Origin: Gymnorhina tibicen
Lineage: Eukaryota; Chordata; Aves; Passeriformes; Artamidae
Reading direction: 5' to 3'
Assembly (NCBI GenBank): GCA_013399875.1
Contig: VXAZ01002367.1
Coordinates: 868,001 to 932,000 of the forward strand
Length of the DNA: 64,000 nucleotides
The first letter of the stretch is position 1, and the number at the start of each line of letters is the position of its first letter. Shown here in pieces: positions 1 through 64,000 of this stretch. The translations under genes were made by a program, and so were the position numbers. The notes under the pieces were generated by a model that had not been told where the DNA came from, ran no database searches, and worked only from the letters and a program-made list of their open reading frames with translations.

Positions 1-693
1 CTCTCTGCAGTCAAGCCCCCAACTATCTTCTATTTCATTCTGATCTATAATGTGAAAAATTGCACTACTGAGCTGTCAGCATTATCCAGTGTATTAACGC
101 AAAATTGACGATAAGCGTCCATGGCTTAAATAATCTTAGGTGAAATACAGAATAAGGAATATATTGCAACACTTTTCTTTATGTATTTAACATTTAATTT
201 ATTTTTAAAAAGTAAGTAAATTCAAAGTTCAGCCTCTACTTCAGTAGTGAAAATTTGATTTAAAAGGGAAAAGAGGAATCCTAAAACTTGCATCAGCTGT
301 AATTTACCAGGTTTCTTACAGCTCTACTTTTTGCAGAGCTTTAAGTTATCTTACTGTTTCCTATTTTTTCCCATTGACCTAAGTAAACCAGTTAACTTGA
401 CATGGCACTGGCCATCACTGGCTGAAAGTGCTTACCATTATCTGGCTTAACAGCTGGTATTTCAGTCAGCCAAATATTTAGCTCATTGTTTATCCCCCTG
501 GCATGGCTGAGGATTTGGATAATGTTTGTTTACTATGTGGTCTTCCTGTTCCCAAATGGAATCTTCCTAATACACGAAAATAGTCGCCTGGTTCTATTTA
601 TTAGTTCTTGCACAAAAAATGTTTGAGAGGCAAAAACAAACAAAAAACTGTGAAATTAAAAGCAAAATAAAAATGCCTCTTTGCATTACATAC

Positions 694-816
694 CTCATCT
701 TCCAGAGATTCACCAAACTCTTCTTCCAATGCGAGCACCTGCGTTTTGTTTTTTTTCCTCAATTTGGCAATTCTCGCTAAGACCGCATTTTCCAACAGTG
801 TTGAAGTGTATTGTTT
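694..816 (-). CDS. Unrecognised candidate internal exon, minus strand, coiled-coil-like
   Basis: On the minus strand a 41-codon frame contains LLENAVLARIAKLRKKNKTQ and then VLALEEEFGESLEDE, ending exactly at a strong donor (GAG|gtatgt, intron from 693). Heptad-like Leu/Ile/Val spacing and alternating Lys and Glu clusters suggest a coiled coil. The acceptor side is purine-rich and poor, and an in-frame stop lies two codons upstream of the presumed start. Product unknown; it may be chance or part of an old gene remnant. Confidence 0.2.
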
Positions 817-1354
817 CTTTGTTTAGTTTTCTTCTGGATAGTTTTATCTATATGCATAGCCAAGAATAAGGCGTTTTCTGAAAAGTACAACTAATTTAAT
901 TTTTAACTAATGATCCTTAGTCCTTGGCTAGCTCTGTTTGTGCTGTTGTAGGCCTCTAGCTGCAAGCTTTCTGAAGCACCCTCCCTAACAGTGTTGCATT
1001 TGTGTGTAAGACTTTTTTTTTTTTTTTGCAATGTGTTATGTAACTTTTTCCTTGTTTCTTTGTTTTTTGGTTTTTGGTTTTTTTTTTGAGCTTGGTTGAA
1101 TATTTACAAGATTTCTTGCTGCTTTTTGACAATCTATATTTATTTAGTAGAACAAATTTCAATATATTACTTGAAACTATGAAATAGAATTGAGTTAGCA
1201 GTTGACTGGTCGTGTGATGTATAGAAGTACATATACTGTGGTTAATTCTGCAGTAGGTTTGTTAATTTTGTTTATCTGCACTAAAGTACGAAGATCTCCA
1301 TTCTGTTTAACCATTCAAACTGAGGGTGTGATCCAAGTCTGTCGTGTTTGAAAG

Positions 1355-1486
1355 CTAAATCCTGGAACTTGCTGTGGGAGTAGAATATACTAAATCTTTT
1401 GCATGAGGAATTTGTTGAGACAGTAATGTAGCTGTGACATTTTGCCAATTCTTAAATGCTTCTACATTATGCTGAAAGTCAGATTC
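1355..1486 (-). CDS. Unrecognised candidate terminal exon, minus strand
   Basis: On the minus strand, aaaactttaccag precedes a 43-codon frame beginning ESDFQHNVEAFKNWQNVTAT and ending TPTASSRI at TAG (1355-1357). AATAAA on the same strand at 1139-1144 would give a 3' UTR of about 215 bases. Composition is protein-like and hydrophilic, but the polypyrimidine tract is weak and the family is unknown. It conflicts in strand with the candidate exon at 1747, so at most one is likely to be real unless two genes end tail to tail here. Confidence 0.18.
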   Translation of the reverse strand, partial: ESDFQHNVEAFKNWQNVTATLLSQQIPHAKDLVYSTPTASSRI

Positions 1487-1746
1487 CTGGTAAAGTTTTG
1501 CTTTAGAGTCAGGCTTAAGTAAACTTGCACAACACAAAGAAAAAAAATAATTGCACCAAAGGTACTGATAATATTTGAACAGTAATCTGTAGATTTTGCT
1601 CATTTGGAATTTTGTTTGCATTGGTTTATTTCCCTTTATGAAATGAATTTCTAGCATTGTAAGAACTTAGGTGAGTGTAACTCTCTTCCAAAATTATTAG
1701 TTACTTTAGACGGAAACATTTTGTAATTTCCACTTGCTTCCATCAG

Positions 1747-1883
1747 TGAAATTTAGAATAACTCAAAGCAGTTTTGGTGCACCAGAAATGCAGTGTGTGT
1801 ATGTTCTACAAGAGATCCAAGAGCTCCCTGTTCGCGAGGCTGTTGAGAAGTGGCATCCAACATTCAGTGCTCAGGTATGTTAG
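1747..1883 (+). CDS. Unrecognised candidate terminal or internal exon, plus strand
   Basis: A pyrimidine-rich acceptor (cttgcttccatcag) at 1746 opens a frame starting with two bases of a split codon. It reads KFRITQSSFGAPEMQCVYVL then QEIQELPVREAVEKWHPTFS and AQ, of protein-like composition. At 1875 there is a donor-like CAG|gtatgt. If unspliced, the frame stops after two more codons (TAG 1881-1883), with AATAAA at 1989-1994 giving a compact 3' UTR. I do not recognise the protein. If real, it is the last part of a gene running in from the left edge. Confidence 0.3.
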
Positions 1884-4800
1884 TAAGAAGTACTGTAGTC
1901 CTATGAGGGCAAATGTGTGGATTTTTAAACATTTTGCCATAATTGCACAATTTTGCATTTTTACTTAATGTCATGTTATGTTTCTTAAAATAAACCTATT
2001 GTTGAAATACAGTGGAGTTCAACTGTTTTTGTGACAAATCTGTGTGCATTTTAGTAAATTTCTGAAAATTAATCTGATGTTATTTTTGACATTTGTTCAG
2101 TTCTTCTATTTCTGCACATGTGCCTCACCTGTGTGTAATGTCACTTTTTTTTTTTAAGATGGAAGGTGCTTTGTTCTTTTGTCTCACTCCTTGTGGCTAT
2201 TCAGGTCTAACTTCTCATTTGTTTGCATGTGGGTGACATGGTCTTTCTCTTCCCTTTCTCCTTGCCTTTGTCTGCAGCTGACATCCCAGCAGGAATGTCA
2301 AGTCAGGCTTTCCAGCCTGGGAATACTGTGTATTGGAAAGCCCCAACCCCCTTTACATTGAATTTCCCAGCATCCTTGCTGCAGAGCTGAGAACTAGAGG
2401 CCCCTGGCTTTTAAAGCAAAGCTCCAACATTCTATGTGGTTTCTCCTGCAGTGAGGGTGCTTAGCAGAACTGCTCATACATGATACTGGTTGTTTGAGAA
2501 CCTTTGTTCTCTTCCAGAGACTGTCTCATGACCAGTGGAGATGCCAAGTCACGGCAGCCCAGGAAAACAACATGGAATTCTCCTGTTTGGGATGGTGCTG
2601 ATGTTGTCAGGTTCTCCAGGCACTGTCTGTGTGCAGTCCCAGGGCTCTGATCTCACTGTGACTGCAGAGGGGTGGTGGGATGGCTCATGTGACTGGGATG
2701 TTGTTGTTGTGACAGGCTGCACTGGTTGGGAAAGACAGACCAGGGAGGCACCGTGGTTCTGGTGGCAGCACTTGGAATGTATGAAGGCCTGTCTTGGGGT
2801 GGATGATTAGTGAGTAGAGAGCTTATGGGCTCTGCTCATAGGGCAGTCTGGTAAGGGTGACCTGCTCTGGGTGTTTACTACGCACCACCTGAACAGAAGG
2901 AGGAACTGGATGAGGCTTTCTACTGGCAGCCTCTTCAGGGATCTTGGAACAATGCCATGGGAGCATGCCCTGCAGGGAAGAGGGGTCCAAGAGAGCTGGT
3001 TGATATTCAAGGATTGCTTCCTTCAGGATCTAAATTGAGGCAACATGATAAACAAGAAATTGGGTAAAAGGGCCAAGACACCTGTGTTGGTAAAAAAGGA
3101 ATTCAGTTCCTGCATAAGCAGGAAATAGACAGAAGATGCAGCAGGGTCAGAACAAAAGAGGGACAGGAGCGTTTCAACCATGTTCTTTGATTCCCTAATT
3201 TCTCTTCTGTTGTCATGGCAAAGAACAGATACATGGATTGTACCCCAGTGCCCCAAGTTCCCATGGAGCTCTTGTGAAATCCTTTCCATATTGCATGTGT
3301 TACAATGCCAATGCTATAACAGAGGTGGATGAGATCACTTTGCAAGGTCAGGTTAACCTGCTTGGGTGCAAGGAGGGTGAGCAGCTAACTGAGGGAGCTG
3401 GGGAGCCACAGGTTTGCAAATGATTATACTTTTTAAAAGTGTCAGTAAGGATTTTCTTTGGATACTAAAGTAAATTCCAATGTATTTTTTTGAAGAGAGA
3501 AGTAGCTGGGCCCTTGAGAGATTCTTTCCATCTGCAGGTTGGGGGTGGAATTATTTGCTGAGCATGTTTTTCCTTTCAGACATCCTTTTAGAAGTGAGTT
3601 GTGTTATTTTGGAAGCATCTGCTGAAGGACAGGAGCACACAAACCCCTGCACACCCCCTAAAACGAAGTAGCATTATTTAAATGAGTTTGTCCACTATGT
3701 TTGTGCCCCAAAGCTGTGAAGTGCATGCAGGGTAGTATCTCACAGCTTGGCACTCGTGTGCAGCCAGTAGGTGGGGAAATAAATAACCATCCAACTGTTG
3801 CTTTCTCCTTATCTCCTTGCAGCATGTTCTCCCCTTTGGGCCTCTCAAAGATGGGAGAGTGAGACCAACAAACCTGGAACCTCCCCCATTTCTTAATATC
3901 TCACTAAGGTCCCCTGTGCCTCACTGCTGATTTTTGTGTTTCTGTTTTACACAAATAATGATGCAAACATCCACTGTAAGAGGCAGGTATTTATTAACTT
4001 TAACAAAGATTCTGCGATCAAGTTACTTCTTAACAAGTAGGAGCAGCAAAACCAACTGATTTCTAACATCTCTCCAAGTGGAATTTCTGAAGCACAACAA
4101 AGGCGTTTGTCAGCTTTCCCTTTCAGAAGGTGCTGGTGCAATCTCTTTTTATTTTTTAGCCAATAGGACACAAATCCTGTACAGATTCTACATCTTTGAA
4201 AGCTTTGGCTCTCTACAAAATGCAATTTAAAACAGCCACCACTTGAGAAGCTGGGGTAGGGGGATGAGCAGACAGTGAGAGGGCTTGAGCACATGTACAA
4301 GACCCTGAATATTGTATTTCCTCATGGAAAAAGTGCTAAAACTCCCCACTTGGAGAATATTTGGCTGGGTTTGACTGTTTTTGAAGGATTAGGTGGATTC
4401 CTGCATGTCACAAGCTTTGAGTGAAGAAGACCTAGATCTGCCTGAAGAGGAACAAAAGGGAAATAGGTAAAGCATGATGCCCTAGTCTTTGTAATACCTG
4501 GGTGATGGGGAGGCCTTCCCAGCATGGAAGGACCTCTGTGTAATTCATACAAGTGGGTCACAGGTTTCTCTTCTGCCCTTCCTCTTTCTGTGGCTGTGGG
4601 CCAAGGCATAGCCTTGCCCCAAAGCCATGCCAGGGTAACAGGACTGGAGGTTGTGCCCAAATAACCTCAAGTTGCTGTCTTTTAACAGATCGGCTCCACA
4701 ATTTACAGATGGTATGTGCTTATTTAGACCTTTAAGTGTCACTGAGTGCTAGCAATGATAACATACCTGTAAAACATCAACCAAACCAGTACCAAATATA

Positions 4801-7468
4801 TCTATTTTAAGGAACGCCCTCTGTGTTCCCATGTCTCCTTAGATCTGCAGGCCTCTGCTTTGCAGCCCTCACTGTCACACAATGCTGGCAACGTCCAGTC
4901 CAAGTGTAAGAAGTGTGAACTGTATGCTCACTTTGTGCCAGTTTTTGATCCTTTTACTTAATGATACATATCTAATTTTTGCTTATCTATAAACTGAGTT
5001 CTAAATTTCATTAGATTAATTATTTTGAAGTCAAGATGGTATGTGACACAATGGTTGCAGAAAAAGATTCGCAGATACATTTTGAATTACCTCAAACTCT
5101 TCCAGTTTGATTCAGTTCATATTCCTTCAGTAACAGATTTCTTCATAGATTCTGGAAAGTTCAGGGGCAGGAATATTTGGTGAATATCAAATTAACCTTG
5201 TCCAACAGCCAGTAAATTAAGTGCTGAAATTGTACTTACTCTGCAAATTTACATTTTGTTTTTCTTAAGTAAAAGTTGTACCGCATTTTATATCAAAAGT
5301 AGTATATGGAGAGGAAGTGTTAAGAAGAAAGAGCCATTAGATTAGTCATTCAAGTTTCAATTTTTCTTGAGCCAATGAAATAGTAAAGGAGAGTTTCTGC
5401 TGCTTCTGTCCATCTCAACCACAAGGGAAGTTGCCCCAGGTGTTTTCTGAAGTGATTTTGAGGAGCAGTCTGAATAGTGTGAATTGCTATTGTGTCTGAA
5501 GTGCATTAAAAATGGTCACAGCCCAGTAACCATCAGCAAAAACCTTTATAAATTAGGCAATTGCTATTAACACAGAGATGGAAGGAGAGACAATATCTAA
5601 CAAAGGCAAATCCATGTTTTGATTTGGGAAAGCACCAGTCTAAAATGGCTCAGTGCCAAGATAACTGTTAAGTAACCCCAAGCAAAATAGAAAGTGCATT
5701 TTTGGAAGTGTAGAAGTTAATTTATTCTGAAAATCTAAAGGAAATTTCACCTTTTGCAATGCCATTTTTTTTTACAATAGCATTCTTCCAACACTACACC
5801 TTTAGGAATAAATGAGTCCCATGAACTCTAGGTCTGGTGTGGTTACAGCCTTCTTGACAGGTAGCTCCTGGTGCCCTCCCGTGGGGTGGAGCCCAGAGGA
5901 CCACATGCACCTCCAACTATCTGTAATGAATCCCCACAGCACCTATCACTGCCTTTAAGGATTTACTCATTTTAGAAGACAAAAAAAGCACCAGATATGC
6001 TTGTTGTATTTCTGGCTGTAAAACATTTTTAGAGAGAATAACTGGTAGGAGCCATGACTGGTGAGGCAGAAAGAGCTGGACCACAAGATCGATCAGCCCA
6101 AGGTACGTGCAATTGGAATTCTCTCCCTGACTCTGAATTAATGGTGGGTGCCTGGGGAGACAAGCATGGAGCTGCCTGTCAATACTCCCCAAGCTCCAGC
6201 AATTTGCCATCTGCAATGCCAGAGGTGATGTGTCTGTGTTTAATAGCCCTCAATGGATTTCTCCCCAGAATTTATCTTGCTGTCTTTTGACTGCTGGAGA
6301 CTTTTTTATCAAGCTGTTACAACTGCCTGGAAGAAAATCCTTTTAAATGGGAGAGGTGTATTGTGTGTCCTGTGTTGTGAGAAGAACATGGAGCTGGCTG
6401 GGAGAGCCCCATTTGCAGCCTTGTGTGCTAGTGCAAACTGGAATTTGTGTCTGGGTTTGGGCATTCCTTGTGTCCTTGCGAGGAAGATATTTCTGCTGGG
6501 GCCATATGTAAGAGTATGGATGACTGCATATGACTATAAGGCGGGAAATACGGGCTGCAAGAGATGCTGACTGGCAAAGTTAACTTGGATGTATCATTTT
6601 TCTGTCTCCATTTACCTTTCTGATGAATTTTCTACTCAGATTGGATAAAAACATTTCCCTGGCCCACCTACAATCAGTTTTTTTCCTATTTTGTTTTGTG
6701 CTTCAGTAGTGCATTGCAGCATTGGGATTATAAACACTGCAGGGGAATGTTTTAAATCCCCCAAATGGGGATTTGCAACATAAGTCTGGTGAAAACATTC
6801 CTCCTGAAATTGGGTTACATTAACCTTTACAAAGCATGGACTCACATTGTGGACATTGCTCATTTAATAGTCCAAGTCAACTGCTTGGTTACTGGCAAAA
6901 GACATCAGGAATTTTCTGTATCTTTTCCCCTCACTCCAGGGTGACATTTAATCCTTGATAAGTATTGCTGTGGCTTGTCAACCCTTCATTTCTTGGGTGA
7001 TCAAAATCACCTGATGCAGGATTTTGGGTGACCCAGAAGTCACGCAGGAGATCTTCAGGCAGAAGGGTAAAATGCCTATAGCAGGATGGGCAAAGAGCTC
7101 CATATGCAAATTTCCCTGGAGGAGAGTGGGAGCAGAGCCTGTAAAAATACATTGTAAAGAAAGAATAAGTTAATATGTACAAGGAAAAGCCATATCTGAC
7201 AAATAATTTATTAACATCCACAGGGACCTGAGAGATGCCAGCATTCCAAAGCATTGCAAACGGAGAGTTTGTCCTGGATTTGTTCCTGGTGGGTGAAGGG
7301 CCACCCTTGTTCAAGAGAAGTTAATGTGAGATACAGTAGCCTTTGGATGTAACAGGTGGTACAGGGTGTTCCAAGTTACAGAAAGGCTTTACATCTGAGG
7401 GTACAGCCTCTGCTCTCAACCTTCGATCTCATCTGCATTTGGGGTGGGGGACGAGGTCAGCAGATGGC

Positions 7469-7584
7469 TTTAAAAGTGAGCAGGTCGCTCCCAGTGGAGC
7501 CAGCAGCCGGCATTCCCAAGGGACTGGAGTCCAAGCGGTGCCTGCCTCGGCCGGAGAGGGAGCAGTCCCATCGGACAGTGGTCA
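7469..7584 (+). promoter_or_regulatory. Candidate TATA-type promoter and leader exon for exon 1A
   Basis: A TTTAAAAG box at 7469-7476 is followed by a short CpG-bearing, GC-rich stretch of about 100 bases and a good donor, GGTCA|gtgagtg, at 7585. The surroundings are otherwise CpG-poor. Exon 1A at 10884 needs an upstream leader, and this is the best-looking layout I found in the preceding 10 kb. It is an inference from signals only; no other evidence ties it to exon 1A. Confidence 0.25.
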
Positions 7585-9585
7585 GTGAGTGTGTGTGTGG
7601 TGGCACGCTTGGGTTGAGGGGAACTTGGCCCCATGGAGTCCTTGGATCAGCAGGTAAAGCTGCATTAGACTCAGGTTTGATTTATCGTGGTGCAAAAAAA
7701 CCAGCCCCAACCAAATAAAACAAGTGGTGTAGAAAAATAATTGTACAGTCCAAGAATACTCCCCAGTTGATCTGGGTTACAGAAGGAAGACTGTGATTGT
7801 ATGTGTTGGTTCCAAAAGCAATTCGATAAATCAAGAAAAGGAGATGGTAAATGTCAACTGGATTGAGATGTAAGGGCCTTGATTGTGCAAGAGACCTAGA
7901 ATTCCTTTATTTCCAAGATGTTGTTAGTAGCCTCAGAGAGATTCCTGAAGAGGATTGAAGAATAGTGGAGAAATAATCCAGAATACCCATCTAAAGAATA
8001 AGTCTAAATAAACAAGCAGGAAGCCTACAGGGAGCGGTAAGTGGAGAAACTGGATGTCCAGACTTGCTTGACTTCACAAAAAGGAAATAGGGGCAAAATG
8101 AGAGAGCTGACAAGTAAATTTGTGCCAGATAAAGACAACCCTCACTTTACAGTTACAAAGTTGTGGTTAAGAGGGTGGTAACAGAAGGGGTAATGCCTGT
8201 GAGAGAATGGTCCTGAGCCCTCTTAGTGCTGATGTCTCACAAAGCACGGGGGATGCCACAGGAGAAATGAGGAGAGACTGGGACAGTATCACATCACTGT
8301 CTGCTGATTGCTCAGGCTATTAAACCCTCTAAAAATAATCAGAAATTTTATAATCCCAAATTGGATTCCCCTAAATCTTCCTCTGGAAGCCTTGTTTTAC
8401 AGTTGGGGAAGTAAGAGTCAGCTGGTGTGATTTTTATTTTTGACTGTACACTACATTTTCATTTAACTTTGGTTCCTCTCTTTGGTTTTCTGTATTATGT
8501 AAAAATTAGCCTTGGTATAGAAAAGATGGACAATGATCTGATACCATAATCTGATTTTATGCTAATGTCTTCTCAATATATCTCTCATTAAACATCAAAT
8601 CAAATTAAATGCACAAATATATTCATCATGTAAGACTTCTAAAAGTGGTGTATAATTAGTCCCAGTTTTAGAACTGGTAGTAATAAAAAATAACCTTTCC
8701 TTTTAATCCTACACATAAAGTTCAGGCTCAACTTTTTCAAAGGACTACCAAAAAAATTTGTATTTGAGGGGTCTGAGAATTTAGCATATCCTAAATTTCG
8801 GTAGATTGTGAATACCAAATGTAATGTTAAATAAGGAAACGTGTCCTCACTATAACCACCCCTTAATCAGTTTTATTTTGCCTAATTTCAAAACCACTAG
8901 TATATGTCAATATTTTTGGAGCTTGGTATTCTCCATGGTATTTGGGTGGCCTAAATTGGGTAGAACAGCCATAAATGAAAGAAGCAGTGCAATGAAATGC
9001 AATTTGATGCGCAATAAGATCTCTTAAACATCAACAGACAGGCATTCCAACATCACCACTACTACTTTTTAACTTGGGTTTTCCTTTCAAAATCTCACCC
9101 TACAGTAATGAAGTAGAGTTAATGTAATTCTAAAAGAAAATTACTTATTTTTATGGAAAGACTTAGGTGATGGGGTATAATAGACTGCATCAGAATGTTC
9201 CATATACTGTGGATACCTTTAATGGAAAAATAATGTTTCACAAATATCTATCAGACTACTTTATTACCTAATATCAGAGCAAGAGAAACTTGCAAGTACA
9301 ATCTTCCTTGATCCTGAAATTAAAACCTAGCATCCCTCGTAGTGTAATGGGGCATTTTCCTTATTATTTATCATCTTACTGCAAAAGTCTTAGTTGGTCA
9401 TCTCTTGACATAGCAAAGAAGTGTCAGGAAACCCAAGAACTTGCCATCCTGGATATTATCCAGATAGAAATTAGGTTCTTAAAGACTGGATTTATTAAAT
9501 ATAACATTTTGGGCTAATATTTTTTCCAGTTACAGTCAAGTTTCTCTCATGTTCCAGTGAAATGCTTGGCAAGGGTTTTAAGCTG

Positions 9586-9634
9586 GATGATCTTTAAGGT
9601 CCCTTCCAACCCAAACCATTCTGTGATTCTGTGT
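9586..9634 (+). repeat. CR1 LINE 3' end fragment
   Basis: Contains the avian CR1 tail gatctttaaggtcccttcc and then ccattctgtgattctgtg. It is only the last 50 or so bases of the element, the usual heavy 5' truncation. Confidence 0.8.
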
Positions 9635-10924
9635 AAATGGCAGTGAATCCTCTCGTGGGTCTTAGTGGATCAAAGCTTGGAGCCATGTGTGGGGCTGTCT
9701 CTGCCCTGTTAGACTGGATCTGACCATGACTCCTTGCCCAAGTGGATGCCAAGGGATGAGGGTGAGGATGGAGCAGGTGTGTGGTGATCCTCTCCCAGTG
9801 TAATCTCTCACCCTTTGAGGGCCTCCAGAACCAGCAGTGATGCCTTTAGAGCACTGAATATGGGCTTACATGAATTTCCTTTAATTAAAAATAAATGGAG
9901 ATGAATGGTCTTGGACTCTAGCAAAAAAGACAGTGAAGAAAGGCTATGACAAGAACAAAAATCAGCCATTATCTTTCAGGACAGGACTGAAAGATTTCAG
10001 TGGAGGTCTGACTATTTAGCAAAGCGATTCCAAAACTCATCCTTGATGTATCTGAAAGACTCATAGAAAAGAAATGTATGCTTTACTTACTTTACCTTTT
10101 ATCCTCATTTTATTTTAATGACCAAGGAAAATGGGAAGAATGCAAATGAGTGAATGCCCTCTTTGATCTGTGTTGTTCCTGAGCATAATCTGGTAACCTG
10201 GCAGGCATCAGGCACGAGTGGAATTGCTGCCCCTAAGTAGGAAGAAACTTCAGCCCCTTTGCAAGCAGTTGCTCAGTTTGTTTGTTGGTTTGAGGGAAGC
10301 AACAGCCAAAAGAGCCCTGTCCCCCTGCAGAATAGGGGAGCTGGGCCCACCGTGGGGCTGATCACCTGCTGCTTACATCATGGGGATTATTCTTCTGACC
10401 AGGAATAACCTGAAATCATAAGGACTTCCACCCACAATCTGAGAAGTACACAATGAAGGATTCACCCTAAAAAAGCTACAACCACAGCATCGGGTTCTCT
10501 CCAGAGGGACTGTGACAGGAGTAACTTCCAGAAGCCATCTCCTGAGGTGGACACGGAGCCACAAGCTGGATGTAGGACAGAACAGAAAGTGGAAGCACTG
10601 ACTTCATCTGGGACTGAGGTCTGTCCCTGACATGGAGGCCACAGGAGTATTTTGAGGGTATGTATTTAAAATACAGGTGGAAGAGCTCGATGGGGTTATT
10701 GGAGAGGGAAGGGTGACCTTGGTTGTATTAGAATTGAACAATGGAACTGTTAAAAGGCAGCAAAAGGATTAAGGCTTCAAGAGTGGGTGATTGTAACTCT
10801 AAATTATTTTATTTTGCTTTAAAATGATGCCTGACTACATGTTATGCATATTCTGTGCAACACACATCTCTTCTGCTCTGCAGGACCCCAAGAAGCAGGG
10901 TTTGCTCTGGCATCTGCTCTGACC

Positions 10925-11141
10925 ATGTCTCCTCCAGTCCTTTCAGACCTGGGCTATGTCCCCCCCGATGGCGGATGGGGCTGGGCAGTGGTGTTCGGAG
11001 CCTCCATCTCAATTGGGTTTGCATTTACCTTTCCTAAAGCTTTCACAATCTACTTTAAAGAGATCCAGGCTGTTTTCAGCATCTCCTACAGCCAGATTGC
11101 CTGGACAACATCCATCATGTGTGCTACCACCTACGGAGGAG
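10925..11141 (+). CDS. SLC16A7: SLC16A7 alternative first coding exon A (upstream)
   Basis: Codes 72 residues plus one base (phase 1), starting [20 protein letters not shown], and covers the N-terminus, TM1 and the start of TM2. The ATG at 10925 has A at -3. The exon opens at 10884 after a pyrimidine-rich acceptor ending in cag (10881-10883), so a non-coding leader must lie upstream. The donor is GGAG|gtaagt at 11142. It joins in frame to exon 2 at 34369 exactly as exon 1B does. It has the same coding length as exon 1B, with 44 of 72 identical residues (42 of 60 after residue 12). Many conserved codons differ only at the third base (four of the eight in PPDGGWGW), which points to an old duplication kept under protein-level selection. 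The family lysine is at residue 38. It differs from exon 1B in TM1 (S27 for F, T35 for A) and TM2 (C66 for L). No second set of downstream exons was seen before exon 1B, so I read it as an alternative exon, not a separate gene. Confidence 0.8.
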
Positions 11142-14100
11142 GTAAGTGGAGCAAGGCTGTATCTTCTTTTGGAAAGAGGAGATTTGATCTCTGCACTAAA
11201 AGGGGAGAATGTATTTCTTTGAGAAAGTTCTTGGAAAGTGCTAACTGTAAGTCTGGCTTTCTATTTTCTGATGATATACACTGGCAAAACTGAGAAAACG
11301 GAGTTTTTTATTGCAAACATATATGAAGTCATCAATTATTATTTCATCAGAAATCTTGCTATGCATGGGTGAGTGGATGCTTGGAATTATTTGAGTCCAG
11401 GCAGTTATTTCAGTATACTTTGTCTTTTGTTCTGTTCCTATTCTTGTCTTTCCTTCTGAAACATAAATATGTTTTGTTTCAAAAAAACCCTTGTACTCAT
11501 GATTGCAGAGAAGCCACTGAAACTCAGAGCCCAAGTTTTGCTGATGTACAGACATGGAATATGTGCATGGATATCTTGAGATAGCATTGAAATACGCTTT
11601 TGAATTAGATGAATTGAAATATGTTTTTCCCTAAATCTGTTGCTAAAAATCTTTCTTCAAATGAGTAAAGGGATGACATTTCAAACTTTTCTCTGTAGAA
11701 TCTTTCTAAAAGAACAAATACATCCACCAGTTTATTAAAATTAAAATGTTCACTGGGTACTTGTACCTTGGCTGCAAAAGTCGCTGTTGTGGGAAGGTAT
11801 CTCTTGTCCTCATAATGAAACCGTCAAGTGGATGTTCCCTTAGGGATGTTTCCCTCAGATACTGATGCCAGGATATCAGTCTGCCACTTTGATCTGAGTA
11901 GCTGGTTAATCTTGCTGTTAATGGTTAGTAGAGATCATCTGGTTTTAGGCTGCTGGTGCCTGTGAGGTGCAGCTTCTGGCAGCTATTCCTGGGCTCTTAG
12001 CAGATCCTGGTGGTTCTTAGCTTGTTTTGCAAGGGTGAAAGGTAAAAGGATTAACACTTAAGAACACAAGAATAGCCACTCAACTCACACCTACCCAAAC
12101 CTGTATTCTTCCTAAAACAAGCCACTCACACTCTTTGGGAAGAGTATTACAAAAATTTTGTAGATGGAGGGATCTTCTTGGTACCCTCTCACCTTCAGGA
12201 CAGGGTGGTTTGGAGGCTTCCCGGGTCCCTCATTGCAGAGGTCAGGGGTACACCCTGTGTACAGAAGTCTTACACACTCATGTACTTTAGGAACTGGTTT
12301 TACATGGCAATAAAAAAAAGAGCTGGTGTGGGATGGATTAAGGTGAAAGGAGATGTACGTGACCAGAAAGGTGTGGGGGATGAGCTGCTTGGAGAAAGAG
12401 CCTTTTCAGGTCTGGCTGGAGTGGATCAGACCATCAGTGAGGCAGATTCACTGGGCCCTTTGGGCTGTGGCCTCTGCTGCAGATGGACAGAAGGGTTCAG
12501 TTCCAGGGGGAGTAAATCAGCAGCTCTACTGAACACTGATTTTCCCTTGAAACAATGGCTGTGTATCCTCTGGCTGCTGTTTGGCTCTGCTGTTTTTGCG
12601 TCAGGAGCTGAGAAGGGCTGACAGAGTCAGAGCCAGAGACTGAAGAGAGATTCATTTAGAGGGCTCATTTCCTCAGGGTGGCTGTTCAGGGCCCTCTGGA
12701 AGCTGGATGTCTGAAACTGAGCACCAGACATTGGACGTGTCTCAGAGTTGTTGGGATTTCTGGTTTTTTGTTCTCCACATTCCTTGAGCGAGGGCTCTCG
12801 ACATCCAGACGGAAATACAGAGGAGAGGACAGCAAGGGAACTGTTTGTGGTATTGATGGGGGAAGAAGCCATTACAGTATGAGACTTGTGGCTTTCATCA
12901 CTGATCTTCCCATCTTTAAATACAGACTTTTATGAAATCATATTGCTGCAGAGCTGTTATTATAAACTACAGCCGCGCATGCAAGTGCCTGACTTTCCTG
13001 GATACCACCTGTAACAACAGGAGGGTGCAGCACAGGCAGGAAAATATGAGATGCTGTGAAGCAAGCTGACTTTTCTTTTTCAACATTGCATTTATATTCA
13101 CACAGACTCTGGACCAAGAACTCAGTGCTGGTAGGGGCATCCTGTCCCTTTCACAAACACCTATGTTCATTGCTCCAAGAGCACCTTTCCTCTCTGGGGG
13201 TTTGTCCCCCAGACAGTACCTGTTGCTCTTCACCTCACTCAGCTTTTAAATCACTGCAGCATCTGAAATAGATCTTGGAAAAACATAAATCTGAGGAAAA
13301 ATCCCTGTGTACTCTTCTAGAATTAAGGAAGATCGAGTGTCTTTTCTGTTCTTGTGCATGATTCCTAATTCTAAACATTTCCTGTCATGTTCTCATCTTT
13401 CAGTTTTGCTGCCAGTAACTGGTGTTGACATCTCCATAGGTCTGAAAGCAGCAGCATGCTAATAATACTAGAAGAGGGAATGGCAATAATAATAGATTTA
13501 GGAGTTTCGTCTCGGGGAATAAATATCTTTGAGTGCGTAAGTAATTGAATACTCAGTTTGATCTTCCTTTCAGCTACAGCAGCATAAGTCTACAGCAATT
13601 CTGTAGCATCCAGTGAAGCTGCAGGCTGTGTTTGAGGAAGGCACCAACAAAGCCTGCCCAGAGTGGTTGAAGAAATGCAGGGCATCCCTTCAAACCCCAG
13701 CTTTTATTTTACAAAATTCAGAAAAGCTGCAGCTAGCTGTATATAAAGCAGTTGTTCAGGACAGCCTGCGCTACAGTAAAAAGGAAAAAAAGAAAGCTTC
13801 AACAAACATTGAATATCATTTTGGGTGAAGCCTGGTCTGCACAGAAGTCATCAGGCATCTTGCCATCACCTTTAGCAGAGCCAGGATTTCATCTTTCAGC
13901 TGCTGAGTTTGATCTACTGAACTGTAGCACTAGAAACCTGGCAAATTTCAGCCCTAAGCATTTTGGGAAAGGGGGCTTCCCCAACGGTCTTCAGGAATGT
14001 AAAGTAATGGAGCACCCTTTAAACCTTACCTAGGTAAGAGGTGTATCTTTGATGCATATCTTACAAGGAGTCATTGCTGTGGAGCTTATGGGGCTCTTGG

Positions 14101-17100
14101 GAAGGTCAGTCTGTAAACCTGGGATTACAACGGGCTTGAGTAAATACTACACTTGGACCAAAAAGTCTCCTCTTTTTGATCTTGTGGGGTAACAGGGATG
14201 TACAATGTCAAAAGTTCGACAAGTTCCTTAAGAACTCTCTGTGTAAGACCTTGAAAGTTAATGTTAAAGCATCGTGCTTGATCTGCTGGACAATGGTCAG
14301 CCAGAAGGGCAAAACAACCCAGAGAATTCAGGCCCAGGAGCCCGGCTGAGTTTACCCCCAGCAATCCTGTGCATTGCATCACCCTGTGTTAAGGGCACAG
14401 GGATGTCACACACAGCTCTCTGCACCACATGATCTGTGCACTCAACTCCTCCCAGGTTCGTTTCCATCATTGGTTTCCATATCCCAGCATTTTACTGGAT
14501 TTGAACGGTAATGAGGAACTTCCTGGCTTTCCTCCACCCCACCAAGAGGAGCTGGTTGTGTTCCAAGTAGCTGCAGACTTGATCCTGTTGTCCCACTTCC
14601 CACGTGCTCTTACAGTGCCCAGAGCCTCGCTGGTGACAAGCACTGTGTGGTGCCAGCTGAGACTGGCTCCTGCTCAGAGCATCCTCGTCCTTGAAGCAGA
14701 TCAAAGGTGACCTACATACACTCAGCAAAGAGCAGTACCTGCTCCCAGAACATTGCAGTCCTAGAGAAAGATTTCTTGGGGAAACTCATGCCCTTGTGGA
14801 GTTACAATCACTGCTCACAATTTTATTTGGTGGGGAACCAAAACTCATAAGAAAGCCCCAGCTGCTGCTTTAGGATATTTTTCTGTACCTATAATTGACT
14901 ATCCCTCCATTATATTAAAACTTCAGTGAGATGGGGTTAATTTTTTTGGAAAATACCTGCGTTACGTAATGACAAGGAGTACTATGATCTGCAAACAGTG
15001 GTGTTCCAGAGACTACTTGTAAACTGGTGTGCCATCCCCCTGTCCCCATGCCACTGACCCTCAATTCAGGCTTGGTCAACATTGTGCAGTTCCAGGTTTT
15101 TGCTGCTCTGCAGTGGGAATTGCTCTTCATGGTGATCCTGCAACATCTCTCCTCTCTCAAACATCATGAGAGTTTAATGAGATCTAAAGCTCTTCAACTT
15201 GATGAAGTGTTATTCAGGCAGCCTTGAGGCAGCTGATCCTTTTTCTGCCCTGTTGACAACTACTTGAGAGTTTACTTGGAAATGAGCTGGACACAGCAGT
15301 GGTTTTCTGGACCCAGATGTGCCACAGCTGCTGAGGGCCATGCCTTGGTGCTTGTGGGGGGGCTGGATGTGTCATAATTCATAGGATAAGTTTTGGCAGT
15401 CTAAGCTGCAGATCTTTGCTAACCTGGTTCCTTTTCACTGAAGGGAGTAAGGAAACTCTCACAAGAATATTTCCACCGGAAATCACAGGCAGGCTAAGTG
15501 GGTAAGACCAGCTGGGATAAGGTGGGATACCACACTGATTTTACTTTAACGACACTAAAGAGTCTTTATTCACTACGTGTTTACCTCAAGCAAAAATGTA
15601 CGGACTTGTTATCCTGTGGTAAAACCTCAGAGCAAGAACAGCAAGGCTTGAGTCTGGAACTGCAGAGCCACAGCGTGGGGAAGGCAGAGGTTTCCCTCTG
15701 CACGGTGTCACCAGTGGAGTCCCTCTTACTTTCAGTACAAATGAAAGAGTGACCTGCTCTGCTCTGGCTAATGTGTAATTGAACCTTCAGCACAACCTCC
15801 TGCCCCCGCTGTTTGTTTGCCTGTCTTTGTGTGCACAATCTTAAATGCCTTCAGGCTCGGCATTCAGCAGCGTTTGGAAAAAACCACAGTATTTCTGCTC
15901 ATTTTCAGTCATTAAGGACTTGGCATAACCAGACTTCTACCATAAAAGTTAATAGTTAAAATCTTGATGCATCTCTGAGTACTTCAACCATGTTGTTTTT
16001 CCCTTTCTGTGCAGTCATTTTCCAAATATAACAGAGGAAGATCCTTCTGGGATTAAAATGTAAATGAGAGAAAGATGCAATAGCAAAGGAATAATTTGTT
16101 TTAATTCCCCAGTGAAAACATTCCAGTTATTAGATCTAGATTGTCACCATCTTTTCACCAACAAGAATGTTTTGGTTTGAGCTGCTGATTAAACTCCTGC
16201 AACAAGAGAAAAACAGGAGCAGTGATGTTACTTCTTGGTTTATTCTGTTTTCTCCAGGAAAGCAGCACATCCCGCAGTGATGCTTCATGCACCTGGCTGG
16301 TTTGATGGCACAGACACAGGGCTGGGGCTGTCTGAGAGGTTTCCTGGCTCTGGAGAGGCTTATTTCACGTCATGAATCCCTCTGCCTGTCTGGACCTCAC
16401 GCTATTAATACTGGGGTTTAGCAAAAAGCAAGTTTGACATTTCATAACTTTCTATTTTGACCTCTCCTTGACCCCCTTGTAAAACATTACTCAGTGAAAA
16501 ACAAAGCCAGGAGGCTCTGCCAGCATCCCAGGTGGTTTCAGTGCCAGCACTGATGTCACTTGGCTCTGTGCAGTGTCACCCCATTACCAGGTGCAGGGGG
16601 CTGAGGGGCTGGTGGCTCTGCCTGCAGCAGAACATCTCACTCAGCAGCAAAGAGGCTGCATGGAAATTAAAGGTCCCCCCTCCCAAATAGCCATGGAGAT
16701 GTCAGGGGATGTGGATTGACCATGTTTGACCAACACATGCCACTTGGAACATGTTGGTGGGGTGCTGCCTGCACCCCTCCTGCTGCTCAGTGCCCTAGGA
16801 GCCACCAGCCAGAGTCAGGTTCCCTTTTTAATTAAAAACTCTGGCATGGAAATATTAGTGGTAAATCCCTGAATGGTGGAGTCTTGTGGTAAACACTGAG
16901 GAATGTGTTTTATCAGCCTGGTAGTGCTCAGTGGTGGGGAGAACACAGGGTATAAGGGTGATTCTGTGCTCGCTGGGAAGAGAAGTGATGCTTTGTCCCC
17001 CAGCTGGCACTTTGTGGTGGCATCTGGTTGGGGTCCAGAGCCAAGAATTTTGGTGACTTGAAATCTACTCTCAAGTATTAATCTGTATCTCTATGGAGTG

Positions 17101-17200
17101 ATCCCTTGGAAAAAGTTAAGAACTTTATTAGAAACATAAATATATGGGCCTATTTTTTGAGGACTGGGATGTCTCTCTCCTAAGACAGGTCACACAAGGC

Positions 17201-17271
17201 GACTGCAGGGGACATTCTTTAGAATGGCACCCAATTTAGTATTTCTGGAGAAGGGAATTCTCATCTTCCAG
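17201..17271. repeat. 71-bp dispersed repeat, copy 1
   Basis: Aligns without gaps to 18745-18815, with 62 of 71 bases matching by my count, including ggaattctcatcttccag-like ends. Flanks do not match. Read on the minus strand, both copies stay open with matching residues (WKMRI at the start, KLxxxLKNxPCS at the end), which hints at a fragment of an old transposable element or retrocopy. Family not recognised. Confidence 0.6.
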
Positions 17272-17841
17272 TAATGGTATTGCATGGGTCCAGCCCTTTG
17301 GTTTTGCAGAAAATTGCTGCCTATATTCTCATTCATTAATTCAGGAGCTCCATTTTAACTGTGGTTAGGGATTGGGTTTCACTGCTGCTGCATTTTATGA
17401 GCAAATGGAACATGACAATAGAGCAGTTTTAAGAAATGGGGTGTGCCATTAAAGACCCTTTAAAGAAGTGCAGAGGTACCTCTTTGGCACTTAGCAGATG
17501 CTGTTTTCATGCAGCAGAGCTAGGTATGGATTTTTTTATTTAATGTGGAAGCAATTTCTAAAGACTTTAATTGACTTGCAAAGACTCAATGAAGAAAAAA
17601 ATCTCTGTTGGAGTTATAGAGTTGTAGCTCTTACCTTTGGCTGCCATAAAATGCTTTGCATAAAAGGCTTTGAATAAAATTATTTCCAAATACCAAAGTG
17701 GCTCACTGAAAATAAAAAGAAATGTTTTCAATTCTTGAGGGAGTCCAGCGTTTTTTCCCCCCATCCTGTTTTTGTTCTCTTTCCAAGACAAGAAAAAACA
17801 CTCAAGTTGTCCTCACTAATCACTTTTGGGGGGAACTTATG

Positions 17842-18030
17842 TGCTTCACTATATGGGTGGTGAGGCGCTGGTGCAGGTTGCCCAGGGAAGCTGTGGCTGC
17901 CCCATCCCTGAAAATGTTCAAGGCCAGGCTCGATGGGGCTTGGAACAACCTGATCTGGTGGAAGGTGTCCCTGCCCATGCTCGGGGGTTGGTCCCTGTCC
18001 TCCCCAGCCATTCAGTGGTTCTATGATTTT
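17842..18030 (+). mobile_element. CR1 LINE 3' fragment
   Basis: Starts near cttcactat and continues ggttgcccagggaagctgtg, gaaggtgtccctgcccatg and a diverged tail ttctatgatttt. These are the standard CR1 3' UTR landmarks in order. It has many substitutions, so it is an old copy. Confidence 0.88.
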
Positions 18031-18744
18031 AAATATTGTTCATCAAACCTTGGCCTTCAATAAGTGAAGGATGTTAGTTCATTTGATTAAAACATCATGA
18101 CCTGGGAACTGCTGCAGAAAGCTTTGTGAAGATTGGAAAATGGGGAGAGAGGAAGAGTTTCAGATTCTGCTTGGCTCCTGGCCCTTTTCCCAGCGTGCCC
18201 CTCTTCTTTCAACAGCTCTGGAGCGGAGCACTGGGAATTACAATAGCATCACTTATTTACATGGAGTACTGTGATAGGGAAATGAGTCATTTGAAAAGGT
18301 GTTTTGCAATTTTAATCAATTTTGTTGCTGCTTGCCAGCAAATTAAAAAACCTGCCCTCCAGGAAGTGTCTGCTGTCAGTGGATGAGAAAGCAGCGCCTG
18401 GTCCTGGGGGACAGTCTGTGGTCCCAGCATGGAGGGGGAGCACTGGCACAGGCAGCTGCTGTGAGATGAGCCCAAGACTCCCTAAATCGCTAGCAAGTCC
18501 TTTTTGACCTAGTGAGCCCAGGATTTCCAGTGTCAGTCCCAGCCTCTGCCCTCAGGCTGTTCTGATTTGCTTGTGAGCTTCTCTTCAGAGCAGCAACAGC
18601 AGTGCAAAGACTTATCACTTTTAGACATCTTTAGAAATCATTTTTTTGCCCCCAATATCACCTGCTGCAGCTGGTTTCCTGCTCCAGTTCTGAGTTTGCC
18701 ACGAGTTTGTGTGAAAGTTTACCCAGAGGTGCCCTGCTGGGGTT

Positions 18745-18815
18745 GGCTGCAGGGGCCATTCTTTAGCATGACACACAATTTGGTAGTTCTGGGGAAGGAA
18801 ATTCTCATCTTCCAG
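18745..18815. repeat. 71-bp dispersed repeat, copy 2
   Basis: Second copy of the unit at 17201-17271, same orientation, 1.54 kb downstream, nine differences. See copy 1 for the shared minus-strand frame. Confidence 0.6.
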
Positions 18816-19471
18816 CTGGGAGTTCTTGCTGCTTCCATGGCTGGACTTGTACTCCCTTCTTCATCCCTCTGCTCACTGGGCTTTCCATCTGTCCTCCTAC
18901 CTTCCATGCTGCTGCTAAGGATGTGCCAAGTTCAATCCTAGGTGTGTTTATTTAGTTTTGACCTTATTTTTGATTTTTAACAGAACAGATAGCAGCTGCT
19001 GAAACAACTGAATGCTGGTATCTTCACAGCCCATAAAGTGGGTCAGAGCTGTACCAAAATAAAACTCTGCAAGTCGTCACGCTGTGCCCACAGCTGAGAG
19101 TAAATGTTTCTGGTCATTTTGAGTTTACTCAGTTTTATAGGAAGAAAGAAAGGGCAGTAACAAAACATCTTATAGTGGTGTTGTGAAGAGATTTTAAAGC
19201 TCCAGATTAACTGTGCCAGGTAAACTGCAGAGCAGGGCCCTGATTTTTCCCCCTCTCAGTTGCTTCATTGTGCATGTAGAAAAATGGGACACAGACAGGG
19301 CTGTTAGTTAAGCCAGGGGGAGGCAAGGTTGAGTAAGACAAAGTTTGTGGTGAAGCTGCACCTTCCCAGCCAGAGCAAACACTGCTTAATGTTTTCCCAA
19401 CCAGAGCTCCACATAAATACTAGAATACACAGCAAACTGGAGAACATGAACAGGGGGCAGAAGGCTGCAAT

Positions 19472-19767
19472 GATCACAGAATCACAGAATTCTGAATTGG
19501 GTTGGAAGGGACCTTAGAGCCCATCCTGTTCTAACCCCTCCGCCACCTTCCCCTATCCCAGGTTGCTCCAAGCCCCGTCCAACCTGTCTTTGAACACTTC
19601 CAGGGATGGGGCATCCACAGCTTCTACGGGCAACCTGTGCCAGTACCCCATCACACTCATAGTGAAGAATTTTCTCCCAACATCTAATCAAAACCTCCCT
19701 TCTTGCAGTTTAAAACCGTTCCCTCTTGTCTTATCAGCATCCACCCATGTGAAAAATCACTCTCCTT
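19472..19767 (-). mobile_element. CR1 LINE 3' fragment, reverse orientation
   Basis: Begins atcacagaatcacagaattc, then ggttggaagggacctta, ggttgctccaagccccgtcc and gggcaacctgtgccagt, as expected for a reversed CR1 3' end of nearly 300 bp. It ends about 175 bp before the CpG island of exon 1B. Confidence 0.92.
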
Positions 19768-19941
19768 TTTTTTATAATGACAATGTGGTCCAGGGGCAGG
19801 AGAACAGCCTGCAACTTGGTATGGAGGAGAAAAGAGCTGGGATTTTAGTACGGGAGAGAAAAGAGGAGGGGATGCAGGCGGAAACACAGGGGAAATAAAA
19901 AAGAACAATTTGCATTTAAGTAACTGAGGGTGGTTTAATTA

Positions 19942-20450
19942 ATGCCCGCGGGGTTGCTGGTGCTGCTGCCTCGGCTGGAGGCGAGGAAACACGAGGGGAC
20001 AGGGTGCTGGAGTAAGGGATGTGATTCCCGGGGGGGTTTGGAGCGTGTCCCCTCGGCCGGGGCTGGCCGGTCCCGCCTGGGGCGGTGCAGCCGCTCCCCG
20101 CCCCGTCCCGCAGGGCCAGAGCCGCGCCAGCGCCGCGCTCCGCAGGTGGGTCCTGCCGCGGGGTGTGCGGGCTCCCGTGTCCCACGAGCGTCCCACGCGT
20201 GTCCCGGGGGCTCGGCAGGCATCGCGGGGGCGGAGCAGCGGGTTGGAGCCGCTGTTTCTGCTTTTCCTCACTTCCACGTGGCATTTCTGCCCCGTCCCGC
20301 TCCGCCGGCACAGCTGCCAGCGGCTGGGGCTCTTTGCGTTCGGTGGCCACGCAGGGGGCTCGGGTGGGCGCCACACGACACGGGACTCACTAGAACGAAG
20401 GTGTGTCGGGGCGATGCTGCGCTGCAGGGTGGTCATGGGGAGCAGCATCC
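19942..20450 (+). promoter_or_regulatory. CpG island promoter of the exon-1B transcript
   Basis: Abrupt change from AT-rich DNA to GC-rich sequence dense in CpG, with GC boxes (gggcgg near 20080, ccgcccc near 20098) and no TATA box. It ends about 170 bp before exon 1B. Islands of this kind mark broad promoters in birds and mammals. Start sites are expected inside it, feeding a non-coding leader that splices to the acceptor at 20623. The long open frames on both strands here are GC artefacts. Confidence 0.7.
20040..20145 (+). other. SLC16A7: Candidate non-coding leader exon for exon 1B
   Basis: Exon 1B has a 3' splice acceptor, so a leader exon must lie upstream. The best donor in the island is CGCAG|gtgggt, cut after 20145. 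The 5' end is not defined by sequence and is set only by the dense CpG core and GC boxes. No conserved coding frame is seen. Confidence 0.35.
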
Positions 20451-20595
20451 CGGGACTAGGGGTCTAGGGAGCAACACCCCAACACCGAGGTCTGGAGAAG
20501 TAGCATCCCGAGACTAAAGGTCCATCCCGGGACTGGGGGTCTGGGGAGCAGTATCCTGGGACGAGGGGTCCAAGGGAGCAGCACCCTGGGACTGA
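20437..20595. repeat. GC-rich minisatellite just upstream of exon 1B
   Basis: About five imperfect units of 28-31 bp built on ggggagcagcatcccgggac plus a ggggtct-like tail. The third unit carries a partial extra copy. The array ends 28 bp before the first base of exon 1B and so covers the branch-point and upstream acceptor region of that intron. Confidence 0.75.
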
Positions 20596-20654
20596 CCCCG
20601 CAACTTTGCCCTTTGTATTCCAGGGCTCCCCGAGGAGCGTGGGCCCTCCCGGCC

Positions 20655-20871
20655 ATGCCGTTCCCCGCTGAGGCAGGGCGAGCCCCCGGCCCGCCGGATG
20701 GCGGCTGGGGGTGGATGGTGGTTTTCGGCGCCTTTGTCTCCATCGGCTTTGCCTACGCCTTCCCCAAAGGTTTGGCCATCTTCTTCAAAGAAATCCAGGA
20801 TTTCTTTGGCACGTCCTATAGCGAGATCGCATGGGTCTCCTCCATCATGCTGGCCACGACGTATGGTGCAG
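20655..20871 (+). CDS. SLC16A7: SLC16A7 first coding exon B (CpG-island exon)
   Basis: Codes 72 residues plus one base, with PPDGGWGW at 13-20, FAYAFPK ending at lysine 38, and SYSEIAW in the loop before TM2. These match mammalian MCT2 more closely than exon 1A does, so this is probably the canonical start. The ATG at 20655 has G at -3 and is the first in the exon, which begins at 20624 after an acceptor ending in cag (20621-20623). The donor is GCAG|gtgagt at 20872, phase 1. The third codon positions are GC-rich, as expected beside the CpG island, in contrast to exon 1A. Confidence 0.9.
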
Positions 20872-23800
20872 GTGAGTGATCCTGCACCAGCCCTTGGGGC
20901 ACGGTGTGTTCTAAGAGCAGGAATAAGCTCTTACAACAGCCAGAAATCTCCACTCTGGGCCAGAGTAGAGGGAGAGCAACAGTGTCCTTCTGCATGGACA
21001 CCATCCACAGATTTGCTTTCTGATCATGTCCAAATGTTTGTTTAGGCAGACAAGTCATATTTGGAGCCTAAGGGGCTCTTACCCAGAAATCAGAAGATTA
21101 CCTATGAAAACTTTCTATGGGCATTAGGGAAAAAGCCCTGAGAATAGGCTGGTGTGAAATAACTGGGTCTGGGTTTCAGCCAGAGCTGAGTGTGGAGTAG
21201 AATAATAAATGAAGTAGCTGCTTGTTTATTGTGGCAGCTGATAATCACGGCAATGAAATCGCCAGAGTCAGTCGTTCTTATCAGTTGTAAAGCAGTGCAT
21301 GTAACTTTGCTCTTTTTTACGATTTCAATATCACTTTCATGACTCAATGAAATACTTGGGCTGCCCTTGATTAAATCTGCAGTTGGAGGTAGACAGGAAC
21401 CACACTCAGCAATTGCAGGAAGTTTCCTCAATATTTATCCTGTCTATTAAAGAAATTCTGAAAATAATCTTTGTTTTTACAAAAGTTTTTTCTTTTCCCT
21501 AATAATGCACTGTAGTGCTTTTTGAAGAGCACAGATGCTAATGAAAATAAAGTTGCTTTGTATAAGTTTGTAAGGTGGAAGTGAGGCTTGAGTCAGAACC
21601 TATTGTAATCCACTCTTGTAATCCAGACTCGGTCCTACAGACATCAGCTCTGCAAAAGCTGAGGTCCTATACAAGAACCCACAAATGGAGCAAAGAACCC
21701 ACTTGCAGGGCAAAACCCAAGCAGTGATTTAGAAAGAGAAATCACCTGCTTGTGACAGTGCTGTTGTCCCATTACACTGCAGTAAGTGTGCCAAAGTAGT
21801 TATCTGTGGGCTGGGGGCTCCTTGGCTGCCTCTGTGAGTTGTTGGCAGCTCTGCTTTGTCTTCCAATAAAAAAATGTTGTCCCCTCCCCTGTATGGAAGA
21901 GATGCTTTGTGTCTGACCATGACCAAGTGAGGAACATGCTCTGCAGATTAACCTTGCACCTGGCAGCACCTCAGGTTGCTCGCAGGGATTTAGATGGGGA
22001 GTTTGAGCCTCTTGGGGTTCAGCTCACGGCCAGCGAGCTGGTGCTGGAGCAGGTGAAATGCTGCTCTGACCACCTCTGCCTCCTTCTAACTGCTCATTTT
22101 CCAACCCGCCTTCTTCTCTGTCTCTCCAAGTGTTCAAGTCAGGGCTGTGTGCTCTGTACCTGGGATGTTGTAGTGGACTTTTATCCCAATTAACTGAGCA
22201 TCTCTTGCGTTTTTGCAGGAGCTTTAACTTTACCCTCCCTAATGCTATGACATGGTGATGTGGGGGATGATACAGCTGAATTGCAGGCGATTGTACCTTT
22301 GTAGCTTCCCACTTGCCTTGCAGCTGCTCAGTTATGTCCAGTTGCCAGTTCTCCCCTCCTCCGCTCTGCTCTGGAGTAAGCTTGATGCTTGTTGGATCCT
22401 CCCTGTCTTCGCAGTGACCCCGGCTGAGGTGCTGAGTGTCCCAGCGGCTGCAGACAGGGCTGTGGTGGGAGCTGGCGGAACACGGAGTCAATGAAACGCG
22501 GGTGCCCGGGAGTGTATTTAACACGTCTGATTTGATTGACTGATTTAATGCTGGAGCGGGTTTAGCTTATGAATGACTCCAGGCATTTGGAAATTCTCAT
22601 TAAAGGACAGTTCCTCTGAGCTGCCCGAGTTTTTCTCTGCCGCAGTGCCTGTTAGAGCTGTGAGGATGCAAAGCTTGATTTAGTCTGCTGAAAAACTAGA
22701 AAACAGTTTAACACTGGATTTTTGCTAATCTTTCTGAAAAAAGAAATTCTAAAGACACCAAGCTTTTAACATACTCCTGAATAACTAACAGAGTTACTAA
22801 ACCAGGGGATTATTGCCATAGCATGTCCATCCCTTCCTTTCCCAAGTCAGTGGTGATGCAGAACGGTCATAGGCTGTGTGGAGGTGCAGGTGATGCTGTC
22901 TGCAGCCATGTGGGAACAGTGTGGGGTCACTGAGCATCTCCTACATAAAGCATCAGGCACATGTCCCCGGGGGCTGGAGGGGCCAGTGGTGCATTTGCTG
23001 GTGTCAGGTGTGGGCATCAGAGCCATGGAAGGAAACCCCCATGAGGACTGACCCACCCCAGCTCCCTCCATCCCCAGGAGCATCACAGCTGCCCTGTGCC
23101 CTGGCAGGGCATGCAGAGGCCAAAGTTTTCACTGACCAAGGCTTTTGTTTGCAAACATCCCCTGGTTTCCTTGGTGTTCTCATTGGTCTAAGGACTTGTT
23201 TTTCGGCTGTGCTGCTTACATTGTAACAGAGCTTATGTTTGCATTTCATAAATAATGCAAATGAAGTTTATTTTCTGAAAATACATGAACTAACCCAAAT
23301 CTCCACTGGAGAAGCTGTGTTGACTTTGACAGCATGGATGCAGATTTACGGTGACCACCTGAGGCTTTGCTTGTAGCACCAGAGGAGTTCCAGTTTTTCA
23401 GACTAAAACTGAAAATCAGCAGCCAAGTCTGTTTCTGCCCTTCACTTTCTGCTGAATTCCCCCAGGAAGCTGTTTTATACCAGCCGAGGCTCTGGCGATA
23501 TGTATTACAGAAGTTAATGTGTCTTATCCCCCAGTTTCTTAATCTGAACTAGGTTGAAGAAAACAATTCTGTCACTATAATACAAGTAGTAAAATGGATT
23601 ACTGTGCAGTAAAGTGGATAGCCTGGACTTTATGATGGGGTACTTGTAGTTCTTGCCAGAGCTCCTGTTCAGCAATTCCACATTTCCAATTGCAGAGGGC
23701 AGACTGGGAGGTTTGAGAGTGAGGAGTGTGAGGGAACATTGCTTTTCACTGACCAAATCCCACAGGCTGAAATCCTATCAATCTGATAAAGAAGGATTTG

Positions 23801-26800
23801 TTTTACAATGTTTCTACTTTTCTTTTTTTCCTTGTCATGGGTGAAGAGCTCATGCCTTACCCCAAATGAGAAAGGTATTACAGAGCAGAGTCTTTGATGT
23901 ATGGAAAGAAAAGGAAAAAGGATCTGATCAATGATCTTAGAGATCTTTTCCAACCTTAATGATTCTCTTATTCTGTAAGGGACCAGGAGCCATGGCATCA
24001 TCCTTCCCTAAAGGTGCTTTCAGATGCACCTCAGCACCCAGGTAGCAGGCTCTGGGGGTGAGGAGGGCACAGGAAATGTCCCAAAATGTGGAGCACCACA
24101 GGGCACCCATCATGCTGCCAGATGCCCTGGGCATGGCTTCTTTTTGCAAGCTGCTTTCTTGGGCTTTGCTATGCCAACACAAGATCAAGATTCCCAAGCT
24201 GTTGCTTCAGGTACAGGGGTTAGTTTTATTTAGGAGACAATTTCATTGCAAAGCCAAAATCTTCTGGCCTTCGCACCTCCTGGTTTGGGCTGTGTGGTGG
24301 TACCATGTTCACAACATTGAACTGAGCTGCCCTTGTCCCACTTTTAAGGGTGACACATTTCAAGCTAGGCCACAGGTGTGTCCCTGGGGATAGCCATTAT
24401 CCAGGGAAAGCAGGAGGCAGCTGAGCTCTCAGGAAAGAAAAGATAAGCAGTATTAATTTGCTAGTAAATTAGTTGCCCTATTCAGCATCAGGGGAAACAG
24501 CCAAACATTCTAAAAATAAGAAATAGTGATGCCACTAATTTAATAGCAGCAATGTTCTTGTAGCTGTTACGGTCTGCTGTAAGAGAGGTAAGGATCGTGG
24601 GAAGAAGTAATGTCTTTTATTATGGCCAACTGTTAGAGCTTGAACAACGAGCCAGCCTCCTGGCACGTGTGCCAGAATAGAGGGAAAAATTTAATACCAG
24701 GACAGGATCTGCATTTTCATTTTTTAATTTTTTTAATGGTGACTGTGTGGCCAAATGCTTCCTTCATCTTTATAACAGGATCATAACAGGAATAACAGGA
24801 ATCATCCAAGGGAAACTCAGAGAGCAGATCCTCCTGCAGAGTCATTTCAGCTGCTTGGCTTGAATAGCTGGGGCTACACCAGGGGACATCGAAGCTTCTT
24901 TTTAGTAATTTTGAAGAATTTCACTCTCTTGCAATTGCTGTGCATGTTTGTGTACAGCTTGTAGGTGTAAATATGTGCTGTTCTGTTGCCCTTTAATACA
25001 TAAACAACTCAGTTGCATCAGCACCATGCATTGTTTTTATTCAGAATGTACTGCAGTGGAGTCTTGTCTCAGTCTCTTACAGCTATACCCTGCTGTAAAC
25101 CTCCCCCCAAAATCTCCGGGGTGCTGCTCTAACACATTCAAATTTCCATTAAAATTAAGGAATCACCTTCTGTTTGTTTTACAAAGACAGCATCAGAGAG
25201 CCACATTTTGCAAACACAAGAAAATTTAGGGTGTTTCTGGTGAAAAAGCCTCCACCTGAAACCAGCCAAATAAACCAAGTGTTTATTAGTCTTGTTATTT
25301 ATTGGTTTGTAATTTGGTGAAGATCAAATTACCCGAGGATTTAATTCTGGAAATGCTCCACAACTGAGTCTTTTCTCCAAAGAAACTTTCTCTCAGAGCC
25401 TGTAAGTGCTTAATAGAGCATCTGCTAAAGCAGCAAGGAAGAGATAGGCAAGCTGAAAGTCCACCATTGACCTTGAACATTTAATCCAAAATTTTATAGC
25501 TGTATTTTATTACACTGCTAGCATGATAAATTGCAGTGACAGGTTTAGAAAGCACCTTACAACATGCAGTGGCGTAAAGCTATATTAATAATGAGTTTGA
25601 TTCTGCAGTTTTTAACTTAATCAAAACTGCCAATGTTCTCTCCTCTCTGGAGCTCTGACTCTATCAAAACCTTCTCTGCCTCCAGAAGACCCCACCCAGG
25701 GCTCTCCACCCGTCCCAATTGCCTTCAAACAGCTGTGAAGTACCACAGCACTATAAGGAGAAACTGAGGCATGGGAGCGAGGTGGGTTTTTTCAAGGACA
25801 AGGTTATGTTTGCAGCAATGTCACCTGTGTCAGGTCTCTCTGCTGCTGTGCTTACAGCACTGGTTCAACAAACATTCATTCTCAAGTGGGGCTTTTATTA
25901 GGATTTTCCTATGCATGTGCTTTTCCACCTGGGTATTTTGTGGAGGCTGAAACAAAAAGAGGAATATATTTCTCTTTATTCACAGTGGATATCCAGCATC
26001 CTGCTATCCTGGCCTAAGCCCCGACAGGTGCTCTCTGGAGCTGCCTGATGCTGGACTTCACCTTTCTCTTATCCTCCCCACCTCTTGGAGTCCCACTCAG
26101 TCAGCCTCCCCATGCTGTGGAAACAAGACATCTTCCCATGCAGGGGCAATCCCTGGGGTAGCAGCACCATTACAATCCTGGATTTTGATAAGAAAGCTGG
26201 ATGAGGAATGATTTGATTTCTGTAATGAATGGTGCTGCAGATTCATATACTTCTCCTGACTCTCAGGGATCACTCCAGCTCTGCAAGGTCACCACGTATG
26301 GGCGTATATTTTTTATTTTTTTAAATAGCTCTGTTCTACTTAAGAGCGATAATAGCTCTATAGGTACAGGTGAAATATTTCTGTGTTCGTGGACTTGGTC
26401 ACAAAGCTTTATCATTTTGCCCTTCATTGGAGCTATCAAGGTCACCAGGCAGCAGTAATAGAGATGTGATAGACTTAATAAAAACCAGGATTAATAAGAA
26501 CTAGGAAGAAGGAAGTGAAGAGTTTTGGCTGGGGGGTTGTAAGTGGTGTTAGGTGCAGGAGTAAGTTATAATCCATTCCCCCCAACTGGATTTCAAACAC
26601 ATGAAAGCTTCTTCCCCCAGATGCCAACCTGTCCCAGAGCATTGCAGCTCTTCTGCCCCTGGATGGGCTCTCCAGTGTAACTGGTCTCTTGGTCAAGTCA
26701 TGTAGGGCTTCCCAGGGGTGGGCAAAGCCCTTTGGAGATCACAGGCAGGCAGGGGCCAAATTGCTCATGGAGCAGCGTGTTAAGAGTGGTAACGAAGGGC

Positions 26801-29800
26801 TGTTGACCTCTGGGAATGGCTGTTCCAGCCGCACAGGGAACTCCTGTTCTGCAGCTGGGCTTCCAGTGATGGAAGGGATAAAAGCCAGTGGTCCTGCCAA
26901 GGCAAAAGGACAGCTAAAGAAATCACAGGAAAGCAACTCAAACACTGCGATGTCGTGACCTTGTGGAGGTGAGCGGCTGTGATCTGCTGTGTGGTGAGAT
27001 CCAGACCCACAGCTGGGGAAACCACTGAGTGTTGTCGCCTTGCAGGAGAGGTTATTTAATTGCCTAAATACGAAGTGACACGAAGGACCTTGGCTGCAGC
27101 CCCAATTTGGGAGCTGTTGGCCTGTGGCTCCTCTGTGCGCCGCAGGAGCAGAGCGTGTCAGCTGGGTAATCTGGAAATTGAAATGCCAGAGCACTGATCA
27201 GATAAGATTGCTGGATAAGGAAGAGAACACTTTGTCTTTCAGAAGCTTGGGCCTTGTCTGCTTTGTTTTTCTTCTTTTTTCTTTTTTATTTTAACATCAG
27301 GTTGCTGCTGTGGCAAATGTAAGTGTTTCTGATGGGAGGTCAGGGTCCGTGTGTTCCCAAGGGCATGCCTGGGGGGTGCAGGGGAGGGAGGACTGCTGCA
27401 GCCTGGTTGCTGCAGTGGATCCTTGCCCTCACTGCCTTCCCAGCTGAACATGGTGCCAATCCTGCCCAGGGGACCCAGCACCACAGGACTGACCAGTTTG
27501 ATGACTGAATAATGTGTGTCCAGACAATTTCTCCTATTCTTGGCCTGTGCATCATCTCACAGCAATTGTGCTGAAGCTGCAGCCGTTACCCCCTTAAATG
27601 AACTGACCATTTTCCTCACCTATGAGGAAGCAAGTGAAGCATCTCTGGGGCCAGAGCTGTTGGAGCTGCTGTGGCATGTGCTAGATTTCAGCCTCCTTAT
27701 TTAAAATTGATTATTTGCCATGCAAAGTAACACTAATAGAAGGCATCAGGGTGGTTTAGGTGTGGACAGGTCTTTGGAAGCTGCTCTGTCAGGTCTGGCA
27801 GAGGAGTATTTGAGACTGTGTTGTCACCTGGGGCGTGTTATTGCTGCCACTTGTCCTCGGTGCGTGGCCATCCTGTCTCCAGCAGCACTGCCTGAGGAAG
27901 GACCGGTTGTCTGTGGGCTCCTCAGCCAAAGCAGGTGCAAACCAAACCATCTGAACCAAGCAGCTGAGACTAATAACACCCTTCTTTAATGGCAGGTACC
28001 ACCAGTTGTTCTCCGGTGATCTGGAGCATGCAGGTGCAGGGCTCAGTTACTGTGGGGCAGTCGGTGAGCAGCAGTTCTCCATGCCCTGGTGACACAAACA
28101 CTTAAAAGCATGAGCTATCCAAGTCTCTTCTGGCATGGCAAAGAGTGAAAGGCTGCAGGTTTTAACCCTCTCATCCCTTTTCCCCCACGTTTGCAACTGG
28201 ACCCCGTGTTTTCTCTGGCTACCTCCCTTTCAGGCTGTGCATCATTACCAGGAGCTGGTGGCTGATCCCCCCCATCTCCAGAGGCTGGAGTGTTCTGGCA
28301 GCATGTTAATAATGTGGGGCGCTTGCTTTCATTCTGGGGGTAATGAGGAGGTTGCTCTGTTACAGTGGGCTGGTACCCTGGTGGATAAATTACGAAGCCA
28401 AAGGCAGTGTTGTTATTTCACGGAGGGAGTGAGACTATTACTGAGGAAATTGCAGGCCTGCTCCTGTCGTTGTTTTACTACTGGTGTAATAATAGACTTT
28501 GTTTCATTAGTATAAACGATTTCCCCCCCTTTCCCTCTCAGCTGAGTATGTTGCACTCCTTCTTATGTCCCCAGTGATTCCCCACAGTCAATGGCAATCA
28601 TGGCATACTGAGTTCCTATTTGTGTTTTCATAATAATTTGAAAAAAATTGACTATCTGGGCAGTTCTTTTGGTGCTGACCAATGTCCCTGTGCAGGAACA
28701 GCTCTTTAAAGCCAGTTGGCACTGTGGAAAAGCAGGAAAAGCTGAGCTGCATGTTGCAGCCCCAGCAATGGGGGCACTGGTGGTCCCAAACCTTCCAGCA
28801 CTGTGGTCTGTGCAGTTGAGTATTTTAAAGTGTTGCTATGTTATCACCTGTGTGGTCATCAAATGGTCTTACCAGCAGACCTAGAACATTTGCAGTGGCT
28901 CTGTGCCACTTTACACTGTCAGAAGGTCAGTGTTGTGAAACCTGGGAAAAAACCCACACTGCTGGAAGCCTCTTGGTTACACATTTTCAGGGCCTCAGCT
29001 CTTAGCTGCTTATCTGAGAGCCCTACACAGAAATATTTCAGCAGAAATTCATCCAAGACAAGTTCCACCAAAAAGGAAGAACACTGTTACTATTAATACT
29101 AGGTTAAGTCAAAAAAAAAGACAAACCAAACCTTACAAATAAGGGATATATATATATATATATATACATGGTGTCAGAGGTATGGGAGAGAAGAATGTTT
29201 TAGTCCCTATTAGAAATACATCAGTGTTTCACACCGGCACTGGAAGTTTTGCAGCTCATAAAAAATTCATAAGGCTTGTTGCGGAAAACAGGAAGGCAAT
29301 TCAGGTGTCTATTTTTTGAGCACTGTCATACTTGCAAGAGTTTAAGCCAGTCTGGATTGATGTTTCTTGTTATATGCCAACTCTGCATTATGATCCTCTC
29401 TGGATCATAGTTCAGTGACTGAAAAAGAATGAATGACAAGGTGGCCTGGCTTTGTGGAGGAGAAGAGAGGAGAGTCCAGGGTATTTTGCCTTTTCTTTAT
29501 GGTTTTACAGTCTCCTCTTCAGGGTCCTTTTCACTTCTGCAAACACAAAACTCAAGGTGAAAAGTAATTGGACAAGCTAACAAATGAGTTCAGGCTTGCT
29601 GCATTCCCCACTGGCGAGTCTCTGTGTTTCTCTTGCCACCAAGAGCAGCCTCTTTGACACGGCCTTTCATGTACCAACTAACAAAGAATGGAAATCTGCC
29701 GCAGGTATGAGAAAAGAGAGGCTTTAAACAGGACAGGCACTAAACCAGTGTGATTTATATGGGCTGAGGATAGTGCTTTACATTTCATCAGTCTTCCAGG

Positions 29801-32800
29801 GGCTGCATGATCCCAGCTGCATCTTTTGGGGATATTTGGTGTGAACTGTTGCTCTCCAAGCTGCAGAGTTTTACTGCAGGCAGAAGCAGAAGCAGAAGCC
29901 TCATGGTGTGCACCCTGGTCTGCAAGGGCTTGGGGTGTAAACTGAAGCACTTCCGAGTGTACTTTCCTTGCTCTTACCACAGGCTGATGGAGACACTGGA
30001 GAGCGTGTCCCTGTGAGCAAGGGGAGGTCCAGAGGCACAGGCACAGCTCTGAGTGAAGCCAGCAGCAGGATGTGGCTCAGCGTCCCCACTGTGTCCCCTG
30101 CTGTCCTGTGTTGTCCACCTGCAGTGGGTGATAAAAGATGGCCATGGCTGGAAGTTCATCAGAAGGGAGGAAGTCACGGGGTCATGGAAGGGGCTGCCAT
30201 GTCTCCTGAGGCTGGGTGGGTGGGAATGCCATCCCTTCCTGCACTGAAACACCACCCTAATGTCAGCACTCTTGTCATTGGAATGTATTGGGGTGCAAGA
30301 GATAAATTAAATGATACAACCAATTTCATCATTAGGAGCTGCATTACTGTCATGGTGGTGGAGCTGTGGGGACAGCCCTGGCTGCTCCTCTTCCTGCGAA
30401 GCCTCAGCGCATTGGGGACATTCTCGGCAGCTGGGATGGCTTTTGCTCCTCGCTCTGACTTTTCAGGGACTTGCACAGCATTTGTGTGGCTGCTCCTGCA
30501 AGGTCAAGCCTGGTAAATGGCAGCTTTCTGAGAGCTTTGCCAGCTGTTTCTCTTGCCCTGTTCTCACCTGACACTGTAAATTAAGAAGCAAAAATCACCC
30601 TGACTCCTGTTAGCTTCTCCCGCTGCAGGCTTGCAGGAGGGAACAATGACTTCATTTGGATGCCAGGACAGGGAGCCTGTGGTTCCTGCACATTTGACCA
30701 GGCAGGTATTAGCAACTAAAGGTGCCTTGGGATCTAAGCTGCACACACTGTTACCGTAAATGTTTTCTCTGTGGTAATATACAGTATCTTTATTCTTTCC
30801 ATGCCAGCTGAGTAACTGGTAAATGACAGGTCCTGCTTTTCAATTCCGCTGTGCTGCCAGGGCCTGTCACGCTTTTAATTTGTGCAATAGCCGCAAGCAT
30901 AGCAGTAATTGTGTTTCCCATTTCCCACAACTGCAGTGCTGGCTTTGTGTTCCCTCTTCTTCTGTCCTCTGCCCCGACTTGAGCTATTTAATGTTTTCTG
31001 AAGCTCCCCACAATGCTGCTGTTAAACTTATCTAATGTTTGATGTCTAATCGACTTCCCCCCCACAAGAAATACACTGCGGGTGGCATGGGGCAAAGCAG
31101 GGCAGGAGGGTGCACTGAGATCTGCTGGGTGTGATGCTGATCGCTGCAGACACCTGGGCAGGATGAGGGGGTCCGTGTGTGTGCTGTCACCTGCCCAGCC
31201 TGGCAGGGCTGGGAGCTGAAGTGTGCACAGCTCCCAAATGTGACAGATTGCGTGCGCCACTTTCCGCCCAGAGACGGGACAGATTTTGAAAGGCTCTGCT
31301 AAAGCCTGTGGATGTTTCTGTAGGCCCAAATTACTTAAGTGCAAATAAATTTGGGGATGTGATTTTGCATTTTCTTCAATGCATTTGAAAGGTCTGCTCA
31401 GGACTGTTACACACCCTTCAGCCTTAGAGCAACAACTCAGGGAAGCTTGATTTCCCAACTGTTTGAGGCTTTGGGTTGGATTTTTTGGTGTCTAATGTAA
31501 GTCTGGCTTTTCCCGCTAGGTCTAGCTTTTTCCTGCTTTTCCTGCAGGTTGAGTGCTCCTCATGGCTTGCACTGTGGATTCTCTGTGATTGAGAAGGTTT
31601 AGTCCGGATGTTCTGCTCCTGTTTACTCCTCTGACTGGATGCACTCGGTATCTGGGAGGTCTCTGATCCCCAGTGCTGTGTGGGTGAGGCTGGTAGGGAG
31701 GTCAAGAGCTGTCACTCACAGACGTAGGCTGTGGCTCTTTACCAAGACAGGCTCACAGGGCTTGGACACTTTCAGGCTGTGAAGGAGAAAGGCTTCTGTG
31801 CTTCTGAATTTTGTCACAGTTCCCTGTGAGCTCAGCCCAGCCCAGGCAGGTGACACCTTTGAGAGCACAGCTCTCCCACCTGGACTGGCAAACATGGGAC
31901 TGTTGTAAAACTGATTGTTCTGGTTACAGCAGATGAAGGTTGTTTGCTGAAGGTCATGCAGAACTACTGTAAAACATTGCTGAGAGATCACACACAACAA
32001 GAACGGGGAGCAGTTTCAGTCTCATGGCTCAATAAGTGATTTCTGGAAAGCTGGGATGTATCTGAGGACACAGCACACTCATGGAGTCTCCCCAGGGACA
32101 CAGAAAGGCTGCTCTGTTTGTAAAGCCAGTAGTTGGGATACAAACATTTATTTTCCTCTGCTTCAGCCTCTACCCTGGGCTGTCCCCATAGCTGGGCAGA
32201 ATGTGTCCTATCCTCAGCCCCTTCCAGTTCATCTGCTGTCATGGTCCAAACCCATCCTTCCTGGTGGGTGAAGCCAACACAACCATTTATGGACTGAAGG
32301 GAGAGGGACATTAATCCATATTTCCTTTCTCCCAAGCTGGATGCTGCAAGAGTGGGACATATGTGAGCAGTTCTGTTTTTCCTCTCATAGGCTTCTCTCC
32401 ATGGTAGCTGTCCCAGATCAGAGCAGGAGAGAAGCTTTAGCAGGAATATTGTGGGCTTTAACTGCTTTGCTCCATGCTACAACATCCTGTAGGGTGAAAG
32501 CCCTCTGCCAGTGGGTGAAGGTAATTGAAACCACATTTTCTTAGTTGAGTAATTAGATTGATTCTGCAGAAATGCGGACATGTGGAAAATTGAAAAATGG
32601 AAGAGTTGCATGCCCTTAGGCTGCAGATGAATATGTTGGTGCCTTTCTGAGGAACACTGGCTCGATCTATTGAATTACAGGACGTGCTGAGACCAGCTCG
32701 AGCACGATGCAAGTTCAGGCTGTGACTGGGGGAAACTCAGACAGGAGGGGGTCTCTTTCTCACTGTGCTGGTCTGAAATATGTATCTCTTTCCCCAGAAC

Positions 32801-35800
32801 TTCTCATTGAATTCTGTAGTGCTCTGTGCAGCAAAAGGATGCATGTGTGTGAATCCAGTTACAAGATTAGCAGAAAAACTCTCCACGTAATTACACACAC
32901 ACACAGAAATTTTAATTGAATGGTGCATTTGATGGGACCAGATCACAGATCACACGGTTACAAGGATGTTGTTGAGACTGTGCTTGTGTGCATGAGTGTT
33001 TATGAGTGTTTTGACTGAGACATCTAGGGGAAAGTATTTCTGTGGGCTTCATTCCCCAGATTAAACCAGCCATACCCACTGTTTTCTATTCTTGCACAAT
33101 ATAACAGCTGAGAACTTGTTCGTATGCTGTCAGCCATGCTGAGGGAGTGTTGGTGTTTCTGGGTTTCATTCCTGTGATCGGGAGTGCTGTGGTTTGCAGG
33201 GTCTGGAGAGAGCTCTGGAGCTATTTCTGGCTGAGGTTATTTAAGCAAAGGTAAATATCCTGCCATGGCTCTGTGGTGAGGTAGGTCCCACAGCCAAACT
33301 CTTTAGAGATGCCTGTGAGTTTAAAATACCTGTTTCCAGTACTGTATGTGTGGCTGGTACGGGAAGTGGCAGGAATGAAGGCAAACAGGCACACTGGGCT
33401 CTGAAACACCATTACTGTATGATGAGTAGCACCACAAATAGCTAGGTAAGTTCAGATATTAAACCTGCCTGTAATCCCCTTCCTCATTTCCAGTATCACT
33501 TTTGAAGCATTTTAATTCAGGATTTTTGAGTAATACAGAATCTTTTCCTTACATCTCACAGCTTGGACTTCTGGACTGCTCTTTCCTGTTCAGTTTGCCT
33601 CCTCTAGTCCTGACTTCTCAGTCTGTTCTAATTTCAGAGCTGGCTTTTCTTTGAGCAGGAGGTTGGTCCTGAGGTACCATCAAAGTCTCTCCAATATATA
33701 TCATACTGTGATTCTGATTTTTACTGGTCTCACTTCCTCAGATTTCAATGCTTTGTTTCAGTGTGCACAGTTTTGTCAAGCCATTTCCCTCTTTCATAAT
33801 TTTGCACTTTCTTGAACCTCCTCTTTGCATAAATGCAAGTCCAAACTGGTTCTTTTGAGCTCTGGCTAATCCATCATCCCAAACCTTTTCTACCTACATG
33901 GACTGCTATTAGGATTTAATTAACAATTGTTCTGCTGAAGCTTTGGTCCTGGTCAGCAGTACTGGAATTGCATTAAAAAGAGGCAGTAAAAATGCAACAG
34001 CATTTGTGGTATGAGCCTTGCAATACGAACCGCTGCTTTGTGTGTATAGTTTAACATCATCATGAATCCAGAAGTTCCTGTGCTGGGATCCTGTGTTCAC
34101 ATGATTTGTTATTGCTGTTTGCCTTCTCTGCTGACACTTGAAAGTCCTGGGGACAGAAGCTGTCACCGACTACACACCCGTGGCATTGGACATGCTGCCA
34201 CTTCCATGTGGATCATCTCTGCTTTTCCATTTTCTTCCTGAACTCACCCTAGAAGCTGTCAGCAGCACTCAGGGCCATTGATACTGCAGAGCTTTACCTG
34301 CTTTGTGTCAAATGTGCCCTTCTGTCAGAAGATATGACCTCAAGGTCGCTTTTGCCCCCTTTCCCCAGGTCCCATCAGCAGCATTTTAGTGAACCGCTAC
34401 GGCAGCCGCCCCGTGGTCATGTTTGGGGGCCTCTTGTGTGGTGTGGGGATGATCTCAGCCGCCTTCTGCACCAGCATCCTGCAGCTCTACATCTGCGTGG
34501 GCTTCATCACAGGTGAGAACAAAGCATCTCCTTCCCCTCCACATGTGAGGCTCCCTCCTGATGGCTTGGGACTTCCACACCTGGGCAATGTGAGGACCAA
34601 CACAAACGCAATGGGAAGCTGGTGAGATAAAAAGCTTGTGAGATAAAAATCTGGTGAGGTGAAAAGCTGGTGGGACAAGGGCCCTCCTTATCAATGTTCC
34701 AGACGAATTTTAGCAAAGAGCACGCTCCCTGCTCGGCGCCGTGTTCCTGGCTGGACATCCTGTGTGGGATCCAGGCAGGGCTGTACTCTCTGCAGCTGAG
34801 TGCTCTGGGCCAGAGTGCTGGGGATGGTGGCCATCAGTGCCCTCAGCTCCCCCTGAGGCAAACCCAGGTTGACTGTGCTCTGCCCTGGGCAAGCCAAGTC
34901 TTTCTGGATAGAAGTGTGGCTATAAAGAAAGCACCCATGTTCCTATTTTACTGTGTGTTATCTTCCCTCTGTGAGATACATGAAATGAGATTTCAGGGGT
35001 TTGCTTTAATTTACTTGCCCTTTGCCAGCTTGTGAGGTGAGGACGTCCTTTATCTGAAAATAAGAACTTCTGGAGTTGACTGAAAATAGGCGACAATCTC
35101 CCTATTGAGAAAAAAACAACCCCTGTATTTCCTTCTTGAAGTTCCGGTTTGAATTGCCTATATTGAAATATGAAATTCTATGTTGGAAACCCAAACAGGA
35201 TAAGGCATAGGCTCAGTCCAGCATCTTTAAAGCCTGCAGGTGCCAGGTTATTGCTTTTAAAGGTAGCTGGATTAGAGCTCTCCACCTGCGTATAGATAGC
35301 TTAACTGTAAGTATTTTTGTTTTATTATTTTGGATAAGGCACAGCAAAAGTTTCTTCCAGTGCAGCTAGGACATCTGCTTGAAAACATGACACGATGAGT
35401 TCAAAATTGGCTTTTGAGGTTGCCAGGTATATGGTTTTAATGAATGCTCCCAATCTCTTCTCAGATGCATTAACTGGTGCTGCTTTCTGAATGTGAAAAT
35501 GTGAGCTCAACATTTAAAATCAATAAAACCAGGCACTAGCAAAGTAAATTGGGACAGAAAGTTTGTCACCCTGTTCTTCTATATCAATATTCCTTTATTA
35601 AATCTGTACAGTAGTGAATAAAGGCCCATGTAGGATTCCCTCTCTTAAACCTTACTCTAAGGACTGTCGCTGTAATTAGATGAAACTGTGTTATTATTGG
35701 ATGAATAAATCTTGCAGATTCCTTGAGAGAGACTCCAGGAACAAAGTGATGGAAAATAAAAATAACCAACATCTCCCAGTATTTCTTAATGTGTGAGCTT

Positions 35801-38800
35801 GCATCATTTCCTGCTAAACAAATGTTCTCTAGGAAGGCAAGGGGGAAGTGACAGGCTAAGGGAGGATGACTTTAAACTGACAGAGAGCAGTTTAGATTAG
35901 ATACTAGGAAAAAATTCTTTATTGTGAGGATGGTGAGGCCCTGGCACAGGTTGCCCAGAGAAGCTGTGGCTGCCCCATCCCTGGAAGTGTCCAAGGCCAG
36001 GTTGGATGGGGCTTGGAGCATCCTAGTCCAGTGGAAGGTGTCCTTGCCCATGGCAGGGGGATTGGAATGGGATGGGTTTTAAGGTCCCTTCCAACCCAAA
36101 CCATTCTGTGATTCTAACTTGACTAATGCTGGATTAGCACATGGAAACCATAAATCTTTTGCAAAAAATATTTCATGCATTTTGGTGAGCAGAAGGATTC
36201 AGGCAAGAAACAGGGCTTTAGGAAGGCACCAGCTTCTATGTTCTAAAGCACTTGGCTAAAAAGGCAACAGGAGGGAATCCTGTGTACAACACCAATGGAC
36301 CTAGCATTGATAAAGACCTTGCTCTTGCTTGGTGCCTGAATGTGTTTGCAAGTCTGGTCCATCACCCACCGCAGAGAGCTGATAATGTGGGCAGTGCTCA
36401 GTGCACACAGGTGACCCTTGTGCCAGCCCCGAGGTACAGGGCTAAAACACCCACATCTCTTTGTCTGCAGTGCTGCGTTGTTTCCTCTGAGCAGAGCACA
36501 TCTTTTGTTGTGTGCATATTTTCCTCCTGCTCGCTGAACAAGGGCAGCTGTGTGGATGAGGTGTTGGCTGATAACCCATCATCTCCAGGCACGGGGGTGT
36601 GTGCTGTGCAAGGAATATTAATTTGACAGAGAAGGGAAGATGCTTGTAAGCCTGCTAACATGCTTGATGCCTCTAATTAAGCTTGAAGTATTTTTGCTGG
36701 TCAGGCCTAACATGGAAGCATTCAAGGGCAATTATGAAGCTGCCTGCCCATCACGCGGCTGCGGCAGTGCTGCTGCATGAGGAGAGAAGCTTTTGTAAAG
36801 GGGATTTGCAGTAATTGTGAAGCGACCTGTAAACATCACACTCTTTGTAGCCTCCTTCCTACTAGCCTGGAAAGAAAGCAGGCTGATGTAAAAGTCTGTG
36901 TTCATGTAAATCACAGGCATGGAGGTAAAAACAAGGTCTTGGTACGAGGAGATGTCTGCTACAGTCCTGTGCCTTTGGCATATTAATAGAAATCTCTTCA
37001 GAGGAGCAGAGCAGGAAGTATCTGTTTGCAGTGGAGGGATTAGACACAGCAGTCTCAGTTGCTGACTTGATTATGCCTGTTTCCATTTGCATGCAGAGCA
37101 GGAACCAGGCTCTGCTGGTGGAGGCAGCTCTGTCCTTGATGGCACTCCGGGCTGCATGAGGCACTTTGCATGCACTGGAAGCCCAACAGCCTCTTCCCAT
37201 TTGTTTCCCTACAGTGCTTAGAAAAAGAAATGGGGTTTGCAAGCTGTCCACCTGGACAGATGCCAGCCCGGACGCATTAAATAAGTGTTTCAACATGCAA
37301 CCTCTTCTAAATTCTGAGGTAGAAGCAGCAAATTTCGAAGCTAATTGCAAGGTAGTAATGAGTGGCCAGAGTTTAGCTCAATCTGCACCAATTAGACTGC
37401 CATGAAATAAAATGGGATCTTGGGTGAGGCATGTGGACTAATGAGAGTCGAGTCTTTGCCATGGCTGTAAATGTTGAGCACTGAAATACCTGGTCAGATT
37501 GTTCCTTACTAGTAAAGCAAGAACAAGATCAATAACTACACAGCTGAGTCCTGTAGCACCACTTATTTCCTCCTAATATGAGTGAGATGTATTTAATCCA
37601 GGAAAGGACACTCCCTCTGGCACAGGTTTGCTTCTGTTCCTACAACACCACTGACAGACCTCTCTGTCATATCCCTGGGGAGAAAATGTGGTTATTGAGT
37701 AACAATTCCAGCTATGGAAAAGCTGCTGTAGTTTCCGAAAATGGCAATAAAATGGATGTAAATATTTCCTACTAAAGTCAGCCAAAAGCTTAAAGTAAAT
37801 TGAAATTCCAGTTATTCAATTTGAAACTCTCCAAATTTAATTAATGGGAAGAGCATGAGGTAATATTAAATTAGATTTGTCTGACTGGCAAATTAATGTT
37901 CACATAATAAAAAATTTGAGTTGATTATTGTTTAAGTGGGTAGCTGGCATCCAGTCTGATTTTCCTCCTTTGGAAGACATGTGGTGTGTCCCTACCAAAA
38001 ATGACTCTGTGGAAATGACGGTTCCATTTCTGCCCTTACTGACCAGCCTGGGAAATGGGGAGTTAATGCAAACTCTCACCTGCTGTGCTGCATCTTCTCA
38101 AGTGAAAGAAGATACATTTCTGTATTTCAGCACTGTCCAAGGGTGTTCTCTAACCAGGGCTGTGGTTTTCCTCTGTGGGTCCCAGGCCACCCTGAATTTG
38201 GCCCTATATGCATTACAAGCAGGCTGCACTTCCCAAATATGTGTCCTGCCCAATACATGGACTATCTAAAAAACTTCATGCTGATAATGTTTTGTATCCA
38301 GATTTATTTTAATATGTTGCCATTTCAATTTAGTTTTAATGTTGTAAACTTTAAAGTAATTAAAAAAAAAAGAATTTTAGACTTGGCAAAAATCATAATT
38401 TTGTAAACCCATTTAAACTGAAGCTATCCAGCATCAGCTGGATTCTGCTGCATCAGTTGGATTCTACTCTATCAGTGACTGATGATAGTGCTTCTTAATT
38501 AATTTTGAGGACCTTGACCTTTGTAAATTCTCTTCTGTAAAGCAATATGCCTAATTATGTACTGCACAGTTAAACAAACTAATTATATCGACTAATGAAC
38601 AAGAGAAAATCTGCATGACCCTATTTTCAGGATTCATGTTCTCTGATATAATCACTTCAAGGATTACATTTCTGCTTTGTTCTAATGTGGCTCATTCTTT
38701 TCTGGATGATGGAGTGGAAAATATGTGGCATGATTTTTAAATGCCATTTTGATGGAGTTCTGAAAAATTAACTTTTTATAAAAATACTGCATGTCAAAAA

Positions 38801-41800
38801 ATGCTTGAAAATATTATTGATGTTTGATTATTGATTATCACTGTGGGGCATCGGGAAGAATTTTTTCACTGAAAAGGTGATTAAACATTGGAATGGGCTG
38901 CCCAGGGAGATGGTGGCTTCACCATCCTTGGAAGTGTTCAAGAAAAAACTGGATGTGGCACTCAGTGCTCTGGTCTAGTTGATAAGGTGATGATTGGCCA
39001 AAGGTTGGACTCCGTGGTCTTAGGGATCTTTCCCAACTTTACTGATTCTGTAATTCTATAGTTCTATATGGCAGTGCTCTCAAACACAGAAAATTGAGAC
39101 CATCACAGCATTTGGTATCTCTGCCTTCAGATTCCACCTGTGCAGGACAAGCTGGCCAATTGAATTAGCAATTCAAGATTTCTAATGGCATTTATATATC
39201 TAAATGCAATAAAAATAAATTCTAATTAAAAGAAACACTCTAGGGTCCTGTATAATTAGCATTCTCAGTAGCTGTTTTGCTGTGTACTTGCAGACCTCTC
39301 AATCTTTTGCATCAGACCTGAATTGCTTACAGCACCAAATCAGTTGTGGCTGAGGAGAGTGATGTTATTTTTTGTGCAGGTCTGGCTGCCCAGCAGCAGA
39401 GTTGGGTGTCCATGGAAGGGAAGGCCAGCCCTTGATGGATGTACTTTGGTGGCTGGCACTGTCCAAGCCAAAACAACCTTCCTCAAACTGGGAGTTGCCA
39501 TTTTTTAAAAATAGATCCATTCTCTCCCCCAGCAAGGCTGCTGCATCTGGGCAGAAGCCACCAGCATTCCATGAGGGAATGGTTTTGGTTCACTCTGAAG
39601 CAAACTCTTGGTGCTAGTTTTGCCACCCAAGAGATTTGCAGTGCAAAAGGAAGGGGCATTCTCTGACTGAAAGAGTATTTCTGGGGTCTGGTTACCCAAA
39701 AGTGGCAGCCAGAACTCAGAGACAACCTGAGCAACGTTTGCATCCCAGATTATTGTGTTGAAGAACCAATTGCCTGTGAATTTCCTTAAACAATGAGCTG
39801 AGAAGAAATGGGTCTCAAATCTTCCTTTATCTGAACTGTTTTCCAGGATTTGGCCTTGCCCTCAACCTTCAGCCATCAGTGATAATCATAGGGAAATACT
39901 TCTTGAAGAGAAGACCCATTGCGAATGGCCTTGCTATGGCAGGGAGCCCTGTGATGCTTTGCACCCTGGCACCTCTAAACCAATTCCTTTTTGACAATTT
40001 TGGCTGGAGGGGCAGCTTTTTAATTCTTGGGGCAATTTTATTAAACTGCTGTGTGGCAGGAGCTCTCTTCAGACCCATCGAGGCAGGCACAGCACTGGTC
40101 AAAACCCAGGTGGCTGAGGAAGGGAAGGATGCACTGAAAGGAAAGATCACTGAAGATGGCAAGGAAATGAGTGGTGCCCTGAATGTCCCCATGGAGAATG
40201 AAACAGAAGAGGAAGAAGGAAAGGACTGCTTTGAAAAAATCAATCAGTACCTTGATTTTTCCCTCTTTAAGCACAGAGGGTTCTTGATTTACCTGATTGG
40301 AAATGTGCTCATGTTCCTGGGATTCTTTGCCCCCATCGTTTTCCTGGCACCCTATGCAAAGCACACTGGCATCGATGAATATTCAGCTGCTTTCCTCCTT
40401 TCCATCCTTGCTATTGTGGATATGGTTGCTCGCCCCGCCACCGGCATCGTTGCCAACAGCAAGTGGGTGAGGCCACGGATTCAGTACTTCTTCAGCTTCG
40501 CCATTGCTTTCAACGGCGCCTGCCACCTCCTGTGCCCGCTGGCCTCCAGCTACACAGGGCTCATTGTGTACTCCAGCTTCTTTGGCTTGGCCTTTGGCAT
40601 GGTGTGTGCCATGCTCTTTGAGACGCTGATGGACCTGGTGGGAGCTGCCCGGTTTACGAGCGCCGTCGGCCTCGTCACCATCGCCGAGTGCTGCACGATA
40701 CTGCTGGGACCACCTATTGGAGGTGAGTGTGTTTTCCTCCTCTGCTGCCACTGGGTTGTCGCTTGGATTTAGACTTTTGCAAGCACAGTTTGTAGGAAAT
40801 TATTCTAAATGTGTTTTCTCTGCCTCACAATCACCATTTTTCCACTAGTAGCTCTATAGGAAAGGATGTCCTTGATGTCTCCTCCAGCATTTCCTTTCCT
40901 CTTTCTGTGTAGTCCTCCAGTTGAAATCAGTCTTGGAGAGTAATCTTTTAATCCTGAATCCCTTCAAACACTTGAACTAAACTTGCAGAGTGGGACTTCC
41001 TACAGCACCAAGAACCTTGCATTTCAGACAACTCCTCCTAGAGATTCCTCCTTTTGCAAAGGGCTGGAGCCCACCACAATTTACCACAGCAGTTCTATGA
41101 AAGCCTCTTTCTGACTCAAACCCTGTTTGTCTCTAAGGGTCTAAGTACACCATTTAGGAATGTCAGTCATCTTAGTGCAGCTGAATGATTTAAGTCTGTT
41201 CCAAAAATAACTTAAAAAAAGATTTATATTGGATGGCATGGTCTGAAATATCAGAAGTTAGAGCCCACAAAGGTCCACGTGGACAATATTGAGTCTCCAG
41301 CAGTCATCGCTTTCGGTCATCTAAAGATAAGTAAGGCCAGTGATCTCCTGTGATTTAACAGCCTTAATATTCCCTCTATACCATGTGCTCCTTTTGCAGT
41401 TTGAACCCTTTTCCTGGATTCAAAACTGAGATCTGGCTAATGCTCCATATGACACATCCTGCAGAGCTGTTTAATTCTCCGTATTACTGTGTAGCTCATA
41501 CAGTGTGACAGAAGCAGCTGTATCCTCTTGCTGTCTTAGAGATTCATTATTTAATTAATGACAAACAAAAGAAAATACAGTTTTAAAATAACTATTTTCT
41601 GAATTATATAATTTTCTGTGTGGGAGATTAAGTTAATGACCAGAGACTGCTAATGAGGCTAAAACAGTTCTGTGTAATAATCAGTAATATTAGTTTTGTA
41701 GGGCTTTCCCCACCATTTTAATAAGCAGCAAATTTATTGGTCCTTTGGCATTTTAATAACCTACTGCAGGGTTCTGCTTTAATGAACTAAGTAAATTGTT

Positions 41801-43465
41801 CCCAGTGTGTTTTATGACTTTATCTTATTCTCAAAGGAAAAGAGGCAAGACTATCCTACTGTTGAATTTTCCAATACTCTACTCATTAAAGCTCTCATTG
41901 AAACCTATTTAGGAGACCTCTAGGTCATCCTGATGAGCAGAAAAGGAAAAATTGTTGCAATTAGCATTTGGTTGATGTTTCACCAGTAGCATGAAAAACA
42001 CAGTGCATTGAAAATGGTGTACCAAGTCAGCTAGGGATGATTCAGGAAAAACCACTGACCAAAACCAGTTAAAAATTTATTATTTTTATGATCAGGAAAT
42101 CCATTTGGTGACCATAAAAACCCTTGTTAGTGCAATGCAGTGGGATAATTAATCATCAGCTTTTCAACATTAAGGGTCAATTGGGAAGTAATTAAAGGTC
42201 CCTCTTTTTGAGGAGGAGAACATATTCCAAAAAGTCAGAGTTAATGGATGATGGGCCAGTTTCAGGGAAGATTGTCTGTACTGTGAAGGCCAGGTTAGGA
42301 GGGGGTCTTACTTTAATTAGGATTTGGGATGTTAAGAATGGTCTGTGTTGCCCAGTAAATGGGAATTAATGCTCAGGATCATAATCCCAATAAGATTTGC
42401 ATTACATTTTGACATAATGGAGAACGGTGACATTTCAATTAAGCTGTCTCCCTTCAATTACTCTATAACTCTGTAGCAGAGGCATTAACCTTTGAGAAGA
42501 ACCTGTCACATTTGTCTTGGCATTGAAATTATCTGACATTGACAGCATCATCTTTGCTTTCCCTGGAACTAATGTTTTCCAGCTTCACGCTGTGCCGTTT
42601 CCTCTTTAGACCATGAGTGCAAATGCAGAAAGGGCAGCTGTGACCAAAAGCTGAGTCCCCTCTAATGTTGGTGGGTGACCCGTGGTGGAATAAATCAGAG
42701 GGTCTCTGCCAAGAGCCTGAGACGAGACCCAGTGGGCAGGTGCCTCCTCATGAAAGTCTTCCCTAAAGCTGCCACTTTTTGACTGCCAAGCCAAATGGAC
42801 TTCCTTGTAGTTGATCACCAGAGTCAGTGGAAAGGCTGCCTGCAGACTCTGTGATCAGAGAAATAGTTTAGCATGGAAAAAATAGGTGTCCTGGAAAAGT
42901 CCAGACTTCGCAGTGTAGGTTCTGTCCCGTTCTACTGAACTGTGTAAATTATCAGAGCATTACCTGTACCAGTGTCAACTACCCACAGGCTGTATAGTGC
43001 AACACATGTTCAGTATTTGCAGGCTCAGGGTGTTTGTGGAAGAGATCAGAATTTCAGAGAATGTCTTATCCTAAAGCCACAAGGGTGTTCCTTTATATAT
43101 AGGATCTGAAAACACAATATCCTTGCCTTCATTTCTAAAATTCCTTTTTTTTTTTTAATATATGTTTTACAGGAATTCTTATTGATACCTTTGGGGACTA
43201 TAAATATATGTTCATTAAATGTGGAGCTGTGATGGTCCTGGCAGGAACCTTTCTGTTCATCATGAATTATTATAATTACCGTATGCTTGCCAAGGAGGAG
43301 AAGGAAAGAAAGACAAAAGAAGAGGATCCTAAATCTGTAAGGACAGGAAATGAAGGCAGAAAAAACTGGAACAATGACTCCACACAGGATGGGCCTGAGC
43401 TGGAACCTTTGAGAGATGAGGGAGAAGGAGTAAAGAAGGAAATGAACGGCACAAATGAAGTTTAA
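20655..43465 (+). CDS. SLC16A7: Monocarboxylate transporter 2-like (SLC16A7), whole spliced coding region, CpG-island form
   Basis: Joining 20655-20871, 34369-34512, 39847-40722 and 43173-43465 gives 1530 nt, 509 aa plus stop, with every junction GT-AG in phase 1. The family moves lactate, pyruvate and ketone bodies with a proton across the plasma membrane through 12 membrane helices, with both ends cytosolic. Family marks are visible: the TM1 motif PPDGGWGW at residues 13-20, the lysine at 38 (as K38 of MCT1), [16 protein letters not shown] after TM4, and DMVARP in TM8, which keeps the Asp and Arg needed for proton and substrate coupling. Runs such as [23 protein letters not shown] and [12 protein letters not shown] match MCT2 better than MCT1, MCT3 or MCT4 as I remember them. 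The protein is about 30 residues longer than human MCT2 (478 aa); the extra length is in the central loop and C-terminal tail. SLC16 carriers usually need basigin or embigin to reach the membrane. The family is certain; the exact orthologue is likely. Confidence 0.85.
23921..23978 (+). repeat. CR1-like 3' tail, very short
   Basis: gatcttagagatcttttccaa followed by a diverged ttattctgtaa resembles the terminal 55-60 bases of CR1. Short and diverged, so moderate confidence. Confidence 0.5.
29146..29167. repeat. (TA)n microsatellite
   Basis: About eleven uninterrupted TA dinucleotides inside the first long intron. Confidence 0.95.
34369..34512 (+). CDS. SLC16A7: SLC16A7 exon 2 (TM2-TM3)
   Basis: This 144-nt exon is phase 1 at both ends. 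The acceptor is tttccccag and the donor is ACAG|gtgaga. It encodes residues 73-121, [20 protein letters not shown] followed by a hydrophobic helix ending CVGFITG. That is the loop with the conserved NRYGSRPV element and TM3 of MCT1/2-type carriers. Being symmetrical, it can be spliced to either first coding exon. A short tandem repeat begins about 100 bp after the donor. Confidence 0.92.
34616..34679. repeat. Short tandem repeat, about four 16-bp units
   Basis: Units read aagctggtgagataaa, aagcttgtgagataaa, aatctggtgaggtgaa and aagctggtgggacaag. They lie about 100 bp after the exon 2 donor. Confidence 0.8.
35836..36115 (+). mobile_element. CR1 LINE 3' fragment
   Basis: Recognisable from gatgactttaaactgacaga and ttagattagatactaggaa through ggttgcccagagaagctgtg to the tail ccattctgtgattct. 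It is close to the usual CR1 3' UTR throughout, so younger than the other copies here. Confidence 0.93.
38855..39068 (+). mobile_element. CR1 LINE 3' fragment, different subfamily
   Basis: Contains gaagaattttttcactgaaa, gggctgcccagggagatggt, gaagtgttcaagaaaaaact and the tail gattctgtaattctatag. The gatttggca/ctcagtgctctggtctagtt section differs from the copies at 17842 and 35836, so it belongs to another CR1 subfamily. Confidence 0.88.
39847..40722 (+). CDS. SLC16A7: SLC16A7 exon 3 (TM4 to TM10, main transport core)
   Basis: This 876-nt exon encodes residues 122-412 plus split codons. The acceptor is ctgttttccag and the donor is GGAG|gtgagt. It holds LALNLQPS and IIGKYF, the second family signature [16 protein letters not shown], then [20 protein letters not shown] and RPIEAG at the end of TM6. 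A cytosolic loop of roughly 60 residues follows, rich in charge and including [11 protein letters not shown]; it is longer than in human MCT2. The loop ends at [19 protein letters not shown] (start of TM7). TM8 carries VDMVARP with the Asp/Arg pair known in MCT1 to be needed for coupled transport. LLGPPIGG closes the exon before TM11. Large central exons of this kind are normal for SLC16 genes. Confidence 0.95.
40723..43172 (+). other. SLC16A7 last intron
   Basis: 2.45 kb without a coding frame. The section at about 41520-42560 is rich in TAAT/ATTA motifs and low in CpG. No repeat family recognised. Confidence 0.6.
43173..43465 (+). CDS. SLC16A7: SLC16A7 exon 4 (TM11-TM12, C-terminal tail and stop)
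   Basis: The acceptor is tatgttttacag, preceded by an uninterrupted T tract at 43147-43156; the first two bases complete the split glycine. The exon encodes [20 protein letters not shown] (TM11/12 region), then [13 protein letters not shown], the basic stretch that follows TM12 in MCT1 and MCT2 (NYRLLAKE in mammals). A hydrophilic tail of about 60 residues follows, ending in TNEV with TAA at 43463-43465. The tail is highly charged and likely to diverge quickly. Confidence 0.93.
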
Positions 43466-45135
43466 ACCTGTTTTCATGGGCTAAATGGGAAATGACTTCT
43501 GGGTTGCTCAAGTGAGCACCAGCTGTGAAATTACACTAGGTTTTTAAATTTTACTCTATTCTCTGCCATGTACATCCTCTTCTTTGTTCTAGGAGAAGAC
43601 TAGAACAGAAGCAAGTCCTGATTCTTATAAACTGCTGGGACACTGCAGTATCCACTTGCATACCAAAGGCCCTGCAATATTTTCCTCGAGATATTTCCCA
43701 TTTCCCAGAGAAAAGGGAAAGGTGATTTTGTGCAGGGGGCCAGCACAAGGACAACATGGTACAGAAATCCTTCTTCAGGTGCTTTGTGTGCACGGGGCAG
43801 AAATTTAGCCTTAAGCTTACCCCTTGATCTACATTCGAACAGTGCAAATTCAGATTTTCCCTAGGAGGTTACAAAGTTCTTATTATCCAATTTCTGAGTG
43901 CCTTACCATTTCTAGTAAGCTTTTTCTTTACAACACCCTAGTGAGACAGTAAGTGTTGCCACTATTAATTAATTGTACAAATGAAGAACTGAAGCACAGA
44001 GGAGCTTTGGGCATCATAGCATCAGTGAATAAAGCTTAGGCGTGCCAGAGCTGAAATAGAATCTACTGCCCTGAGTTAGGTGCCTAAAAGCCCTGCTGAG
44101 CACAGGTATCCCCTTGCTAGAAAATAGGGAATACCATGGATAGCAGTGCATTAAACCACAGCCCACTCTGCAGTGCACTCTGCTCACTGTGTGCCTCATA
44201 CTACTCAGGATTAGTCATTTTGAACACTGTCTCAGAGCTGGCACCTTGTGCCATATTTTTTTAACCTGCTTAAGTTGCATCCATCCTGGAGGAAATCCAA
44301 ACCCTGCTGCCTCCCCCTTCTTTGGGCTGGAGTAGGCACCTCCCTGGTGCTGGTACTGCAATACCTGCTGGCCTTATTCTACCCTGCTGCATTAAGTAAA
44401 CTTTGCCCAGGTCAGTGATGTAGAGGTGGAGCTGAGACCACTTAGGAGGCTCTCATCCTGTGCTGATAATTTCGAGCTGGGAAGATCTGCACTCTGATGT
44501 ATTTTATACCAAGCAGCTGTTGCCCAAGAGCTGTGGATGCTGAGCATGACATCATGCAGTTGAATCATCAGACTTCTGAGGAATTTCTGGATTTGATTAG
44601 ATAAAAAACAAGGACTTTTCAGGCAGATCACCCAAATCCAAAGCTAAAACTAGTCCAAAGCTTAGTTCTCGTTTTCTTTGCTTCAATGGTACCCATATGT
44701 GACCAGATCATATTTTTTCATGGTTTTGTCTTTGAAGACCTGTATATTCTTGTCACTTTTGTACACAATATGAAGAAAGGCTTGTAAAAATACTTCCATA
44801 AATACACTGTACTCTTAAAATTAGATCATTCATATCTTCTTGTACAAAACCTTTTCTGTGAATTCTTTTGTTTCTTTGAAGAATAGTGGTCTTTGACTTC
44901 AGCAGGACTTAAATTTTAGCCTAATGTTGTAACTTGTACTTTCTCTGAAAAAAACCAAGATCTATATGAAATAATTAGGCTTTCTGTGCTTGTTTTTAAT
45001 ACCCTTTATTTCTGTCAAATATATATGTGATATTTCATTTAAAAAGGCATTAATAGAAGGTCGTGAATATTTTCCAATATGCCTTCTGGAAGCTGCAATA
45101 TACTTAATAAAACTATTTCAAAAAATTAAATAAGT
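43466..45135 (+). other. SLC16A7: SLC16A7 3' UTR
   Basis: AT-rich, non-coding sequence directly after the stop codon, about 1.65 kb. An earlier AATAAA lies near 44028 (in gtgaataaagc) and could give a short 3' end. The stronger site is AATAAA at 45106-45111, followed within about 40 bases by a GT-rich tgtgtgtg element, the usual layout of a cleavage site. No coding potential seen inside. Confidence 0.65.
45106..45111 (+). terminator. Polyadenylation signal AATAAA, likely main 3' end of SLC16A7
   Basis: Canonical hexamer about 1.64 kb after the stop codon, with a downstream GT-rich element (cctgtgtgtgtaatg) starting near 45144. Cleavage is expected at about 45125-45135. Confidence 0.55.
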
Positions 45136-47829
45136 TTACATTTGCCTGTGTGTGTAATGCAGCCTTTTGATTCAGTAAGGAGTTTATCCTCAGAGGGTTT
45201 CTAGTCCTGGCTCCATGCACATGGTCACAAAACTCTTGGTCACAACCTCATGTTCTCGTTGATTTGGATTCCTTTGACATCCTTGGTGGTCTGGGCCAGC
45301 CTGACTCACACTTCCAGTTGTGTGGGCCCAGGAGTCTGAAAGCAGTACAAGGACCTGACAAGATGATTTTCATGTCTTTCCACCAGGTTGTATCAATTAA
45401 TCCTCAGTGCAATGACTCAGATCCCCTACAACAGGAGCTGATACTCAGGCTCCTCGCCTCTCAGAAACCCCAAGCAAGGTTTTTAGGTCATAAAACTTTG
45501 TTAATACAGATAAAATTTTTAATAAAAAGGCCTTCTGTTCAGCTATCTCTGAAAATCCTATGGAAAAGACACCTTTGTTAAACTGCCCCCGAGGGCAAAA
45601 AATGCTTCATTGGATAAGTAGATCTTTAAAGCTTCAGAATTCTTCTAACATGAAACAGCTACTTCATTTAACCTGCTCACCCTCCTGTCAGAGAAACTTA
45701 TACTGCCTTTGAGATTATGGCATTATTTCTGTCAGGTAGGAAGCCAGACTATTTTAAGACAATTTTGGTGGTTATGGCTAGTTTTCAGTGGTGGGTGGCC
45801 TGACTCTTCCCTGTTACCTGCTCCTGCTGCCACCCTACACTCAAACCTCTGATCATGACACCCCACTAATCACTGTAGCAAAGCAATGCCAAATAACTCT
45901 GTACTTATAAGCCTGTGAGTAGCCCTAGAAATGCTTCCTTGACTCAAATCCCATGAATTCAACACCTTGCAGACTCAGCTGTAATCCTTTCTTGGAAAGC
46001 TCTCAAACTTTCCTAAGGACATTTTCAGTTATTAAAAATGACTAGTGCAATATGAAATAACCATTACAAAAAGCTCTTGTGATGGAGTAGAAGCTGCCTG
46101 TGCATCTAATTTAGTGATTTGTGTGGCAAATTGAACACAATATTCATATTTACTTAGGTTTGGAAAGCACCTGTGTAAGCAAGTCAAGTGGTGCGAGTGT
46201 TGTGCCATAAATATGCGTACTAGGCGTGTGGGGGATATTTGGGATATCAGATGTGCTGGGATGATTGCAAACACTTTCTTTGGAGTGCAGTTATGAGACT
46301 TTTTTTCGTATTTCATTAGCTTGTGACCTTATTAGAAGCAATTGCCCATTGTTTCCAGGGCTGCTCGAACTTCATCAAGAGCCTGATTTGGATGCTGGAC
46401 CATCATTCCCAACAACCACAAAAGAAGCCAACAGCGTAGTGTTTGATGGGGAGGTGTGACAAGTACCACGGATTGGATTTAGATTTATCCCATGTACTTG
46501 TTTCTTATTGACAATTCCCCTCACTTTTACCCTCCCCATATTTAGCTTTCCAAATTCAAAGGCATAGAGGTAGAATTAAAATATTTCACTACTTTGATGT
46601 GGCAAAATTTGTACACCTTCCTCGCTCCCTTTTTAAAAGAATGTTAGAGCAGTGACTCTGCCACATGACAGAGTGTCATGCTACTAGAAGGGGACATTTT
46701 CTGCCATCACACCTTGGGCCAGGTGCTGCTTTGCCCCACACATAAATATCATTTAAATAGAAAGAATGAACCATGTCTAGAAAGTGCAAAACACACAAGC
46801 AGACTTCAGAAGTCTGGAACCACGAATGAATAGAGGCAACTTGGTAGTAACTGTGGTAAAAATTAGTAAGCAAGCAAACAAACAAATAAAGTGCCAACCT
46901 ACATTTTGAAATATGCAATCATTTTAGGTGACCCAGGAGATTATTCAGAAGGACAGTTCCCGTGGCAGCTGACACCAAATTTATCTGGCTGCGTTCAGAA
47001 AATGCCTTGTAGACAATACAGGTGCATTCAGATTACATCTGGAATGAATTTAAAAGATGACTTTCGTGCCCTCTGCAGTGACAGTGACATTGTCTATAAA
47101 ACAGTTTTATTTAGACTTATCAGAACTGTATGAGGGCGTTTTGATGAGTGACATTCATAATTATCAGCAAAGCTTCCCACAATGGCACTGCAGCTCAGAA
47201 ACACAGATTTGATTTGCTGTCTGCTCTGACACTCACTAAAGTATTGCTGTGCTTTAGTTTGGACTCAGAAAGAGGCTCATTTACACCGAAAATATGAACA
47301 TCCATGGGTAAATGGGATGTTCTGTGTCACTGCGGTCGAGACCCTGCTATCAACAGTAACAGCATCACAAAATTCCCTTTGATACACTGTACAACCCTTT
47401 GTCCTGCAGAGCCCTGCACTGGTCAAGGCGTGACCCTGTGATGACATTTGTGCTGCACCTTCTGCAGAGGGTGAAGCTCCCCATGTTCACAGTGCAGGTG
47501 TCTGAAGGCTCAAACAAACACAGTCCCACGTGGCTTGCCATATCCACCCTCTGCCCATCAACTGAACTGTTAGAGAGGATGTCTATATAAGGGGAAAATT
47601 ATATGTACCCTCCCTCCAAAAAGGCATAAATTTGGACAATATTTTAAAATTATCTGTATTTTTTTAGTATTTGTTTGTTTATATGTTACTGCTTTCTGAA
47701 ATGTACTCTACATGTCTTCAACTTTAGTATTACTGATGATTTTGGACTGCAAATGCTTCCTCTAATGACTTCCCTTTCCTCACTCTTTTTAAACTCCCTT
47801 ATTCAGCCACACTAACTTTACACAGTACT
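45136..47829. other. Intergenic DNA downstream of SLC16A7
   Basis: Non-coding, average composition. The only item of note is a possible alternative terminal exon at 46359-46459. Confidence 0.5.
46359..46459 (+). CDS. Possible alternative terminal exon, phase-compatible with SLC16A7 exon 3
   Basis: After an acceptor-like attgtttccag (ag at 46357-46358), two bases complete a glycine codon if joined to a phase-1 donor. The frame LLELHQEPDLDAGPSFPTTT then KEANSVVFDGEV ends at TGA 46457-46459. Composition is protein-like and the phase fits exon 3 at 40722. If used, it would replace TM11-12 by a short hydrophilic tail. It lies beyond the main polyadenylation signal and has no homology that I recognise, so chance is more likely. 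Confidence 0.12.
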
Positions 47830-48510
47830 GGGCTGTCGTAACGTTCAGTTTTTATACTTTTTAACAGCGTGTTTTCCCCTATTCCAACGTTTCTGGCACG
47901 CTTCTGTCCGGCCGGCGGGTGACCAGTGCTGGGCTCCTGCCTGCACGGGAGGGGGTGACGGAGGCCGCTTGCAGGCACGGGAGGATTGGTGAAGCTCCAG
48001 CACGGGTTCGCTCAATCCACCGGTGTTAAGGGCGTGCGGAGGAGGTAAAGAAGAGGCAGAGGGGGTGCTTCGTGGAAGGCAGGAGGGGTTTATCGAGGAC
48101 GAAGGACGGAGGGCACGAAGAACAAAGGAAAATCCATGAAGAACCGAGATTACAGCATGGACATGGGATTTTACACCCCAACAGAAAGGGGAGGGAAAAC
48201 AAAAAACAGCCAATGGTACAGTAACAAGGAGGGGGTACCCGGGTGGGGAAAGGGGGTACACAGCCAACGGGGAAGGGGAGAAATAACATCGGCCAACAGG
48301 GACTCAGAAACCATAGAACATTCTAGGGAAAGAACTGTATATGGAGAGGAAAGCAGGGGACAGCAGTGGCCAATTATGATTATGCAAGTTTGCATATTCT
48401 GCACAGCCCTCTGGGAAGTCACCCTAACCTTAGGGTTCTTGGGCTGTGGGGGCATCAAACCAGTGGACCCACTGGTCCACCTGGCTCTGCTGTACATGAC
48501 ACACTGCAAA
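47830..48510 (-). mobile_element. Probable solo LTR of an endogenous retrovirus, minus orientation
   Basis: A block of unlike composition: CpG-bearing with purine-rich tracts and no long gene. Read on the minus strand it has several CCAAT-type boxes (ATTGG/GTTGG; plus-strand positions 48208, 48262, 48291 and 48368), a pyrimidine-rich stretch with gataaacccctcctgcc like an LTR polyadenylation region, and a GC-rich U5-like end at 47880-48030. Possible terminus: plus strand tgtcgtaacg at 47829. I could not find a clean target-site duplication or the opposite end, so the borders are approximate. No gag, pol or env reading frames flank it. Confidence 0.5.
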
Positions 48511-48810
48511 ACACTACAAAGTCATTTAAGAGCTGTAGATCACATTTTAATCATCTCTTCAAGATGAAATTTGCTGGACAGCCTCAGGAGCTTGTTACAG
48601 CACAAGTCAGACAGGGACAGCTTCAGAGGAACAGCACCATGCAGGCACCATGCAATTCACGGAGAGTCTGGCCCAGACACCCAGGTTTGTACCCTCCAGG
48701 TATAACAGTCCCTCCCAGTGTTCAAAAGATGCATTTACATTTTGATTTCTCTGATTTCACAGGTAACTCAGTGACACATACTTGGTGCCCAAGGCTGTCT
48801 GTGTCAGCTA

Positions 48811-48872
48811 TCACAGAATCACACACACAATCAGAGGGTGGTTGAAATTGGAAAGGACCTCTGGAGATCATT
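48811..48872 (-). repeat. CR1 3' end fragment, reverse orientation
   Basis: tcacagaatcacacacacaa followed by ggttgaaattggaaaggacc and tctggagatcat is the reversed tail and adjacent region of a CR1 subfamily. Similarity fades after about 60 bases. Confidence 0.65.
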
Positions 48873-49454
48873 AGTGCTGCAAAGCCCCTTCAGAGACTGC
48901 ATGTCCAGCACTGCTCCTCTGCAAAGGCTTATTAATGCCACACCAAAAGCTTGCAGGTGGCTGAGGTCATGTTTCCCAGCCCATGCTGGGGAAAAGGCTG
49001 GAGGCAATCCCAAAAGGCCAGCATAGAGTTCAAAGCCTTTTGGTGAACACAGGTCTGTTTTATGTCTCACCTATCAAGACATACATGCCCAGAAGATTTT
49101 AGGAGGGATAAGAAGGAAATAGATCTATTGACAATGTATCTTATGCTGGAAAGGACAGGGATGTCCCTCAATGCACACACAGGACAGAGTCCTGCACTTT
49201 GCCCTTAGGAGTCAAAGTCGGAATCTCCTTCAGACAGAGTATCTGACAGTATAATGGTGTAAACACCTCAGTTGGTTCTGCCCACCATCACACCATCATC
49301 ATCTCTGAGTGGTCCAGCCCATGGTCCAACTCCCCAGCCCTTGAATTTGTCATTTTTCACACCAGACTAAATCCATGGAAAGAGAGACACAGAGAAACAT
49401 AGGCTTCCCATAGGCTCTCCAGAGTTTTTTGGACTTCTGTCTGCTGGGTGCAAA

Positions 49455-49484
49455 GGTATCCCGCCAAAATGGTATCCCGCCAAA
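49455..49484. repeat. Paired 14-mer containing E2F-like core
   Basis: ggtatcccgccaaa occurs at 49455-49468 and again at 49471-49484, perfectly repeated. On the minus strand each copy reads tttggcgggat, close to the E2F consensus. It may be a small local duplication without function. Confidence 0.6.
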
Positions 49485-52019
49485 CTCCTATCTACTGTGG
49501 GAACACTGCTGTTTGGGATAGGCACCAAAGAAGAATGTGCTTCTACACTTTCCTGGTCAAATCCATTGGCTTCCAAGAAGGGGAAGATATTCATTCACCA
49601 AAGATGTCAGCTTCAAGGTCTAGTTCTGACATATCAGATTCCTTATGAATCCTGGATCCTGTTTGGTGTGCAAAGCAGAGTCTTTCAGATGAATGGGTAC
49701 AATTGAAATGAAATAGGCACAAGCACTTGCCTCCTGCTGCAGAGCCTGGCATTCCCTTCCTGGACAGATGAGATTCTTAAGTAGTTTTAATCAGCATGTA
49801 ATCAGTCCCCACCATTAGTTATGCCTCTGATCACAAAGCACAACTCCAGAGAGAGATCCTTAGAATATCTAGGAGGTTCCATGCATTATTAAGTGAAAAA
49901 ACCACAGACTCTACCTATCACCCATTAATACTATGTATAAGGAGTGCTTGTTGAGCAAACTTGCTGACTCTAATTATTTTCCAAGCAGGCTGTGGAGGTT
50001 TTTTTTGGCACTTCTACAAGTCTAATGGAAACCTCCACAGCCCTGCTCCTGGAGAGGGAGTGTGAGGAGGGAAATCTCTGTGATGTGCTTCAGACTTCTG
50101 ATATAGCCCTACCTTGTGTGCACATGCACGCACCCACATCCAGCATTGCTCTGACAGATCGAAGGGAAAATCCACCTGCTGAAGGCTGGGGTGCAGGGGC
50201 TGCATTCCTCTGTGATGTCAGGATTGATGTGCTAAAAGATTGAGTCACTCAAATCTGGTGTCAGGAGGGATCCTAAAGGATCTTTGATGGTGCATCTTTG
50301 ATCCCAGCCAAGTGCCAGTTGCAATGGGAAGTGAGAAGAGAGCTCTTTTCAGCACCACCCCCAGACCACAGCCGGGGACTGAGGAGGGAACACAGGTTGC
50401 TCTCCATGTCTGAGCTCCCCTTTCCACTCTTCCAAGCAGGACAAACGGTGTAATAAAGTTTGGACATGAGGTATGTTGATTCATATTTCTTATATCTTTA
50501 GATTTTTTTTTAATTGAAAAAGACTGAGTGCAGTGACTAGAAATAAATTGAATTAATTTACTGAGTAGGTATTTGTCCTCTGACTTACCTGTTACAGATA
50601 TCCTTCAAAATACAGTATTCTGTAGCACATTTCAGTATGAAACATGAGGCACAATGATGTTATGATTTCAGCTTTCAGCCAGAGAAGATAGTAATTATAC
50701 ACCATATAAATAGAAGTGCAGTGAAGCTGCTTTGTAATTACAGTGTAACTAAGCTGTACCTCATTTACTTGTATTCTGAAGTGCATCTGGAGTTAGCAAT
50801 TAGGGCCAGTACATGATTAAACACTTACCTTCACCAATCCCAATATATATAACACTAGACTTACCTTCCCATGTATATTATTTTTCACTCATATCTGCTA
50901 TGAACCTGGATATTTTCAGGGATTAATGATAGGCCGTGAAAAGTTGATAGCCTGAAGTTCAGCAGAGAGCCATTAAACTGGCTTGGCCATTAATCCCTAG
51001 AAAATACCCTGCACCAAGGTTGTTATAAGGTGAATATGGAAAATACCTTTCCACTTTTGTTGACTTTTGTTTTGGCTGTTAGGCCTTTGTCAGTGTGTAG
51101 GAACAATACCCCAAATGCAAGTGACTCCCTTGGATTTGGGTGTGTCTGATGTTAAGAAGATGAATCCTCCCTCAGTTCACCTTCATGCATCACCAAGGCC
51201 CTGAACAGACAGCTTGTGTTCCAGCCAGTCTGTCTTAGCCATGGTTTTCTGGCAATCTTTGGAGGTCAATTTTAGACTGAGCCTCCATTTTCTGAAATGT
51301 GTAATTCCAGCTTCTCTGAGCTGAGAAACAACACAGGCCAGGCAGCCAAGTAAAAATATCCATTACTGGGGGAATATGTAAAAACACTGTTTCATCAGTC
51401 ATCCTGCTCACACAACTCCCTCCCAGAACTCAGTGGTAATGAAAGTAATTTAACACACATCTATAATTAATTTACTACATTCTTCCTGCCGATGGCAATC
51501 ATCTCACCTAGGACAGTTCATGAAATTGATCTTAATGCACAAAAATAGAGATGGAAAAGCGTTAAAGGCAGCTAAACGTGGTTTACTTCTAAGCATGTAA
51601 GCAGTTAAGCACTGTTTGGAGAACCGATTTGGGGCTGATTTAGCAGCAGCCATTACCTGTGAGAAATGACAGTGAGCACAGGAGCAGAGCAGGGCTTTGC
51701 CCTCAACACGCTCAGTTTGTGAGCACTGCTGAGAGCAGCAGCCTTTGCTCCCGCTTTGCATAACGTAAACAGAAACGTGAGTGTGCGTTCAAAGAGGCAG
51801 TGCAGGAGGGGACAAAGCTGCTGGACAGCTGGACACAGCACCAGGGACACGGCCTGCACCAGCTCTTGCCCCAGTGCCATTTTAAGCCATGAGCCCAGGC
51901 CCCAGGTATCCAGTTGGGACAACTCTGGCCAGTGTGCAGAACATCCAGGTGTGCAGAAGTGTCTGAACACTGCTCTGCACACACACCTGTGCATGTGCTG
52001 CGTGCAGAGAACAGATACC

Positions 52020-52021
52020 AT

Positions 52022-52069
<48 letters not shown>

Positions 52070-52091
52070 ATGTGTGTGAGATATATATGTG
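52020..52091. repeat. Compound (TA)n(TG)n microsatellite
   Basis: An uninterrupted TA run passes into TG repeats and ends with a second short TA run. Likely length-polymorphic. Confidence 0.95.
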
Positions 52092-55053
52092 ACAGACAGT
52101 CCTACCTGTGCAGGCCGTTTCTAGAGCTTCCTAGTGGTTTTAACAACATCCTGTTGTTGCTGAGACATCACTGCGTCCTTATTTATGACCCATTATCACT
52201 TCAGCTGTGGCTTTTCTGCACATCCATGAGCTGCACACTGCTGGGCTGGTGGCTCCTACCCTCCCAGTGTCTCTGCGCTCCCTAGAGCTGCAGAGCAACA
52301 CTTGGGACTGTCATATACTTATCTACAGGCTGTGATCTGCACTTCCCAGACACCCTACTTTAAAATACAGGTCATGACATTATGATTTCAATATGAGCTG
52401 GAAAATGTAGAAAAGCAGGAGCCTGTAACAAGTAATACTTCAGTGCTGTGCAGCAGCTTTATAAATATGTATATAAATAAGTAGGAAAGCTTTTAAGTGT
52501 GTCTTTCATCACTGTGGCCTCCAAATGAGGGAGTACAGTAGCCTGACCTGGATGGGGGACAGAGGAGAGAGAGACACTTTGGTGCCCCCTTCGAGGTGAA
52601 GCACAGCCTGTCCCGCCTGCAGTGCGGGGGAAAAGCAAACCCTGCATGGGAAACATCACTCATCCCATGGACGAGCCCCAAAGGGCATGGAAGTAGGGCA
52701 ATTCTTTCCTTCTCCTATGCCTGCCTGTGCCCGAGAGCCCACCAAATGGACTCTTGGCCTCTGGAGCTGTGAACGCAGCTGAATGAGGAGGATTCCCCAG
52801 CAAGACTCAGCAAGAGGCACTTTCTACATGTGGCTTCCTCCAGCTGCAAAGCTATTCACTGGCATCTCCTTAATGCCAGGAAGAGCAGGATGTGTCAGGC
52901 CCATGCTGCCAGAGAGAGAGGCATGAATCAGCCTAAGGATCCATACAGATGACAGCAGCTTGCTGCAGGACTTCTATTACCCGTTGGCTGTCACACAGTT
53001 CCTCATCATAGGGCAGCAAATGCTGTCAGGACTGGCTGACAGGGCTGTGAGAGGGACAGCCAGTGGCAAAATGTGAATAACAGGTCTGAAGCCAGCAGAA
53101 AATGTTCAGGGTTGCTTTGAAATGCTGGGCTGTGAGCCCTAAACACTTGCTTTTCACAGTGCCACCATGGCAGGAGTCTGAGGAAGTATGTACCCCACAA
53201 AAACCCAAACCAAGGGGGTCCAGGAAAAGTGACAGAATTGGAGAGCTTCCTCTACACGTGTTTGTGTTCCTAGTTTATGCTGGCATGAATATGACTTAGT
53301 GCCATGCCCTCAAGCCTCCAGAGGCTCCTGCCCAGCCCAGCCCTGACCAACTCACGGCATGAACTACTACACTGTGCAAGACCTGCACACTTTCCTCTCT
53401 TTCACACCATAGTGACATTAAAACCAGAAAAGCCCTTTCCTCAGAGACATTAAGGAAATTTCAGGATACAGGCATTACATGGAAAGGCTGAGGCCTGCCC
53501 TGGCTCGGGGAAGGGTGGCTCTGGCCACCCCTTCTTTGAGGAGCAAGGTCTCTCTCTTGGAAGCACTTGTCGCTAGTGAGGCAGCACTGCAGGGGAGAGC
53601 CCTGCTTTTGTCCAAAGGCAAAGTATTAGCAAGAGGTGGAAAAAAAAAAGAAACCTTGGGCAGAAAGCACAGTCTGAGGAGTAGAACTCTGTGTCCAGGA
53701 AAAATGTGGACATTGGCTATGGCAGCACAGAGGTCAGTGAAGAGCACAGGGCAAGTTGCTAACCTCAGTCAAGCTCCACTACTGAGGGACAGATGCCCAA
53801 AGACATGCTAATCACTGAGATCTTCAAATGTGAGGAACATCAGAGGGATTTGACTCAGGTAAGAAAGGATATTTTAATGGTGTGGTTGGTGGGAGGAGAC
53901 TGAGACCAGCATTGGACACTTACAAACAAAACCAAACCTACCCTTTCTATAAATTCCCATGTCCCTCAGTTTGGCTTCTTCCCACTCCATTGTGGCTATG
54001 TGCAGATTATGTGTTTCTGTCTTTCCCTGAAGTGGTTGTGGATTTGGTGACAATATTATTAGCTGTTGTTGTGAGATGCCCGGCTGGAAAACAGATCACG
54101 GGGTGTAGCTGCTGTAGAGGCAGCATGGAAACCAATTGGGATGAAAAGTATGTGATAGGCTGTGCTAGATCAGTTCAAAGTATTCTTAATCCTATCTTAT
54201 TTAATTCAGGAAGGGTTATATTTTTCTGGGAAAAGAATGGCCTGTATCAAAGGACAGTGATGGTTGAAATAATTTTTGGAAGTTTGGCTTTTCTGTTCAG
54301 ACTTAGGTGATGTTCATCAGCAAATGTTATTAATTAGCAATTGCTAATGGAATATGCAGAATACACAGAAGGGCTGTGGGTTTTAACAGCTAATAAAAGA
54401 AAGCCCTTCTATTAAGGGGGTGTGAGCACACAGAACCATATAAGTGTGCTCTGAATGTGTGGTTTCTGGTTCCGTGAGTTGTCAGAATTATGTAGAACAG
54501 AAATACGTACAGGGACTGGCAAAGCAAGAGTATCCTCCCTATTAGTCTTACAACTTGAGAACAAATTAGTGGGTTTAGGTTGTAGAGCACAGCCCAGAGG
54601 AACATGGCTTGACATGTCCCTGACAAATCTTACATTATATAGCCCTTCAAAGTACATAATGGTACAATTTTTGTCTATTTTGAAATGTGCTTTGGATTCC
54701 TTCTTTCCTCCTAACTCCTATAAGTGGTGGCTAAAAGGCACCTGTGTTTCCCAGCTGCCTTTTCAGAGACTGATTTAGAAACAAGAAAGCACAAACCAGG
54801 CACTCATTGGTGCCCATTTGAGCAAGAACCCCTTTGCTGCCTGGCTGATGGCAGAAGTGTGCACTTTGCTTAGTGAGGAGCTGTGTTTTCCTGTTGGAGA
54901 ACCACCCCTTTTATTCTAAAGAAATAATATATTTTATATTCTCTTCTTGTTAAAAACCCTGCAAATATTAGGCATGAAGGGCCATCACTTATTTTTGTTG
55001 GAACTAGGAAGAAAACTATTTAAAACAAATGAAAAATTCATCAAGTCTGGTAT

Positions 55054-55226
55054 TTACCTCTCCTTTGCCCGCCTTCTCTCCTTCCATCAGTCATAGGAGG
55101 AACTAGATTGGACATCACAAGGAAATAAATACAAAACAAATTACCTCTCCTTTGCCCGCCTTCTCTCCTTCCATCAGTCATAGGAGGAACTAGATTGGAC
55201 ATCACAAGGAAATAAATACAAAACAA
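55054..55226. repeat. 87-bp tandem duplication, two copies
   Basis: Copy 1 is 55054-55140 and copy 2 is 55141-55226/7. They are identical over 86 bases, each starting ttacctctcctttgcccgcc and ending with aatacaaaacaa. The unit is a multiple of three, which is why a minus-strand frame repeats the same 29 residues; there is no other reason to think it coding. The near-perfect identity points to a recent event or a collapsed/expanded polymorphic repeat. Confidence 0.95.
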
Positions 55227-55435
55227 GTATTCAACAGAGAATAAAAAGAAACAACCTCTTTGAACCACGATCTGAAAAATTCTAGAAAGATCGAAAATCA
55301 ATGTTTTCCTTTTTTATCCATACAAACCTTGTCAAGAAGCCCAGTACTCAAGAGGAGCTATGCTCCAAGAGGCACAGGTAGTGCTGCTACAGAAACGGCT
55401 TCAGCGGGAGGAAACACATTGAAAGTGAAAAGAAA

Positions 55436-55680
55436 ATGATCCGGGCACGTTTGGAGCCCGCTGCGGGTGGCGGTGCCGGGTCGAGCCGCAGCCGCCGCCG
55501 CCGCGCACCGCTAGGGATCAGCCTTGCCCCGCGCTGGCGGCCGCGCCCCGCCCTGCCCGGCCCGCGGCTGCTCGCATCCCGCTGGCTTCCTTTGGAATCT
55601 GCATGCTCTTCCCTGTGCATGTCCACATTCCCCCGTGCTTTCCCCCACCGCTTTCGGCTTGGCTGTGCTTAATTAGCCGA
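55436..55680. promoter_or_regulatory. Isolated CpG island, probable promoter of an unseen transcript
   Basis: About 240 bp very rich in CpG, including a (CCG)n run and a GC box ccccgccc at 55546-55553, set in AT-rich DNA. No TATA box. In birds such islands nearly always mark a transcription start. The only nearby small frame is MPNSLCPRGCLLWF... at 55738-55821 (27 codons, plus), too short to call. A weak donor GAGAG|gtacat follows near 55691. Direction cannot be decided. Confidence 0.55.
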
Positions 55681-55699
55681 CAGCACGAGAGGTACATTT

Positions 55700-58600
55700 T
55701 CCTGCAGAGAGAGCGTGTGCATCTCTCTGCAGCGGAGATGCCGAACTCCCTCTGTCCCCGAGGCTGTTTGCTTTGGTTTAGCTGCTTTTTTGTACTATCT
55801 ATCCTCTGCTATAAACTTTAGAGTTTTGTTTTCCCCCCAGCTCCCATCTGCTGAGAGATGACTGTCTTAATGCTATGCCTGCCATTTTCCATTCTAAGAT
55901 ACACACGGATCTGGGAGGGGGGAGATAAACACAGACAAAGGAAAAGAATATTTTGCTTTTCTACGAGGGTTCTCCCATCCCAGCTTGCTACATGGTCTCT
56001 GAGATTGCAGGCAGTGGGCAGTAGGACAAACCCAGGACTTCTCTATGGGCTCAGGGGAGGGGCTAGTGGGCATCCATCCTCCATCCCACGCCATGGCCAC
56101 ACCAGTTCATTTTTGCACTGGGGATGCTGAAGGCAGTGATATTGCACTGCTCAAAATGTCAAAGTGGTGCACAGTGGTCCTCCACGAGGAGCAACTCTGC
56201 AGATGCTTCCCCTGGAGCAGAGCTCTTCCAGCTTCCACTCTGTGCCACACTCAGCCTTAATGCTGCAATTAATCTCCCAGTTTCCCTGTGTCAGGTATTT
56301 CAGAACTTCTCTGATCATCTTTCATTTTGCGCCTGGGAAATGTATTGAACATGATGTGCGGACATAACCAGCCGTGACAAATTGTGGTGTAGATGTGAGA
56401 AGCACGTGGCATACCAAAGGATGTGAAATGCCAGGGCCTGGGCTTCAGCTTCATCTGTGTTACAGCACCTCAGTTACGTGTTCGTCCCAGGCAGAGCTGT
56501 GTTCACCCTCAGGATTTGTCCCAGTTCTTTACCAAATAGCTGTTTATGTTCATAAGTGCATCTCACATGATGTGCATGTGTTTTGGACACGTGCCTCACT
56601 ATTAGAGTGAAATAGTTAATCGGCAATAAATATTTTTAGTTAACTACAGCCTTTTCTGAAAAAACATGCATCAGTTCTCATTATGCCACCCTGCAAAAAC
56701 CTACCCATGGGTTGGCTTAAACTGATGAGGCTGCTCTTGTGATTCTCCAGGCAAAATGAACAAACTGAAAATGAAAGGAAAAAAACCAGTGTGACCGAGT
56801 GGTACACTGAGGACAGATGTAGGCTCAGTCTCCTCCTGCTCTGAGCTGGCCAGATGTGTCAGCCCCCAGGGGATGTGCCTGCCTGAGGTCACTGCTGCTC
56901 TGGGAATAATGCTGTGCAACTGTCTGAATGTGTGAACTTGAAAGCCACTGTCCTCAGGGGCTGAGAATATTCCTCCTCCTGCCCATCTCTGTGAAACAAA
57001 TTCAGAAAGCACTGGAAGATGGCCAAAATTTGTTTATGAATTCTGCAGAGATTGCAGTGCTCAATTTTCTAGAGGTGGCAGTCAGTGTATACAGCATCAA
57101 ATATCTCTTTTTGTAGTGGAGGGAGAGTTATTGCCCAGTTAAAAATTCAGATTCTGAGACCTGTATCTACCTCAGTCCTGAAAGCCTGAAGTGCCATTAG
57201 GCTTGTGATGTGCAGGAAGGCTCTTTGAAAAGCCAAAAGTGACAGCACACGTCCTGGGTGATGGAAACCTGACTAAAAGAGGAGCCAGCAGTTCTGCAGG
57301 AACCACAAACCACTAATCCAAAGTGATCCCTGCAAACTGGGGTGGGAGCTTGAGAGTCATAGCGGAAGGACAGAAGGCTGGGTGAAGGGGGAACACTGCA
57401 AGTGTCAGTCCCAAATAACCTTCATGTCTGCCCAGAGTGAGAGCTCCTTTCTGCTTGCACACATGGTATGTGGGCACGTGCTATTCTTCCACACTAATTT
57501 AGTGTCACCAACCCCCTTATGCCTGCAGAGGGCAAGAATGAGCCCAGCATTATAATATCTACTATATACAGTACAGGGGATTTTACAAGAAATGTGACTA
57601 TATCTGAGAACTCAATCTCTTTCAAAGCAAGAAAATAACCAGGAAACACTGGACTGAGTCCCAAAAGAGATGTCACTGCATTTAATGTGTATTTATGCAG
57701 CTATTTAGAAGCAAACGAGAAGCAGTGATTATGTATAGAATAAAACGGAACAACAAATTTAGATTGTTTTAGTTTCCGTTCTATCTGATTAGCCAGGAAG
57801 AACAACAGACTGATATGCTCTGAACAAACAGGAACACGCTAAGCCTAAATGCTCTGGTCCTTGGGGGATTCATTTTTATTCACTGCATGAAGCAAGGAGG
57901 GAGAACAAAAGAGATTTGTTTTGAGTCAGCTGTGGCTTTTGGAAGCCCAGGCTGAGCCAGTCCTTCTGCACACCTACATGCTGCTGAACTGACCGGGGCT
58001 TCTTGGTGCCACTTCTGTGCTCCTGGGCTGAGGTGAGGTCCTCAATCAGCTGCAGCACCACCAGTGGCATCTTTGCACGTCAGCCCTGGTGATGGGTAGG
58101 AATTGTGGCACGGGAAAGGGCTGCAGCACAAGGCATCTCTTGCCTGGACACATTGAACAGCAGAGCAGTAGGTGGAATAGCTGAATGTGGTGCCTCAGGG
58201 TCCCCTGGCTCAGATGTCTGCTCAGTGTTGTGAGACACGAGCCAGATGCTGAGAGAACGAAATCCCATTATGGACACACTCAGGGAGGATGGGCAGCAGT
58301 GATTTATGGGGACAGCCAGCAATGTTTCCAAACTCTGTGCACAGCCATGGGGAGCAGGGAACCCACGAGATGTCTGGCATGATTCCAGCACAAGATGTAA
58401 CTGGGCAGACTTCCAGGAGCCAGGTTTAAAAGAAGGAAGCAAGTTGAAATTGGGCATGAGGTCCTAAGTCTATAATGTGCCATCTCAGAAAGATGGAAAT
58501 CACCAGCTATAGTTTTGCTCTTGTAGACACTTGACAGGCACAAAAAAGGATGTGCTGGGGTTGAACAGGAGCTACTGGATGAACTCCTTGGAGTTGCGTG

Positions 58601-61600
58601 ATTTCATTCATCTGCCCTTAGAACATGCCATGGGATCACAAAGCACTGGTGAGCATCAGTGCTCAGTGCACCAGGAGATGTTATATAGGCTTAGGTACTG
58701 CATTGCAAGGGTAGGCAACAGAGTGGCTGCAAAAACTAGTTTAGTGGTAAAGGTTTAGTAGCTTTTTCATGCAGCAATTAAAATCCTACACCAAAAAGTC
58801 CTCATGATCTGAGTAATAAGTAACACTACTGGGGCAGGAAATAACACTGCACATAGCGAGTGTTTTGTGTACATCAAACCAACCTTTTATAAAACCAGGG
58901 AGGTCAAGTTAATCCTGTTTTCTTCCTGTTCTCTTCTATGGCCATGGCAGTGTAGAGCGGCAAGACACTCAATTCATCACTGCTGGCCATCAAAGCCCTG
59001 CTCCTCCCCTGCTCTGTGGGGAGACTGGTGCTGTGCCTGAGAGAGTAAACCTGAGTACACCCCAAAATATGCAAAACAACTGCAATATAGCTGAATAAAG
59101 GATAGACTTTGTTTTCTCTCATCAAAATATAAGACACCAAGTCCTCCACTCTATTAACTTATCCCTGTCCTCTTAAATATTTTAATAATATTCTTTCAGT
59201 TTCTCGGTTAAATGTAAAGAGAGGTCAGTAACATAAATTTTTGCTCCTTTCCCCAAAAAGGGATGATTCACCAGGAAAAAAGTCTAGGGCTTCTGCAAAC
59301 ACACTTTAGCAAATTTCTGAATGAAGAATAGCAATAGGTTTACAGAGGCTGGTATGAAAAAGGTCATTTGTGGAAAGGAGAGCCAGTAAGGCAAAACCTA
59401 AGTGAAAGAGAAGTGACTTAATAGAACATGCTAGGGAGGACTGTTCAGCTGGGATAATAAAAAGACTTCTGCATTTTATTATTTTTAGCCTATTTTCCCA
59501 AGCAAGGCTCACGCAATCGTACTCCACATACCTCTATGTCTGTTCCTCATGGGTAACTTTTGAATCCATGGGGCTGTCTGCACCAAGTTTGAAAGGGAAG
59601 AGCAGTTTTAAAGGCAGCTGAGATCCCCTGACTGCCATGAAAACAGGCATTGCTATTCCCACTGATGGAAAGGCTGCAGCCAGACCTAATCCTTACTCAG
59701 ACATGGAAGAAGCCACATAGGGAAAGATGTTATCAGCACCCAAACCCCAGGAAAATGTTCACCCGGAGCCTGCTCCTTCCTGGCACCAGAAAAGCAAACT
59801 GCAGAGTACAACTGGAAGAAATCAGCTTTTATTAGTCCCAGTGCTGAAGGAATACCTCATTAAAAATACGACTTTTCTGAGCAAGTTTTGTAAGGAGAGA
59901 GCTTTTTACTTCTGACTTTTAGACACAGATCTCAAGGCCATTGCAAGAAACACGCTGTGTCTCCTTTAGGCTCAAGGACCCAAGCAACTGAAGGCCCCAA
60001 GCATAAGGTTTTGCCCTTCACTGGGCATGTGTTGGTCTTTAGACAGGTATGATTCTGTATGGAAGAAGGATGCTCTAACTTGTGGCTTTGGACAGCTGTG
60101 TTCAATTCTACCTTAAACATGTCACTTAGTGCTCAAGCCTCTCGGCAGTTAAACATTTGTATTTCACCTTTATCTGCACTGACGTTGTGGAAGCTGCTCT
60201 GCTGTTCCGCCCCAGCCCTGTGATCGCTCAGCTTTCCGCCACTTGATGCAATTCAAAACACAGGGCAAGTTCAAAGCACACCTCCTTCCCAGCAGGGTGT
60301 GACACTGAGGATTTGAAGAGGAGAGGTCCTGGCCTCTCCCTTCTCCCTCAGCCTCTTCTTCATTTCATACTTCGCAAGTGCACCAGGTGCCCTTCTCAGC
60401 TGAGAGCTGAGTGTCTGCACTGTTAGATCCTACATTTCCCTACGCCAACAGGCTTTGGGGTGGGTGAGAGTTGGATGCTAACAGCCAAGTAAAGCAAAGC
60501 ATCTCCCTATAGAGTTTCTCCATTTCCCAGGTCCCAGACCACACCACAAAACTGAGACAAAATAGGCAAACCAAAAACCTTAAGAAGCTACAGCCATACA
60601 ACAATATAAATCCCAAAACAATGTATGGGAAAGCAAGCCTAGCCTGTCCCGAGAGCCCCTACTTTCCGACTGGAGATGTTCTTTCCACAGGGTGCTGCAT
60701 TGCTATGTAAAATTCCCACTCAAGTCATGCTAGGTTAGGTTTCAAGGATAGCTCAGGATTCATTTCATGCTGTGAAGTATGGTTATCCCTGAGTTTTTAT
60801 TCCAGCCTCAGTGATACCTCACAGTGCTCTCCCAGATTTTGGAAGGCTGAAGGCAACATCCTGTTAAAGCATCACAGTATTTCTGTGCTGTCTTCCACAG
60901 GTAAGAGGAGACGGCTGGGAATGTTACTTGCATGGCTGAGGAGGAGACTGATGGAATTGAGGAGTAACATTTGGAATCCTGATTTCAGGAAATGCCTGTG
61001 TTTATCAGGGTATTACACTCTCCATTTATCTGTCATCTCTTCCCTTCTTCAGCTGACCAGTGAGATTTTACTCTGGCCAGATTTGGCAGGCTTTGTTTTG
61101 TGTATTTAGTTCTTCCTCATCATCCCTGCAAACACACACATGCACCACACACTGACTGGTGTATCCATAGAGCACACACAGGCTATCATCTCTTATGAAT
61201 GCACCAAAAAGGTCAGAGTATTCAGCTGGCATTGCAAATCAGCACCAGTTATGTACTCTGACAGCACCAGATGTCAGCTCCAAAATGAACTGCATCTGTT
61301 CAGCAGTACACGAGGAGCAATGCATGAGAAGATGAGACCAGACTCTGGAATGGCCCCTGAGAGCCAGGGCTGTGGGCTTGCATTGCAAATGCAGCAATGA
61401 GTCCATCTGCAAGGGCAGCTTTGGGCTTCTATCCTAGGACTTGTTGCTCTGATTAAGCTGAGGTGAGAATGAGAATTGCAGGTAAAATGCAGCAGTCAGA
61501 CAAATAACTGACCGTGGGGCTGGCCTGAACATGGCAATTCCCTTTCCCAGCTCTGAGCAGCTCAGGTCTGTCGTTTTTTTTCCATCAGCTCTTTCCCACT

Positions 61601-64000
61601 CCAAATCCTGTTCCCACCAGCTAAGGGGTGTTAACTGGGCTTTCCTTCATCTTGTCAAGCCCTCAAGCAGCATCTTCCTCTCAAAGTGCCAGTGTTCACT
61701 GACACCAAGGGAAGACCTGGTTTGGTAGTGACAGCCAGGACAAGGTGACCTGCCTTGCCCTGCCCTGCCCTGGAGCATCCAGCCTGGAAGGGCTCCTCAA
61801 AGTCACCCCTTTGAGTTAATCATGCCCCTTGTGAGGCTTGACAAAATATATGCTCAAAATATATGATGAGGATAGTTTGGCTTATTTTGTCTGTTGGACT
61901 TTTTTTAAGGTAAGGGCAAGGAAGGTTTTCCTTTCCTCCCTTGCACATTGCACCTGACATGATAAATCTTAGAACAGTAATGAGAACAAGTTAGTATGGG
62001 ACTATATTTTCTCTACTCATAATGAGCTTTGTCATGGAAATGGATTGATTTTATGTCACTTTCTTTCCTCTTTATAATTTTTATGGGTAGAATGAGTTAG
62101 CAAAATTTTGTCTCTCATAAATTCAATATGAATTTTTCTTAGCCTACGTAACTCTGTGTTTATTTTGGCCACGTATTTCACAACTCCCCTGTTTACAGCA
62201 TGGGAAAGAGGGGAAATGGCCAATGAATCAAAATCTGGAATACTAAAAAGGTCACAGCCATTCACACGATATCACCATCCCCTGCAGCATCAGGCATTTC
62301 CCAGCTGCTGCACCGCTCCAGATGTGCCTTGTTCTGTCTTCCCTGTAGTTTCCTCAGGCCCTGGAGAAACTGGGGGAAATTCAGATCTTACCCAAAGGAA
62401 ACCAATGCAGAAAGAATGGGAGTAAGAGGTTTCTGCCTGCTGTCCAGTCAGAGCAGATGACCCGTCTGGCACATGGCGAGGAGCGCGCCGAGCTGCCATG
62501 AGCTACCGTGCTCGCGGTGGCAGCGCTCCCATCACTGCTGCTACCCTGTCGCTGGAATTGTCAGCCCCACAGAGGGAAAATGGAGTAACTATTCACCATC
62601 TTCATCCAACTGCTCTTCCCTGTAGCTGCAAAAAGCTGCAGACTGGATTGATTCTGAATCATTTGCCCTTGAGTGCTGAATAGTTGTCTCCATCTTCTCC
62701 AAATTTCTTGCTTATCACCTTTTATAAATCCTCTTTCCCTCCAATTCAACAGCTGTCACTGTGGCAGAATAGCAATTTTTTTCCCAGGTGCACACAAAAA
62801 AATGAGGGGCTGAACTTTAGGTTTTCCTCCTTGTAGGGCTAAACTAGACACCTGCATATTCATTGGTACTCATTTCTCATTGCACAGACTAATTGAAACC
62901 TGAAAATCCTCTAAAATGGAAGCATGGAGATAAAAAGGGGTTTCGTCTTTCTGTGGTTATGTGCAAAATCACACACAATGTAATGACTCCAAGTAGGACT
63001 ACAAGTTGTCTTCTGCTGCCCAAAACAGCAAGGCAGAACGTAGGGATGGCCAGCACATACCCCAACAGCCTCAGGGTATACCGAAAGGTGGCCTAGTCCC
63101 CGCTAGGTAAGCATCTGGCCTCTAGAAGTCAAAATGGATCAAAAATCTAAACTCATAATGAACCTCCAATCAACCCTCTGAAAGTTATAACCCTTTCCAG
63201 TAAGACTTCATGCAAGAAACAAAAACATTACTTAATGGGTTTTTTGGATGATAACTCTTTTAAATGGGAAGGCTGTATAGGGGAAAAAATTAACCAGGGG
63301 AATTGCAATTTTGCATTTTATGTAATAAAAGCAATGAGGGGATGAAGGGAACGCATGGCCAATATTTTACAAATGGAGTTGTGGAAGCCAAGCTCCATCT
63401 TTGCTCCCATTAAGGATTAACATCTGGAGATGAGAGTTTAAAATCCAATATTGCCTTGAAAATGATGCACAGACACAGCTTCAAGTTGTTGACTTGGCTG
63501 CATTTTACAATTACTGTAGGCACTACACAGCTGCTTTGTAAAACAGACCCATCAGACACTGCAGAAAGGGAGGGAAAACTGAGGCAGACCCAGGGGCAGG
63601 CAGAGGGAATCTCCCTCTCCCTTTTCCATAAGGATTATCTGTCCTCTATCAGCACCTCAAAACCACCACACTAATAAGTGAAGAAGACACCCACTCACTG
63701 GTGAGAAGGATTTATTTTTGTTTTCATCTTTAAAGAGAAACTTTAGGAAATGTGGGGAAAAAAAATAATGCAGCAAATACTGATTTAAATCACTGGAAAA
63801 TTTTAAAGCCCATTATATAAGGGGAGCAAGTCCTAGAGAAGAAGAAAAATTATTTTAGCTATTGAACAATGCCAGCATGCAGACAAATGGGTATCATTTG
63901 GCTTTCTGAAGGCATGAAGCTTGGAAATTAGCAGTCAGCTTCCACTGAGAGAGAGGGAGCAAGAAAGGAGTATATTTAGGTCCTGTGATGCTAATATTAG
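55700..64000. other. Right flank, no gene recognised
   Basis: 8.3 kb of non-coding DNA of average composition with scattered short frames. A small CpG cluster lies at about 62475-62525 (gaggagcgcgccgagctgcc), and a few tgccc repeats at about 61750-61772. Nothing here shows splice-framed coding sequence that I can support. Confidence 0.45.

Follow-up and report, generated by a model that had tools for sequence, protein, structure and literature searches.

The window analysed here, a stretch of 64,000 nucleotides on contig C566 of a genome assembled into 1.02 Gb and 2500 contigs, contains two first coding exons that precede a single set of downstream exons of an MCT2-like SLC16 gene. All parts of the gene lie on the + strand. 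Coding exon 1A is at 10925..11141 and coding exon 1B at 20655..20871; each has 217 coding nt (72 codons plus 1 nt) and ends in a phase-1 donor, GTAAGT for 1A and GTGAGT for 1B. A 5' leader follows an AG acceptor in both cases, with 41 nt for 1A (10884..10924) and 31 nt for 1B (20624..20654). Position -3 of the ATG is A or G across both exons, being A at 1A. The shared part consists of exon 2 (34369..34512), whose acceptor fits the phase-1 donors of both 1A and 1B, exon 3 (39847..40722), and the last coding exon, exon 4 (43173..43465), which ends in a TAA stop. The exon coordinates, lengths and donor phase were as the initial annotation had claimed. It had also proposed that both first exons join exon 2 in frame at 34369, and forms A and B, once joined to exons 2-4, were each open over 509 codons and gave an uninterrupted 509-residue MCT.

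The two exons encode clearly related peptides, and their residue numbering coincides with that of MCT2. A recount gave 44/72 identical residues overall and 42/60 past residue 12, in agreement with the 44 of 72 and 70% reported earlier, and Lys38 and the motif DGGWGW (residues 15-20) were confirmed in both forms. At two residues of the pocket, 1A has Phe34 and Cys66, and 1B has Tyr34 and Leu66; 1A further carries Ser27 and Thr35, and 1B Phe27 and Ala35. Silent codon differences had been taken to mean that both exons are selected. We found different codons at 24 of the 44 residues common to 1A and 1B, and over codons 13-72 pS was 0.759 (saturated) compared to a pN of 0.158, so both exons look constrained. 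When 2.2-kb stretches around 1A and 1B were compared, the sole significant match was the exon itself (E 1e-23), with the next at E 2.1. Exon 1A matched PDB chains named MCT1 at 7e-24 and 1B matched PDB chains named MCT2 at 2e-25; by these matches, chance is excluded. Each exon-1 peptide searched alone against Pfam yielded no family, and an Rfam search over the window gave nothing at gathering score. Four paralogous first exons of the same genome also appear to have a donor at this codon and in this phase, and the border and phase of 1A and 1B are therefore not specific to the pair. The noteworthy point is that two such first exons feed one set of exons 2-4; sharing border and phase is common in the family.

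Several traits of proton-linked SLC16 carriers of the MCT1-4 type were present. Lys38 is encoded in both first exons, and exon 3 keeps the equivalents of Asp293 and Arg297 in TM8, as well as Phe351 of MCT2. Tyr34 in TM1, another such trait, is present in form B and absent from form A, which has Phe34. Form A is a family member by descent and by its other residues, and we do not claim it as a proton-linked carrier by function. At the position of MCT2 Ser355, exon 3 has Cys, as do 139 of the 226 database rows in which the motif could be read, the other 87 having Ser. MCT3 and MCT4 are reported to carry Gly at this position, a site linked to pyruvate affinity (PMC7228944). AlphaFold2 models of form A (P0007) and form B (P0012) reached mean pLDDT values of 60.2 and 69.0, respectively, which were too poor to use.

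A CpG island at 19801..20900 of the + strand (segments 19801-20500 and 20551-20900) lies before and over 1B and is a possible promoter of the B form. No CpG segment was found in window positions 1-19800, and more CpG-rich segments lie downstream of the gene at 55301-55800 and 47801-48250. Two promoters would be the simplest reading; 1B nonetheless has an acceptor. Transcripts started upstream would then include 1A and pass over 1B, those started in the CpG island would include 1B, and either first exon would join exon 2 in frame. If both first exons of the window gene were included together, the 248 nt added would shift the frame and bring translation to a stop in exon 2, at codon 162. Among public models, Prinia P0021 and Callipepla P0003 place the two exons on a single transcript, the former reading 1A out of frame and the latter in frame, so either the exclusiveness of the exons is not strict or these models are wrong. 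A joint transcript might start at the ATG of 1B, with 1A acting at times as a leader. The acceptor of the Prinia model lies inside the CpG island, and no AG was found in the window at the aligned spot.

The initial annotation named the gene SLC16A7. This name was not borne out, as the SLC16A7 of this genome sits on other contigs and the window gene lies outside the MCT2 branch; on this evidence, the window gene is an MCT2-like paralogue separate from SLC16A7. Nine first-exon matches were found genome-wide, comprising 1A, 1B and seven elsewhere. By our reading, first exons elsewhere appear to be those of SLC16A7 (C2078), SLC16A1 (C1403), SLC16A8 (C1485) and SLC16A3 (C1055), and the first exon on C2078 was identical to that of Melanerpes MCT2 across the 60 residues compared. 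Exon 3 copies elsewhere in the assembly were at best 72% (C682) and 59% like exon 3 of the window. In the tree of shared exons, C682 exon 3 paired with Melanerpes MCT2 (99/84). The MCT2 rows, C682 included, formed a 98/99 branch that also held the exon 3 read as SLC16A1, and because both are in this branch the tree does not settle the order of MCT1 and MCT2. Outside that branch, the window gene grouped among sauropsid rows named MCT2-like (100/100), its nearest rows being passerine birds, and amphibian rows joined next (86/75). MCT2-like rows of ray-finned fish were placed on the MCT2 side (91/80), which makes their orthology unsure. No named mammalian row was among the best 120 of 2180 matches (7995 candidates scored). 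The gene is a sauropsid paralogue, with amphibian kin at weaker tree support.

The neighbourhood was also compared. A kelch/BTB gene, which we take to be KBTBD8, lies upstream on the same strand at C566:862106-866819, outside the window, and ends approximately 12 kb before 1A. It was recognised from matches to P0181 and to the reading frame after it; the Zosterops model P0181 fuses this gene with exon 1A. LRIG and TAFA neighbours would be the ground for the idea that the window gene may be a genome-duplication sister of SLC16A1 and SLC16A7. A tblastn search of 264 kb with SUCLG2 and TAFA1 queries gave nothing at E 0.01, a result that holds for that stretch only. SLC16A7 is reported to adjoin LRIG3 on chicken chromosome 1 (PMC9687483), compared to the kelch/BTB gene found beside the window gene.

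Three protein searches were performed to the extent of the best 120 of 2180, the best 120 of 677 and the best 120 of 162 matches. The database rows are representatives of 90% clusters, in which missing taxa mean little, and the public isoforms are mostly predicted gene models. Proteins of birds and reptiles named 'monocarboxylate transporter 2-like' started with either exon type. Among the matches listed, A-type rows came from passerines, parrots, a woodpecker, a tinkerbird, quails, a duck, a mousebird, a kiwi, a gharial, Podarcis, Liasis and P0062, and B-type rows came from many birds, Alligator, turtles, Sphenodon, lizards and snakes. There was no turtle or tuatara A-type row among the matches listed, all representatives of 90% clusters. 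The A-type exon ran straight into exon 2 in frame in 15/19 A-type rows among the matches listed; the remaining 4 were the window exon itself and the odd models Callipepla P0003, Guaruba P0015 and Zosterops P0181. Melanerpes formicivorus was the one species where both forms were compared, and its isoforms X1 (B) and X2 (A) were alike at 42/61 residues of exon 1 and identical at 427/427 residues of the shared part. Exons 2-4 of A-type and B-type rows from the same or near species were 95-100% alike in the pairs compared, P0062 aside. This last row (source lgn) also has an A-type exon running into exon 2; its 468-residue ORF lies on contigs of <=1764 bases, which indicates a sequence without introns. 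The shared exons of P0062 were just 74-80% like the other sauropsid rows compared, and it may come from another, rapidly evolving gene or from a lineage not otherwise sampled. Exon 1 of Nothoprocta P0035 was half A and half B, and in Guaruba P0015 an inserted stretch separated 1A from exon 2; these two models may reflect annotation errors.

The exon-1 tree was built from 16 A rows, 22 chosen B rows and outgroups over 60 columns, leaving out P0003, P0015 and P0181 (chimeric or odd) and the half-A, half-B P0035. The A rows formed one clade (100/99) and the B rows another (99/93). In the shared-exon tree, with 10 A and 12 B rows, A and B rows interleaved and paired by species, Liasis A with Python B and Gavialis A with Alligator B. 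Since the exon-1 tree splits by type and the shared-exon tree by species, the pair represents a duplicated alternative exon within one gene. By these trees, the duplication predates the parting of archosaurs and lepidosaurs. Comparison of A and B as mutual closest kin with an earlier split of A favoured neither topology (p-AU 0.474). Thr69 was found in 15/16 A rows and 21/22 B rows, and none of the 59 rows with Thr69 was a named fish or amphibian; this distribution hints at a sister relationship between A and B.

Residues of 1A were kept at 59/60 positions in Empidonax, 54/60 in kiwi, 48/60 in gharial, 48/60 in Podarcis muralis and 45/60 in Liasis. Those of 1B were kept at 57/60 in Melanerpes, 53/60 in Alligator, 54/60 in Podarcis lilfordi and 53/60 in Python. 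By these counts both exons are conserved, with 1A changing more than 1B across equal distances. At positions 52, 53, 57 and 66 there was zero overlap between the 16 A and the 22 B rows. Under a looser rule, in which the commonest residue differs and accounts for >=80% of A and >=60% of B, twelve positions separated the clades (27, 39, 40, 41, 43, 47, 49, 50, 53, 57, 62 and 66). At positions 27, 47, 57, 62 and 66 all B rows matched 11 fish and amphibian rows, A being derived; at 39 and 41 the change was mostly on the B side. The A exon of the python Liasis was without several A-type residues, having Phe27, Ala35 and Leu40.

Taken together, these data make it very probable that a single MCT2-like SLC16 gene carries a pair of homologous first coding exons used as alternatives, that the pair arose by duplication before the bird/crocodile and lizard/snake lines parted, and that the two forms differ in the TM1/TM2 face. 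The initial annotation's central claim, of two complete, conserved and interchangeable first coding exons of one MCT2-like gene, thus holds in the 15/19 listed A-type rows that join exon 2, in the near equality of exons 2-4 in the pairs compared and in the old A/B split. Phe34 in 1A, the age of the pair and the CpG island, present at 1B but not at 1A, go beyond what that annotation had pointed out. The two exons, the gene model, the age of the pair, the constraint and the use of both exons in public gene models are shown by the data; which promoter is chosen, whether the exons exclude each other in vivo and how A and B differ in function, we infer. Differences between the A and B carriers would fall in the cytosolic tip, in TM1 and in the beginning of TM2, including pocket residues 34 and 66. 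Form B, with the usual pocket residues there, would most likely be an ordinary H+/monocarboxylate carrier. Form A, with its altered TM1/TM2 face and, in this bird, Phe34, would probably be slower, differently selective or a regulatory partner.

One case within this explanation is that both exons are used only to place one and the same carrier under two promoters, with transport unchanged. We consider this case unlikely, although it carries real weight. Lys38, Tyr70, DGGWGW and most of TM1 are common to A and B, but positions 52, 53, 57 and 66 have no A/B overlap and further positions mostly differ. Tyr70 mutants of MCT2 are reported to keep activity, so not all pocket residues matter (PMC7228944); Leu66, however, is reported to line the inhibitor pocket of MCT2 (PMC12894981). 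Residue 34 bears on both sides. In human MCT2, Tyr34 is described as linking Lys38, Asp293 and Arg297, and Y34F abolished active transport (PMC7228944). Phe34 was present in 5/19 A-type rows (the window, Chamaea, Manacus, Empidonax and Zosterops) and in 1/225 others (P0128) among the matches listed. Passerines accounted for this distribution in form A, with Phe34 in 5/6 passerine A-type rows among the matches listed, the antbird Pithys keeping Tyr34. Tyr34 was kept in 13/13 non-passerine A-type rows among the matches listed, which agrees with unchanged transport in those birds and reptiles.

It is much less probable that 1A is what remains of a tandem gene copy that has lost its other exons, and that it is unused or just an untranslated leader for B. 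No further copy of exons 2-4 turned up next to 1A within the window, and exon 3 is without a close second copy in the genome, as a remnant would have it. The Prinia model with 1A out of frame ahead of 1B and the lower conservation of 1A compared to 1B point the same way. However, 1A is open, with a good donor and A at -3 of its ATG, 48/60 of its residues are kept as far as lizard and gharial, pN is far below pS between 1A and 1B, and 15/19 A-type rows among the matches listed join exon 2 in frame. That 1A belongs to a second SLC16 gene, with exons 2-4 elsewhere or in an assembly gap, is highly improbable, for while an assembly of 2500 contigs may be incomplete and the 74-80% likeness of P0062 suggests that some animal may own such a gene, A-type rows share exons 2-4 with B-type rows of the same or near species at 95-100%, and the splicing of 1A to a different SLC16 gene, which the initial annotation had named as a refutation, is spoken against by the lack of any exon 3 elsewhere more than 72% alike.

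Within the explanation of one gene with alternative first exons, the position of Phe34 merits further consideration. New here is a natural counterpart of MCT2 Y34F in passerine 1A, any functional effect of which we infer. Form A with Phe34 may have changed its job rather than decayed, because it has a Y34F-like residue yet 59/60 exon residues in common with Empidonax. Changes nearby in form A could restore transport. A more speculative and rather unlikely scenario is that in many passerines first-exon choice toggles between B (Tyr34), a functional carrier, and A (Phe34), a conserved form incapable of proton-driven net transport; A could then exchange substrates, act as a sensor or modulate B as its dimer partner. 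The last of these roles is suggested by the report that MCT2 is a cooperative dimer in which TM1 touches the partner (PMC7228944). If this scenario is true, the A form would amount to a Y34F mutant occurring in nature.

Among known systems, SLC16A7/MCT2 (PDB 7BP3, 9L0B) is the best solved relative of 1B and exon 3, with Lys38, Asp293, Arg297 and Phe351 kept; in contrast, the window gene is separate and has Cys for Ser355 and Thr for Met69. Mammalian SLC16A7 is not known to have a second coding first exon. The score of exon 1A is slightly better against SLC16A1/MCT1 (PDB 6LYY) than against MCT2, but the gene read as SLC16A1 is on contig C1403 and not in the window. The predicted 'monocarboxylate transporter 2-like' isoforms X1 and X2 of Melanerpes formicivorus represent the same gene with the same two first exons; however, these are automatic models, and the pair, its age and Phe34 are without evident description in the openly licensed literature. 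No paper on the 1A/1B exon pair was evident in that literature, and the pair thus appears to be recorded in public gene models yet undescribed there. Homologous alternative exons are known in other transporters, namely NKCC2 (SLC12A1 exon 4), ZIP14 (SLC39A14 exon 4) and SLC25A3 (exon 3), where the duplicated exon swaps a membrane stretch and can alter affinity or tissue use. The swapped exons in those genes are internal, whereas in the window gene the swapped exon is the first coding one, with the start codon, and any effect on function is putative.

SLC16A7 has been reported as three paralogues in Neoaves (PMC10722388). By our trees, at least one MCT2-like gene is older than birds, and that report should allow for an older gene and two isoforms. 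The determinants of affinity and direction in MCT1-4 are reported as being worked out via point mutants (PMC7228944, PMC13265630). Two TM1/TM2 front ends on one carrier body, kept since before archosaurs and lepidosaurs parted, offer a ready-made pair with which to ask what TM1 decides.
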